This document shows positions 1-50,597 of a stretch of DNA of 50,597 bases, in pieces; position 1 is the stretch's first letter, and the number at the start of each line of letters is the position of its first letter. The translations under genes were made by a program, and so were the position numbers. The notes under the pieces are model-generated. The model saw only the letters and a list, made by a program, of their open reading frames with translations. It ran no database searches and was not told the DNA's origin. Source of the DNA: a virus; the IMG/VR virus record IMGVR_UViG_3300022935_000028, positions 1 through 50,597 of that record; one strand, 5' to 3'.

Positions 1-734
1 ACAATATCCATATATCCTGCTAGGCTTTCTGCCATTACAGCACTACGACCCATATAGTTTTTAAACTTGCGTAGTTTAGACATTTCTTCTGAAAGACCTA
101 CAATATGCTTGCCAAAATCATCATAGGCTGTGCCGCCTTCTGATACGTGACGAGCCATTGCCCTTGCACCACTTAGATGTTTGTATGGATATTTAAATCT
201 TTCACCTTCGGGTGATTCAATATAGATCTTACCAATCTTTTGTGTTCTGCCTGTAGCACTTTCTTGATTAATGTTTTCTGTATGCTTAATCATAATACGT
301 GCTTCGCCTACTTTTTGATAGCTTACACGACTAGTACCGTAAAGTTTTGATTCTGTCATTGTATCGTCCCCAGATCGATTTGCTAAAAATTTGTAATCTC
401 TTTTTGTCAAATTTGTTTTATTAATGTCTCGAACACTAAAGTCTTGCATTCTTTTTTTACTAAAAACTCTAAGTTCTTTTAAAAAATCATACCAATCTTT
501 TTTTGTTAGTTCATCTTCGTTACTAATAAAATCTTTAGAATATATTACAGATAAACCATCTTCCTCAGAAATACTAATACTTACTTTTCCTAAACCCTTA
601 TAATCAAAATCAAAAAATCTTGCTTTTGAAGGCTCGTTAGTTACCATACCTTCGGCATCACCGATAGTAACTTCTGGAAATCTACCTCGTATTTTTTTAA
701 AAAGATCTTCGCTTATTTTATCTTGTTCAATCAT
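1..734 (-). CDS. conserved phage protein of unknown function, C-terminus cut by the window edge
   Basis: The reading frame is open from ATG at 734 down to base 1, about 244 codons with no stop, so the C-terminus lies outside the window. The product starts MIEQDKISEDLFKKIRG and is charged and soluble-looking, with no signal peptide or membrane segment. It has a basic middle (KKDWYDFLKELRVFSKKRMQ) and a later KYPYKHLSGARAMARHVSEG stretch. I recognise no enzyme motif. It lies directly downstream of the large terminase gene on the same strand, a place where marine T4-like phages often keep conserved genes of unknown role, so a packaging or virion role is possible but unproven. The start is supported by a late-promoter-like octamer ending four bases before ATG. 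There is no Shine-Dalgarno. Confidence 0.8.
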   Translation of the reverse strand, partial: MIEQDKISEDLFKKIRGRFPEVTIGDAEGMVTNEPSKARFFDFDYKGLGKVSISISEEDGLSVIYSKDFISNEDELTKKDWYDFLKELRVFSKKRMQDFSVRDINKTNLTKRDYKFLANRSGDDTMTESKLYGTSRVSYQKVGEARIMIKHTENINQESATGRTQKIGKIYIESPEGERFKYPYKHLSGARAMARHVSEGGTAYDDFGKHIVGLSEEMSKLRKFKNYMGRSAVMAESLAGYMDI

Positions 735-738
735 ACTG

Positions 739-746
739 TATTTATC
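739..746 (-). promoter_or_regulatory. T4-type late promoter octamer GATAAATA
   Basis: GATAAATA reads on the minus strand and matches the T4 late consensus TATAAATA at 7 of 8 bases. Only four bases separate it from the ATG at 734, so the predicted transcript start falls at or just inside the start codon. The octamer touches the end of the terminase stop codon. Confidence 0.55.
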
Positions 747-2326
747 TAATAGTTGCTACTAATGAAGATTGGCATCGGCGGTTCATAATCCTCTAAATCT
801 TCTGCCTGATTAAATGTACTATACACTCTAGGATCCCAGTCTTTAAGTACGCTCATCATTCTAATTGCTAATAGTGTTGCACTAATCAAATCATCAGTCA
901 TACCTGATTTGGCTTGATAGCTTGAACCTGTTGCAACATAACCTTTTAATTCAGATATAAATGGTTTTGAGTGTACAAGCATTTTATCATTTTCAATCAT
1001 TGTTTTAAGTCTGGAACAAGCCGTAACTTTGGTACTGTGCGTTGTGTTGAAACCTTTGCGGAACTTTCTAACGTGTCCTTTACGTATAGGTTCACTAACA
1101 AACAGACCAGGTATATTTTCTTCCCCAAAGTCATTGATAACGATAAGTGCGGCTTCTCCCAACCCATTGTTTTCTACACTCCAGTATATGCCTTGTGAAT
1201 TTTGTGTACAACTTTCTATATATTTACATATGTCAGCAAGTACTCTTATTTGTCCAGGTATAGCAGTTTGATTATGTTGCCACTCTGCTACCTGTTCATA
1301 ACTAGGCAATTCAAATACTTGTATAGCAGCATAATCTCCGCCTGTACCCATTGACGGATCTAATGCAATACAGTATGTATATTGATTAGTAGGCTTTTTA
1401 TACCAGCGGGTTTGTCCCATATTAAGTATAGGATTAACTCCCTCCATTGCGGCAAGTTTAATTGAATTAATTAGTGTTTCGTCAAATACTAAGAATTCAC
1501 ATCCGTATTCACGACGAAATTTTTCTTCTCCAATACGTCCAATTTCATCTTCTTTCCATTTTTCATCTCTATCAGGATGTTCCTGCCATTCTGCTCTAAA
1601 TGCGTGAAATCCATTAACACCTACTTCTTGCTCATTACCGTGTGTATCAAATTTTTGTTCTGCTTGTTTCCAAATAGTAGCAAATGTATCTTCGTCCGAG
1701 TTAGGTGTACTAGTAATAATAGCACGACCACCTGTTGCTAGTGTAGGCGATATAGAAGTCCAAAATTCTTCAGCAATGTTAGGTTGCACAAATGCAAACT
1801 CGTCACAGTATAGTAGTGAGATAGACAAACCACGTCCTGTGTTGCCCGTTGTTGTTTGGCTTATAATACGTGAACCATTTTCAAATTCAATGCTACCTTT
1901 GTTATAACTAGTAACGCCTGCTCTAATATGATCTGGACAAGTTTCATACACATAGCGGATACGTGCCATAATCTCTTGCGCACCTGTGTATTTGTGTGCA
2001 GCAATAAGAATAGTTTGGTCCGGGTGAAACATAGCATACCACGCAAGGTAGATACTAGCACAGGTAGTTTTACCTGTTTGTCTTGGCATCATATTAATAT
2101 TAAAGCGGTAGTTATGATATGAATGCATCAAACGTAATTGATATTCATAAGGATCGAACAACAACTTACCTTTTACCGGATGTTGTATGTATGCAAAATG
2201 CTTTGCAAAATGTAAGTAACCTTCGTTAGGATCCATACATTGCATAAGATCCTGAATCTGTACTTCAGTATATGTTTCTTGCGTATTAGCCTTTTTAGTT
2301 AATACACCATCTAGTGATTTACTCAT
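746..2326 (-). CDS. gp17: terminase large subunit (T4 gp17 homologue)
   Basis: This is the DNA-packaging motor ATPase and headful nuclease, acting at the portal vertex of the prohead. At 526 residues it is somewhat shorter than T4 gp17 (610). The ATPase domain shows Walker A PRQTGKTT at residues 81-88, Walker B LLYCDE at 171-176 (D175, E176) and the coupling motif TSTPN at 205-209. The RNase-H-like nuclease domain shows the expected acidic triad in ALDPSMGTGGD (D323), SVENNG (E385) and MTDDL (D478/D479). The small subunit gp16 lies three genes upstream on the same strand, so the packaging genes are clustered. A strong hairpin terminator closes the preceding gene, and the start follows a late-like octamer by five bases with no Shine-Dalgarno, so gp17 looks like its own transcription unit. 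The family call is firm. Confidence 0.97.
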   Translation of the reverse strand: MSKSLDGVLTKKANTQETYTEVQIQDLMQCMDPNEGYLHFAKHFAYIQHPVKGKLLFDPYEYQLRLMHSYHNYRFNINMMPRQTGKTTCASIYLAWYAMFHPDQTILIAAHKYTGAQEIMARIRYVYETCPDHIRAGVTSYNKGSIEFENGSRIISQTTTGNTGRGLSISLLYCDEFAFVQPNIAEEFWTSISPTLATGGRAIITSTPNSDEDTFATIWKQAEQKFDTHGNEQEVGVNGFHAFRAEWQEHPDRDEKWKEDEIGRIGEEKFRREYGCEFLVFDETLINSIKLAAMEGVNPILNMGQTRWYKKPTNQYTYCIALDPSMGTGGDYAAIQVFELPSYEQVAEWQHNQTAIPGQIRVLADICKYIESCTQNSQGIYWSVENNGLGEAALIVINDFGEENIPGLFVSEPIRKGHVRKFRKGFNTTHSTKVTACSRLKTMIENDKMLVHSKPFISELKGYVATGSSYQAKSGMTDDLISATLLAIRMMSVLKDWDPRVYSTFNQAEDLEDYEPPMPIFISSNY

Positions 2327-2331
2327 AATAA

Positions 2332-2339
2332 TACTTATC
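2332..2339 (-). promoter_or_regulatory. late-promoter-like octamer GATAAGTA before gp17
   Basis: GATAAGTA on the minus strand differs from TATAAATA at two positions. The gap to the gp17 ATG is exactly five bases (TTATT), the same gap sequence as before the tube-like gene at 6577. With T4 spacing this puts transcript base +1 on the A of ATG. Confidence 0.5.
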
Positions 2340-2340
2340 C

Positions 2341-2368
2341 AAAAAAATAGGGCCCGTAGGCCCTATTT
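2341..2368 (-). terminator. rho-independent terminator upstream of gp17
   Basis: A perfect 10-bp stem (AAATAGGGCC at 2345-2354 with GGCCCTATTT at 2359-2368) closes a four-base loop. On the minus strand it is followed by an uninterrupted T run, giving a classic intrinsic terminator. It ends the transcript of the upstream 349-residue gene, only about 15 bases before the gp17 start codon. Confidence 0.9.
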
Positions 2369-2387
2369 GGTGTAACCCCACCGTAGA

Positions 2388-3437
2388 TTATTTTTTCTTT
2401 TTCTTCTTTAGATCGTTTGGACCTTTGCCATCTTCTGCATAATCCGGAATGCCATTCTTATTTGCGTCTGGCTTTTTCTTTTCTTCTAGTGCTTTCATTA
2501 GTTGTGCTTTAATAGCTTCTACAGCCATTGCATTGTCGCCGTCTTGTGCTTTAGCATATGCTTTCTTTTCACGGTTAATACCACCGCTTAGATCTTTTGT
2601 CATATGCTTGTGATCTTGATATTCTGGATCTGGCTCGTTGTCGTAACCTTCGCCCATATTGTCCATATAATCTTCAATGTATTCTTGAGCTCGTGCCATT
2701 ACCATATCAAACTTATCACTGCCGCCATCTTGATCAGCCATAGCATCTGCCATTTCTCCAGCGGCATCTTCTATGTTACCTTGCTTTATTAACATACTTA
2801 CTTTAGCAACGTCAGGATCACCGTAGTACATCATATCTGTGTCCATTTCATCTACAAACTTGGCAATCATTGACGCAACTTTAGGATCAGCATCTTCTTC
2901 AATGTCATCTGTCATTTTATCGCCAATAGCTGCTCCTGCTGCTCCTGGTAATGCACTGCCTACAGCTGAACCTACTTTAGCACCCATTGCGCCACCGGCT
3001 GCTTTTCCTAACATACCTTTGCCCATTGCGCCAGCAATTCCTGAACCTGCTTTTGCACCAAGTGCTGCACCTTTTGCTGCTAGTGCGCCTGTTGCACCTG
3101 TAGCTGCACCTGCTGCTGAACCTAATGCGCCTCCTGCCAGTGCGCCAATTAGTCCTGCTTGTAAATCTTGATCGCCTTCTACATCGTCTTTACCTGGAAT
3201 TTTTGGATCGTCGTCCATTGCTGCACGAAACTTTTCAATGTCAGTACGCATTGGCATTGGCATATCTGCTGGTACTGGCTTTGATCCTACACCTGCGTGT
3301 CCTTGCATAGCGGCTATCATATCTGCAATCTCTGCGCCTGTTTCTGCACTAATAGAAATTGTAGCTGCTTCGTTAAGTTGTTCTTTTTTTGAATTTTCTA
3401 TATCAGTCATTTGCTGAATTAAGTTCTTCATATCCAT
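2388..3437 (-). CDS. uncharacterised protein with long Gly/Ala-rich segment
   Basis: I recognise no family. The 349-residue product has an acidic, Met-rich N-terminus, then about 80 residues (roughly 94-173) made almost only of Gly, Ala, Leu and Lys with many GxxxG steps. This looks like a glycine-zipper or membrane-active segment. After that come an acidic helical region (180-265), a short Asn/Asp-rich DANKNGIPDYAEDGKG stretch that resembles a calcium loop, and a poly-Lys end. Start: ATG lies eight bases after a perfect AGGAGG that overlaps the stop of the preceding gene, so the two genes are probably translationally linked. A strong terminator follows. Its place between gp16 and gp17 suggests a virion or packaging role. 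An ejected or internal virion protein is one possibility, inferred only from the hydrophobic segment. Confidence 0.85.
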   Translation of the reverse strand: MDMKNLIQQMTDIENSKKEQLNEAATISISAETGAEIADMIAAMQGHAGVGSKPVPADMPMPMRTDIEKFRAAMDDDPKIPGKDDVEGDQDLQAGLIGALAGGALGSAAGAATGATGALAAKGAALGAKAGSGIAGAMGKGMLGKAAGGAMGAKVGSAVGSALPGAAGAAIGDKMTDDIEEDADPKVASMIAKFVDEMDTDMMYYGDPDVAKVSMLIKQGNIEDAAGEMADAMADQDGGSDKFDMVMARAQEYIEDYMDNMGEGYDNEPDPEYQDHKHMTKDLSGGINREKKAYAKAQDGDNAMAVEAIKAQLMKALEEKKKPDANKNGIPDYAEDGKGPNDLKKKKKK

Positions 3438-3441
3438 AATA

Positions 3442-3999
3442 TTAACCTCCTACGACCGCTTTACTGTTTTCTGTGTCACCAATATCGCTTGATTCTCCTA
3501 CAGGTGCACCTTCTGCTGCATCGTGGTCGCGTTCTTTACGAGCAGTTTCTAGTTCTTTTAATAAATCCATTACACGATTGCCACCTACTGATTCTTGGGC
3601 ACTTTCGCCGCCCATATCTTCGGTATTCAACATAGATTCATAAGGCTCGTCGTCCTTCATTTCTTGGTATTCTTCTCTAGGATCATTCATATTGCGCACT
3701 ATAATATGACTTTGATCAATACCGCAACATTTGCCAAGATATTCCTGTAAAATAATATTTGTAGTTGGATATTCTACTGTTGCTTCAAAATATGTTACTT
3801 CCATATTTTGTAGTTGTGGAAAATCTAAAGGACGTTCTTGTATTGGTGTTTTCTTTCCAGATGTTAAATTAGACAAATTAAACTTTTTAAGAGCAGTTTC
3901 TAATTTATCTACACATTCTGGAGGGCAATCGCCTGCCACACCAATTTTAAATTCATAAGTCTTTTTAGACTCTGTTAGTATTTCTTTAAATGATCTCAT
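3442..3999 (-). CDS. conserved phage protein of unknown function between gp16 and gp17
   Basis: 185 residues. The N-terminal half (to about residue 110) looks folded: it starts MRSFKEILTESKKTYEFKIG, has CPPECVDKLETALKKF and a mixed alpha/beta pattern with beta strands around EVTYFEATVEYP. The C-terminal third is acidic and low-complexity (DDEPYESMLNTEDMGGE), probably disordered. I know similar proteins only as uncharacterised genes beside the terminase genes of marine T4-like phages. A late octamer at 4030-4037 and an AGGAT sequence about nine bases before ATG support this start. The gene runs straight into the next one, separated by four bases, with its stop next to that gene's AGGAGG. Confidence 0.85.
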   Translation of the reverse strand: MRSFKEILTESKKTYEFKIGVAGDCPPECVDKLETALKKFNLSNLTSGKKTPIQERPLDFPQLQNMEVTYFEATVEYPTTNIILQEYLGKCCGIDQSHIIVRNMNDPREEYQEMKDDEPYESMLNTEDMGGESAQESVGGNRVMDLLKELETARKERDHDAAEGAPVGESSDIGDTENSKAVVGG

Positions 4000-4028
4000 T
4001 GCGCATTGATCCTAATTTGTTATATATA

Positions 4029-4529
4029 TTATTTATCTTTATCAAGACCTTTTAGGCGCTCAAGTAGACTGTTTCTATCTGTAACTACGTAACCCTCACC
4101 GTTAACTATATCGCCAGGTGCATTATTAGAATCTTTATCTTGTTTTTCTTTTTTGAGTTGTAGTTCAATCATTTTAAGTTTTTTATCTAGTTTTGCAACC
4201 TTTGCATCTAAACTAGTTTTTAGCATTCCGCCTGCTACTTCGAAAACTCTGCCACTATATCTACTTTCAACATTCATACCCAGATCCATTAAGTCTTCGT
4301 ATGCATTCATAGCTTTGTCAGCAACTTCATTTAACTCTTTATCAGCCATTTCTCCAAGGCCTTTGACAGCTGGAAGTGCAGCATTAATTTTATCAAATTC
4401 TGCTATATCACGAAATGTTTCTTCTCTTTCTATTTCGTGTTTATGTTGCTCAACTTCTTGTGCTTCAGCTTCTTCAATAATATCTTTTGAATCTGGTAAA
4501 TTTAATAAATCTTCTAACTTTTTTGTCAT
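4029..4529 (-). CDS. gp16: terminase small subunit (T4 gp16-like)
   Basis: A 166-residue, very helical, charged protein. It resembles T4 gp16 (164 residues) in size, in predicted long central helices (about residues 30-130, including LDAKVAKLDKKLKMIELQLKKEKQ as coiled coil) and in position beside gp17. In T4 this subunit recognises DNA for packaging and stimulates the gp17 ATPase; it forms rings. Two start codons are in frame: 4541 and 4529. I prefer 4529 because GGAAG stands five bases before it, whereas the upstream ATG has no Shine-Dalgarno and lies only about six bases inside the mRNA predicted from the late octamer at 4555-4562. If 4541 is used, the product gains MEAT. The family call rests on pattern and context, not an alignment. 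Confidence 0.82.
   Translation of the reverse strand: MTKKLEDLLNLPDSKDIIEEAEAQEVEQHKHEIEREETFRDIAEFDKINAALPAVKGLGEMADKELNEVADKAMNAYEDLMDLGMNVESRYSGRVFEVAGGMLKTSLDAKVAKLDKKLKMIELQLKKEKQDKDSNNAPGDIVNGEGYVVTDRNSLLERLKGLDKDK
4030..4037 (-). promoter_or_regulatory. T4-type late promoter octamer GATAAATA
   Basis: GATAAATA on the minus strand, 30 bases upstream of the ATG at 3999 and at the very end of gp16. The distance leaves room for a normal leader carrying the AGGAT ribosome-binding site. Confidence 0.6.
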
Positions 4530-4554
4530 TGTAGCTTCCATTATATGCTAGTAT

Positions 4555-4562
4555 TATTTATC
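4555..4562 (-). promoter_or_regulatory. T4-type late promoter octamer GATAAATA upstream of gp16
   Basis: GATAAATA on the minus strand, overlapping the stop codon of gp4. It is 25 bases from the preferred gp16 start at 4529, the usual leader length for the Shine-Dalgarno class of late genes here. Confidence 0.6.
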
Positions 4563-4995
4563 GTCTTTTACCATTATGGAATATGTCTTGTTCGGTCACT
4601 ATACGAAAGTATATTCCTTTTTGTTTGCACCAAGCTCTTGCTGCTTCCCACTTCGCTTGGTTAACAACATAATGTGCTTGATTAGCTCTACTGCGTCCTA
4701 ATTTTTCTTTTAGTGCTTGACTGCTAGGTTTAACTTCTATTAGTTCAACTCTTTTCCTTCCACCTTTATCTGAGTATACAATAAAAAAATCAGGAACATA
4801 TATTGTATGTTTGCCAGACAACGGGTTTCTATAAGGTATACGTATTGCTTCAGAAGCCCATTGCGATACACTAGGATGTTCGTCGCAGAATTTCATAAAG
4901 GTAAATTCCCAACCTGAGCGGTATGTAGGAGTTTTGTTTCCTACATATTTTTCAGGGTTTTTTAGATTGAATTTACCTTGAGCAAAATGTGCCAT
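4558..4995 (-). CDS. gp4: head completion protein (T4 gp4-like, PD-(D/E)XK fold)
   Basis: 145 residues, close to T4 gp4 (150). T4 gp4 acts after packaging to finish the head-tail connector, and its sequence carries a nuclease-like fold. The shared pattern is clear: an N-terminal G-x-F/W ... Y-x-G-x-x-x-x-x-TYRS-x-WE motif (here TPTYRSGWE, E30), a strand ending PDFFIVY (D69), then ELIEVKP (E87, K89), which together make a PD-(D/E)XK-type active site. The C-terminal KWEAARAWCKQKGIYFRIVTE also matches the T4 protein's WKAA...RGIKFRILTE. It overlaps the preceding gene by one base (TAATG), implying translational coupling. Whether the active site cuts DNA is not known from sequence alone. Confidence 0.9.
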   Translation of the reverse strand: MAHFAQGKFNLKNPEKYVGNKTPTYRSGWEFTFMKFCDEHPSVSQWASEAIRIPYRNPLSGKHTIYVPDFFIVYSDKGGRKRVELIEVKPSSQALKEKLGRSRANQAHYVVNQAKWEAARAWCKQKGIYFRIVTEQDIFHNGKRR

Positions 4996-5354
4996 TAGAC
5001 TAAGATTTGACGCTGCTCAAACAGTTGTGTTTTTTCTGGTATTCTATAACCAAGAGTACTTACTTTGCTGCGATTTAGATTTAATATTTGTGCAACAATA
5101 TTACTCAACTGTACATCAGTGACACCTTTCAAAGTATCTATTAATTTAAAAACTGTTATCTGATCAATTTCTGCTTGTTGTAAAAGCACACTTGCGGTAT
5201 TTACAGCAGCAATTTTATCAAACCCTCGTTTTAAAAAATAACCGATTACTGCATCTACTTCCGATGCATTGTAAGAAATTTGTCTATTATAATAATTGTC
5301 AAAAAACTTTTTTGTTAATTCGTCTGAAACTTTTTGTGGATTACCAGAGTCCAT
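4995..5354 (-). CDS. small conserved phage protein, function unknown
   Basis: 119 residues with a helix-rich profile: NPQKVSDELTKKFFDNYYNR, then VDAVIGYFLKRGFDKIAAVNTASVLLQQA, which looks like a compact three-helix bundle, and a tail LGYRIPEKTQLFEQRQILV. No enzyme motif, signal or membrane segment is visible. It is coupled on both sides by one-base TAATG overlaps, with the tube-like gene before and gp4 after, so it is very likely made together with tail and head-completion proteins. A structural or assembly role is an inference from this position. Confidence 0.85.
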   Translation of the reverse strand: MDSGNPQKVSDELTKKFFDNYYNRQISYNASEVDAVIGYFLKRGFDKIAAVNTASVLLQQAEIDQITVFKLIDTLKGVTDVQLSNIVAQILNLNRSKVSTLGYRIPEKTQLFEQRQILV

Positions 5355-6577
5355 TATGTAATTACTCCTCTTGCTGCTCTTAATGCAGTATTTGCAAATG
5401 AGGCTAATTTCGTATTACTGTTTATTTGGTTAATTAACCCATTTGTAATATCTTGTTGTGCTGTTGCAGACAATCCAGTGTATGATTCAACTGTGGTACC
5501 AGGTACTGCTCCTGTATTAATAGCTTGTGCTACAAAACTCGATCTTGCAGATGGATTAGTGGTTATTTGTGCTGCAATTGCAACTGGATTTAAACTAGAT
5601 TCAGTGGCTGGTATACTAGTTGTAGTTATTGCAGGTGTTTGTAACGGTACAATAATTTGTTCTAGTACTCCTGTTTGTGAGTTATTATTAATATTTGAAG
5701 GATTAATAGTACTATCACTATTTGCCATTCTTGCAATTAAGCCTCGCGGAACATTAGGAGACGTGTTGAGCAATTTTGGGGATAAATTATATTTTTCAAA
5801 AATAGATTCATCTGCGTAACCCAATGGGCTCATTTCATTATCATATCTTGTTTCAGCTGATGTAAAATGTGTAGGTTCTCCTTGAGCACCTATAGTTCCT
5901 TTATCATATAAAACTGCTTCATATGCAATTGTAATTGTATTTTCAACCATACCAGAACCGTCACTATAATCTAAATCACCGTGTTGCCAAGCAGATAATA
6001 AAGGATTAACTAAAGTATAACTAAACCATTCTTTACGAGATAATTGATATATTTTTATATATTCAAAAAACGGTATTTCGTGAGCTACAGATTGTTTTCT
6101 TGTGTTTAATCCGTAAGTTGGTACTTTTGAATAGTATTTGTCTCTTGGATTATAAGCGCCGCCTGCTGCTGTAATATCTTGATTGCCGTCAGCATAATAC
6201 CATTTGTAGTATTCTTCTAACATTGATCTTGTAGCACCTACAGAATCATCGTGAAATGTCATTCTTACATCTTGGTAATCTATTCTTGTTTGAACATTTT
6301 TCTTTCTATTGTATTGCTGTTTATTTTCGATACTTGCTCTAAAACTAGGTAAGTCTGTAGATTTAACTAATACACCGATTTCTTTAACAAATAAAAATGT
6401 ATTATATAATGATGCATCTGCAATTGCTCTACTAGGTTGAAATACAACGTGGTATAAGAATTTTTGCTTCGGCGAGAAAGCGTGTCCGTATTCCGTATAC
6501 AGTTGATGTGCGTGTCTTGCATCACGCATATGCACATCAAGATTTACATTAACAAGATATGGATCTAAAGTACTCAT
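5354..6577 (-). CDS. tail-tube-like virion protein (gp19-fold, larger)
   Basis: 407 residues. The first 270 or so look like the phage tail-tube fold: FLYHVVFQPS, an early strand pair EIGVLVKSTDLPSFRASIENKQ, then MTFHDDSVGATRSMLEEYYKWYY, resembling the tube proteins' strand-helix pattern, and WQHGDLDYSDGSGMVENTITIAYEAVLY. The last 130 residues are Asn/Thr/Ala-rich and probably extended or disordered. It follows tail tube gp19 in the same operon, so a tube initiator, tube terminator or second tube protein (in the style of T4 gp48/gp54/gp3) is plausible; I cannot decide which. The start is five bases after a late octamer with no Shine-Dalgarno. The stop overlaps the next start (TAATG). Confidence 0.8.
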   Translation of the reverse strand: MSTLDPYLVNVNLDVHMRDARHAHQLYTEYGHAFSPKQKFLYHVVFQPSRAIADASLYNTFLFVKEIGVLVKSTDLPSFRASIENKQQYNRKKNVQTRIDYQDVRMTFHDDSVGATRSMLEEYYKWYYADGNQDITAAGGAYNPRDKYYSKVPTYGLNTRKQSVAHEIPFFEYIKIYQLSRKEWFSYTLVNPLLSAWQHGDLDYSDGSGMVENTITIAYEAVLYDKGTIGAQGEPTHFTSAETRYDNEMSPLGYADESIFEKYNLSPKLLNTSPNVPRGLIARMANSDSTINPSNINNNSQTGVLEQIIVPLQTPAITTTSIPATESSLNPVAIAAQITTNPSARSSFVAQAINTGAVPGTTVESYTGLSATAQQDITNGLINQINSNTKLASFANTALRAARGVIT

Positions 6578-6582
6578 AATAA

Positions 6583-6590
6583 TATTTATC
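6583..6590 (-). promoter_or_regulatory. T4-type late promoter octamer GATAAATA, five bases from ATG
   Basis: GATAAATA on the minus strand followed by TTATT and ATG. Octamer, gap length and gap sequence closely match the gp17 start region. The predicted +1 is the A of ATG. Confidence 0.65.
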
Positions 6591-6610
6591 TATAGAAAAT
6601 ATATGCGTAT

Positions 6611-6647
6611 ATAAAAAAGCGAGAACTGAATTAACAATTCTCGCTTT
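6611..6647 (-). terminator. rho-independent terminator after tail tube gp19
   Basis: A 10-bp perfect stem (AAAGCGAGAA at 6616-6625, TTCTCGCTTT at 6638-6647) with a 12-base loop. On the minus strand it runs into TTTTTTATA. It lies 26 bases after the gp19 stop and before the next late promoter, so gp19 message probably ends here. Confidence 0.88.
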
Positions 6648-6672
6648 AATATAACGCCAATCTGTTGACTAA

Positions 6673-7317
6673 TTAGCCAGTAACTGTTGTGCCGCCTGTT
6701 CCGCCAGCTAAGATTCTAGCTGTTGGTTCGCCGATACCGTTAAAGTCTTCATCTGCTCCAAATTGGATTGCATTGTCGTAACGTATAGATAATGTTGTTG
6801 TAACTGGGTCATTTGTTGCATATGCTAATGTGTTATAGTTTGCTGATTCAATATAGCATCCTACTAAATGGAATCTATCAATAACATTTGCACCTGTTGC
6901 TCCGTTACCACCGTCTAGTATTTCAATTCTAGTTTGGAATTTGTAAGTACCTGAACTTACTGCACTTGATTGCTCAAAGAAATCAAACTGTCTTTGTAAT
7001 TGCTGTCCAACAATTTTTTGTACGTTGTTGTTTGCATCTTCGCGTAGTGTAAGCGTAATTGGTTCCCAAGTGTGCTTACCAGCAAGATATGTTCTTGAGT
7101 TATAAGTATCTACTGTAATCTGATCAAAACTTACGTTTGGACGAGTTACATCTACTACTTGTCTTGAAATTTCTCTAGTACCGTCTGCGCCACCTGTTGT
7201 TCCAAAGTTATCAAGGAAAACACGGAAGCGATACTGTAGTTTAGGCATTAATAGCGAACTATTAGAACCTGCACCTTCGGTAGGTATCGAAATATTTGTT
7301 AAAGTTGTGATTGGCAT
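6673..7317 (-). CDS. gp19: tail tube protein (T4 gp19 homologue)
   Basis: 214 residues; T4 gp19 has 163. It builds the stacked hexamer rings of the inner tail tube through which DNA passes. The tube-fold signs are LQYRFRVFLDNF near the N-terminus, VDVTRPNVSFDQITVDTYNS, then the loop-and-strand YLAGKHTWEPITLTLRED and the helix VQKIVGQQLQRQFDF, followed by a long strand pair ending TTTLSIRYDNAIQF. It sits directly after the sheath gene, as in T4. Start: AGGAG lies eight bases before ATG, and an exact TATAAATA lies 20 bases upstream. A strong terminator follows. Being flanked by its own promoter and terminators fits high-copy expression. Confidence 0.93.
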   Translation of the reverse strand: MPITTLTNISIPTEGAGSNSSLLMPKLQYRFRVFLDNFGTTGGADGTREISRQVVDVTRPNVSFDQITVDTYNSRTYLAGKHTWEPITLTLREDANNNVQKIVGQQLQRQFDFFEQSSAVSSGTYKFQTRIEILDGGNGATGANVIDRFHLVGCYIESANYNTLAYATNDPVTTTLSIRYDNAIQFGADEDFNGIGEPTARILAGGTGGTTVTG

Positions 7318-7337
7318 TCTTTATCTCCTATACATAG

Positions 7338-7345
7338 TATTTATA
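7338..7345 (-). promoter_or_regulatory. exact T4 late promoter TATAAATA upstream of tail tube gene
   Basis: TATAAATA on the minus strand is a perfect match to the T4 late consensus, 20 bases before the gp19 ATG and followed by an AGGAG ribosome-binding site. It is one of only two exact matches noted in the window. Confidence 0.8.
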
Positions 7346-7351
7346 CACATT

Positions 7352-7375
7352 TGAGCAGGGATAATTCCCTGCTCA
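7352..7375 (-). terminator. hairpin between sheath and tube genes, probable terminator or processing stem
   Basis: A perfect 10-bp stem (TGAGCAGGGA with TCCCTGCTCA) and a four-base TAAT loop, just after the sheath stop at 7389. There is no clear T run on either side, so it may be a weak terminator or an RNA-stabilising stem rather than a classic intrinsic terminator. Confidence 0.6.
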
Positions 7376-7388
7376 TTATATGCGTATA

Positions 7389-10300
7389 TTAACCTAGTGC
7401 CGCAATTTCACCTGTGTTTTTAATTCTCAATGGAATGTAGATGAATTCAATTGCCTTAACAGGCTCAATAGCAATATCTAACCATAGCTCGTTTCTATCG
7501 ATTCTTGCTGGAGTATTATTGCTTTCATCACATACAACTAAGAAGTCATAAAGTGCTCTTAGACCTACAAGTTCTAGTAGCAGAGCATCTGCTGCTGCTT
7601 TAACCTGATCACGTGTGATCTTGTCATTTGGTTCGAACAAGTATGGTCTTGCAAGTAGTTCTAGTTGTCCACGTAAGTATACAACCAAACGTGCTACGTT
7701 TACACGATCTAGCGCACTTGCATTTCTTGCACGAGTTTTCTGACCAAATACAACTAAACCTGCTCCGCTAATAAACGTAATTGGGTTAATGTTGTTGCTG
7801 TATAGTGTATCACGCTGGCCTGTGTTAAGTGCAACACTTACAAATTCACCTTCACTATTTACATAGCCTGAACTTGTTGCGTTTGTTACACCACCGCGTC
7901 TTGTACCTGCTGGAGCAAACCAGGGGAACGCAACTTGGTCGTTTAGTATAATAGTACGTAGTGCCATATGACTTGGTGGAACAACAACGTTGTTTCCTGC
8001 ATTATCGCTTGTAAAGCCCCAAGGATAATACATTGCCATATATTCATCACGGCTTACTGCACCATCATCGTTATCTTCAACTGCTAGATTAACGTTAGTT
8101 GCCCATTCATTCAATGATGTTGCATCTGGTGTTAGTCTAGCTGGTGTGTCACCTACAACAAATGCTGTTAAGCGTCTGTCATAGTTTAGTGTAATCATTT
8201 CACCTATTAGCTCTGGATAACCTGGAGCAGCAATTAGATTAAACTGACGTGATTCTTCGTCTCTAATATCTTGGTTGCTGTTTACAGTTGCTTGTAGAGC
8301 TTGTACTACAGACTTGCGTTGTGCGTGACGTCCAAATGTGCCTGAACCGTCTTCGTTATTGCCTGAGTCAGTAACCCAACGATGTGGATAGTACTGTTCC
8401 ATTGATTGATCTTCTAAGCTACCGCTGTTTCCTACAACTTGGAAACGTCCGTTATCAGCTGCTGTATCAATATAGTTGCGCTCAAAACGCTTAACATTAA
8501 ATCCGCTTCTGCGTGTATTCCAAAGCAACATTCCTTCTGGATATAGTGCTGGATCTGGAGCATCTGGATCTAAATAGTCACTTACTAGAAGTTCGTCAAT
8601 ATCAGCTGCTGCTGAATTTGAACCTGCGTCTGACCAACGTGCGTCTGCAAATAATATTCCGTTTTCAGTTGTTTGATCAGCTTTATCAATAAGCACCCAC
8701 TTAGCAAGTGTAGCATTATAACGATATAGTGTGCCGTATGCTTCTACGTCTGAAGTGTCAACCCATAAATCGCCTTCAACTAGTGGACTTGTTTCGTCTG
8801 TTTGTAGTGTTGGTTCACTAGCACTTACAATAGGACCAGTTGCATTTGAATTAGGATATACATTTAGATATCCTCTCCATCCGCCGCTGCCGTCGTGTAC
8901 TAGCATATCAACTTCGTCAACTACTGAGCTGTACCATAATTCGCCGTCTGCTGTTAGACTTGCTGGTGCATCATCACTAGCAGTTGCTTCTAAAGGCTTC
9001 CAGTTTGATGCAACTAAATCATTAGCTGTATCGCCACTAGGTGCAGTGTAAAGATTAGCTTTTTTGTTAGTTCCTGTAGCAACAAAACCTGCTAAACTTA
9101 AAAGTCCATCAGTATCGGCAATACGGAAATCGCCGCCTGTTTTATGCTGAATAACAATTCTATTTGAAGCATCAACAAGTGCAACGATATTAGTGAATCC
9201 GGCTGCATTAATACCTGCTGCAACAATATCTGCATCTGCACTAGAACCTAAAGTTGTAACTGATATTGTCTTATTAGATCTAGTTAAACTTCCTGCTGTA
9301 GTTTCTGCAATATCAAAAGAATATGTACCAGATACTAGTTGAGTGGTAATTTTATCACCAGTTACAACTGTTGCTCCGGCTGCTGCTCTTGAAAAAACTT
9401 GGAAGTCTAATAAAATTGGATCTGTTTCGTTAATGTTAGCTTTTACATATAAATCTCCTGCAAGAAGATTTGATCCGCCACCGCTTTTGTCTAAACCAAA
9501 TAGTGCTCTTTCTGGACTTGCGTACATTGGTGCATCAATAGATTCCCAAAGCTGAGTGTCGCTATTGTAAGATTTAACACTAATGTCTGCTCCACCATTT
9601 GGACTTGTAGTTTTAATCCAAAGTGAACCACTAGGTGCTTCTGCTGAACCGCCATCTTTGTATGCAGGAACGCTTGTGTGAGGTGCAATAGTAACTTTAG
9701 GTGCAGCATATGTGCCTGTTATAATACCTAATGCGCCACCATCTTCTGAAGCAGTATTTTCGTCACCTACTAGTGACCCTGATCCTGTTTCAATTATAAT
9801 ATCAACACCTGTTGAATAAAGTTCTAATGCACTATCAACTACTGCTGCTGATACACCTGCAATACCTCTAGCATTAATATCTGCTGCAAGTGTAGTAAGT
9901 GTTGTGCCTGAAGAAGTAACTTCTAAACTGTTAATTACCATTGAATCGCTTAATGCAATACTTACTGGTGTTTTACTACCTCTAACTGTTGCCCAACTTG
10001 CTGACCATTGAGTTGAACCAACTCTAACCCAATCACCTGCAGAACCTGCTGCTGATGAATGTCCTGGAGTTTTATAAAATGTTCTAAACTCTGTAGCAGT
10101 ATCGTTTACATCAATTGTGCCATCAATAGCATAATCACCAATTTGTCCAATTGATGTTTTTGGTGCTGATGTGTTCGAATCAATATCTGAAGCTTCAACT
10201 AACACAGTTCTAGGTACTACTGAAAAAGACTGACCGCCTGTTGTTGTAACAGCGTTGCTATTCCATTCTAAAATACCAAAACTTGAAGTTTGCGTATCAA

Positions 10301-10709
10301 TCCATTTTGCACCGTTAGCAGGTTCACCACCTGGTGCATTTGATTGTGCAGTAAGTTTAGCTAAGTCGATGTCTGCTCTTACTACATATGCTCTATTAGA
10401 TACACCTAATACAGAATATGCAGTTTGTAATCCATACTCATTTAATTCACCTGCGTGAATCATATTGCCATTGGCATCTGAGTAAAATAATGGATCTCCG
10501 AATGTTTCACCAAGCTCTCGCTGGCTGGTGATTAGATATGGTTTACCAGCGTTTGCTTTGGTTGTACCTGCTGCAATTCCTGCGCCACTACTTGAAGTTT
10601 TATTACTAGCAGTTGCGACAAAAATCATAGGTACAGTACCAGCTGCGGCCGGAGTGTAGAATGATTCGTCAATTACATTGACTTCTACGCCTGGTGATAC
10701 TAATGCCAT
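7389..10709 (-). CDS. gp18: contractile tail sheath protein (T4 gp18 homologue, with large insertions)
   Basis: 1106 residues against 659 in T4 gp18. The N-terminus MALVSPGVEVNVIDESFYTP and the conserved C-terminal contractile core (FISGAGLVVFGQKT, then RVNVARLVVYLRGQLELLARPYLFEPND and LWLDIAIEPVKAIEFIYIPLR) identify the sheath, which contracts around the tube to drive it into the host. Roughly residues 140-720 are extra, beta-rich and repetitive, with short modules such as EGDLWVDTSD...LYRYN..LAKWVLID, GELWYSSV and GDLYVKA, and are probably exposed on the tail surface. An in-frame ATG lies six codons upstream (10727), but AGGAG eight bases before 10709 decides for the shorter start. A late-type octamer lies 40 bases upstream. 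Confidence 0.96.
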   Translation of the reverse strand: MALVSPGVEVNVIDESFYTPAAAGTVPMIFVATASNKTSSSGAGIAAGTTKANAGKPYLITSQRELGETFGDPLFYSDANGNMIHAGELNEYGLQTAYSVLGVSNRAYVVRADIDLAKLTAQSNAPGGEPANGAKWIDTQTSSFGILEWNSNAVTTTGGQSFSVVPRTVLVEASDIDSNTSAPKTSIGQIGDYAIDGTIDVNDTATEFRTFYKTPGHSSAAGSAGDWVRVGSTQWSASWATVRGSKTPVSIALSDSMVINSLEVTSSGTTLTTLAADINARGIAGVSAAVVDSALELYSTGVDIIIETGSGSLVGDENTASEDGGALGIITGTYAAPKVTIAPHTSVPAYKDGGSAEAPSGSLWIKTTSPNGGADISVKSYNSDTQLWESIDAPMYASPERALFGLDKSGGGSNLLAGDLYVKANINETDPILLDFQVFSRAAAGATVVTGDKITTQLVSGTYSFDIAETTAGSLTRSNKTISVTTLGSSADADIVAAGINAAGFTNIVALVDASNRIVIQHKTGGDFRIADTDGLLSLAGFVATGTNKKANLYTAPSGDTANDLVASNWKPLEATASDDAPASLTADGELWYSSVVDEVDMLVHDGSGGWRGYLNVYPNSNATGPIVSASEPTLQTDETSPLVEGDLWVDTSDVEAYGTLYRYNATLAKWVLIDKADQTTENGILFADARWSDAGSNSAAADIDELLVSDYLDPDAPDPALYPEGMLLWNTRRSGFNVKRFERNYIDTAADNGRFQVVGNSGSLEDQSMEQYYPHRWVTDSGNNEDGSGTFGRHAQRKSVVQALQATVNSNQDIRDEESRQFNLIAAPGYPELIGEMITLNYDRRLTAFVVGDTPARLTPDATSLNEWATNVNLAVEDNDDGAVSRDEYMAMYYPWGFTSDNAGNNVVVPPSHMALRTIILNDQVAFPWFAPAGTRRGGVTNATSSGYVNSEGEFVSVALNTGQRDTLYSNNINPITFISGAGLVVFGQKTRARNASALDRVNVARLVVYLRGQLELLARPYLFEPNDKITRDQVKAAADALLLELVGLRALYDFLVVCDESNNTPARIDRNELWLDIAIEPVKAIEFIYIPLRIKNTGEIAALG

Positions 10710-10749
10710 TTTTATTTCTCCTATCAAAATGATATTGTTTTATATAGTG

Positions 10750-10757
10750 TATTTATT
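10750..10757 (-). promoter_or_regulatory. late promoter octamer AATAAATA upstream of sheath gene
   Basis: AATAAATA on the minus strand, one mismatch from the T4 late consensus, 40 bases before the sheath start at 10709 and followed by AGGAG. The 10728-10824 interval between the divergent sheath and HNH-like genes holds this site, the plus-strand site at 10813 and nothing else that I can identify. Confidence 0.55.
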
Positions 10758-10812
10758 AATTTAGAAAGTTTTCACCCTTATATACACCCCGAAAAAGGCA
10801 CCAAAAAGGTGA

Positions 10813-10820
10813 GCTAAATA
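10813..10820 (+). promoter_or_regulatory. late-promoter-like octamer GCTAAATA, four bases from ATG
   Basis: GCTAAATA on the plus strand, then CACT and ATG at 10825. It has the same geometry as the GATAAATA-CAGT-ATG at 734-746. GGTGAG a little upstream is too far from ATG to be a good Shine-Dalgarno. Confidence 0.45.
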
Positions 10821-10824
10821 CACT

Positions 10825-11160
10825 ATGAGACCTTTATGTCAGTGCGGAGAGCGGCCTGCTGCTATTAATTACAAAAAGCAAGGTAAAACATATTATCGAA
10901 AACTGTGCGAACGCTGTTTACGAAATGGCATTCATCACGGCATACCTATATGGAAACAACGAGGTTATGTTAAAAAAGAAGAATGTGAAAAGTGCGGTTT
11001 TAAATCAAAACATACAGAACAATTTAATGTCTTTCATATCGACGGAGATTTAAATAATTGTCGACCTAATAATCTAAAAACAATATGTGCAAATTGTCAG
11101 CGTTTAGTTCAAAAAGAAGGCGTCCGTTGGAGACAAGGAGATTTACGTCCTGACTTTTAA
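10825..11160 (+). CDS. small zinc-binding, HNH-endonuclease-like protein
   Basis: 111 residues, basic. The N-terminus has CQCGERPAAINY followed by CERC, giving a four-Cys zinc site. The C-terminal half reads like an HNH/McrA-type core: CEKCGF ... FNVFHIDGDLNNCRPNNLKT, then ICANCQR. The H of FHIDGD, the N of PNNL and the two CxxC pairs match the beta-beta-alpha-metal pattern. It may nick or cut DNA, or be a free-standing homing-type or regulatory zinc protein. It is the only plus-strand gene in the 0-12.4 kb block. It is divergent from the sheath gene and overlaps the 3' end of the next minus-strand gene by 18 bases, an arrangement typical of an inserted cargo gene, although similar proteins are common in marine T4-like phages. 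Confidence 0.85.
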   Translation: MRPLCQCGERPAAINYKKQGKTYYRKLCERCLRNGIHHGIPIWKQRGYVKKEECEKCGFKSKHTEQFNVFHIDGDLNNCRPNNLKTICANCQRLVQKEGVRWRQGDLRPDF

Positions 11161-11643
11161 ATGTTCTACAAGTTGGTACGTATTAAACATAAGTTCGTCA
11201 AGGTTGCTGTTGTTATCAATAGTGAAATCTGCCATCCATTGTTCTAAACTCATTGAGTCTTTTGCTTCAGGAGGAAGATGATCACTACGATCGACCCAAA
11301 TAGCATAATCAAATACATTTGTATTTTTCATAGCGTAGAATTCACGCTTATTACGTAGTCCACAATAGATATCGTGTTGTTTAAATATTTCTCGACCTAA
11401 GCGAGCTCCATCGCCTTTATTAAAATCGCAGATAGCATCATACCATTCTGCTCTGTGATTATGCCTGTCAGCATAGCACTCTTCTTCATCAGCATATCCA
11501 TACTTGTCCTTTAGCATATCATAGATAAAAAGTTTTGAACAGAATCGACTGCTTGATTCAAAACTTAGATTATAATTTTGTTGTAAAATTTCGCACACAG
11601 TATCTTTACCGTGGCGACCGTGTCCGATAACTAATAATTTCAT
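11143..11643 (-). CDS. P-loop kinase, deoxynucleoside-monophosphate-kinase-like
   Basis: 166 residues. The N-terminus MKLLVIGHGRHGKDTVCEIL has a clear P-loop (GHGRHGKDT, residues 7-15), as in small nucleotide kinases and in the dNMP kinase gp1 of T4. Further features are an acidic Y-rich middle (DKYGYADEEECYADR), HRAEWYDAICDFNKGDG and DYAIWVDRSDHLPPE, a plausible lid or base-binding region. If it is a dNMP kinase it would raise dNDP levels for phage DNA synthesis; the substrate cannot be read from sequence. It stands between gp13 and the sheath gene yet has its own sigma70-like promoter at 11671-11699 and an AGAGG ribosome-binding site, so it can be expressed early, unlike its structural neighbours. 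Its stop overlaps the convergent HNH-like gene. Confidence 0.85.
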   Translation of the reverse strand: MKLLVIGHGRHGKDTVCEILQQNYNLSFESSSRFCSKLFIYDMLKDKYGYADEEECYADRHNHRAEWYDAICDFNKGDGARLGREIFKQHDIYCGLRNKREFYAMKNTNVFDYAIWVDRSDHLPPEAKDSMSLEQWMADFTIDNNSNLDELMFNTYQLVEHLKVRT

Positions 11644-11663
11644 AAAAGATATACCTCTATATT

Positions 11664-11671
11664 AATTTATA
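11664..11671 (-). promoter_or_regulatory. possible late octamer TATAAATT
   Basis: TATAAATT on the minus strand differs from the late consensus only in its last base. It abuts the -10 of the sigma70-like promoter, so the kinase gene may be read both early and late. Confidence 0.35.
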
Positions 11672-11699
11672 GTGTATAGTCTTTAATGCAAATTGTCAA
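11671..11699 (-). promoter_or_regulatory. sigma70-type early promoter for the kinase-like gene
   Basis: On the minus strand TTGACA (11694-11699) is separated by exactly 17 bases from TACACT (11671-11676). The -35 is perfect; the -10 matches 4 of 6. It overlaps the gp13 stop codon. The leader is about 20 bases and contains AGAGG. Confidence 0.6.
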
Positions 11700-12454
11700 C
11701 CAATAAGAAAACCGTATCCAGTACCGCCACTAACTGCAAGTGATACATCAGCTTCTAGCTTTTCTAATTCTGCTTGTGCTTCAGCTTTTAGTGCATCACC
11801 GTTAAGTGTTGAACCACCTTGTGGTCCAGCAATAGTAGCAAACTTTGAACGTGCTTCGCCTAACATATATTTACAACTTGCAAGTGTATAATCTTTAATC
11901 CATTGCACTGCTAAGTAATCACTTAATAGTTCCGAATCTGGACGATAGTTGTAACAATAAAGTAATAGTTCTTCTTCTGCTCTAGGGCGTTGTAGTAATG
12001 TAAGTTTTTTACTTGTATTACTCCACTTAAACTCGATAAATGATCCAAACATACGTCCTACAAGTTCTTGGTGTTGTGCAAACAAATCATATGTTGCTAG
12101 TCCGCCCATTTTAGAGCTAGATAGCAAGTATGTATTTGTGTATGCTAAATTAAATGGCTCAAACAAACTGCCGCCATCACCGCCACCAGTTCTAGAACCT
12201 ATACTTCTACGGAATAATTTACGAACTTCTATAACTTCATTTGGCAATGTATACTCATTTTGATCTACTACAGTTGTTAAAAACATATATGATTCTTCAA
12301 CACTATTATCACTACGTTGTCTAAATTTAGTCAATGCTTTTGTTAGAGCTGTTTCATAATGTATTGGGTCAAGTTCTACATCAACCATTCCACCGCCGAG
12401 AAATGTGTTTACATAGTCGTATACTTCTTGTTTTTGTGTTGCTAAATCTGCCAT
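11696..12454 (-). CDS. gp13: neck protein (T4 gp13-like)
   Basis: 252 residues, MADLATQKQEVYDYVNTFLG at the N-terminus. The pattern GGMVDVELDPIHYETALTKAL, then SVEESYMFLTTV, NEYTLPNEVIEVRKLFRRSIG, and a C-terminal IAGPQGGSTLNGDALKAEAQ matches the neck protein that marine T4-like phages carry beside gp14. In T4, gp13 and gp14 form the collar that seals the filled head and accepts the tail. The divergent neighbour is gp14, which supports the call. Start: GGAGA about eight bases before ATG and a GATAAATA 18 bases upstream, in the palindrome shared with gp14. The gp13 name rests on remembered family resemblance and context, not on an alignment made here. Confidence 0.87.
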   Translation of the reverse strand: MADLATQKQEVYDYVNTFLGGGMVDVELDPIHYETALTKALTKFRQRSDNSVEESYMFLTTVVDQNEYTLPNEVIEVRKLFRRSIGSRTGGGDGGSLFEPFNLAYTNTYLLSSSKMGGLATYDLFAQHQELVGRMFGSFIEFKWSNTSKKLTLLQRPRAEEELLLYCYNYRPDSELLSDYLAVQWIKDYTLASCKYMLGEARSKFATIAGPQGGSTLNGDALKAEAQAELEKLEADVSLAVSGGTGYGFLIG

Positions 12455-12472
12455 ATAAGTTTCTCCACATAG

Positions 12473-12493
12473 TATTTATCGTTACGATAAATA
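12473..12493. promoter_or_regulatory. palindromic divergent late promoter for gp13 and gp14
   Basis: Arms TATTTATCG (12473-12481) and CGATAAATA (12485-12493) form a perfect inverted repeat around TTA. Each arm carries GATAAATA, one pointing to gp13 (minus) and one to gp14 (plus). The gp13 side leaves an 18-base gap with GGAGA. The gp14 side leaves only five bases before ATG at 12499. The two polymerase sites share the same 21 bases. Confidence 0.75.
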
Positions 12494-12498
12494 TGTAT

Positions 12499-13671
12499 AT
12501 GCCAAGACTATCTTTATATAAACCAGAGCGCGGAAATGATTATCACTTTATAGACAAACAAGTTTATGAAATGTTTACCATTGGCGGTACTGACATTAAT
12601 GTACACAAATATATAGGACCTAACAATCCTGCCGACGGTGAAGCTACAGCTGATCAGCCGCAATATGATGTAGTAAAAGAAACTAACATTCAAGATTTGT
12701 TATTCTTAGAAAATAGAGATAGAAAATATGATCCTGATGTATACTCAATGCGTGGCATTTATAATGTACAAGATATTGACTTTGATCTAAGTCAATTTGG
12801 GTTATTTTTAAGTAATGATACACTGTTTATGACTATACATATTAACAGTTCAGTTAAAACACTTGGTAGAAAAATTATGAGTGGGGATGTAATAGAATTA
12901 CCTCACTTAAAAGACGAATATGCACTAAATGATTATAGTATTGCACTCAAAAGATTTTATGTTGTAGAAGATGTGAATCGTGCAGCAGAAGGGTTTAGCC
13001 AAACTTGGTATCCGCATTTATATAGAATAAAATTAAAACAAATCGTAGACAGTACAGAATTTAAAGAAATACTAGATCTTCCTGCTGAAGAAGGTAGCGA
13101 TAACACATTACGTGATATACTTTCTACTTACGAAAAAGAAATGCAAATAAACAATGCTGTTGTTGCACAAGCAGAAGCTGATGCTCCTAAATCAGGGTAT
13201 GATATTAATCATTATTATACTGTTGCTACAAATGACGACGGTAGTATTGATTTACGAACAGCAGATAACGAAGACTTAGATGCAAGCGGATTTACAGTTA
13301 GTGCCGACGAAATTACTAATAGACCTGAACGCGAAGGATATTCGGGATACTTAGTAGGTACTGGAGATGTTGCGCCAAACGGTGCGCCATTTGGTTTTGG
13401 TATACAGTTTCCTAGAGATAATAATGAAGGAGATTATTTTTTAAGGACAGATTTTTTACCAAATAGAATGTTTAGATATGACGGAGCAAGATGGGTGAAA
13501 GTTACAGACGATATTAGAATGACCTTAAGTAACACTCTTGAAAGACAAACTTATAAAACATCGTTTATCAACAACACTAACACAAGTAATATAAGTGGCG
13601 AACAAGTTGAAGAAAGACAAAGTTTATCTAAAGCACTCAGACCAAAAAAACCAACAGCGGATAATAACTAA
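12499..13671 (+). CDS. gp14: neck protein (T4 gp14-like, with C-terminal extension)
   Basis: 390 residues from MPRLSLYKPERGNDYHFID; T4 gp14 has 256. The conserved neck-protein core is seen in GGTDINVHKYIGP, DIDFDLSQFGLFLSNDTLFMT, GDVIELPHLKD and FYVVEDVNRA...WYPHLYRIKLKQI, which follow the order of T4 gp14 (FGMQVQDEVTL ... GDLIYFPMD ... WVEPYDPFYQL). The second half is an extension with a GDYFLRTD...RMFRYDGARWVKV module like those in the sheath insertions. The frame is open further upstream (to 12334) and offers ATG at 12493, but that ATG lies inside the promoter octamer. 12499 gives the family-like N-terminus. gp15 follows with a one-base overlap. Confidence 0.92.
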   Translation: MPRLSLYKPERGNDYHFIDKQVYEMFTIGGTDINVHKYIGPNNPADGEATADQPQYDVVKETNIQDLLFLENRDRKYDPDVYSMRGIYNVQDIDFDLSQFGLFLSNDTLFMTIHINSSVKTLGRKIMSGDVIELPHLKDEYALNDYSIALKRFYVVEDVNRAAEGFSQTWYPHLYRIKLKQIVDSTEFKEILDLPAEEGSDNTLRDILSTYEKEMQINNAVVAQAEADAPKSGYDINHYYTVATNDDGSIDLRTADNEDLDASGFTVSADEITNRPEREGYSGYLVGTGDVAPNGAPFGFGIQFPRDNNEGDYFLRTDFLPNRMFRYDGARWVKVTDDIRMTLSNTLERQTYKTSFINNTNTSNISGEQVEERQSLSKALRPKKPTADNN

Positions 13672-15083
13672 TGCAACACTTTTATGACGGACAAGTTAGA
13701 AGATATCTTACTCAAATGATGCGTATTTTGAGTAACTTTCCTATCAAAGAAGGTGACGGAAATATAAAAGATGTACCAGTTACATATGGAGATCTTACAA
13801 GACAAGTTGCAAATATAATAAGAGAAAATTCAGAAAATAAATTACCTAGCGCACCAAGAATTGCTGTTTACTTAACTGGCTTAGAGTTAGACAAAGATAG
13901 ACTTACTGATGCAACTTATACTCGTAAAACAAATATTAGAGAACGTGCTTATGACGAAACTAATCAAGAATATCTTAACTATCAAGGTAAAAATTATACT
14001 GTAGAGCGTTTAATTCCTACACCGTATATGATGAGAGTCAATGCAGACATATGGACAACAAACACTGATCAAAAATTACAATTACTAGAACAAATTTTAG
14101 TATTGTTTAACCCTAGTTTAGAAATGCAAACTACTGACAATTTTATTGATTGGACAAGTATTACTGTTGTTAATTTAGAAAATGTGCAATGGTCAAATCG
14201 AAGTGTACCAGTTGGAGTTGATTCAGAAATAGACATTGCTACATTAACATTTAGTGTTCCAATTTATATTAGTCCGCCTACTAAAGTACGTAAAATGGGT
14301 GTTATTACTAATATCATTACTAGTATGTTTGACGAAGATAGGGGAACTATTGAAGATGGAGTTACTGCTCCACAATTAAATCAGTTCGATGATTATCCAA
14401 CATCTGGTATAACTTCAAACGAGTTTGGAAATCTTGCGCAAACTAGTATTGCAGATAATACTGCTAATGTAAATTATAACAAGTATGGTGTTTACTTAGA
14501 TACTGACACAGCGCAACTTTATTCTAATGGTATAGTAGGAAATAGAAACTGGAGAGAAATATTTGAAGCACTTCCAGGTACATATGCAGCCGATGTAAGT
14601 CGTATATTTTTAACCAATCTAGATAACGATGCAACAGTTACAGGTACATTTACACTAAGTCCATTTGACGAGGGCAAAATTTTAATTAATTGGGATGCTG
14701 ATAGTTTTCCAACAGATACAGTGATAGATGGTAGAACTACTATTGATTACATAATTAATCCTGTAAGTTTTAACCCTGCCTCTATAAAAATATCCGGTTT
14801 AAGATTATTGTTATTAGAAGATTTAGGAGATCCTAATGCCATTAATATTCCGGTAGCGTGGCAAAATACAGACGGCACAGGATTAATAGCAAAAGCAAAT
14901 GATATTATAGAATGGGATGGTGCAAAATGGAACATTGTATTTGATTCAAGTTCTGTGTCTGCTACAACTTATACAACAAATCTAAATACAAGCGTACAAT
15001 ATAGATTTAAAAATGGCGAGTGGTTTAAGTCTGTAGACGGTGATTATCCAGTTGGGTCTTGGCGCATAGAGCTTGCCGGCTAA
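13671..15083 (+). CDS. gp15: tail sheath stabiliser / head-proximal tail tip protein (T4 gp15-like)
   Basis: 470 residues against 272 in T4 gp15. It caps the tail at its head end and joins it to the neck. The first 230 residues carry the family pattern: MQHFYDGQVRRYLTQMMRIL (T4: FYNSSFRRYATLMGDLF), KDVPVTYGD, APRIAVYLTGLELD, then YMMRVNADIWTTNTDQKLQL and LEQILVLFNPSLEM (T4: ...YELSIFTRYEDDMFQIVEQILPYFQP), and a final TFSVPIYISPPTKV. The remaining 240 residues are an added beta-rich tail ending in QYRFKNGEWFKSVDGDY, again like the surface modules of the sheath and gp14. The start overlaps the gp14 stop by one base, so the two are co-translated. Confidence 0.92.
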   Translation: MQHFYDGQVRRYLTQMMRILSNFPIKEGDGNIKDVPVTYGDLTRQVANIIRENSENKLPSAPRIAVYLTGLELDKDRLTDATYTRKTNIRERAYDETNQEYLNYQGKNYTVERLIPTPYMMRVNADIWTTNTDQKLQLLEQILVLFNPSLEMQTTDNFIDWTSITVVNLENVQWSNRSVPVGVDSEIDIATLTFSVPIYISPPTKVRKMGVITNIITSMFDEDRGTIEDGVTAPQLNQFDDYPTSGITSNEFGNLAQTSIADNTANVNYNKYGVYLDTDTAQLYSNGIVGNRNWREIFEALPGTYAADVSRIFLTNLDNDATVTGTFTLSPFDEGKILINWDADSFPTDTVIDGRTTIDYIINPVSFNPASIKISGLRLLLLEDLGDPNAINIPVAWQNTDGTGLIAKANDIIEWDGAKWNIVFDSSSVSATTYTTNLNTSVQYRFKNGEWFKSVDGDYPVGSWRIELAG

Positions 15084-15091
15084 TTACATAT

Positions 15092-15532
15092 ATGAACAAA
15101 CATATTACTTGTAGTGGAGCACTATTCTACACTCTCCAGTCTAATCGTTTTTTATTTTTACATAGAGCTAACGGCAAGCGTAGCAATATGTGGGGATTGG
15201 TCGGAGGCACTAATGAAGGTGCAGAAACACCCTGGGAGGGATTAAAAAGAGAAATTGAAGAAGAAATTGGATTTTTGCCTGATATCAAAAAAACTCTTCC
15301 GTTAGAAAGTTTTATAAGTGCAGACAGTAAATTTTATTTTCATACATACCTCTGCGTAGTACAACAAGAATTTATTCCTCAACTCAATTCTGAACACGAC
15401 GGTTATGCTTGGTGTTCATTTACAAAATGGCCTAAACCGTTACACCACGGATTACGCAACACACTTCAAAGTAAAATTAATTTATCTAAGTTAGAAACTG
15501 TTTTTCAAACTATTAATTTACTTGACACTTAA
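15092..15532 (+). CDS. Nudix hydrolase
   Basis: 146 residues. The Nudix box is complete: G-x5-E-x7-REIEEEIGF (GTNEGAE, TPWEGLK, REIEEEIGF), so the catalytic helix is intact and the protein should cleave a nucleoside diphosphate linked to another group. The substrate cannot be told from the box. The start at 15092 gives MNKHITCSGALFYTLQ, the usual beginning of the first strand of the fold; an upstream in-frame ATG at 15059 lies inside gp15 and is less likely. The gene ends just before the sigma70 promoter of the heptose operon; the -35 starts inside its last codons. Because it stands next to ADP-heptose genes, an ADP-sugar substrate is worth considering, but nucleotide-pool cleaning is equally possible. 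Confidence 0.93.
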   Translation: MNKHITCSGALFYTLQSNRFLFLHRANGKRSNMWGLVGGTNEGAETPWEGLKREIEEEIGFLPDIKKTLPLESFISADSKFYFHTYLCVVQQEFIPQLNSEHDGYAWCSFTKWPKPLHHGLRNTLQSKINLSKLETVFQTINLLDT

Positions 15533-15550
15533 TACAAAGTAAAGTATAAT
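15522..15550 (+). promoter_or_regulatory. perfect consensus sigma70 promoter for the heptose operon
   Basis: TTGACA (15522-15527), 17-base spacer, TATAAT (15545-15550): both hexamers and spacing match the bacterial consensus exactly. The expected start of transcription is about 15557, which is the A of the hldE ATG, so the hldE message would have no leader. This promoter needs no phage factor and should fire as soon as DNA enters. Confidence 0.92.
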
Positions 15551-15556
15551 AAACTT

Positions 15557-16696
15557 ATGAAAGTCTTAGTTATTGGCGACATAATTACTGATAGATATAT
15601 TTACGGTACTTCAGAACGTCTAAGTCCCGAGGCACCTGTGCCTATTGTTAGACAAAAACGTATTGAAGAAACTGTAGGCGGAGCAGGATTAGTTTACGAA
15701 AACTTAAAAAGTTTAGGTGTAGATGTAGAACTTTATGATAGCGGCTGGCGCAGGAGTTTAAAAACTCGTGTAATTTGTGATGGACATTATGTTACACGCA
15801 TAGACGATGACTTTATTGTTCCAGGTAACGAATTCCTAGACAATATAAAACTTGTTAACTTTAGCAAATACGATTATGTAATACTAAGTGATTATAATAA
15901 AGGTACATTAGACTATGCAATTGAGATCATTGCACACATTAACAAATTTAATTGTAAAGTTATTGTAGATCCTAAACGTCAAGCTAGACATTATGAGGGT
16001 GCTTGGTTAGTTAAACCTAATAGTTCTGAATTTGAAGGCTTAGGATTTACAAAATGGCTAGGTAATATTATAACTACAAATGCTGCTAATCCTGTAATAG
16101 CAGAAATTGACAAAGAATATTATACTGTATCAGTGGACCCTGTAGAAGTATCAGACGTAACAGGAGCAGGCGACTGTTTTTTAGCAGGGTTTGTATATGG
16201 GTTATCTAGAGGATATAATTACAAAACTTGTTTAGAGATGGCAGTTAAAGGTTCTACAAAAAGTGTAAAGCATACTGGTACTTATATTCTTAAAGTAGAA
16301 GATTTAGAAGAACGTGTCATTTTTACAAATGGAGTGTTTGATATATTACACAAAGGACATTTTGAATTATTAAATGAAGCACGTAGTTTAGGCGACAAAT
16401 TAATTGTAGGTATTAACTCAGACGCTAGTGTAAAGAGATTAAAAGGCGAATTACGTCCAATTAATGATGTTACAAGACGAATTGCACAGTTAGAAATGTT
16501 ACCTTGGGTAGACGAGGTAGTTGTGTTTGAAGACGATACTCCATATAATTTAATTAAAAAAATAAAACCACACACTATAGTAAAAGGTGGTGATTATACT
16601 ATAGATACAGTTGTAGGAAATGATTTAGCTAATGTACATTTAGTAAAAACTGTTGAAGGTTATTCTACAACTAGCATAATAGAGGCAGCATTATGA
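15557..16696 (+). CDS. hldE: bifunctional heptose 7-phosphate kinase / heptose 1-phosphate adenylyltransferase
   Basis: HldE phosphorylates D-glycero-D-manno-heptose 7-phosphate at C1 and later adenylates the 1-phosphate to ADP-heptose. Residues 1-246 are a PfkB/ribokinase domain: VIGDIITDRYIYG, SPEAPVPIV, GGAG at 41-44, VILSDYNKG, and the anion hole with catalytic Asp VTGAGD (D206). Residues 254-379 are the cytidylyltransferase-like domain: TNGVFDILHKGH with the HxGH motif at 265-268, GINSDASVKRLKG, VKGGDY and EGYSTTSII. These match E. coli HldE closely in both halves, but the protein is about 100 residues shorter (379 against 477); the missing parts are in the kinase domain. The next gene overlaps its stop by four bases. 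An active enzyme is likely; reduced kinase specificity is possible. Confidence 0.95.
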   Translation: MKVLVIGDIITDRYIYGTSERLSPEAPVPIVRQKRIEETVGGAGLVYENLKSLGVDVELYDSGWRRSLKTRVICDGHYVTRIDDDFIVPGNEFLDNIKLVNFSKYDYVILSDYNKGTLDYAIEIIAHINKFNCKVIVDPKRQARHYEGAWLVKPNSSEFEGLGFTKWLGNIITTNAANPVIAEIDKEYYTVSVDPVEVSDVTGAGDCFLAGFVYGLSRGYNYKTCLEMAVKGSTKSVKHTGTYILKVEDLEERVIFTNGVFDILHKGHFELLNEARSLGDKLIVGINSDASVKRLKGELRPINDVTRRIAQLEMLPWVDEVVVFEDDTPYNLIKKIKPHTIVKGGDYTIDTVVGNDLANVHLVKTVEGYSTTSIIEAAL

Positions 16697-17523
16697 AAAT
16701 ATTAGTAACAGGATACAAAGGGTTTATAGGTGCAAACATTGCACAATATTTACAAGCACAAGGCCACGAAGTAGAAGGATGGGACTATGTACCCAATGCT
16801 ATTCCAGATCCAGAAGGCTATGACTGGGTAGTACACTTAGGTGCAAATAGTTCTACAACAGAAACAGATGTTGAGCTTATATTAGAACAAAATTTAGAAA
16901 TGAGTACTAGACTTGTACAAGCTTGTGGTCATTTTGGTGTAAATTTACAATATGCATCTAGCGCAAGTGTGTATGGTAGCTGGAAACCTACACATTTTAA
17001 AGAAGATGGACCTCTCTTACCACAATCTCCATATGCTTGGAGTAAGTATTTGTTTGACAGGTTTGTAAATCAATATAAAGACGAATTTGATATTACAATA
17101 CAAGGCTTCCGTTATTTTAATGTATACGGACAATACAATGAAGAACAAAAGGGTAATATGGCTAGTCCGTTTACTAAGTTTACAAAACAAGCAAAAGAAG
17201 AAGGTTACATTGAATTGTTTAAAGGTTCAGAAAACTATTTAAGAGATTTTATTTGTGTAGAAGATGTTTGTCGTGTACACGAAAAGATGTTTGACGTTAA
17301 AGAATCAGGTATTTGGAATGTAGGAACAGGTCGTGCAGTAAGTTTTAAAACTGTGGCAGATTGTATATCAAGAAAATACGGATCAACAATTAGCTTTATT
17401 GAAATGCCAGAAAATTTAAAAGGACAATACCAAGAGTTTACTTGTGCAAACTTGACCAAGCTAAACAATACTATAGACATAGAATGGACAAAAATAGAGG
17501 ATTATATAAATGCAGCGTCTTGA
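16693..17523 (+). CDS. hldD: ADP-L-glycero-D-manno-heptose 6-epimerase
   Basis: The last pathway enzyme: it converts ADP-D,D-heptose to ADP-L,D-heptose with bound NADP. 276 residues (E. coli HldD 310). The Rossmann start is GYKGFIG (residues 7-13), and the SDR catalytic pair is Y114-x3-K118 in SPYAWSKYLFD. Stretches specific to HldD rather than general sugar epimerases are FRYFNVYG ... KGNMASPF, LFKGSENYLRDFICVEDV, NVGTGRAVSF and LKGQYQEFTCANLTKL. Nearly all are shared position by position with the E. coli enzyme as I remember it. It overlaps hldE by four bases, and its end overlaps the next gene by 14 bases, so the operon is tightly coupled. Confidence 0.95.
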   Translation: MKILVTGYKGFIGANIAQYLQAQGHEVEGWDYVPNAIPDPEGYDWVVHLGANSSTTETDVELILEQNLEMSTRLVQACGHFGVNLQYASSASVYGSWKPTHFKEDGPLLPQSPYAWSKYLFDRFVNQYKDEFDITIQGFRYFNVYGQYNEEQKGNMASPFTKFTKQAKEEGYIELFKGSENYLRDFICVEDVCRVHEKMFDVKESGIWNVGTGRAVSFKTVADCISRKYGSTISFIEMPENLKGQYQEFTCANLTKLNNTIDIEWTKIEDYINAAS

Positions 17524-17911
17524 AGGATTTGTTAAAAAAGGTTGGGGCTACGAATTAATTTGGGCTACTAACGACAAATACTGCGGTAAAATTTTAGTAT
17601 TTGAAAAAGCAGGAAATATGTTTAGTATGCATTTCCATAAAGAAAAAGATGAAACTTGGTTTGTAAATTCTGGTAAATTTAGAGTGCGCTGGATCGATAC
17701 AACAAACGCTAAACTTCACGAAAAAGATTTAGGTGAAGGCGAAACCTGGCACAATCCTCCATTGCAACCACATCAGATAATAGCACTTGTAGACGGTAGT
17801 AGTCTTACTGAAGTAAGTACAGCAGATAGTGTTGAAGACAACTATCGTGTTGCACCCGGAGACAGTCAAAGAGCACAAGAAGAATTAGAGAAAGACGAAT
17901 CAAATGGCTGA
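17510..17911 (+). CDS. small cupin (sugar-phosphate isomerase-like)
   Basis: 133 residues, one cupin barrel. Motif 1 is complete, G-x5-HFH-x4-E-x6-G (GNMFSMHFHKEKDETWFVNSG split across residues about 35-55), giving two His and one Glu as metal ligands. A second-half His is offered by NPPLQPHQI. The start GWGYELIW and overall length resemble the stand-alone cupins related to the mannose-6-phosphate isomerase type II domain found in sugar gene clusters. It lies between hldD and gmhB, overlapping both, so it probably acts on a sugar phosphate or nucleotide sugar of the same pathway. It cannot be assigned as the missing GmhA, which belongs to the unrelated SIS fold, but a replacement isomerase role is a testable idea. 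Confidence 0.88.
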   Translation: MQRLEGFVKKGWGYELIWATNDKYCGKILVFEKAGNMFSMHFHKEKDETWFVNSGKFRVRWIDTTNAKLHEKDLGEGETWHNPPLQPHQIIALVDGSSLTEVSTADSVEDNYRVAPGDSQRAQEELEKDESNG

Positions 17912-18518
17912 AATTTATTGGGGTGATGAATCACAACAACCAAACTATATTGCACCTAAATGTGTTGTAGGATTAGATCGTGATGGTGTTATAAACGTAG
18001 ACATTGGCGACTATGTTTATAAAATAGAAGATTTTGAATTTGAAGAAGGAAGTCTAGAAGCAATAGTAAAACTTAGACGTTTAGGCCATAAGGTTGCTAT
18101 TATAACAAATCAAGGCGGCATTGAAAAAGGTATATACACCCAAGACGATGTTGACACTATACATAATTATATGCTTGACGAATTTGGTAAGGCTGGATGT
18201 AGCAGTATTGATGGCTTATACTACAGTGCAAGTAGTGCCAAAAATGATATGTATGCAAAACCAAATATAGGAATGTTTAAACGCTGTGAAAAAGAAGTTC
18301 CGCACGTAAAATTTTCTAAAGGATTTTACGTAGGCGATAGGATACGCGACTTAAAAGCAGCAATGAAAATAGGCGCAAGACCAATTCTAGTGCGTACTGG
18401 GCACGGTAAAGAAACAGAAGAATTAATTAACAAACGTTTTACATATCAAAAGATAAAAAAAGCGACAAAAGTTTTTGACAACCTAGCCGCTTTTGTTGAT
18501 TATTTAGAAACGCTTTAA
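17904..18518 (+). CDS. gmhB: D-glycero-D-manno-heptose 1,7-bisphosphate 7-phosphatase-like HAD enzyme
   Basis: 204 residues, HAD superfamily. The DRDGVIN motif (D25, D27) is the phosphoryl-accepting site; TNQGG (68-72) is motif II; KP (119-120) gives the motif III Lys; GDRIRD (144-149) is motif IV. The order and the LDRDGVINVDIGDYVYK opening fit GmhB, which removes the 7-phosphate between the two HldE steps. Odd point: in typical GmhB a Cys/His zinc loop sits between motif II and the Lys; here that loop is YYSASSAKNDMYAKP with no Cys or His. The start overlaps the cupin by eight bases. The stop overlaps the convergent giant gene by four bases (18515-18518). The pathway role rests on family plus operon context. 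Confidence 0.9.
   Translation: MAEIYWGDESQQPNYIAPKCVVGLDRDGVINVDIGDYVYKIEDFEFEEGSLEAIVKLRRLGHKVAIITNQGGIEKGIYTQDDVDTIHNYMLDEFGKAGCSSIDGLYYSASSAKNDMYAKPNIGMFKRCEKEVPHVKFSKGFYVGDRIRDLKAAMKIGARPILVRTGHGKETEELINKRFTYQKIKKATKVFDNLAAFVDYLETL
18458..18494 (-). terminator. probable intrinsic terminator for the 2174-residue gene, inside the gmhB 3' end
   Basis: On the minus strand AAAAGCG pairs with CGCTTTT across a 23-base loop, and the stem runs into a seven-base T run. It lies about 20 bases past the stop of the giant gene at 18515, inside the convergent gmhB gene. The long loop makes it weaker than the hairpins at 2345 and 6616. Confidence 0.5.
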
Positions 18519-21500
18519 GCCTGCGCTTCACCCCATCTTAAAATTAAGTTAGCATCAATAGGGCTACCACTAACTTTATATACGTTAATTGCAAGCACAT
18601 CAGGACCGTTTGGATATGTACCTCGGCCTCCTAATGGTGTGTTTGTTAATTCTTTCAATTCTGAAAAATCAACAGTTGCTCTTTCTCCTGGAGCAGCAAT
18701 AAACGAAAATACTGTTTCCCCCGGTTCTGCATATTGTGCAGTACTTAGATTGAATACCGTATTAGAACCTGATGAAATACTTTGTGTGGATGTAGCATTG
18801 TAAAATACTTCATAGAAGGTTGTCCCACCATAGGTAATTTCATTTATTTGAGAAATTCTTGTACCTGCTGGCCAACTAGTATCACTACTATCAACTTCTG
18901 TATTTAACCCTACTCCGGCTGCTTCAGCAGCTTGCCAACTTGTTTGAGTATATGGCAGGTTGTTTGTTTTACCATATGTGGATCCAGTTCTTGCTTTAGT
19001 CATTGTGACTGTTTGAGTACCGCTAACGTCATTGCCGCCGGGCCCATTATAATCATTACTGACAGTTATTCTTGCAAAATATTCAAAATTGCCATAGCTA
19101 CTTAAACCATATTCATTATAATAACTTATACTTTGAATGGTTGTTCCTCCTGGAAAACTACCAGTCGAAACGCCTGTAATAGTGTCACCAACATTGATAT
19201 CGTTATTAAGAACGTCATTTGTAGTAATATAAAATCTGTCATTACCATCTTCTAATGTGTCTTGGTTGTTATTGCCTATTCTCTGTTGTAGATTAAATGT
19301 TCCACTTATTGCGCCTGCTACAACTGAATTACTATCAGTTACAACATTTGCCGTACCCCAGTTAATACCGCCGCCTGAAGCAATTTGTGCAAAACTTGGC
19401 TGTCCACCTTGTGCAAGTCCACTTAGTCCTGACCAGTTAACATCGGCCGGATTTTCAGGATAGTTATTAGGATTAAGCACACCTTCAACAACAATGCCGC
19501 CCAATGCAGTATAATCTGAAGTAACTTCTAAACTCTGTAACAGTAACTGGGCTCTGTTTAGTAGTTCACGCTCGCCTAAATCACCAACAAGAGCGTTTGA
19601 TACTGAAGGTGACAGTCTAATCAAGAATGCTGTTTGTTTAGTTGTACTAACTTCGATTCCTGTTTCAGCGTATGAGAAAATGTAACCACGATCTTCGTCA
19701 AAACCACCGTCTGTTAGGAACGCAGAACCCCAGTGGCTAATTAATGGTGTAATAGTTTGTGAAATTAATATTACACCTGTTCTTGCTAGATGAGTTGCAG
19801 CAGCACCTGCTACATATTGTCTAGTTGCTCCTGCTTGGAAATTCTCAAATGTTGCACCTCTAATACAACCAGTTAATCGATTACTTGTATCATCTTTTCC
19901 GGTAAAGTCTATAATTTCATTATCTATATACACAGTTCCTGATTCAGGAAAGAAACTACTGTCAACTAATGGTATAAAGTTTTGATCAGAGGACATATCT
20001 GCTGCAAGTTTGCCGTTTGGTCCTTCGTTTGTAACTTCATAACGTACAGGCAAGTTACCTGAACGCATAAATGCTTCTGTGTTTACGTTTGAATTACGCA
20101 TTCTGTGACAGAATACAAAATTACCATCTGAGCCACGTAACATAAAATCAATAAATCCAGCACCGTACCAACTGTATTGAATACCAATCATCTGCATCTT
20201 AGCAATATCAATATCGTATCCGCTTGGCCCTGTACCATCTAAACGATCTAGATTAAAATCACGCTGTTTAACTTTTTTGTCTACAACAAGGTTAGCTTTA
20301 GTACCAGTAATATTAACAACGCCGCGCCAGTCCGGAGTAACAGTTAGTTCTGTTTGACTGTTTACGTGTGTAACAACGTGTGTCATACCTTTGATAATAA
20401 TCCTATCCCCTGCATTTAACTGGTCACGGAATCTTGTGTTTGTACCTGTTACTAAGTTGTCATCTACTTGCATAGCAATAGTGCCTGCTAACTGACGTGT
20501 ACCTGTACGCTGATTTACACTTACATTTGTGCCGTCGTATTCCCAGAAAATACCATTTTGATCATCAAAGATACCCGAACGTACTGTAGCACCGTGCCAA
20601 CTAACAACACTCATTTGGGCTCCAAAACCGAGCACCGCATTTGTTGAACCTAATCTACGTTGTGCTCTAATTTTAAACGTTCTTTCGTCAACAATTTCTG
20701 CAACTTCATAATCAAATCTTGGAGGAACTGCTGTTTCATTTCCGCTGTTATAACCTGGAGTTTCTACACCTAGTATTCTAATTATACCACCTTGTTGTAC
20801 GCCGTGATCATTGTCATCAGTTACTACAGTAATTAATGATCCTACTTCAACGTCTTCTGCTGTTAAGCTACGCAAATCGTATGATGGTGCAAATAGCGCA
20901 CCAGTAGTATACATAATACCTTTACCTGACTGGTAACGAATATACTTTTTACTTTGACGTATTGCTTGCGCACCGTGTTGCGGGCCGCCTGTGCCTAACT
21001 GCACACCACCGTCATATGGTCTATGAATAAAGAATGAATCCGGTCTTGGATATACTGACCCTTCGATAGGTAGAGAATTAAGTGTTCCAGTGTCTATAGT
21101 TCCTTCTGCTCTTGCTTGGAATTCTAAAGTATCAATAGCAGGAATATTTGTTACAATATGTGATCCTGCCGCAAGATTGTGATTGTTTACGCCGTCATCT
21201 GATGTTATAGATGTAATAAAAGTATTTCCAGGAACAAGTCCGTGTGCATTTGGAAACTGTACTTGTAAAGTAGCTAACGCACCATATGTAATAGCTGTTG
21301 CAGCAGGCATAGCAGCAGTTGATGCTTCAGACATAGTTATTGTTGATATTAAATCAAAATAATTTCCGTATGCTGCTTCTTCATAACTTAACTGGGTGCT
21401 TGTAATTCCTCCAGAGGGATTTACATTTTGTACACGAATTATTAAATCATTTAATGGTGTTATTCCACCTAATTGACTACCAGGAATTACAATTCTATTA

Positions 21501-24500
21501 CCAATTTCATAACCAGTACCGTTATTAGTAATCAAAAGATTGCTATACTGTGCATTGTCTCTTAAAATACTAAATTCTGCGTTAGATCCTGTATTAGGAT
21601 CATTTACGCCTAACACGTCAATATAAATTCCGATTGGCTCGTAACCAGTACCACTAGTTGATATTCCGGTTATATTTCCTGTAACTAAGCTATCAATACT
21701 AGTTACTGTAATTGTTACATCATTGGCTGGAGATTCTCCGCCAAATACTGTTCCTGCAATAACTAACTCTTGTCCAACATTGTAGCCGCTTCCTGGAGTT
21801 TGTAAATCACCTACATACACTGCTGCGTTTTGACTTACATTAAATGTTGCTCCTGTACCTATTATATGTATAGCTGCTTGTTCTACAGTTTCACCATTAA
21901 AAGGAGTTCCAGATACTGTAAAATTAGTAATAGATCCATTGCCATCAACGTTATCTATAACAATAGTACAATCGTGAGTAGGTGAAAGGCCGCCTAAATC
22001 TGTGCCAGCTATTGTAAAATTTTCTGTTGCAAGATAGTTTACACCTGCATTTACAAATTCAGCTGAATATGTTGTACCGCTAGATGTAATATTAATTATT
22101 GCACTAGCACCAGATACAGACGTTGTAGTATATGTTACTCCGAAATATTCTCTAAAACTGTTAGGAGCAGTACCAGCAGTTGAAATTGAAGTAATGCCGC
22201 CATTTACATCTACTGCATCTACTGAAATATATAATGCTTGCACAGGGCTTGCTAAATCAGATAAAATACTTCCATCTACTTTTAATAAATCACCGACTAC
22301 ATATCCTGTACCTGCTATTGCTACTGTTGTAGAAGTAAAGTTATTATTTTCAAAGCTTATATTAAAACTTGCGCCTTCGCCAGTGCCTCCTGAATACGTT
22401 GCAGTTAATCCTGTAATATATTGATCTGTATTAATATGTGTTCCGAAGATATCAGCAGAAGCAATAGAATTTGCGCTATCTAAAACATCTGTAACTATTA
22501 TTAATGCATCGTGTTCGGGAGATGTTCCTCCTAAACTTGTGCCAGGAATAATAATTCTATCACCTATTTCATATCCTTCGCCGCCGTCATTTGCAATAGC
22601 GTCTAATACATATGTAAAACTAGAATCCGAAGCAAATGATATATCAAATCTTGCATTTTCCCCAATTGAGTCGCCATTATTGCCTGTTAAATTTGTATAC
22701 TGTGTTCTATTTCCTATTACAGGTTCTGTAAAAGGACTATTAAATGTAATAGTATTTCCTGCTATACTTTGAACATAGATTGCATATCCGTCGCCTCTAT
22801 CAAATGCTAAATCTTCAACTATTCCAGTAACGTTTTGTACATCAACTTGAGAAGTACCTGCTTGCACATCACCTTCAGTTAAAGCAGTTAGATATAGGCC
22901 ACCTCCTGCACTTTGATCAACAACACCAGTAACCTGAGAACCTAAAGGAATAGCACCATTTGCAGCTACAAGCGGAGCACCAATTGACGGCGCTTGATCG
23001 TCAAACGGAATAATAGTTGATCCTTGTAATACTGCTAGTTGGGTTACCATTGAACCTGCAGAGCCATTACTAACAACTTGTATATCAGGATTACCTATAC
23101 TTGCTCCAGTATAAAATCCAGCTTGTCTTAGCTGAGTATAAGTTGTGCTTAAAACATCTCCGTTAGTTGTTCCAACCTTTGATTTTGCAAAATATTGAAA
23201 CTGTGTTGGACTTACAATATTAACAATTACAAAAGATCCTTCAGCTCTTGCTGCACCAACTACACTATCTTCTAGTGCTTTAATTGTAATTGGAGTTCCT
23301 ACTCCAAAACCGTGAGCGCCATTTGTTGTCACAGTAATTAATGATTGGCCGACTCCGCCTGTGCCAGAAGAAGCATCTGTAGTTACAGTTACTACAGGAG
23401 TGTCTGTACCTGGTAATTCATAAATTGACGGATAACCTCTTAGAGTACCAATCGCCGCCCATTTTGTAGGCTGTAACCCATACTCAAAGTCAGCGTCAAG
23501 CATTGATAATGGATTTGCAACACGATTACGTTCAATAGCATCAGTACCAAAATCATAAGGTCTAGTAGTTACAACACTTTTACCATTTTCTATTCGTTCA
23601 ACAAAAATTTGTATTTCGTCGTCTGCACTGTGAGTAGATGTATCATAATTTAGTTCAATAGTTGTAACCGCATCAGTAGTTTGTAAATATGTGCCAAAAT
23701 CACTATCAGTAGTTGAATCGTTAATTAATACTTTTGCACCAGTAGCAACGTTTGTAAAATTATACATAACTTCGCTTCGTGTTGCATTTGATATAAGCAA
23801 TAATTCGTCTGCATTATAACGCCCTTGTATTTTTACATAACCTAATCCAATTGGAACTAAAACAGGTTGTGCAGTTAATCCATTACTTATTACATCAACA
23901 GTATTAAATGCAAGAGTTTTAATTTTTGCAGGGGCGCCTGCGGTAATAGCATTTGTTGTTGCACTCACAAATGTGTGTGTACTTGTATCCGAACTTACAC
24001 CTACATTAACTGTAATAGTAGTGCTTGTTGTACTAGTCACAGCAACAGGAGCATAATAAAATTTGTCTTTGCCGTATTCATTAGGTACACCTGATCTTCG
24101 AGGATAAGGATGAAGTGTAGCATTTCCGTCTAAACCGCAAGTAAAAGTAAGTCCTGCTGGCGCAATTTGTATTTCGTCTCCAGTACTAATACTATGAGCA
24201 CCTATTGTTAAAACCATTTCTCCTGTAGACGGGTTATAGTTTGCTCCTGAAGGTGTGTAACTTAGTGCAGTAACAGTTTTTGTTGCGTCTATAGTTTGAC
24301 TAACTTCAGTATTTAATGCAGAAAATGCACTGTTTGTAAATATATAATCTGTAATTAATCTTTGTATAAAATTATGTGCTGCAATTTCAGGTCCGCGATC
24401 TCCGTCGACCTGAGCTACTGTTTGATCCCAATAATACTTGATTACATTTCTAATAGATTGGTTGCCACCGTATCGCAAATCTTCTAAATATGCATCGATA

Positions 24501-25039
24501 ACATATCCTACATCTCTTTCACACTTTGCTTGACTTGTATTTGTATAGTTATAAAAAGTATCTGATACTGAGTTTGCTGTTGCACTTACAAATGTGTGTA
24601 CACTTGTGTCAGAACTAATACCAATGTTAACAGTAATAGTAGTTGATGTAGTATTTAAAATTTGTATAGCTTTATTATAATACGGATCGGTACCCGTATC
24701 ATTAGGTACACCGCTTGCTCTTGGATATGCGTGTGTAGTTGCGTTACCGTCTAGCTCACAAGTAAACACTAGTCCTTCTTCAGCAATAGTGATTGCATCA
24801 CCAACATTAAACGTATGAGAACCAATTGTAAGTACTAGCACTCCGGTTGTAGGAGTATATGTTGCGTTTGTAGGAGTATATTGAGCAGCGTTACTTATTC
24901 TGCTAGTAATGTATGCATTAGCTTCTTTTTGTATAAATGTTTTGTTACTTTCTAATAGACTATATGCATCAGGAAATCGATTTGATAGTGTTCCTAAGCC
25001 TGGTTTAAATACATAATTTTTTATTTGTGTTTTTGCCAT
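18515..25039 (-). CDS. giant repeat-rich virion protein, tail-fibre or baseplate type
   Basis: 2174 residues starting MAKTQIKNYVFKPGLG, an opening I associate with large structural proteins of marine T4-like phages. Visible parts: two copies of a beta module at about residues 52-160 and 240-365 (each with LTIG.H...GD.I.IA..GL.FTC and DGNAT.H.YPR.SGVPN), an intervening helical CERDVGYVIDAYLEDLRYGG segment shared with the 1694-residue protein, and five repeats of about 75-90 residues (genomic 21340-22690) with the signature GxGYxxGDxIxIxG...LGG.SP.HD. The C-terminal 900 residues are beta-rich and unlike anything I can name. No enzyme motif is visible. It is at the end of the minus-strand fibre block and has no obvious promoter of its own, following 25043-25930 by four bases. 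Confidence 0.85.
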   Translation of the reverse strand: MAKTQIKNYVFKPGLGTLSNRFPDAYSLLESNKTFIQKEANAYITSRISNAAQYTPTNATYTPTTGVLVLTIGSHTFNVGDAITIAEEGLVFTCELDGNATTHAYPRASGVPNDTGTDPYYNKAIQILNTTSTTITVNIGISSDTSVHTFVSATANSVSDTFYNYTNTSQAKCERDVGYVIDAYLEDLRYGGNQSIRNVIKYYWDQTVAQVDGDRGPEIAAHNFIQRLITDYIFTNSAFSALNTEVSQTIDATKTVTALSYTPSGANYNPSTGEMVLTIGAHSISTGDEIQIAPAGLTFTCGLDGNATLHPYPRRSGVPNEYGKDKFYYAPVAVTSTTSTTITVNVGVSSDTSTHTFVSATTNAITAGAPAKIKTLAFNTVDVISNGLTAQPVLVPIGLGYVKIQGRYNADELLLISNATRSEVMYNFTNVATGAKVLINDSTTDSDFGTYLQTTDAVTTIELNYDTSTHSADDEIQIFVERIENGKSVVTTRPYDFGTDAIERNRVANPLSMLDADFEYGLQPTKWAAIGTLRGYPSIYELPGTDTPVVTVTTDASSGTGGVGQSLITVTTNGAHGFGVGTPITIKALEDSVVGAARAEGSFVIVNIVSPTQFQYFAKSKVGTTNGDVLSTTYTQLRQAGFYTGASIGNPDIQVVSNGSAGSMVTQLAVLQGSTIIPFDDQAPSIGAPLVAANGAIPLGSQVTGVVDQSAGGGLYLTALTEGDVQAGTSQVDVQNVTGIVEDLAFDRGDGYAIYVQSIAGNTITFNSPFTEPVIGNRTQYTNLTGNNGDSIGENARFDISFASDSSFTYVLDAIANDGGEGYEIGDRIIIPGTSLGGTSPEHDALIIVTDVLDSANSIASADIFGTHINTDQYITGLTATYSGGTGEGASFNISFENNNFTSTTVAIAGTGYVVGDLLKVDGSILSDLASPVQALYISVDAVDVNGGITSISTAGTAPNSFREYFGVTYTTTSVSGASAIINITSSGTTYSAEFVNAGVNYLATENFTIAGTDLGGLSPTHDCTIVIDNVDGNGSITNFTVSGTPFNGETVEQAAIHIIGTGATFNVSQNAAVYVGDLQTPGSGYNVGQELVIAGTVFGGESPANDVTITVTSIDSLVTGNITGISTSGTGYEPIGIYIDVLGVNDPNTGSNAEFSILRDNAQYSNLLITNNGTGYEIGNRIVIPGSQLGGITPLNDLIIRVQNVNPSGGITSTQLSYEEAAYGNYFDLISTITMSEASTAAMPAATAITYGALATLQVQFPNAHGLVPGNTFITSITSDDGVNNHNLAAGSHIVTNIPAIDTLEFQARAEGTIDTGTLNSLPIEGSVYPRPDSFFIHRPYDGGVQLGTGGPQHGAQAIRQSKKYIRYQSGKGIMYTTGALFAPSYDLRSLTAEDVEVGSLITVVTDDNDHGVQQGGIIRILGVETPGYNSGNETAVPPRFDYEVAEIVDERTFKIRAQRRLGSTNAVLGFGAQMSVVSWHGATVRSGIFDDQNGIFWEYDGTNVSVNQRTGTRQLAGTIAMQVDDNLVTGTNTRFRDQLNAGDRIIIKGMTHVVTHVNSQTELTVTPDWRGVVNITGTKANLVVDKKVKQRDFNLDRLDGTGPSGYDIDIAKMQMIGIQYSWYGAGFIDFMLRGSDGNFVFCHRMRNSNVNTEAFMRSGNLPVRYEVTNEGPNGKLAADMSSDQNFIPLVDSSFFPESGTVYIDNEIIDFTGKDDTSNRLTGCIRGATFENFQAGATRQYVAGAAATHLARTGVILISQTITPLISHWGSAFLTDGGFDEDRGYIFSYAETGIEVSTTKQTAFLIRLSPSVSNALVGDLGERELLNRAQLLLQSLEVTSDYTALGGIVVEGVLNPNNYPENPADVNWSGLSGLAQGGQPSFAQIASGGGINWGTANVVTDSNSVVAGAISGTFNLQQRIGNNNQDTLEDGNDRFYITTNDVLNNDINVGDTITGVSTGSFPGGTTIQSISYYNEYGLSSYGNFEYFARITVSNDYNGPGGNDVSGTQTVTMTKARTGSTYGKTNNLPYTQTSWQAAEAAGVGLNTEVDSSDTSWPAGTRISQINEITYGGTTFYEVFYNATSTQSISSGSNTVFNLSTAQYAEPGETVFSFIAAPGERATVDFSELKELTNTPLGGRGTYPNGPDVLAINVYKVSGSPIDANLILRWGEAQA
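21340..22690 (-). repeat. five protein-coding GSGY/LGG repeats within the giant gene
   Basis: The encoded units run roughly 22680-22440, 22410-22200, 22140-21920, 21860-21640 and 21600-21380. Each has a G-rich turn followed by GD or GN, a hydrophobic strand, an LGG-x-x-P-x-(H/N)D element (less clear in unit 2) and a strand pair ending near a Gly-Ile/Ser. Related single units occur in the 296-residue protein at 30113 and in the 1694-residue protein, so this is a movable fibre module in this phage. Confidence 0.75.
23930..24890 (-). repeat. duplicated beta module near the N-terminus of the giant protein
   Basis: The segments 24544-24883 and about 23944-24304 encode two closely similar modules of about 115 residues. 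Shared landmarks are TPxxxxYxPxTGxxVLTIG, the FTCxLDGNATxHxYPR run and the end SSDTSxHTFVSAT. DNA between them encodes the helical CERDVG segment. The similarity looks like an internal duplication. Confidence 0.8.
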
Positions 25040-25042
25040 TAT

Positions 25043-25930
25043 TTACAATCCAAATGCTATAGATAGTGCTAACGCAGTACTATCTGTATATTGTTTATTC
25101 GACACATCGGTATCCTGTGTTGGTAACGTATTAACTTGCGCAGTAGAAAATTCTGCGGTAGCAGGAGTAATATTACCAATTACTGTATTATTTATAGTAC
25201 TGTTGATTATTGTTGATGATAAACCCGAATCACTTATAGTTGTAATTTTACTTCCGTCAATCTTTAACTGTATTTCGTTAACAGCTTCTAATTCTAAATT
25301 ATTTCCTGAAAATAGATTTGATATGCCTGTGCCACCAACATTAAGAGTTCCGCCAACAAATATGTCTTTTTCTACACCTATGCCGCCTGCAACAGTTAAA
25401 GCACCTGTAGTTGGTGATATTGATTCGATAGTATCATTTATAGTTACAGAGGAAAATTGTCCTACTGGATCAATTATATTAATTTGTCCAAATACATTTC
25501 CTGCTGTATCGCCATAATATAAAATATCTGGAGCAGTTAGAGAAACAGAAAATCTAAGGGTGCCGTCATCTTTACCTTGCGCATCTACTCCTGACGAACC
25601 ATCTGAGTGTGTTATACCGTTATTATAAGTATCTGCGCCCTGTACATTGTTTGTGTAAATATAAAATCTTAGTGTAGGAACTTGTAAGTCAAACACATAT
25701 GTTCTCTGTCTTGCAAGAGTTAAAGTTGGATTAGCACCGGATCCAGCTTGTGCAATGTTGTAAGCATTTTGTGATTCTATTACTACAAAGTCAAATGTAT
25801 TTGCAACTTCATCATCGGGAGTAGTTGCAGTAATGATAGAATTAGCAACAATGTTTCCTTGATCGTCAACTGAGAACCCAGGACCTTTGAAACCAAATTT
25901 TGATACAAATGGTGCATTTGCTACTGCCAT
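25043..25930 (-). CDS. virion protein with fibre-like repeats
   Basis: 295 residues, MAVANAPFVSKFGFKGPGF. The N-terminal two-thirds is beta-rich (TYVFDLQVPTLRFYIYTNN, with a conserved NNGITHSDG turn). The C-terminal third has short TTGALTVAGGIGVEKDIFVGG-type units and then TPATAEFSTAQVNTLPTQDTD plus a YTDSTALALSI helix. This layout is common in phage tail-fibre shaft and tip proteins, where short repeats form a triple-beta helix. It lies four bases before the giant gene and shares its transcript. Start: AGGAG seven bases before ATG and GATAAATA 18 bases upstream. Exact place in the virion is unknown. Confidence 0.85.
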   Translation of the reverse strand: MAVANAPFVSKFGFKGPGFSVDDQGNIVANSIITATTPDDEVANTFDFVVIESQNAYNIAQAGSGANPTLTLARQRTYVFDLQVPTLRFYIYTNNVQGADTYNNGITHSDGSSGVDAQGKDDGTLRFSVSLTAPDILYYGDTAGNVFGQINIIDPVGQFSSVTINDTIESISPTTGALTVAGGIGVEKDIFVGGTLNVGGTGISNLFSGNNLELEAVNEIQLKIDGSKITTISDSGLSSTIINSTINNTVIGNITPATAEFSTAQVNTLPTQDTDVSNKQYTDSTALALSIAFGL

Positions 25931-25948
25931 AATTCTACTCCTATATGT

Positions 25949-25956
25949 TATTTATC
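25949..25956 (-). promoter_or_regulatory. T4-type late promoter octamer GATAAATA
   Basis: GATAAATA on the minus strand, 18 bases before the ATG at 25930, with AGGAG between. It probably drives both the 295-residue and the 2174-residue genes. Confidence 0.65.
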
Positions 25957-26374
25957 AGACTACAGGAGGGTTAAGTGTATGAAAGTATTGTCCGGTATAT
26001 ATAACCTTTGCACCAGTGAAGTTTTGTTGGGCTTCTGCATTTATTATAGGTGTAACACTCAAGTCTACATAACTATCATTTACTGTTACACTTATATCTA
26101 TAATGTCAGTTAACGTACTATTTCTCGAGAACACTACAACACTGGCACGATCTTTTGTAGCAGTTACAAGAGCTTTTATAATTTCTTTATTAGACATATC
26201 ATAATCAGCACTTATAGTATATTCTACTGTTGAAAAATCGCCTATATGCCATCTATCTAATAGAGTAGTACCTATTACTTGTTTCCAAGGACCGCTATGA
26301 CTTACGCCAGAATTATTTTTAAACAATATTGTATTTTTTAATCCCTGAGTCAAGTAATTTTTTAAATTTTGCAT
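25955..26374 (-). CDS. small conserved virion-type protein, unknown function
   Basis: 139 residues. MQNLKNYLTQGLKNTILFKNN, then a region of alternating strands (STVEYTISADYDMSNKEIIKALVTATKDRASVVVF) and a final YTGQYFHTLNPPVV. There is one helix-turn-like stretch but no known motif, signal or membrane segment. The strand content and its position at the head of the fibre-protein transcript suggest a small baseplate or fibre-associated protein. AGGGG lies about eight bases before ATG and a late octamer 21 bases upstream. The upstream neighbour is the carbamoyltransferase, so this gene marks the border between sugar and fibre genes. Confidence 0.8.
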   Translation of the reverse strand: MQNLKNYLTQGLKNTILFKNNSGVSHSGPWKQVIGTTLLDRWHIGDFSTVEYTISADYDMSNKEIIKALVTATKDRASVVVFSRNSTLTDIIDISVTVNDSYVDLSVTPIINAEAQQNFTGAKVIYTGQYFHTLNPPVV

Positions 26375-26395
26375 TTTATACCCCTGCTAATAAAA

Positions 26396-26403
26396 TATTT
26401 ATC
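26396..26403 (-). promoter_or_regulatory. T4-type late promoter octamer GATAAATA
   Basis: GATAAATA on the minus strand, overlapping the carbamoyltransferase stop and 21 bases before the ATG at 26374. AGGGG lies between. Confidence 0.65.
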
Positions 26404-28195
26404 AGTTTTTTAAGGTAATTAATTTTCCATATTCTGGCAAGTACAAATATTCAATTTCACTGTTGGCAAGAGTTCTTACAGCATCGTCTAGTGTTTCTAC
26501 TAATGGTTCACCACCTAAATTAAAACTTGTATTAAAAATTATAGGACATCCTGTCTTGTCTTTGAATGCTTTAATAATATCATAATAATGTGGATTTTGT
26601 TCTCTACTAACAGTTTGTATGCGACAAGTTCCATCTACGTGAATAATAGCAGGAATTTTCTCTTCGACACCCGGATGACAGTTTACAGCATACATCATTG
26701 TAGGAGAACTTTCCATACCGCGCAAATCAAACCATTCGTGTGCATCCTCTTCTAATATTGAACCTGCAAATGGACGGAAGTATTCTCTATGTTTAACATT
26801 ATTAACGTGATCTTTTCCATTAGGATCGGTAGGATCATAAAGAATACTTCTGTTACCTAATGCACGAGGTCCGTTTTCAGATCTGCCTTGAAACAGTGTT
26901 ACAATATTTCTGCCGGTAATTAACTCAACAATATCTTGATGTGTTGCATCTTGTATTTGTGCATTATATTTTTCAGCTGTTTCATTAATTTCAGAATTAT
27001 CAAAAATATATTCTGGTCCTAAATAAACATCATTTTGTCTGGTACGTATATTGGAATCGTTTGTAATACTATGATACCAAAACAGGGCGGCGCCCATAGC
27101 TGTTCCTGCATCATTAGAAACAGGTTCAACGTATAAATTAATACCTTCGTCTTCAAGTTCTTTTAGGTAAAAATAATTAGCAACACAGTTTAAACCGTAT
27201 CCGCCTGATATAACTACATTTTTATTTCCTGTTTTATTAACTGCATATCTAATCAAGTCAGCTACAGCTTGTTGGGTTTCGGTCTGTACTGCATATGCTA
27301 AGTCTCTTCTATTTTCTAAAAGTGTTACATCGTCATTATTGTGGTCATTTAAAAAATTATAAGAACAATAGTTTACAATAGCACCATTTGGATATCTTGG
27401 TATAATCATATTTCTATTGGTAGTTGGCAATGGAAAATCATTATCTTCAAATAATTTGGCAAATTTATCATTTGGTTTGCCATACGGAAATAGTCCCATC
27501 GTTTTACCTGCTTCAATAGAACTCCAACCGCAGTATTCTGTTACTGCTTCGTATGCTTTTACTATACCTGCTCTATCGTGTATTAAAACATCATATACTG
27601 CATCTTGTTCCCAATCTGCTGCATCGAAATCTTTCATAAACATATTTTGTATTATGCTTCTTGCACCTAGTGTTTTGTGTATAGTTTTTATGTTTGCTGG
27701 ATAATTACATTCGAAAATACTTTCAGTTTCCCATACAGTCATTTGTTCTTCAGGTGTTGCTGTAGGAAGAAATGTTCCTGCACCATCTACAATTACTGCT
27801 GTTGCATTTTCAAAACCTGAACGATAAAATGCCATTGCGGCGTGCATTTTATGATGAAGCATAGCAACATCAACAACTTGTGATCTTCCATCGGATTGCA
27901 TTCTAGAATTTATTAATCCAAGTTTTCTTGCTAATCCTGTATAAACATCTTCGCCAGTATAATCAAGCTTGCCTGCTGTGCCTTCTAGCCCTGTAGTATG
28001 TGCAATTACTAGATAATCTAATTTATCTGTATACTCTTTAATCTTTAACATCGATGCAAGAGGTCCTCCATCATACTTTTGACGGGTTAATCTTTCTTCT
28101 TCTATACTAAAGATTATTTCGCCATCTTTCATTAAGCACACACCTGCATTGTGTCCTCTAGCTATTCCAGCAATCCATAATGGCTTTTTGCTCAT
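26402..28195 (-). CDS. O-carbamoyltransferase, NodU/CmcH/TobZ family
   Basis: 597 residues, full length for the family. It should transfer a carbamoyl group from carbamoyl phosphate through an adenylate to a sugar or antibiotic hydroxyl. The N-terminal Kae1-like domain shows HNAGVCLM near the start, the metal ligands HHKMH (H114, H115, H118), VDGAG (D137), KTMGLFPYG and SGGYGLNC (330-337). The C-terminal domain shows QGRSENGPRALGNRS (436-450), REYFRPF (470-476) and NTSFNLGGEP (555-564). All key elements are present, so it is probably active. It is three bases from the SGNH-type gene, within the sugar cassette, with AGGATTT before ATG. I infer that its acceptor is the sugar added by the neighbouring GT9-like protein. 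Confidence 0.95.
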   Translation of the reverse strand: MSKKPLWIAGIARGHNAGVCLMKDGEIIFSIEEERLTRQKYDGGPLASMLKIKEYTDKLDYLVIAHTTGLEGTAGKLDYTGEDVYTGLARKLGLINSRMQSDGRSQVVDVAMLHHKMHAAMAFYRSGFENATAVIVDGAGTFLPTATPEEQMTVWETESIFECNYPANIKTIHKTLGARSIIQNMFMKDFDAADWEQDAVYDVLIHDRAGIVKAYEAVTEYCGWSSIEAGKTMGLFPYGKPNDKFAKLFEDNDFPLPTTNRNMIIPRYPNGAIVNYCSYNFLNDHNNDDVTLLENRRDLAYAVQTETQQAVADLIRYAVNKTGNKNVVISGGYGLNCVANYFYLKELEDEGINLYVEPVSNDAGTAMGAALFWYHSITNDSNIRTRQNDVYLGPEYIFDNSEINETAEKYNAQIQDATHQDIVELITGRNIVTLFQGRSENGPRALGNRSILYDPTDPNGKDHVNNVKHREYFRPFAGSILEEDAHEWFDLRGMESSPTMMYAVNCHPGVEEKIPAIIHVDGTCRIQTVSREQNPHYYDIIKAFKDKTGCPIIFNTSFNLGGEPLVETLDDAVRTLANSEIEYLYLPEYGKLITLKN

Positions 28196-28197
28196 AA

Positions 28198-29058
28198 TTA
28201 AAATCCTCTATAAAAACTTTGAAAGTTTGGAAGCATTCTATAACACGCTTCTCCAAACGTTTCTATTTCTGTTGTCTGTGTTCGTAACTCGTTTGTAATA
28301 TCTATCCATTTTTTTGCAGTTGGATGCAAAATCTGACTTATTCCTAATTTATCTTTAAGTATGTCATTCATCCAAGATAAATGTAAAAACACACTAGGGT
28401 GAGGGTCTAACCAAGGTTTTTCATCAACTTTACTATCATACCAATGATACATATCATCCTTGTTATTCCAGGTATATAGACCTATAGGTTGTGTCCATTT
28501 TTCTGTATTAAGATATTGTTTATAACAATCAAAATCAGAATATTTTTCAAATAAATTTACTTTATTTCTTTTTTCATTATATCCTGCTGCTTCTAAAAAG
28601 TCACTTCCTAAGTTTTCTATATTACCTATAGTTGTCATTGCATAATTACAGCCTATCTTATCTAATATTTCGGTTGCTGTTGCAATTGCATTTAGCATAT
28701 GCATTGTATAAGATTTTTCATCAAAGAATTCCATTACCCATTTTTTATCATACTTTTCTGTATTAATGTAATTAAAAATACTTCCTTTAGTTTTCCAACC
28801 TGTTGCATCATCACGAGGAGGATATCTAAATGTATGGTAATCATTACGGATATGACTAGTCCATTGTATAATTACAATGTCATCTTTTGTAAAATGATTT
28901 TTAGCGTGACATTCGATTAATCGTTCTACAATTGCTCTGTTGCCTAATCCAGCCCAGCCCCAGTTTTCATAGATTTCAAATTCTAAGCCTAAAAAATCTG
29001 CCCACGTCGGCCAAGAATATTTTGTAAAAGAACATCCAAATGTAAACAGTCTTGTCAT
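28198..29058 (-). CDS. SGNH/GDSL-type hydrolase or acyltransferase-like protein
   Basis: 286 residues. The N-terminal FTFGCSFT (residues 5-12) is a block I motif with S10 as likely nucleophile; the C-terminal LDPHPSVFLHLSW supplies the Asp/His pair of block V. Between them lies WGWAGLGNRAIVERLI with the block II Gly and Asn, and IVIIQWTSHIRND in place of block III. Such proteins remove or add O-acyl groups on sugars, and phages often encode GCS(F/Y)T variants. It is packed between the GT9-like gene and the carbamoyltransferase with one- and two-base gaps, so it probably acts on the same glycan. The start ATG follows the GT9 gene's stop by one base. The substrate is unknown. Confidence 0.82.
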   Translation of the reverse strand: MTRLFTFGCSFTKYSWPTWADFLGLEFEIYENWGWAGLGNRAIVERLIECHAKNHFTKDDIVIIQWTSHIRNDYHTFRYPPRDDATGWKTKGSIFNYINTEKYDKKWVMEFFDEKSYTMHMLNAIATATEILDKIGCNYAMTTIGNIENLGSDFLEAAGYNEKRNKVNLFEKYSDFDCYKQYLNTEKWTQPIGLYTWNNKDDMYHWYDSKVDEKPWLDPHPSVFLHLSWMNDILKDKLGISQILHPTAKKWIDITNELRTQTTEIETFGEACYRMLPNFQSFYRGF

Positions 29059-29059
29059 T

Positions 29060-30013
29060 TTATTTTTTCTTTTTAAGACTTTTAGATACCTCTTCGATTA
29101 TTACTTCTTCTATTTTATCGTTCATATGCATAATACCTTCATTTCGTCTGTCGGTAAATTCATCTATAGTAATTCTAATAGGACTATACCTTTTTACTCC
29201 CTCACCCATATCTAGAGTTTTAAATGTATCACTATCAGGATATGAAACATTTTCAACAAACGTACTGCCTAATACTACTGTAGAAGGCACATCAAAACTA
29301 TACGATATGTGTTGTCCTACACTATCACACCCTAAGAAGTGATCACATAAATTTATAATTGCAGACCATTCACGCAATCCAATTCCTTGTGGAATTGCAA
29401 CAGGATCGGTAATACCGTGTTTTTGAAATTCTATTGCAATTTCTCCCATAAAAATCACAGCGTATTTTTTTGATAATTTTTTTACAATATTAACTACACT
29501 TTCAGGTTCAAAGCTTCTTCCTCCAAAATCTGTAATCATACCTTTTTCTTCTATTGTACCTCGTCCAAAAGGTTGAAATACTATCACTTGATCTTTTTTT
29601 GTTTTTTCTTTAACGTCGTTGATTACATTTTTTGCAACCATAAGTTCTTGTTTGCTAAGACGTATTAATGGTTTTTGTAAATCTCTTACACCTTTGTTGT
29701 TTATTTCAATATCATATGCTTGAGATAAACTACATTTTTGGTTGTAATATTCCCACACTCTATATGGTTCAGGACTATGTAGAGTCATATGCTTTAGTTT
29801 ATCTTCAAACAAATTTTTATGCCAGACATCATATGCCTTTTCGTGCAAGAACGGATGGCCTTTATAAAAATCAGTTCCGCCCTCACAAACAATAATAAAA
29901 TTGTCGTCAGGATTTTCTTCTTTATATTTTTCTAGTGCAGGTATTGAACAAATAACTCTGCCGGCGCCTCCATTAATAAAAAAGGCGGAATCTCGTTTGT
30001 TTTCGTTAGACAT
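29060..30013 (-). CDS. GT9 / heptosyltransferase-like glycosyltransferase
   Basis: 317 residues, GT-B style. The N-terminal domain opens FFINGGAGRVICSIPALEKYKEENPD, comparable to the GxGD-hinged start of ADP-heptose:LPS heptosyltransferases, though here GGAGR replaces the usual acidic residue. The C-terminal domain opens with QPFGRGTIEEKGMI, passes VIFMGE and ends with LGCDSVGQHISYSFDVPSTVVLGSTF, where D230, S231 and H235 fit the GT9 nucleotide-sugar site (usual form DSGPMH). The call is based on this pattern, so GT9-like is safe while heptose as donor is inferred from the ADP-heptose operon elsewhere in the window. It has an exact TATAAATA upstream and heads a three-gene cassette. Confidence 0.82.
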   Translation of the reverse strand: MSNENKRDSAFFINGGAGRVICSIPALEKYKEENPDDNFIIVCEGGTDFYKGHPFLHEKAYDVWHKNLFEDKLKHMTLHSPEPYRVWEYYNQKCSLSQAYDIEINNKGVRDLQKPLIRLSKQELMVAKNVINDVKEKTKKDQVIVFQPFGRGTIEEKGMITDFGGRSFEPESVVNIVKKLSKKYAVIFMGEIAIEFQKHGITDPVAIPQGIGLREWSAIINLCDHFLGCDSVGQHISYSFDVPSTVVLGSTFVENVSYPDSDTFKTLDMGEGVKRYSPIRITIDEFTDRRNEGIMHMNDKIEEVIIEEVSKSLKKKK

Positions 30014-30049
30014 TTTATATCCTATAATTAAATGGGTATTTTACTAAGA

Positions 30050-30057
30050 TATTTATA
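30050..30057 (-). promoter_or_regulatory. exact T4 late promoter TATAAATA for the sugar-decoration cassette
   Basis: TATAAATA on the minus strand, perfect match to the T4 late consensus, 36 bases before the ATG at 30013. AGGAT lies between. It implies that the glycosyltransferase, SGNH and carbamoyltransferase genes are expressed late, with virion genes. Confidence 0.8.
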
Positions 30058-30079
30058 GGATATATTTTTTAGGCAAGAC

Positions 30080-30107
30080 CAAAGTGAAAGTAAAAACTTT
30101 CACTTTG
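30080..30107 (-). terminator. hairpin after the 296-residue gene, probable terminator
   Basis: An 11-bp perfect stem (CAAAGTGAAAG with CTTTCACTTTG) and a six-base loop, five bases after the stop at 30113. The T run on the minus side is interrupted, so termination may be partial. It separates the adhesin block from the sugar cassette. Confidence 0.65.
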
Positions 30108-30112
30108 ATATT

Positions 30113-31003
30113 TTATGATAATGGATTATCCATTCCTGTGATTTTCCAAGGATCGATAGTTTTTTCTTTTGATACTGAAATACTCAGTCCTGTGCCGTTT
30201 GCACTATTAGAAGACCAATAAACATCACTAAAAGTTACAGCAGGTTTATGATAGAATACTCTATTATTCTTTTTTGATGTTCCAGTAATTGCACCTGACT
30301 CATCTACTGAAGTTACCGTTAGTATAATATCACCTGCGGTAGTTCCCATTTTTATATCAGGATCACTAATACTAATTTTATCGCCTACAGCAAATCCTGA
30401 TCCTGCGTTGTCTAGTGTTATATCCCACGCGACACCATAGATTTTAGGAAAGTCGCGTAGCCAAGTTCTATAAGCTGTTATTTTTGCAGCTACAGGTGCC
30501 GGAAGATCTTCGCTATAAGTTCTGTCGCTATTACGTAAATCCGTATCTCTTTTTACTAATCTTTCATCCCAACTTATACCGTGCTCTAAATATGGAAAAG
30601 GTTTAACCCAACTTTGTGATGCAAAGTTATATTCTACATTTCTTTCTGAATAGGTATGGTTTGGCATTGGGGGATCAACCCGCACATAAGGATCTGATTG
30701 TGGAATATCTTCGGAAATAGTTTCAAGAACATCGGGATCGTAATCCTGCACTAAAGCACAAAGAAGTGTTTCTTCATTACAATCTACACGCACTGCTCTT
30801 TGATGATCAGTTTGATCATTAAAATTATCTATTTCTTCAACTGGTATAACGCCACCACTTAATTTATTAGTATCTAAATCTACTACTAATGCAATTTCAG
30901 CAGGACCTTCATATATCCTAGTTGCAGATTTAGCAAGATCATCTGTTGTATAGTATTGATCGTCTGGTAATTTGTATGTGTATTCTTTGCTTATATTTGT
31001 CAT
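30113..31003 (-). CDS. tail-fibre-assembly-type protein with an inserted fibre repeat
   Basis: 296 residues. Residues 1-190 and the last 13 align by eye with the 218-residue protein at 32568: both have (E/T)GP then a V.D.DT element, a Y.R....Y..A..SW..P line, (K)R...L..SD......PD/EDLP and Y R..LRD.P..YG, then a final (D/E)(P/A)WKI. This is the pattern of phage tail-assembly chaperone/fibre-assembly proteins. Unlike its relative, it has about 90 residues inserted between YG and DPWKI (191-283), containing a GSGFAVGDKISISDPDIK unit of the fibre-repeat type. It follows the Cys-rich gene at 31018 with a 14-base gap and GGAA before ATG, so the two are probably partners. A fold-helper or a structural role are both possible. 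Confidence 0.8.
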   Translation of the reverse strand: MTNISKEYTYKLPDDQYYTTDDLAKSATRIYEGPAEIALVVDLDTNKLSGGVIPVEEIDNFNDQTDHQRAVRVDCNEETLLCALVQDYDPDVLETISEDIPQSDPYVRVDPPMPNHTYSERNVEYNFASQSWVKPFPYLEHGISWDERLVKRDTDLRNSDRTYSEDLPAPVAAKITAYRTWLRDFPKIYGVAWDITLDNAGSGFAVGDKISISDPDIKMGTTAGDIILTVTSVDESGAITGTSKKNNRVFYHKPAVTFSDVYWSSNSANGTGLSISVSKEKTIDPWKITGMDNPLS

Positions 31004-31017
31004 TTTCTATTCCATTT

Positions 31018-31782
31018 TTAGTAATATACTACGTATACCATTCCGCCTGCACCCGGTGAACCACAGCAACAAGTGTTTCCTGCGGTTGCTACACCTTGGC
31101 CGCCACCACCTGGGAAGTGACCAAATCCTGCGCTGCCGCCTTGTCCGCAACAAGGATTCCAACTCATAAATGGATTTCCGCCTGTCATTGGTGCTGTTGC
31201 AGCAGTCATCCAAGCATCATCTCTACAATATTGTGTGCGTCTATGATGTCCCATAGTTCCTACCCAGCATTGGTCTACATTATCTGCTAAACCCCTGCAG
31301 CAGTAACACATAGAACAGCAGGTATAACAGTTGTTATCCATAAAGCAACACGCATACGGATAACTATAGTGACCGCCACAAACTTTAATAAGACAGGTTG
31401 TACCGCCGCCTTGACCTTGGTTACACACTGTTGAGCAGCAGCCGTGGCATCCACACGCACCGTTTGTCATTTGTGTTGAACATTGTGTGCTAGTAGCAGC
31501 ACAAATAATAATAGCATCGTTAGGACAAACATTTAATGCTTTGATAGCATAACCGCCATTTCCAGCACCTGGTCCTTGTATACAGCAACACCCGCCGGCT
31601 GCGCCGCCACCACCGGCCCATATTTCAAAAACAGCATAACTTACGCCTGCAGGAACAATCCAACAGCAACATTGACCGCCGTTTGAGTGCGATGTTACGT
31701 TTGTATTATATACAACAAACTCTCCCGGAACTATAGCTGTACCTTCTTCATAACCGTAAACATAATCTTTTAAACTTGCCAT
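31018..31782 (-). CDS. Cys- and Gly-rich adhesin-like protein 1
   Basis: 254 residues with about 31 cysteines (near 12%), many as CC or CCC runs. After a 35-residue lead comes the shared core NGGQCCCWIVPAGVSYAVF, then EIWAGGGGAAGGCCC, a form of the glycine-rich NGG...VPAGV...EVWGGGGG opening seen in phage tail adhesins. The middle is Cys-packed (ACGCHGCC, NNCYTCCSMCYCCRG), and the end is glycine loops (FGHFPGGGGQG, GSPGAGGMVYVVYY). I infer a fibre-tip or receptor-binding protein like the polyglycine adhesins of T-even phages. The cysteine content is unusual for a protein folded in a reducing cytoplasm and could mean metal binding or late disulphides. It is one of three paralogues here. Confidence 0.85.
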   Translation of the reverse strand: MASLKDYVYGYEEGTAIVPGEFVVYNTNVTSHSNGGQCCCWIVPAGVSYAVFEIWAGGGGAAGGCCCIQGPGAGNGGYAIKALNVCPNDAIIICAATSTQCSTQMTNGACGCHGCCSTVCNQGQGGGTTCLIKVCGGHYSYPYACCFMDNNCYTCCSMCYCCRGLADNVDQCWVGTMGHHRRTQYCRDDAWMTAATAPMTGGNPFMSWNPCCGQGGSAGFGHFPGGGGQGVATAGNTCCCGSPGAGGMVYVVYY

Positions 31783-31792
31783 ATCTTATCCT

Positions 31793-32563
31793 TTAGCTAA
31801 CCACCGGGTAATAAATCATAACTAAACCACCTGCTCCAGCTGCGCCGCAAGCAAGAGTGTTGTTGTGAGTTCCTGCTGTTGCGCCACCGCCGCCTGGGAA
31901 AGCTGCGTAGCCGCCATAGTCACAACCAGCACATCCTGAAGCTGAACCTGAACAACCGTTTTTAGTTACTCTGCCGCCTGTAGGGGTAAATGGTGCGCTT
32001 GGCATAATTTGCCAAGATTGTGAAGAGCAAAAAGTATTTCCCTTTGCTGCTCCAGCTGATCCGCAAATACCCATTCCTCCGCACCAACTACCGCATTGAC
32101 AGTTTTGTCTGCCGCCGCAGCCGTCGCCTATCATAAACCAACAACAAGCACCGCCACAGACGCCGCCGCTTGCACAAGCCTGCACTGCGCCACCATTTAT
32201 TGAAACAAAACTGGGATATCCTGCACAGCCCCAGCATTTACAAGTGCTACAGTTAGTTGTTCCTGCAGCACATATAGTGTAGCTTTCGCCGCCGTCTCCG
32301 GACAATCCTGTGATAAATTTTCTTGAATACGAACCTGCGCCACCTGGCCAGCCACCCATACAGCAACAAGCACCAGAGCCTCCTCCGCCGCCTCCCCATA
32401 TTTCTACAGCAAACCAGGAAACACCTTGAGGTACAGTCCATAGACAGCAGGATCCGCCATTTTCAGCAGTTGTTGTATTAGTATTATAAACATTTAGAAT
32501 GTCATAATTTACTGTTCCGCCTACTCCTGCGCCGTATTCAAATAATGCTCTAAGTCCTGCCAT
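31793..32563 (-). CDS. Cys- and Gly-rich adhesin-like protein 2
   Basis: 256 residues, about 24 cysteines. It has the same plan as its neighbour: NGGSCCLWTVPQGVSWFAV then EIWGGGGGGSGACCC, a Cys-rich middle (NCSTCKCWGCAGYPSF, DGCGGRQNCQCGSWCGG) and a C-terminal FPGGGGATAG...CGAAGAGGLVMIYYP. The shared opening, FPGGGG loop and final GAGG-(hydrophobic) strand show common origin with 31018-31782, while the middle differs, as expected if this part contacts variable receptors. The SD is GAGGGA. It lies between the assembly-type gene at 32568 (five-base gap) and paralogue 1, so the group looks like one expression unit. Role inferred from glycine-rich adhesin resemblance; no enzyme motif is present. 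Confidence 0.85.
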   Translation of the reverse strand: MAGLRALFEYGAGVGGTVNYDILNVYNTNTTTAENGGSCCLWTVPQGVSWFAVEIWGGGGGGSGACCCMGGWPGGAGSYSRKFITGLSGDGGESYTICAAGTTNCSTCKCWGCAGYPSFVSINGGAVQACASGGVCGGACCWFMIGDGCGGRQNCQCGSWCGGMGICGSAGAAKGNTFCSSQSWQIMPSAPFTPTGGRVTKNGCSGSASGCAGCDYGGYAAFPGGGGATAGTHNNTLACGAAGAGGLVMIYYPVVS

Positions 32564-32567
32564 TTTA

Positions 32568-33224
32568 TTATCCCTCTTCCGGTGTTAAAGGAAAATATAT
32601 CTTCCACGCTTCAACTTCGTCCGCAGTTCCGTATCCATAAGTTGCAGGCAAATCACGCAATGATTGTCTGTAATCAATCCAAGGTTGCTTAACTGCATCT
32701 GGCATATCTGGCGATATTTTTCCATCACTTGCTGTTAAAGCATTATTGCGCTTTTCTATTGCCCAAGTCCAATCATATGGTGCTTGTACCAAGTCTGGGG
32801 TGTTCCAACTTGCGTTTGCTATATCATATGTTAAAGAATCTCTTTCATATGTTTGATCTACTTCTGTTATAGTATTGTATTCTAAAACGTGACCGCAGGG
32901 TAAAGTTTCTTGTGTAGTAGTTTGTCCGTCTACACTTACATTTGCAGCAAATACTAAACTCATTACTAACGGATCATCCGCTGCTACTATTTCTACTTTA
33001 GTGGTTCCTACTGGAGTAGGAACTTCTGCACCATTATCTACTGTAGTTAATGGTGGTGAACAAGAAGATATAACTCCTGTATCTGTATCTACAAATATCC
33101 AGCATCTATCCGGACCTGTATATGTTGCTGTAGCTGTTTTATTTTGACTCATTGACTGACTATACATACTGTCAGCGATATTATAAGTAAAATTTACTGT
33201 TACTTCTGTAATTGGACTTGGCAT
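32568..33224 (-). CDS. tail-fibre-assembly / tail chaperone-type protein
   Basis: 218 residues. The C-terminal 80 residues show the common phage tail-assembly-chaperone line: RNNALTASDG, PDAVKQPWIDYRQSLRDLP, ATYG and EAWKIYFPLTPEEG. The N-terminal part is beta-rich with two Cys in VISSCSPP and LPCGHV. It lies between two of the Cys/Gly-rich adhesin genes and is a shorter relative of the protein at 30113, so it probably helps fold, trimerise or attach those adhesins. In T-even phages the fibre-tip gene and its chaperone sit side by side, which fits. SD AGAGGAA before ATG. Family membership is inferred from the C-terminal pattern. Confidence 0.82.
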   Translation of the reverse strand: MPSPITEVTVNFTYNIADSMYSQSMSQNKTATATYTGPDRCWIFVDTDTGVISSCSPPLTTVDNGAEVPTPVGTTKVEIVAADDPLVMSLVFAANVSVDGQTTTQETLPCGHVLEYNTITEVDQTYERDSLTYDIANASWNTPDLVQAPYDWTWAIEKRNNALTASDGKISPDMPDAVKQPWIDYRQSLRDLPATYGYGTADEVEAWKIYFPLTPEEG

Positions 33225-33235
33225 TTTCTTTCCTC

Positions 33236-33985
33236 TTATGTATATGTTACTTTAACAAAACCGCCCTGACCGTGGGTACCATAGCAGTATCCTCCGCCAC
33301 AAGCAACGGCGTGCATACCTGAACCACTTGGCCAAGATGCGCAAGATGGATCTAAGTTTTCACCAGTTCTTGACATCTGCGTACACTGATCGTTAGTCCA
33401 GCGTCCTGTTTGAGCGCCGCTATTTCTATATGTTATTAGGGCTTGTCTGCAAAAGTTGTTATTTAATATTGTTCCACCACCGCCCGGCATTACAACATCG
33501 CCTAAGCCGCAGCTTGATAAAATCCCCCAGCAACACGCTTGTCCGGCACAGTGTTGTCCTCTAGACATTTGTATGCATCCGCCAGTGCCTCCTGGTGCAC
33601 ACGCAATTGTTGAACCGCCGCCGGAAACGTCAATTACATAGGATGGAAACGCTTGGCTTGTAATTCCGCAGCAACAACCACAACATCCTGAGCCTCCTGA
33701 GCATATACAAAATACACACCCTTCTGCAATATCTACTGTCTTAATTGCGTAAGATCCGCTAGTAGGCATAACTCCTGCACGTTCACAGCATCTTGCACCA
33801 GGTCCGTCGCCACCAGCACCCCACAGTTCAAAGGTTGCTTTTGTAATTCCAGCAGGTACAGTCCAGGAATAGCCGCAGCCTCCATTTTGTGTGCCTTTAC
33901 CTGTATGTCTTACAAAGAAAACCCTATTTGGATTACCTATACTCGGCGGTGATAAATCTGATAAAAGTGAACGTAAACTTGGCAT
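33236..33985 (-). CDS. Cys- and Gly-rich adhesin-like protein 3
   Basis: 249 residues, about 22 cysteines. It has the same opening (NGGCGYSWTVPAGITKATF, ELWGAGGDGPGARCC) followed by the Cys cluster CVFCICSGGSGCCGCCCG, a glycine-rich middle (GGTGGCIQMSRGQHCAGQACC, MPGGGGTI) and a C-terminal GQGGFVKVTY strand. The N-terminus (MPSLRSLLSDLSPPSIGNPN) differs from the other two and may be its attachment part. It is the first of the three paralogues in transcription order, two bases after the small beta protein gene at 33987, with AGGAAG before ATG. A fibre-tip or baseplate adhesin is the best guess. Confidence 0.85.
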   Translation of the reverse strand: MPSLRSLLSDLSPPSIGNPNRVFFVRHTGKGTQNGGCGYSWTVPAGITKATFELWGAGGDGPGARCCERAGVMPTSGSYAIKTVDIAEGCVFCICSGGSGCCGCCCGITSQAFPSYVIDVSGGGSTIACAPGGTGGCIQMSRGQHCAGQACCWGILSSCGLGDVVMPGGGGTILNNNFCRQALITYRNSGAQTGRWTNDQCTQMSRTGENLDPSCASWPSGSGMHAVACGGGYCYGTHGQGGFVKVTYT

Positions 33986-33986
33986 A

Positions 33987-34325
33987 TTAACTTCCTGCTA
34001 TAACCCAACCGTTTGAGACGTCAGCGTATACAAGTATTGGACACGCATTATTAATGTCAATTGTTAAATTGTCTGCTGCCCCTTGTATGTTTGCGCCGTT
34101 TCTTGCAACAGTGATTGCTGAACTGCCAGCATTCCCGCCGACATCTATAATTTGTACTGTGTCGCCTGCTTGTAATGAGCCGCCATCAGCAGTAGTGTTT
34201 GGCAGTGTTACCGTTATGCCGCCTGCTGTACAAAGTACTCTGTCATTAACACTAGCATTATAACTAACTGCTGTAGTGACAGTGCTAGTTGAATAAGTTA
34301 GTGTATTTGTAATATATCTTCCCAT
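33987..34325 (-). CDS. small beta-rich virion protein
   Basis: 112 residues. After a Thr/Ser-rich lead comes the pattern VLCTAGGITVTLPNTTADGG, then QAGDTVQIIDVGGNAG, ITVARNGANIQG and a final LVYADVSNGWVIAGS. This series of short strands with NG and GG turns is typical of small fibre or capsid-decoration domains found at the ends of phage fibre proteins; here it stands alone. No catalytic motif is visible. A CATAAATA site lies 23 bases before ATG with AAGGAA between, so it heads the transcript carrying the three Cys-rich proteins and may be their mounting piece. Confidence 0.8.
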   Translation of the reverse strand: MGRYITNTLTYSTSTVTTAVSYNASVNDRVLCTAGGITVTLPNTTADGGSLQAGDTVQIIDVGGNAGSSAITVARNGANIQGAADNLTIDINNACPILVYADVSNGWVIAGS

Positions 34326-34348
34326 AACCGTTTGTTCCTTTGTCTATG

Positions 34349-34356
34349 TATTTATG
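34349..34356 (-). promoter_or_regulatory. late promoter octamer CATAAATA for the adhesin block
   Basis: CATAAATA on the minus strand, one mismatch from consensus, 23 bases before the ATG at 34325, overlapping the stop of the preceding gene. Confidence 0.55.
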
Positions 34357-34669
34357 CTGTTGTTTCAATTCCGAAAGCAACTACGCTTACGTTTGCTTGC
34401 GAAGATTGAACAACTATTTTTTGTGTTGCTGCTAAAACTATACCTGTTCTTTCTAGAACATTTTTTGGTAAAAGTTCTGTTTGATATTCGATGAATTCAC
34501 CGTTTGTGGGCGTATCTAAATCAGCAATCGCAAGATTAATTGTTGTCGGTTGTGAGCCTCTATTTACAATATTTACGCTCGCCACAGTATACGTTGATGC
34601 TGGGCAAGTATAGACAGTTGTATTTGTTGCTGCTGAAAGATCTTCGCCTGCTAGTCTACCTGTGGCCAT
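34352..34669 (-). CDS. small beta-rich virion protein
   Basis: 105 residues, MATGRLAGEDLSAATNTTVY. The middle VASVNIVNRGSQPTTINLAI and the later LPKNVLERTGIVLAATQKIV then VSVVAFGIE form a plausible small beta sandwich. The 109-residue protein at 45376 has a comparable sequence of strands (GMTLANLTDFMVYANVMI, MIPPNSTLHALAPAEKLIL), so the two may be distant relatives. It follows the 1694-residue gene by 15 bases with GGAG before ATG, hence same transcript. A minor fibre or baseplate protein is likely; nothing more specific can be said. Confidence 0.8.
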   Translation of the reverse strand: MATGRLAGEDLSAATNTTVYTCPASTYTVASVNIVNRGSQPTTINLAIADLDTPTNGEFIEYQTELLPKNVLERTGIVLAATQKIVVQSSQANVSVVAFGIETTA

Positions 34670-34684
34670 TTTTGCTTATCTCCA

Positions 34685-37600
34685 TTATTGTTGTAAAAAG
34701 TAATTCAGTGCTACTGGACTTCCGCCAATGCCACCTGTGTAATTTACTTTTTGTAATATATTTATCTGGCTGCCTGTCGTTGTTGTAATTTCCTGTCCTG
34801 ATATATAAATTGAGCCTGCTGTAATACTGTTAACATTTAGTTCGCCTGCGCCGCCGCCAATTTGTGAAGCAATGTATGTTTTAATTGCTTTTTGTGTAGG
34901 CACAATGTTATCTGAATTAGCAGTAAATGTTCCGTCTACGCTAAATTCTGTAATAGTTGCACCGGTACCTCCTAGTTCAAGTTGTCCAAGTGTTAGTTCT
35001 TGTAGTCCTGAAATATTAAACGCATCAGCATTTAGAGTTGCAATACCTGTACTCTGTTCAACATTAAACAATCTACCAACTCTAAAGTTACCGTCTTGGT
35101 CCGTTGAAGTATAGAATACTCTTCCGCCGCCGCCAGTTCGTATTTCATCATTTGGATCTGGAGCGATAGACGGTGATCCAGGATAGTTTGTACTTGCAAA
35201 ATTACCAGTACCTATGTCTAGGAAGTCGTGTCCTGTTAGACGTACTTGTGAGTATCTAATACGCATTTCAAAATCTGTATCGTGCGGTGGAGCATCTGTT
35301 GTTGAAATTTCTGGACTAATTTGTAATTGAGCATCGTAAGGGCCAGTTCCTGATAAATCTCTAACTGTTACAAGTTTAAAGTATTCTCCAGGTAAATGAT
35401 CAAATGTAACATTAGAACCTGCATTCGGTTCATCTGATAGATTTGTTACTCTTAATAGTGTTCCTGGTTGATATCTATCCATATAACCGTCACCTGCAAT
35501 GTCAACACTTGCTGTAACCATTCCAGTACCTCTACTAGTCCAAGTAGGTTGTGTTAATACACCGTCACCTATTCTAACAGTATGAGGAGCATCCGCTGTG
35601 TTATTTGGGTCTACAAAAGTTAAAGCAGGTGCTGCTACGTAACCATTACCAGGATCATATATGGTTATTAAACTTATTTTTCCATCTTCTACAATTGCTC
35701 TACCTTTAGCAGTATCTGCATACAATCCTGACCCTGGAGGAGCAAAATCTAAGTAAGGTTCTATCGAATAGTTTGTAGTATCATCTAGTGTGCTTTCTAT
35801 AGCTGTTCCAGGAACAATATGATCCCATCCTGCACTTCCGTCACTGGCTTTGATTACTGTTGCTATTTTTGTGCCAGCGTTATATGTATCAATCAGTGCA
35901 TATTGACCTGCGCCTCTTCCTGAGGTTAAGTAGATGACCATACCTATATATTGAGAACTCAATCTTGAATCAGTGTTAGATATAGTAATAGAAGTTGTGT
36001 TACCTTGTTGCGCAACATTTTCTGCTGTAATATAATCTGCTCCGCCAAAATCATCTGCAGGGTCAGTTAGTCTAACTTCAAAAACGCCACCATTTACAAT
36101 ATTTGCATTAGCAATAGATGCGCCAAACCCTTCGCCTGTGACTGTGAATCTTGTTGCATCGCCAACTGTAGCTATGTCAAATGTTAGATCCGGAGCGCCA
36201 CCGCCGCCGAGACTACTATCTGCTATTGTAATAGTATCGCCCTGAGTATGACCTGAGCCGCCTTTTTCAACACTTACTGTTGCATTACCTGCATCATCTA
36301 CAATAACCTTAAATATCTGTCCTATGCCTGAACCGCTTGTTGTTCCGGAAAGATTGTAATATGTTCCTTGTGTTCTATTTACATTTGCAGCACTTATGTT
36401 TTCTACAGTTAGCAATGCATCTGTTGCTGTAGTATAATCTTGCCCTGCATTAATATATTCAAAAGCTAATATTTCGTTTCCGTCAGTAAATACTCTTTGC
36501 ACAGTTGCGTCAAAATATTGATTAGTAACTTTTCCTGTAATTGGTACTTCGGTTATATCAACACCTTCTGCTACAGTACCAAAATTACCATAAGAAGAGT
36601 TACCATTAGTTGCACGAATCTTACCGCCATTTTCTGCTAGATATCCAATGTGAGCATAGTAAGAGAATACTGAAACAAGTTCTGTTCTACCTAAGTTTGT
36701 ACACCATACTCCAATACCATCTGAACATATTTGTGTAAAGTCGTTAGCAACAATAGAGTCATTACCTCCGTCGTGCAAGTCTCCATCAATTTTACAACCT
36801 ATACAGCCTGTACCAAATGTTGAAACGTTTTGGACGTATGGAGATTTGTTTATAATCCATACATTTTCGTCTGCTGGACCCCAACCTGGATCAAGACTTA
36901 CGAATGCGCCTGCTGTCGGACGCTTAGTTCCATATTGATTATCTGTACTTAATGTACCTGTTAATCCTGCAACTGTGCAGTTTCGTAAACCTGTGCCGTT
37001 GCGCATATAGAACATATCTTCTGTTAATGATCCGCTGACAGCATTAACGTAATAACGAGCATACAGAAGTGATTTATAATTACCGGTGTAAATCAAGTCA
37101 TTTTTAATTGCATCTATGTATCTGTGAATATCTCTTTCACATTTTGCAACATTATATACATATGCAGGATATGTTGCTGCAATATATGCTGTTACTTCTG
37201 CAACTAAAAAGTCTCTGTTTGCTTCTAAAACTTCTACAGCATACGTATAATCAGTTGATGTTACCGGGTCATTTGATCCAGTAGTTGCAGGAACTGTTGA
37301 GTCGCCGGTTGCACCATTTACACCATAATCGATATAATCATAAATTTGCTGCCATAATTCTGCTGCGTCTGTTCCTGCTTGAGCAGAGCCTGCTGGACGT
37401 GAAGTAACCTGGCTTACTGCGTTACCTGCACTTGCAGTGACAGCAACGTTAGTAATAACATCACTTGTAATTGCTTGTAATCTTGAAATAGCATCTAATG
37501 TATAAGGAGTGTCTGCACTGTCAACTAAAACTCCTGCTGGAGTAATTCTTGTTGAGCGTAATTCATCTCCAACAACTGCTGTATTTTCAGGAACAATAAT

Positions 37601-39769
37601 AGGAAGAACTTCTTCAAATTCTCCAGTTTTTACAAAAATTGTGTTTTGTGGTTTTTTCTCAGCTATTACATTATCTGTATTACCTGCTGTAATTGCTCCT
37701 GTAATAATGTTTACAAGTGATTCTAATGTTGACTGTGCATCAGTTTCCTCTGTATAAGTTGAATCTATAACTTGAGTTATTGGAGCTCCTACTGCGTTTA
37801 GTGTTTGATAATTATTTGCAGGTGCTAGATTAGTAAGAACTGCATCTGCAACAGTTTTAATATAGTTCAATCCGTCTGCTGTTTCTGTTGCATTGTCTGC
37901 TAGATATGTTTGTCCATCTGTACTGAAGTAAGAAATAGCTGCATCTCTTGAACGTTCGTTACCACCGTGTGATAAATCCCAAATTAGTGCATCTACAACC
38001 TGTCCTACATCTCTACGACAAGTTTCTTTAGTATAGACTAGTGCAGGATATGTGTTATCAATATATTCTACAACTTCTGCTTGAATAAATGATCTATTTT
38101 TTTCTAATAGATTTTTTGCATTATATCTAATAGCACCCATTTGAACTTGTTCTGTTGCGTAACGCACAGTTTTCCAAGGTCTATCAAGTGTTACACCATA
38201 ACTAGGTGCTGCTTCGTCTATACCGCCATTTAATTCAACATAAAATACATTATTAATTGCACCGAAGTTTGTCCATTCAGGTGCTGTGCCTAAATCATTA
38301 ACTTTAAGAACCTGACCCGGTGTTCCTATTCCTAATCTTGTAGGACCCGAACCGCTAAAGTAAACAATATCACCTTCAGTAGTAAGGTTGCCGCTTTCAG
38401 CACCACCTGTCAATAAGTTCCAGTTTGTACCTGTTACATCTTGATCAGGTCTGTTTTGTGCTGTAATTTCATCTGATACGTGTGCATAGACACAAATGTA
38501 AGAATTAACTCCGTAGTTTACTGCATCGCCTGCATCATAAAATGTTGCATCAGCCCAGTCACCTTTCCATTCAACACCTTCATTTAAGCGTTGCCAGTAA
38601 TTTGCCCAGTTAGGATAGTTGTCTAAATCATTTGGACGTTGATCAGTGTGTTTTAAAATACACAAGTAAGTGTAGCCACCGAGACGCACTACATCACCTT
38701 CAATGTATTCTCTGTTTGTACTATCGTCTTCGTAATCTCCGATAAAACGGAAACCAGTTGTAAATAATGCCCATTGAGTAGGATTATCACTAGGCTTGTA
38801 TGCAATGTTATTAATTATTGCAACATATGAATAACCTCCATACGTAACAAAATCACCTGGTTGATAATTTACTTGCGGGTTCCAACTATCTTGGAATTCT
38901 AATGCTTCTACAAATTGAGCCCAATTAGCTTCGTCAGCTGCTAAATTTGTTGCACTAGAAGTATGTTGTGTAGTACAGATCCAAATGCCACTTCCATATT
39001 TTACAAGATCATTTATTCTGTATCTTGTGTTTTGTGTCCAAATAGATCTATATTCAATTCCTTTGTGTAAGTAATCCCATTTTGCTTGGTCTACTTCTAA
39101 TCCATCTGTAATATTACCTGCAGAAGTATGACCTTCGTTACAAACGTATAATGTGCCACCATATCTAACAATATCGTTAACACGATATCTTACCGATGTA
39201 TTCCAGTCGTCAGTCCAATAAAAGCCTTCTGAGAAAATATCCCATTTTGCTTGATCTACTTCTAGGCCATCTGCGTTTGTAGAAGCACTTGTATGGTCTT
39301 CAGTACAAAGATAAATTGTACCATTATATTTTACAATATCATTTATTTTATATCTTGTATCTGTGTTCCAATTTGCCTTATAGTCAAATCCTTCTGCAAA
39401 TAAGTCCCATTTTGCAATATCGTCTCTAACACCTGGAGTAGTTGTACCTAAACCTTCTAAACCTTCAGCAACTGATGATGCACTTGTGTGAGCGGTATTT
39501 GCAACATAAAGATAACCACCATACTTAACAATATCACTTACTTTATAGTAAGTGTCAGTTTGCCAGTCACCCTTCCACTCAATACCATCTGATATTTTGT
39601 TCCAATATTCTGATTGGTTAGTTGTAAATAATGCCGGAGCTGTATGGCCAGCGATACAAACATATGTGTTACCGCCATTACGAACAATATCATCTTTGTA
39701 GTAGACTGTAGAAGAGGTCCAGCTACCCTTCCAAATAAATCTAATTCTACCTAACTTAAACTCTGCCAT
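34685..39769 (-). CDS. giant modular virion protein with CBM-like repeats (1694 residues)
   Basis: Part order: start MAEFKLGRIRFIWKGSW; eight tandem repeats (residues about 10-465) of the form W...T.Y...D.V.YGG..Y.C...HTS......W, resembling the CBM5/12 chitin-binding fold; a segment NVFYVELNGG...RPWKTVRYATE opening a beta-helix-like region that includes two helical C.RD(V/I) segments; NTIFVKTGEFEEVLPIIVPEN and GDLHDGGNDSIVANDFTQIC rungs; one GSGH/LGG fibre repeat; then a conserved C-terminal module (VRLTGHDFLDIGTGN, GRVFYTSTDQDGNFRVG, DNIVPTQKAIKTYI). It is a paralogue of the next gene upstream, sharing start, repeats and C-terminal module. GGAG precedes ATG; a CATAAATA site lies 23 bases upstream. 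Probably a long fibre or baseplate spike that binds surface glycans. Confidence 0.88.
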   Translation of the reverse strand: MAEFKLGRIRFIWKGSWTSSTVYYKDDIVRNGGNTYVCIAGHTAPALFTTNQSEYWNKISDGIEWKGDWQTDTYYKVSDIVKYGGYLYVANTAHTSASSVAEGLEGLGTTTPGVRDDIAKWDLFAEGFDYKANWNTDTRYKINDIVKYNGTIYLCTEDHTSASTNADGLEVDQAKWDIFSEGFYWTDDWNTSVRYRVNDIVRYGGTLYVCNEGHTSAGNITDGLEVDQAKWDYLHKGIEYRSIWTQNTRYRINDLVKYGSGIWICTTQHTSSATNLAADEANWAQFVEALEFQDSWNPQVNYQPGDFVTYGGYSYVAIINNIAYKPSDNPTQWALFTTGFRFIGDYEDDSTNREYIEGDVVRLGGYTYLCILKHTDQRPNDLDNYPNWANYWQRLNEGVEWKGDWADATFYDAGDAVNYGVNSYICVYAHVSDEITAQNRPDQDVTGTNWNLLTGGAESGNLTTEGDIVYFSGSGPTRLGIGTPGQVLKVNDLGTAPEWTNFGAINNVFYVELNGGIDEAAPSYGVTLDRPWKTVRYATEQVQMGAIRYNAKNLLEKNRSFIQAEVVEYIDNTYPALVYTKETCRRDVGQVVDALIWDLSHGGNERSRDAAISYFSTDGQTYLADNATETADGLNYIKTVADAVLTNLAPANNYQTLNAVGAPITQVIDSTYTEETDAQSTLESLVNIITGAITAGNTDNVIAEKKPQNTIFVKTGEFEEVLPIIVPENTAVVGDELRSTRITPAGVLVDSADTPYTLDAISRLQAITSDVITNVAVTASAGNAVSQVTSRPAGSAQAGTDAAELWQQIYDYIDYGVNGATGDSTVPATTGSNDPVTSTDYTYAVEVLEANRDFLVAEVTAYIAATYPAYVYNVAKCERDIHRYIDAIKNDLIYTGNYKSLLYARYYVNAVSGSLTEDMFYMRNGTGLRNCTVAGLTGTLSTDNQYGTKRPTAGAFVSLDPGWGPADENVWIINKSPYVQNVSTFGTGCIGCKIDGDLHDGGNDSIVANDFTQICSDGIGVWCTNLGRTELVSVFSYYAHIGYLAENGGKIRATNGNSSYGNFGTVAEGVDITEVPITGKVTNQYFDATVQRVFTDGNEILAFEYINAGQDYTTATDALLTVENISAANVNRTQGTYYNLSGTTSGSGIGQIFKVIVDDAGNATVSVEKGGSGHTQGDTITIADSSLGGGGAPDLTFDIATVGDATRFTVTGEGFGASIANANIVNGGVFEVRLTDPADDFGGADYITAENVAQQGNTTSITISNTDSRLSSQYIGMVIYLTSGRGAGQYALIDTYNAGTKIATVIKASDGSAGWDHIVPGTAIESTLDDTTNYSIEPYLDFAPPGSGLYADTAKGRAIVEDGKISLITIYDPGNGYVAAPALTFVDPNNTADAPHTVRIGDGVLTQPTWTSRGTGMVTASVDIAGDGYMDRYQPGTLLRVTNLSDEPNAGSNVTFDHLPGEYFKLVTVRDLSGTGPYDAQLQISPEISTTDAPPHDTDFEMRIRYSQVRLTGHDFLDIGTGNFASTNYPGSPSIAPDPNDEIRTGGGGRVFYTSTDQDGNFRVGRLFNVEQSTGIATLNADAFNISGLQELTLGQLELGGTGATITEFSVDGTFTANSDNIVPTQKAIKTYIASQIGGGAGELNVNSITAGSIYISGQEITTTTGSQINILQKVNYTGGIGGSPVALNYFLQQ
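38375..39745 (-). repeat. eight CBM5/12-like protein repeats in the 1694-residue gene
   Basis: Each unit is about 50-65 codons: a (Y/F/W)-x-x-x-W start, a D-(I/V/F)-V-x-(Y/N)-G core, a Y-(V/I/L)-C strand, usually HTS, then W-x-x-(L/F/Y). The aromatic positions are conserved while loops vary. Units 6 and 7 have lost the standard HTS. Confidence 0.75.
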
Positions 39770-39792
39770 TTAAAAACTCCGCTTCTATAATG

Positions 39793-39800
39793 TATTTATG
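39793..39800 (-). promoter_or_regulatory. late promoter octamer CATAAATA for the 1694-residue gene
   Basis: CATAAATA on the minus strand, 23 bases before the ATG at 39769, with GGAG between. One mismatch from consensus. Confidence 0.6.
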
Positions 39801-39806
39801 CATTTC

Positions 39807-42800
39807 TTAAATTCCAAATAATTGCAAGGCTAGATAATCGCCATCTATGCCGTCATTATGTTCTACTTTAGTTGAAATAATTAATTCTAAACCAGATGTA
39901 GTTGTTATATTATGACCACTAACTTTTACTTGTCCTGCTATTAAGGTGTTTGTAAGTGCATCAGATCCTCCACTAGAAATTCTGCTTTCTAAATATTTTA
40001 TAATAGCAGATTGTGTTGGAACTATATTATTTGAGTTAGCTACAAATGTTCCGTCTTTACTAAATTCTCTAACAACAACTGCACTTCCTCCTACTTGAAC
40101 ACCGCCTAACGATAATTCAGATAAGCCACTAAGTTCAAATATATCTGCATTAACTGTAACTGCACCAGTTGCTTGTTCAACACTAAACAACTCTCCAACT
40201 CTAAAGTTACCGTCTTGGTCAGTACTTGTGTAAAATACTCTACCACCGTCTGATTCTACAACTTCATTAAATGGTTGTGCAGCATTTAAACTATCTTGAC
40301 CTTCTAAATAAAGTTGAGGATATCTTGTACTATTCACATTACCAGTACCAATATCAAGAAAATCGTGTCCTGTAAGTCTAATTTGGCTATATTCTTCTCT
40401 AATAACAACACTAGTTTGATGATCTGGAGATTCATTTTCTCCAATACTTGGACTTATAGTAATAGTCAAATCATATGGTCCTGTACCACTAGAACTTTGT
40501 ACTTTAGTAAGTCTATAAGTAACATCTGTGATTCCGTTTATTTCTACGTTTGCACCTGGTCCGGGGATTCGTGTAACATTATTCAGTACTAAAGTTTTTC
40601 CTGTTTGATAAATGTCTGCATATCCGTCGCCGCCGGTAATCGTCACTGTTGCGCTAGTATAACCTGTACCTTTATTTACAAATCTTGGTTGAGTTAACAC
40701 CGCTGAATTAACGTTTGCAGTGAAAGATGCATCAATAGTACTTTCATTATCATAAAAGTCTATAATCGGATTTTCAATATAGCCACCGCCTGGATCGTAC
40801 ATTAACACTCTGTTAATTCTACTATTTTCTACTACAGCTCTTGCTACTGCGTTAGAACCTGTAGTAATATTTCTTACAGTACTAGATCCTGATGCTATTG
40901 TCCAAAGAGTGCCGTTTAACATTCTTGTAACACCATTAGTTCCTGGTATTGTAAACGCAGTACTGTCTAAATCAAACCATTTCCAAGACCAACCGTCTTT
41001 TGATCTACCCACAGTCTTTGTATCGCCTGATACTGGAAATGCAATAAATTGTCCGTTTCCGTATATGACTCTATCTAAACTTCCGTCTGGAATAGTCTCT
41101 AAATGTCTATCATTGTTGTACCAAGTTAACCCATCAAAACTATAAACAGCCATTGCAGAACCAAGTACATCACCGATTGCAACCCATCGATTGTTTCCAT
41201 AAGCTACGTGAGTCCACGACGCTGTAGGTAAAGCGTTAGTTACTTCAGTCCAGTTAACGCCGTCTGAAGAATATGCAATATCACCATCGCCGTGAACTGC
41301 TAACCATTTGCCGCCGCCATATGCAAGACCAGCTGATGCTGCTCCTCCAGCAATACCAAAAGTATTTGTAGTTTGACCAGAGCCGTCTGCGTTAAAGCTT
41401 ACCCAGCCGTTCATATTACCCCAAATTGCGACAAGTAAGCCTGTGCTAGGATCAACATCAAGATGTGTCCACAGATTATTGTGATTAGGCAAGTTTATTG
41501 TTGTCCAAGAATCTGCATCAGTATCGTATCTATATACATTAGAATCATAAACACTTAAGAAATAAGCATATATTCCATTTGTAACTGATGTATAAAATCC
41601 GCCTACCGGATCGGTTGTCCCTGATAAATTTGTATTGCTTGCTATAAATGTTGTACCGTCTGTACTTATTGCAGAATCACCATCTCCATTTATAGCAATA
41701 TACACACCGTTTGTATACTGCATATCGTGTATGCCTGATAATATAAAATTAGCAGGCCAAGATATACTAGCATTAGTTAATTCCCAACCTGGATCTGCTA
41801 TATCTACTCTTGGCTCTATTGTATATCTACTAGTTGTATCTAATGACGATACAATAGGATTTCCTGGATATAAGCTTTCCCAACCATTGGTATCATTATA
41901 TTCTTTAGAAACTATTGCAACTTTACTAACAGGATCATAACCTGTTATAACACCGTATTGTCCTATACCTGTACCTGCAACAACTACAACTCTTTGTCCA
42001 ATATATTTTTCAGCTGTGCCTGTTTCGTCAGCTGCTGCAAGAGTAATTGTACCTGTACTTCCAGTTTGTGCGTTATTCAACAAATATTGATAGTTTAATC
42101 CGCCCGGTATCGAGCTGTCTGCAGGACCTAATATTCTTATATCACTAATACCAAATGGTCTAAACTCTTCAAATGCTAAATCGCCTGATAAGCCTGCGCC
42201 TGAAACCGTAGACGTTACTGTTGAATAATGCTGTCCTAAATTATTAAAACCTAAAGCAACTAATTCATTACCGTCAGTATGCACTATTTCTATCTGTGCT
42301 TCTTTGGACTGGTTATTAACATTTGCTGTGACTGGTATTTCTTCTGCACTTACACCTTCTGCTACTGATCCATAAGTTCCGTAAGAATTGTTACCATTAG
42401 TTGCTCGTAAAATACCACCGTGTTCTGCAAGATAACCTATGTGACAGAAATATGTAAACACAGAAACAAGTTCTGATCGTCCTCCGTCTGTTGCCCAGTA
42501 TCCTATGCCGTCATCTAGAACTTGTGTAAAATCGTTTGCAACTACAGATCTATTTCCGCCGTTGTGTAATGATCCGTCAATTTTCATACCAACACACGCT
42601 GTACCGAATGTAGTTACATTTTGTACATAGCAAGATTTTGTAGTGATCCAAACTGATTCGTCATTTGGTCCTGTTCCTGGATCTAAACTAACAAATGCTC
42701 CTGCACTTGGTCTTCTAGTAAAAAACGAATTTACCTCTCCAAGTGTTCCTGATAACCCTTGTAGTGTCATATTTCTAATACCACTGCCATTGTTTACAAG

Positions 42801-44981
42801 AAACATATTAGCTTGTTCGTAGCCTGCGGCAGGCTGTATTACTGTTCCTCTAAGTTCGTCTCCTACAAGAGCAACATTTCTTGGTACTTTGATAGGAAGT
42901 GTTTCTTCGTATATGCCAGTCTTGATAAACACAGTTGTATTAGGATAACTTGCAAACACTATCGGAACTGTACCAGGTGTATAATCGGATATTGTACCAG
43001 TGGTCTCTCCGACAAAATCGTCTGCTCTTGAATTAAGATAGTCTATCAGTTCATTAAATGCTAATGCTTGCGCTTCAGTGAGGGCTGCCGTTGAAAACAC
43101 ACCTTGGCCAATATCTAAGGCATCAAAAAGTCCAATATTTCCGTTACCGTCTATATCACCGTATGGATTACCGGTACGAGGGTTAATTACTTCGAATGCT
43201 GCATCTAAATTAGGAGCAGTAGCTGATAATGTTTGAGAAAAATTTTGTAAAAGTGCAGTACTTAACGCATCAAATATAATGCCACTATCATTATTATATT
43301 TTTGTACGTTAATTCGATTTATACCTAGATTATTATAAATGTATTCACAAGCAAACTTAACTGTTCTAAAAGGCGCTTGTAAAGTAGTCCCATTTGCTGT
43401 ACTATCTACTCCATCTACACTTACAAAAAATACATTTGGAACATCTTCAAAGTTAGCCCATTCTAAATTAGTTTGAGCGGAAACCTTGAGTGCATTACCA
43501 GCAGATCCAACTGCAAATCTAACGTGTTCTGATCCATCGTGAGTTCTTAAGTCACCTACTTCGGCCATAACATTACCTGGTGTACCTTGTAGTAAAACTC
43601 TCCAGTAATTATCATTTGTATTTTCAATATCTAAATCAGGTCGTGTATCACTTTCTGTACCAAGATGTCTTTGTATACAAATATATAAAGTTCCTGCATA
43701 TGTAACTGTATCACCTAAGAAATATTCTGTATTATCAATCCAAAGATTTCTAAATTGTCTACCAGTAACTAAAATTTCCCAAGTATTAACATCTGCATCT
43801 GGATATTGATTAATATTGTCAGTCAATGCAACATATAAATATCCACTATTTCTAACAACATCTCCTGTTCTATAATTAGTTGTTGGAATCCATTCTCCTA
43901 AATGTCTATATCCTTGTGTAACTAATTCCCAATTACCTGTGTCTTGTAATAATCCGTTTATACTAGGAACACTATTTGTATTGTTAGTAAGGGCTACATA
44001 AGAATAACCTCCATAAGTAACTAAGTCGCCTTGATTATATTCAACTGTAGATTCCCAGGCTCCTTCGTATTCCAAACCTGGAATATAAATATCCCAGTTT
44101 GCTTGATCTTCTCGTAGTGTTGTTGTTGATGTATGTCCAACATTTGCCTTCCACAATGCTCCACCGTATTTAACAATATCATTCTTTTTATATCTAAAAG
44201 AATCTTGCCAAGTATTTTTGTATTCTTGTCCTTCTACAACAATTTCCCAACTGCTTAAACTATCTTCTAGTCCTAAAGAAGTAGTAGCAGCACTTGTATG
44301 TGGTGTTACGCATCGATATACAATGCCTCCGTATTTTACTACATCGTCTCTAACATATCTTGTATTAACTTGCCAATCTGTTCTCCAGTTATCACTTCTA
44401 GTTACTTCTGTCCATTTATCACCATCAAGTTCTAATCCATCTTCATAAGAATCAGCAGCAGTATGTTTTTCTATACATATGTAAGTAGTGCCGTTGTATA
44501 TAACAACATCACCCAAATCATAAGATGAAGGGACACCAATGTCTCCAGGAACTTGTGGGTCAGGAGCTACTGTAGGTGTCCAAGTGTTAAGCCAATTATA
44601 AGTAGTAGCAATCAATCTCCAGTTTGTAATATTACCTGGAGGGCCTAATCTAATTTGACTGTTTGACGTATGGGGGATTATACATTGGTAAACGTATCCC
44701 TTCCATTTAATAATGTCACCTAAACTATAATAAGTGTCAGCAATCCAGTCTTGTTTCCATCTATAACCGTCAAACATTAACTCCCATCTTGGAGCAGGAT
44801 CGCCATCATTATCAAGAGCATTAATATCAACATATATATTATTAGGATCTGATTCGTGACCAATCAAACAAACATATGCCTTGCCTTCGTAAAGTACTAT
44901 ATCGTCTTTTACATACGTTGATGAAAACTGCCAATCGCCAGTCCATCTAAATCTAATTCTGCCAATATTAAATTCTGCCAT
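39807..44981 (-). CDS. giant modular virion protein with CBM-like repeats and beta-propeller insert (1724 residues)
   Basis: Paralogue of the neighbouring 1694-residue protein. Same start (MAEFNIGRIRFRWTGDW), eight W/Y-GD-(V/I)-Y-C-HT repeats at about residues 10-470, a beta-helix-like region from NVFFVSVDGVDSTANG with IKTGIYEETLPIKVPRN and DGSLHNGGNRSVVANDF rungs, and the same C-terminal module (IRLTGHDFLDIGTGN, GRVFYTSTDQDGNFRVG, NIVPTQSAIIKYL). Between SRYTIEPRVDIADPG and NAVARAVVENSRI, where the paralogue simply continues, it has about 300 extra residues with Asp-box-like repeats (STDGTTF, SSDGVNWTEV, SFDGLTWYN, SKDGWSWKWF) that suggest a sialidase/BNR-type propeller. AGGA precedes ATG. 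The gene is five bases from 44986-45363. Likely a fibre or spike. Confidence 0.88.
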   Translation of the reverse strand: MAEFNIGRIRFRWTGDWQFSSTYVKDDIVLYEGKAYVCLIGHESDPNNIYVDINALDNDGDPAPRWELMFDGYRWKQDWIADTYYSLGDIIKWKGYVYQCIIPHTSNSQIRLGPPGNITNWRLIATTYNWLNTWTPTVAPDPQVPGDIGVPSSYDLGDVVIYNGTTYICIEKHTAADSYEDGLELDGDKWTEVTRSDNWRTDWQVNTRYVRDDVVKYGGIVYRCVTPHTSAATTSLGLEDSLSSWEIVVEGQEYKNTWQDSFRYKKNDIVKYGGALWKANVGHTSTTTLREDQANWDIYIPGLEYEGAWESTVEYNQGDLVTYGGYSYVALTNNTNSVPSINGLLQDTGNWELVTQGYRHLGEWIPTTNYRTGDVVRNSGYLYVALTDNINQYPDADVNTWEILVTGRQFRNLWIDNTEYFLGDTVTYAGTLYICIQRHLGTESDTRPDLDIENTNDNYWRVLLQGTPGNVMAEVGDLRTHDGSEHVRFAVGSAGNALKVSAQTNLEWANFEDVPNVFFVSVDGVDSTANGTTLQAPFRTVKFACEYIYNNLGINRINVQKYNNDSGIIFDALSTALLQNFSQTLSATAPNLDAAFEVINPRTGNPYGDIDGNGNIGLFDALDIGQGVFSTAALTEAQALAFNELIDYLNSRADDFVGETTGTISDYTPGTVPIVFASYPNTTVFIKTGIYEETLPIKVPRNVALVGDELRGTVIQPAAGYEQANMFLVNNGSGIRNMTLQGLSGTLGEVNSFFTRRPSAGAFVSLDPGTGPNDESVWITTKSCYVQNVTTFGTACVGMKIDGSLHNGGNRSVVANDFTQVLDDGIGYWATDGGRSELVSVFTYFCHIGYLAEHGGILRATNGNNSYGTYGSVAEGVSAEEIPVTANVNNQSKEAQIEIVHTDGNELVALGFNNLGQHYSTVTSTVSGAGLSGDLAFEEFRPFGISDIRILGPADSSIPGGLNYQYLLNNAQTGSTGTITLAAADETGTAEKYIGQRVVVVAGTGIGQYGVITGYDPVSKVAIVSKEYNDTNGWESLYPGNPIVSSLDTTSRYTIEPRVDIADPGWELTNASISWPANFILSGIHDMQYTNGVYIAINGDGDSAISTDGTTFIASNTNLSGTTDPVGGFYTSVTNGIYAYFLSVYDSNVYRYDTDADSWTTINLPNHNNLWTHLDVDPSTGLLVAIWGNMNGWVSFNADGSGQTTNTFGIAGGAASAGLAYGGGKWLAVHGDGDIAYSSDGVNWTEVTNALPTASWTHVAYGNNRWVAIGDVLGSAMAVYSFDGLTWYNNDRHLETIPDGSLDRVIYGNGQFIAFPVSGDTKTVGRSKDGWSWKWFDLDSTAFTIPGTNGVTRMLNGTLWTIASGSSTVRNITTGSNAVARAVVENSRINRVLMYDPGGGYIENPIIDFYDNESTIDASFTANVNSAVLTQPRFVNKGTGYTSATVTITGGDGYADIYQTGKTLVLNNVTRIPGPGANVEINGITDVTYRLTKVQSSSGTGPYDLTITISPSIGENESPDHQTSVVIREEYSQIRLTGHDFLDIGTGNVNSTRYPQLYLEGQDSLNAAQPFNEVVESDGGRVFYTSTDQDGNFRVGELFSVEQATGAVTVNADIFELSGLSELSLGGVQVGGSAVVVREFSKDGTFVANSNNIVPTQSAIIKYLESRISSGGSDALTNTLIAGQVKVSGHNITTTSGLELIISTKVEHNDGIDGDYLALQLFGI
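40890..41790 (-). other. coding segment for an inserted beta-propeller domain
   Basis: About 300 codons of the 1724-residue gene with no counterpart in its paralogue. They encode repeated blades of the type Y-G-x-G-x-(W/F)-(V/I)-A followed by S-x-D-G-x-x-W, the Asp-box signature. Flanking sequence on both sides matches the paralogue. Confidence 0.7.
43570..44950 (-). repeat. eight CBM5/12-like protein repeats in the 1724-residue gene
   Basis: Same repeat type and number as in the paralogue. Unit 3 has a longer Pro/Asp-rich loop, and units 6 and 7 have lost HTS, as in the paralogue, so the array probably expanded before the two genes split. Confidence 0.7.
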
Positions 44982-44985
44982 TTTT

Positions 44986-45363
44986 TTATCCTAAACCGTC
45001 TGTTGATGAATTTTCATCATATACAAATCTTTGATTTACTCTTGCAACCAATTCGCCTTCGTCGTCAATATAATATGAAATATTTCTATCATCCCATTTG
45101 AATTGTTCATAGTTTAAATTATCATAAACTAAGTTATGATTCACATCTCTACCTTCGTAAAAATCTTGTCCTTCTGCAAAGTCAGGATAATTCTGGGTAG
45201 GATCTCCTGGATTGTTAATTTGTAAACTATCTGTTCTACTCAATTGATCAACTTTACCTATAAAAAGCTCGCCGTTGTCTGTTCTACGCAAACCATAAAA
45301 ATACCGATTTTGTAGTGCATCTACAATATTTCCTGATGTTATACCTGTATAATAATCTGACAT
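44986..45363 (-). CDS. small conserved phage protein, virion-associated by context
   Basis: 125 residues. MSDYYTGITSGNIVDALQNRYFYGLRRTDNGELFIG, then a central acidic FAEGQDFYEGRDVNHNLVYDNLNYEQFKWDD and a terminal RFVYDENSSTDGLG. The ISYYIDDEGELVARVN piece suggests a short beta hairpin. I recognise this only as a small conserved gene among fibre and baseplate genes of marine T4-like phages. It sits between 45376-45705 and the 1724-residue gene with 5-12 base gaps and AAGGAA before ATG. A linker or connector of the giant proteins is possible, but this is inference. Confidence 0.82.
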   Translation of the reverse strand: MSDYYTGITSGNIVDALQNRYFYGLRRTDNGELFIGKVDQLSRTDSLQINNPGDPTQNYPDFAEGQDFYEGRDVNHNLVYDNLNYEQFKWDDRNISYYIDDEGELVARVNQRFVYDENSSTDGLG

Positions 45364-45375
45364 AGTTTATTCCTT

Positions 45376-45705
45376 TTATACAATATCCACATAACTTATA
45401 ACTGCATCAAGTGCTTCGTCTTGATCTGCTTGTAAATACAGTTGGTTGCTAGGTGCTAATATTAATTTTTCAGCTGGTGCTAGTGCGTGAAGTGTACTGT
45501 TAGGAGGTATCATAACATCTTTCATATAATATCCCAAAACGCTTCCGTCGTCGTGTATCATTACATTTGCATAAACCATAAAGTCTGTTAGATTTGCAAG
45601 TGTCATTCCTATTACTGTTGATCTAGTAGCACCATCAGTTTCTATTGCTAATATAGGTACAGTTCCTATTTCTTTTACTACTTTGTTTAAAAAACTTGTT
45701 GCCAT
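45376..45705 (-). CDS. small beta-rich virion protein
   Basis: 109 residues. Strands with hydrophobic alternation (VPILAIETDG, VIGMTLANLTDFMVYANVMI, KDVMIPPNSTLHALAPAEKLIL, LYLQADQDEALDAVISYVDIV) suggest a small beta sandwich. It may be a distant relative of the 105-residue protein at 34352. No catalytic motif is present. It follows the 983-residue gene by four bases with AGGATAA before ATG and belongs to the same run of late genes. Virion location is inferred from context only. Confidence 0.8.
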   Translation of the reverse strand: MATSFLNKVVKEIGTVPILAIETDGATRSTVIGMTLANLTDFMVYANVMIHDDGSVLGYYMKDVMIPPNSTLHALAPAEKLILAPSNQLYLQADQDEALDAVISYVDIV

Positions 45706-45709
45706 TTTA

Positions 45710-48661
45710 TTATCCTAAAACCAATACATATTCTAATACAAGATTTTCTGCTTGATTGAATGTAATCGAACCTGTTGAACCAGCTACAGACGCCCAACTA
45801 AATCCGTCAAATATTTCTAAATATCCTTCTTCGGTATTATATCTTACCATACCTGTTTCTCTATAAGCAGGCAATGGACGCTCATTACTTATACCTAAGG
45901 GTACAACAAATCCGCCGGTGCCTTCAATTTTGACATAACCATTTCCTTGTTGGTTAAATTCAAATACACCTCCCGGATCCGTATTTGTAATCGTTGAATT
46001 TTTTATTGCTAAATCATCTATTATAACTGAGCCTGTGCCATTACTTTGTAACTGTAGATCTGTATCTGCTGTCTGGGTGCTTATTATATTTGAATCTATT
46101 ACAATATCATCTACTTCAACTCTTCCAGTTTGTAACTTACTAGAATCTATTGTTGTTGTTAATGTTCCATTATTATAAAAACGTATAACATCGTCATTTG
46201 CGCCAGGTGTAAGTTCTGCTGTAATGTAAGTATCTAAATCTAAGTCGTATACGCCATTTAACGCAATCCAGTTACCGTCATATCCTTCAAACAAATTAGT
46301 TTGTGTATTATAACGTATCATACCTGTAGCAGGTGTTGGACGACTTGCTGTGTCACCTTTTGGTAATTGTAATCCGCTTGTGCTATCTATAACTACAAGT
46401 CCACTAGCACTGTCTAGTATTATATCACCGGTTGTGCTAGAAATGGTATTTCCACTTATAGTTAAATTTCCTGTATTTATAGAATTTCCTGTTATTACTG
46501 TGCTAGAATTACCAGTAGTAACTGTTATTCCTTGATTTGCTGCAATGTTTACATCGCTTGCACTAAAGTTGACAGTTCCATCTTCTTGGTTAACGTGAAA
46601 TAAATCACCTACACGAAAATCTCCTTTATGGTCAACTGAATTATATCTAATCTTTGCATCATTTAATTCTACTACTTCATTTGCTTGTATAACAGTAGCG
46701 TTATCATTAGTAGTTTCTTTACCATTGCCTATGTATGCTAGATTTTGTCCTATTGCATAAACAAGTACCCCAGGACCATCACCGTATAATCCATAATTAC
46801 CATATACATTAGCACTAGCTATCATTCTAATTTCAGCACCGAAATCTCTCAAATCATAGTTCAGTATTTCTGTTGCTGATGCTGCACCACTTGTAATACT
46901 TTGCGGAGTTGTATCAAATCCTATTAAACTTGTGTATTTGCCGTCAACAATAATTACATTGCCATCTACACTTTCAATAGTTGCCGTTGCAACAGTTGAT
47001 GCATCAGTAGACGTAAATGTAATAGTTGCTCCAGGTGAAAATGTTCCTGTAATGCCGCCTAACTTAATTCTTGTTTTGCCGGTGCCGTACAATCCATCAT
47101 TGCTGTCAAATGCATACACGCCTTTATCTGCAAAATATGTAAAACAATTTAACCATTCAACTCTTGCACCGTTTGTGCAGGTTAAGCCGTCTACTCCTGG
47201 TGTGATAAAAGTTACACTATGAAACAGAGCACCAGCTTCTCTAGAATTTGTAGTTGCATAAGCGCCATCGATATATGCGCCTTTCCCTGCATCTCCAGAA
47301 TTAAATCCTCTTGGATCGCTCACACTAACTGTACTGCCTTTAGTAATTACCGAAACATTTCTTACATAAGGAGATCTTGATGTTACTTCAAAATCGGTAG
47401 CTAATCTAAATCCATATCCGTTGTCTGGAAATGTTCTATTCCCTCCATTACAACTAAAAATCAACCCACTAATAAACGCTGTTGTTCCTGGTGTTCCGGC
47501 TAATCCTGTATAATATATTGTTAGTTGTCCGGTTGTATGATCATAAGTAGAGGAACTTACAGCATAATCAACACTATTAATATTAACAGTTCCGCCGCTT
47601 ACATATGAGTGTGCAAAAGGCGCTGTTCCTACATTAAAAACTGCTATGTTTGTTGTTGAACCAGCTTGTAATTGAAAGTAATTGCCGCCACTATAAAAAT
47701 CTGCAACAGTTAAATCTTCTACTGTAGTTTCACCGTTGAGTAAAATAGCATCATTATATCTTGTTGTAGTTGATGGAGTTATTTTTACTCCTCTTAAACT
47801 GTGTCCTTTTAATGTTACACCTACAGGAACAGTTAAAGGAAAATCTTCTATATAAGTTCCAGGATATACGTGTACAGTATCTCCTGATGAAGCTTGTGAT
47901 AAAGCATATTCTATACTACCAAAAGGATCGTTAGGATGATCGCCTGTATATGAATCGTCGCCGTTTTCTGCAACGTACCATATATTGCCTTGTCTCAAAG
48001 CTAAATCGATTCCGCCAGCGTCTATGCTAGATGCATTTATAGTTCCTGCATAAAAATTCTGCGTCCAAACATCTGCCCATCTTTTGCCGCCAGTAGCAGG
48101 ATCACTACCTAAACTATAAGTGTCATTAGCATCAGGAATAATATCACTAGCGATTTCTGCATTAAATGTAACATTATCTGTGTCTGCATCACCTATTGTA
48201 ATATTACCATCTGCTGTAATAGTTCCTGTGGCATATACATTTCCGTATACGTTAGTATCTGAAAATATTTCTACAGATCCTGTTCCATTGGGTACAAACT
48301 CTATGTTTTCATTTGATGTATTTGTACTAATAACATTGTTTTCAAAGTCTAAACTATCAACTGTAAGTCTATTTTGAAAAATTACGTTGTCTGCTGTGCC
48401 TAATGTAAGAGTAGGTTGAGACGTAGATATAGTTGTACCGGTTATATTAATATCACCAATATTAGCAACTGAACTTACTTCTAGTCCCGGTGTTCTGACA
48501 GTGCCATTGACATCTAAGTCGTATTGAGGTGTGCTAGTTTTGATACCAACGCGGCTGTTAACAACATCTAAATATAGAAGGTCAGTCTCAAAAGCAAGAT
48601 CAACACCCTCCCTAAGAAGGTTTGCCTTTAAGAGCGGACCGGATATACGACCAATAGCCAT
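45710..48661 (-). CDS. giant virion protein with beta-helix region (983 residues)
   Basis: Start MAIGRISGPLLKANLLREG and the following LYLDVVNSRVGIKTSTPQ repeat region resemble large structural proteins of marine T4-like phages. From QGNIWYVAENGDDSYTGDHP comes a pectate-lyase-like beta-helix opening, with VHVYPGTYIEDFPLTVPVGV and LKGHSLRGVKITPST rungs, SRSPYVRNVSVITKG and ARVEWLNCFTYFADKGVYAF, then short-repeat shaft sequence (TGNLTISGNTISSTTG) and a C-terminal GMVRYNTEEGYLEIFDG unit. It is a clear paralogue of the next, partial gene. It may act as a fibre or baseplate spike, possibly with glycan binding or cleavage; I see no certain catalytic residues. The ribosome-binding site GAGGAGA is strong, but the promoter is 116 bases away, leaving an unusually long leader. 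Confidence 0.88.
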   Translation of the reverse strand: MAIGRISGPLLKANLLREGVDLAFETDLLYLDVVNSRVGIKTSTPQYDLDVNGTVRTPGLEVSSVANIGDINITGTTISTSQPTLTLGTADNVIFQNRLTVDSLDFENNVISTNTSNENIEFVPNGTGSVEIFSDTNVYGNVYATGTITADGNITIGDADTDNVTFNAEIASDIIPDANDTYSLGSDPATGGKRWADVWTQNFYAGTINASSIDAGGIDLALRQGNIWYVAENGDDSYTGDHPNDPFGSIEYALSQASSGDTVHVYPGTYIEDFPLTVPVGVTLKGHSLRGVKITPSTTTRYNDAILLNGETTVEDLTVADFYSGGNYFQLQAGSTTNIAVFNVGTAPFAHSYVSGGTVNINSVDYAVSSSTYDHTTGQLTIYYTGLAGTPGTTAFISGLIFSCNGGNRTFPDNGYGFRLATDFEVTSRSPYVRNVSVITKGSTVSVSDPRGFNSGDAGKGAYIDGAYATTNSREAGALFHSVTFITPGVDGLTCTNGARVEWLNCFTYFADKGVYAFDSNDGLYGTGKTRIKLGGITGTFSPGATITFTSTDASTVATATIESVDGNVIIVDGKYTSLIGFDTTPQSITSGAASATEILNYDLRDFGAEIRMIASANVYGNYGLYGDGPGVLVYAIGQNLAYIGNGKETTNDNATVIQANEVVELNDAKIRYNSVDHKGDFRVGDLFHVNQEDGTVNFSASDVNIAANQGITVTTGNSSTVITGNSINTGNLTISGNTISSTTGDIILDSASGLVVIDSTSGLQLPKGDTASRPTPATGMIRYNTQTNLFEGYDGNWIALNGVYDLDLDTYITAELTPGANDDVIRFYNNGTLTTTIDSSKLQTGRVEVDDIVIDSNIISTQTADTDLQLQSNGTGSVIIDDLAIKNSTITNTDPGGVFEFNQQGNGYVKIEGTGGFVVPLGISNERPLPAYRETGMVRYNTEEGYLEIFDGFSWASVAGSTGSITFNQAENLVLEYVLVLG

Positions 48662-48795
48662 CTCTTCTCCTCAACACGGGGATCCTGTCCCTCCAACCAA
48701 ATTCTCATCCCTCAGGCTCTTTGCTGGTTGACCACAGTTTGACCCTGCAAGTATTGGTCTTACATTGCATTAATAATATTTATCGTTTTTTTGGA
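48662..48795 (-). other. 134-base intergenic region with structured 5' leader
   Basis: This is the longest non-coding stretch in the window. Read on the minus strand it has a late octamer, then about 110 bases that look unlike neighbouring DNA (richer in G and C). Foldable parts: CAACCA pairs with TGGTTG across a 25-31 base loop, GGGA pairs with TCCC near the 3' end, and GACC with GGTC near the 5' end. A 21-codon frame beginning ATGCAATGTAAGACC is open but unsupported. The rest ends in GAGGAGA and the ATG at 48661. Confidence 0.6.
48777..48784 (-). promoter_or_regulatory. T4-type late promoter octamer GATAAATA with long leader
   Basis: GATAAATA on the minus strand, 115 bases upstream of the ATG at 48661. 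Other late octamers here lie 4-40 bases from their start codons. Confidence 0.65.
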
Positions 48796-50597
48796 TTATC
48801 CTAGTATAAGGACGTAAAGATCAAGCAAATCATTTATTGTTGCTTCGTCGACACCGCCGCCTGCTCCTGTAGCTGCTTGCCAACTAATTGTATCGTAAAC
48901 TTCTAATTGTCCAGAAGTTATATTATAACGCATCATTCCGTCTGGTGGATTTGCAGGTCTATCAAAGTCAGTACCCGTAGGAATTACTAAACCTTTTGCT
49001 CCTCCAAATTTAATGTATCCACTTGCTTCACCTTTTAAGACTTGTACATTATTACTAGTGTTAATAATATTTTTTTCTTTAATAATAATGTCATCTACTA
49101 TAAGTGCATTATTTGTAAGTCCTCGTTGTAATATTAAGTCTGTATCTAAAGTATTACTAGATACTACATTATTATCAAACAGAACATCGTCTACCCCTAA
49201 TCCGTGTATACTTAAATTTGTTTCAGATACAGTTCCTACTTGTGTATTATCTACTCTAAAAATTATTGTATTATCTGTATTATGTGCATCAACACTAGTA
49301 GTTCTGTCTGAAGAATATATTCCTCCAAAACTTAAATTTCCTGTAGAATAACCTTCAAATAAATTTGTATCTGTATTATATCTAATTTCACCTTCTATGT
49401 CGTTTCTATCAAGATTAGAACCTCTAGAAATAATTAATCCTGGATTATTTTCTAAACTAAGATATTCATTATCAGGAGAAAATATCAAAGAACCATTTAT
49501 AGTTGTTATTGTATTCCCGCTTATCTGTATGTTGCCTGTTTCAATAAAAACTCCATCTATGTAAGTAATATTATCGTTTTCTCCAACGTATATTGCACTA
49601 ACATCATCTAGGTTTACAGATTCAATATCAAAACTAGTTGTTCCGTCGTCAAAATTTGCAAAAAAGGCATCACCTACTCTAAAAGTTCCAGATTGATCAG
49701 TTGTAACATAATGTATTGTGCCGTTGTTTACTTCAACTACTTCTTGATCTTGTAAAAAAAGACTCAAATCATTATCTACATTTTTTCCAGCGCCAATGTA
49801 TCCAAAGTTATGTCCTATTAGATACATTAAAGTATCTGCTCCATCTGCTACTGCACCATAATTTCCATATATATTAGCCGAACCGATTGATCTTATTTCT
49901 GCGCCAAATCTTGTTATATTGCCACCTAAACCTAAAAGCCCCTGTGTTGCATATAATCCTCTGTTAGCAAAATATGTAAAACTGTTAAGCCATTCTACTC
50001 TAACACCATTTGTCATTGTAATAGTATCTACGCCAGGTGTAATAAATGTTGCACTATGGAATAGCATACTACCTTCTAGTGTAGCACTATCGAGTACACC
50101 TCCGTCGATATATGCTCCGCCTCCTGCATCGCCTTCATTAAATCCTCTAGGATCACTTGCACTTGTTACACTGCCCTGTGTAATAACAGTTACATTTCTA
50201 ATATACGGTGATCTTTCAGATATAACAGTTCCATTTTGAAATACAAACGCATATCCTGGTGCATAAAAATCTTTTATTGTAACATCTGCTACAGTTGTAT
50301 TTTGTGTTAATTCAAAAGCATTGTTAGTGTTTGTTACAGTTGTTGGTTTTATTATAGTGTTTCTTAAATCTTCTCCACGTATTGTAACATTTTCTGGTAC
50401 AACTAATGGAAATGTTTCTTCATATTCACCTGGATAAATGTGTATAGTTACAGGTCCTGCTGTGCTTGCATCGCAAACACTTAAAGCGTGTGCAATAGTT
50501 CTAAACGGTCCTTGTTGATGATCACCGACATTAGTATCATCTCCGTTTATAGCAACATAAAAAATGTTGCCTTGTCTTCTAGTTAAAGTTGTGCCTT
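48796..50597 (-). CDS. giant virion protein with beta-helix region, N-terminus beyond the window
   Basis: The frame runs from the stop at 48796 to the right edge without interruption; the first visible residues are GTTLTRRQGNIFYVAINGDD, so the start is outside. It is a paralogue of the 983-residue protein: GDHQQGPFRTIAHALS, VTIHIYPGEYEETFPLVVPE, RSPYIRNVTVITQG, GSMLFHSATFITPGVDTI and RVEWLNSFTYFANRGLYA follow the same order, then short shaft repeats and a C-terminal GMMRYNITSGQLEVYDT unit. A Met at 50067 could be mistaken for the start, but the coding pattern and paralogy continue at least 176 codons upstream of it. Likely a fibre or spike protein with a pectate-lyase-like beta-helix; no catalytic site can be named. 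Confidence 0.88.
   Translation of the reverse strand, partial: GTTLTRRQGNIFYVAINGDDTNVGDHQQGPFRTIAHALSVCDASTAGPVTIHIYPGEYEETFPLVVPENVTIRGEDLRNTIIKPTTVTNTNNAFELTQNTTVADVTIKDFYAPGYAFVFQNGTVISERSPYIRNVTVITQGSVTSASDPRGFNEGDAGGGAYIDGGVLDSATLEGSMLFHSATFITPGVDTITMTNGVRVEWLNSFTYFANRGLYATQGLLGLGGNITRFGAEIRSIGSANIYGNYGAVADGADTLMYLIGHNFGYIGAGKNVDNDLSLFLQDQEVVEVNNGTIHYVTTDQSGTFRVGDAFFANFDDGTTSFDIESVNLDDVSAIYVGENDNITYIDGVFIETGNIQISGNTITTINGSLIFSPDNEYLSLENNPGLIISRGSNLDRNDIEGEIRYNTDTNLFEGYSTGNLSFGGIYSSDRTTSVDAHNTDNTIIFRVDNTQVGTVSETNLSIHGLGVDDVLFDNNVVSSNTLDTDLILQRGLTNNALIVDDIIIKEKNIINTSNNVQVLKGEASGYIKFGGAKGLVIPTGTDFDRPANPPDGMMRYNITSGQLEVYDTISWQAATGAGGGVDEATINDLLDLYVLILG

Follow-up and report, generated by a model that had tools for sequence, protein, structure and literature searches.

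The window analysed here, the whole 50,597-nucleotide stretch of a record of a marine bacteriophage (IMGVR_UViG_3300022935_000028), carries three closely packed genes on its minus strand: a GT9-like glycosyltransferase (29060-30013, 317 aa, phrog_8954), an SGNH-fold esterase or acyltransferase (28198-29058, 286 aa) and a NodU/TobZ-type O-carbamoyltransferase (26402-28195, 597 aa). All three open reading frames of the initial annotation are present, as are the gaps of 1 base (GT9-like/SGNH) and 2 bases (SGNH/carbamoyltransferase) that it gave between them. The exact T4 late promoter that it placed ahead of the cassette is also there: a copy of TATAAATA (30050-30057, minus strand) lies 37-44 bases upstream of the GT9-like ATG. 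Enrichment of this core across the window was rejected, with 6 copies seen against 9.6 expected from shuffling; only its placement upstream of GT9 is informative. Of 64 distinct related loci, 11 have an exact copy within 150 bp upstream of GT9, where shuffling predicts 1.6, and nearly all of these copies lie at -25 to -60. Given this positional excess, the copy before the GT9-like gene of the window is unlikely to be a chance occurrence.

The GT9-like protein has no Pfam match, and its best NCBIfam match reaches merely E=0.12. Its AlphaFold model (pLDDT 86) compares best with 3tov (Z 23.7), WaaF (21.2), TibC (19.5) and WaaC (19.4), followed by a chloroplast NDH subunit of the same fold (18.4-18.9), with the next unrelated fold at 12.7; as modelled, the product of 29060-30013 clearly adopts a GT-B fold of the GT9 type. 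The C-lobe carries a donor-binding motif, D-[ST]-x-x-x-H, which aligns with DTGLSH of WaaC and whose D230, S231 and H235 are invariant in 30 of 30 aligned members. The catalytic N-lobe Asp (D13 in WaaC, D110 in TibC) is missing from the same 30 members; in the HMM alignment the equally invariant Arg19 falls on the Asp of MGDVLHTLPAL, the position of WaaC Asp13. Nor were the four conserved Cys of the BAHT/TibC iron-finger motif found in two alignments of GT9-like proteins. With the LPS heptosyltransferases WaaC and WaaF the phage protein shares its fold (Z 19-21) and the C-lobe motif, but not the catalytic residue or the genetic context, which is one of tail fibres and not of LPS core genes. 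The resemblance to ADP-heptose:LPS heptosyltransferases first proposed for this gene holds for the modelled fold and breaks down at the catalytic Asp, which is Arg in every member. Because of this replacement the protein is better not classed with the ordinary LPS heptosyltransferases, and the invariant Arg also counts against the explanation favoured below.

The SGNH assignment of the second gene is borne out by its model, whose top matches are SGNH/GDSL enzymes (Z 12.6 to TesA), and by the invariance of S10 in block I (G8-C9-S10) and H220 in block V (D/E-x-H220); the isolate collection holds no phage homologue of it. The third gene encodes, as first described, a complete carbamoyltransferase, with both Pfam domains (Carbam_trans_C, E=1e-60; Carbam_trans_N, E=4e-27) and the hallmark motifs HHKMH (HHxxH) and GPRALGNRSIL (GPRALGxRSIL). 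Its nearest solved structures are O-carbamoyltransferases, and from NodU, TobZ and NovN it differs by its virion context.

A second locus, on the plus strand, encodes an HldE-like fusion of heptose-7-P kinase and heptose-1-P adenylyltransferase (15557-16696; NF008454 8e-83, TIGR02198 1e-48, TIGR02199 4e-48), an HldD-like ADP-heptose 6-epimerase (16693-17523; TIGR02197 9e-70), a cupin that is constant in heptose clusters of this kind (17510-17911; phrog_7851) and a GmhB-like heptose-bisphosphate phosphatase of the HAD type (17904-18518; PRK08942 2e-39), the HldE, HldD and GmhB matches being strong yet below curated cut-offs. The ADP-heptose locus of the initial annotation is thus identified; GmhA, the sedoheptulose-7-P isomerase, had no match among the scanned genes of the window, which is a 50.6-kb fragment, and the host may supply it. 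All 23 phage records from isolates or single cells that bear the close GT9 homologue also have HldE, usually in the same gene run, and heptose genes join GT9 and the carbamoyltransferase in one run in S-CAM1, S-CAM3, P-SSM2, S-SSM7 and Sf-FS3. Among relatives picked solely by terminase, the two-domain HldE occurs in 11 of 11 contigs with GT9 and in none of the 5 without it that cover the locus. The co-occurrence on which the initial annotation had staked its proposal is therefore observed, although as an association among linked genes; of the four independent GT9/HldE contrasts on the tree, just one falls on well-supported branches. The GT9/heptose-gene link is frequent and not obligatory, since HldE is present in 30 of 50 GT9-bearing contigs and missing from 20, several of which exceed 100 kb. 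The coherent heptose pathway first envisaged thus rests on real, co-occurring genes that are not universal among GT9-bearing phages.

The tightest partner of GT9 is neither the heptose locus nor the carbamoyltransferase; it is a set of very Cys-rich tail-tip proteins, a pairing that is new here, the tips having gone unmentioned in the initial annotation. Upstream of the cassette, on the minus strand, lie three Cys-rich, Gly-rich tail-tip proteins, the proposed acceptors, at 31018-31782 (31 Cys, 12.2%), 31793-32563 (24 Cys, 9.4%) and 33236-33985 (22 Cys, 8.8%), paired with two phrog_9740, tail-fibre-assembly-like proteins (30113-31003 and 32568-33224, minus). Cys-rich proteins lie within 8 kb of GT9 in 81 of 91 loci, and the remaining 10 end on the fibre side. 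In six relatives without GT9, in which the exchanged block at the same locus was read, no Gly-rich open reading frame has more than 6 Cys; three more deduplicated modules without GT9 have 1-5 Cys against 14-38 in 19 modules with it, the GT9-less modules compared being small in number. Tips, decorating enzymes, heptose genes and a large adhesin-like virion protein (18515-25039, minus) are exchanged together, as one block, among related phages. Other modules found at this locus hold 2OG-Fe(II) oxygenases and Trp halogenases, which are enzyme types able to act on amino-acid side chains. Free variation of the tip Cys positions was rejected, as they stay in register on alignment, with 63% of the Cys in majority-Cys columns; such conservation would equally suit disulfides or metal binding. 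The carbamoyltransferase was rejected as the determinant of Cys-rich tips: others sit in GT9-less modules with Cys-poor tips (G054, L236), and none is near the Vibrio and Aeromonas GT9-like genes. A tblastn search of the isolates with the tip protein of the window gave no matches, whereas cyanophage tip queries do match, and a tip profile had no stretch conserved enough for a scan of the collection.

The pairing extends to distant phages. In Aeromonas HJ05 and Vibrio K479, D505 and SBP1 a distant GT9-like gene touches a Cys-rich tail protein on an unrelated scaffold, with neither the large adhesin of the window nor a carbamoyltransferase or Hld genes nearby, and in O18 the GT9 neighbour is a 758-aa protein with 73 Cys. 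Only alongside GT9 do the homologous tail proteins carry some 19 Cys in the region concerned; in three vibriophages with no GT9-like gene at that place they share none of those Cys. Pattern scans with HJ05, SBP1 or A5 as query returned hardly any further distant loci of this kind.

It is suggested, with the chances of being right put at roughly even, that the cassette decorates the virion late in infection, the GT9-like enzyme glycosylating the phage's own Cys-rich tips, most likely from ADP-heptose, with carbamoylation and an acyl step by the SGNH enzyme. The cassette would be expressed while the virion assembles, and ADP-heptose would come from phage HldE, GmhB and HldD, or from the host where the phage has none. 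The GT9-like enzyme would move the sugar from its ADP-sugar onto the adjacently encoded tips, the carbamoyltransferase would next carbamoylate the transferred sugar, and the SGNH enzyme would add or remove an acyl group. We infer the enzyme activity, the identity of the sugar, its carbamoylation and the acceptor; the sugar on the tips is probably heptose, and it is possibly linked through Cys sulphur.

Among the nearest known parallels are the TibC/AAH autotransporter heptosyltransferases, which have the same GT9-type GT-B fold and use ADP-heptose to modify a protein adhesin at many sites (eLife 2014, PMC4358343); donor and kind of acceptor would be shared by the phage enzyme. TibC differs in its catalytic base, Asp110, and in its iron-finger, dodecamer and autotransporter substrates (PMC4358343), whereas the phage enzyme, a shorter protein without the four conserved Cys, has Arg where the base would be and is paired with Cys-rich tips. 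SunS-type enzymes are unlike the phage protein, being family-2, GT-A-type glycosyltransferases that act on small bacteriocin substrates with UDP-sugars, and we know of no Cys-rich partner in mycobacteriophage virion glycosylation. The former, as glycocin S-glycosyltransferases, nevertheless provide a precedent for enzymatic S-glycosylation of Cys (PMC9877059, PMC6405829), and the latter (Freeman 2023, as cited in PMC12619734) one for phage-encoded glycosyltransferases acting on virion proteins, there with other glycosyltransferases and with capsid and tail tube as acceptors.

Given that WaaC and WaaF, as GT9 members, work on LPS, that such genes are assigned a host LPS role in pelagiphage and cyanophage papers (PMC7029224, PMC3037559) and that P-TIM68 and S-T4 hold Hld genes in long glycosyltransferase clusters without this GT9, the cassette could instead alter host LPS or capsule during infection, for receptor masking or superinfection exclusion, the usual view of cyanophage 'LPS gene clusters'. 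This is rather unlikely: the cassette has a late promoter, a constant place among tail genes and a single glycosyltransferase with no long glycan pathway; heptose and KDO are absent from marine Synechococcus LPS, as in WH8102, the host of Sf-FS3 (PMC4515613, a review of LPS composition); and the steady pairing with Cys-rich tips would be left unexplained. A plastocyanin scan aimed at cyanobacterial genomes returned one archaeal MAG contig only. Between the two acceptors originally named, virion and host surface, the tip pairing and the heptose-free LPS of WH8102 favour the virion.

Within the virion, the tips may be merely disulfide- or metal-stabilised adhesins, with the three enzymes acting on another protein such as the adhesin at 18515-25039. 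The register of the Cys and the movement of adhesin and small fibre genes within the same block are consistent with this; it is nonetheless unlikely, given that the Vibrio and Aeromonas pairing recurs on unrelated scaffolds away from that adhesin and from any carbamoyltransferase or Hld gene, and that the homologous tail proteins have their roughly 19 Cys only in company with GT9. That the tips are decorated from another ADP-sugar, the Hld genes doing something else, would suit the GT9-bearing contigs that have neither HldE nor HldD, and the donor pocket is not readable from the model. We regard it as improbable: close relatives gain and lose HldE and GT9 jointly, the nearest folds of known function use ADP-heptose, and where the phages have no Hld genes, their Vibrio and Aeromonas hosts should produce ADP-heptose themselves.

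Virion decoration raises a further, more doubtful possibility, which we put forward tentatively: that the GT9-like family are cysteine S-heptosyltransferases, coating tips that have evolved about 20-70 Cys each with S-linked carbamoylated heptose, and with Arg in place of Asp because the acceptor is a thiol or thiolate. Cyanophages and marine T4-like phages would then share this chemistry, on unrelated scaffolds, with Vibrio N4-like phages and one phage of Aeromonas. The open-access literature searched yielded no description of S-heptosylation or of cyanophage tail fibres rich in Cys. The same heptose genes are among the cyanophage 'LPS genes' T4-GC 304, 305, 307 and 308, whose co-occurrence was seen in 2010, left as 'functional or stuffer DNA' and not connected to GT9 (T4-GC 302) or to Cys-rich tips (Sullivan 2010, PMC3037559). 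These genes, their purpose open since then, gain a specific, testable role, and the acceptor to be expected becomes the host-recognition tips of the phage itself in place of host LPS. The rule of a GT9-like gene beside a Cys-rich tail protein flags tip proteins, and possible glycosites, in unannotated phages. If the Cys are the acceptors, virions would carry heptosyl S-glycosylation, changing what sequence is taken to say about receptor binding, about host range and about the evasion of surface defences; a sugar coat attached to the tips through sulphur would, if true, represent a novel type among viruses.

On the minus strand of the window, the GT9-like gene (29060-30013), the SGNH gene (28198-29058) and the carbamoyltransferase (CT) gene (26402-28195) are separated by gaps of 1 and 2 bases, exactly as in the initial annotation, and the exact T4 late promoter it placed ahead of them, TATAAATA, is present at 30050-30057, 37 bp upstream of the ATG of the GT9-like gene, the first of the three. 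The octamer is not enriched across the window (6 seen, 9.6 expected). Among 64 distinct related loci, however, 11 have an exact copy ahead of GT9 where 1.6 would be expected, so that late expression of the cassette is a fair reading. The CT is complete, as had been claimed, and of NodU/TobZ type, and structure comparison of a good SGNH model confirmed the SGNH fold; between GT9 and CT, several lineages (L018, L030, L043, L065 and similar loci) carry a tandem pair of SGNH genes. The GT9-like protein matches no Pfam family and belongs to PHROG 8954, a PHROG of unknown function. Its good AlphaFold model (pLDDT 86, pTM 0.87) has a GT9 fold, with Z scores of 23.7, 21.2 (WaaF), 19.5 (TibC) and 19.4 (WaaC) against GT9 structures and 12.7 against the next other fold. 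The donor motif D-S-x-x-x-H is invariant in the family and the donor site is probably kept. The resemblance to heptosyltransferases noted initially thus stands for fold and donor motif, but not for the base: in WaaC and TibC this is an N-lobe Asp (PMC4358343), whereas the phage family has at its position an invariant arginine, Arg19, within a GGxGR motif, and by its sequence fails this defining GT9 feature.

The three Gly-rich tail-tip proteins of the window contain 31, 24 and 22 Cys (9-12%), and 81 of 91 GT9 loci have a Cys-rich, Gly-rich tip no more than 8 kb away, the remaining 10 all ending on the fibre side. At the same locus, no Gly-rich ORF of six relatives lacking GT9 exceeds 6 Cys, and in a set anchored on one fibre gene the counts are 14-38 in 19 modules with GT9 versus 1-5 in 3 deduplicated modules without it. 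With cyanophage tips as tblastn query, only GT9-bearing phages were matched (one match being the second contig of a GT9-bearing single cell), and one of the neighbours of GT9 in the single-cell virus O18 is a protein of 758 aa containing 73 Cys. This pairing extends to unrelated scaffolds and to phages of other hosts: a distantly related GT9-like gene, again encoding the GGxGR arginine, directly follows that of a 559-aa protein with 23 Cys in Aeromonas phage HJ05, and directly precedes that of a tail protein with 39-41 Cys in the Vibrio N4-like phages K479, D505 and SBP1, 19 of these Cys falling within ~240 aa of helical-looking repeat. In PG11, 1.261.O and 1.169.O, which have no GT9-like gene at the corresponding place, the homologous tail protein (25-27% identity) shares 0 of 13-17 aligned cysteines. 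No Hld or CT gene was found near the HJ05 and Vibrio genes in the annotated stretches read, where most genes are hypothetical.

Profile matches place HldE (fused kinase and adenylyltransferase), HldD, a cupin and GmhB within 15557-18518 on the plus strand of the window; GmhA was not found among the window genes scanned. In phage P-SSM2, PSSM2_311 (L002:13113-13457; T4-GC 306, phrog_1238), a RefSeq 'phosphoheptose isomerase', proved when tested to be a small HAD phosphatase, matching HAD-type capsule phosphatases (EcbF/BcbF, 1e-8) and not GmhA. The label is likely a mis-annotation hiding a GmhB substitute. Judging from this copy, GmhA is probably missing from the cyanophage sets too, a phosphatase taking the GmhB position. 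Genes of the same name occur in S-CAM1, S-SSM7 and Sf-FS3, the P-SSM2 copy alone having been tested. The small cupin, which bears the label cysteine dioxygenase (phrog_7851; 17510-17911 in the window, L002:13438-13794 in P-SSM2), is a constant member of these heptose clusters, and several modules without GT9 have a related gene after their NUDIX gene.

The link between cassette and heptose locus proposed at the outset is borne out as an association. Each of the 23 records, from isolates or single cells, whose GT9 homologue reaches at least 39% identity also contains HldE, in one of them only partly, at a contig end. S-CAM1, S-CAM3, P-SSM2, S-SSM7 and Sf-FS3 share the order tail fibre, tips, GT9, CT, adenylyltransferase, kinase, phosphatase, cupin, HldD (opposite strand), mostly with gp13-15 next; extra genes intervene before gp13-15 in S-SSM7 and Sf-FS3, and no gp13-15 was found within the stretch of P-SSM2 read. 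Co-occurrence of T4-GC 304, 305, 307 and 308 was seen in 2010 and left as 'functional or stuffer DNA' (PMC3037559). Among IMG/VR relatives picked by terminase alone, those without GT9 being counted only if they cover the locus, two-domain HldE occurs in 11/11 with GT9 versus 0/5 without (Fisher p ~0.0002); the trait needs 5 changes on the terminase tree, where well-supported branches hold only 1 of 4 independent contrasts. However, HldE and HldD are each found in only 30 of 50 GT9-bearing contigs and, given that some of those without HldE are long, the heptose genes accompany GT9 without being required.

The initial annotation had named the virion as a possible acceptor, with host LPS or capsule as the alternative. 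Given that no heptose and no KDO occur in the LPS of marine Synechococcus WH8102 (PMC4515613), the host of Sf-FS3, a phage with both GT9 and Hld genes, host LPS is the poorer candidate, and the pairing with Cys-rich tips likewise favours the virion. The pairing with cysteine itself and the Asp-to-Arg change suggest a linkage through sulphur, but the tip cysteines are also conserved in register, which a role in disulfides or metal binding would explain as well. Gene content, folds, gene order and associations are what was observed, and every enzymatic activity, the sugar, the acceptor and the bond are putative. In the most likely mechanism, ADP-heptose would be supplied by phage or host, the GT9-like protein would move heptose onto the Cys-rich tips during late assembly, and CT and SGNH would then modify the sugar. 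Taken singly, heptosylation of proteins (TibC), glycosylation of virions (mycobacteriophages) and S-glycosylation of cysteine (glycocins) all have precedents; no report combining the three was found in the open-access literature searched.

The window is a single virus record of 50,597 bases with T4-type gp17, gp18, gp19, gp13, gp14 and gp15 genes, from a virus distinct from known cyanophages. The isolates nearest to its terminase are Pseudomonas jumbo phages such as PA5oct (53.6%), and public viral contigs, reaching 275 kb in length, include relatives at 85-100%. An HNH endonuclease-like ORF (10825-11160) has the tail sheath gene on one side and the gene at 11143-11643 on the other. Nearly all relatives selected by terminase (G054, G056, G057, G069 and others), short contigs around gp17 included, have a separate ~260-aa ORF encoding an adenylyltransferase-like domain. 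Close relatives keep constant flanks, with gp13-gp14-gp15-NUDIX at one end and the fibre genes at 34352-39769 at the opposite end, and exchange everything that lies between these; the NUDIX hydrolase gene (15059-15532) directly follows gp15 in all terminase-selected relatives read, irrespective of the module behind. CT was rejected as a correlate of Cys-rich tips, since CT alone does not track them (contigs G054 and L236). Modules with GT9 comprise tips, GT9 and CT, in some cases SGNH as well, together with small fibre genes, an adhesin and Hld genes, and those without GT9 have other tips, the two scanned (G054 and G061) carrying 2OG-Fe(II) oxygenases and tryptophan halogenases. The alternative or mixed modules that the related loci L178:4540-13680, L176:3445-9025, L196 and L200 have at this position carry, beside tail-tip genes, runs of genes for 2OG-Fe(II) oxygenases, DUF6445 proteins and tryptophan halogenase-like proteins. 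Such modules suggest that other modifications of virion proteins are encoded there.
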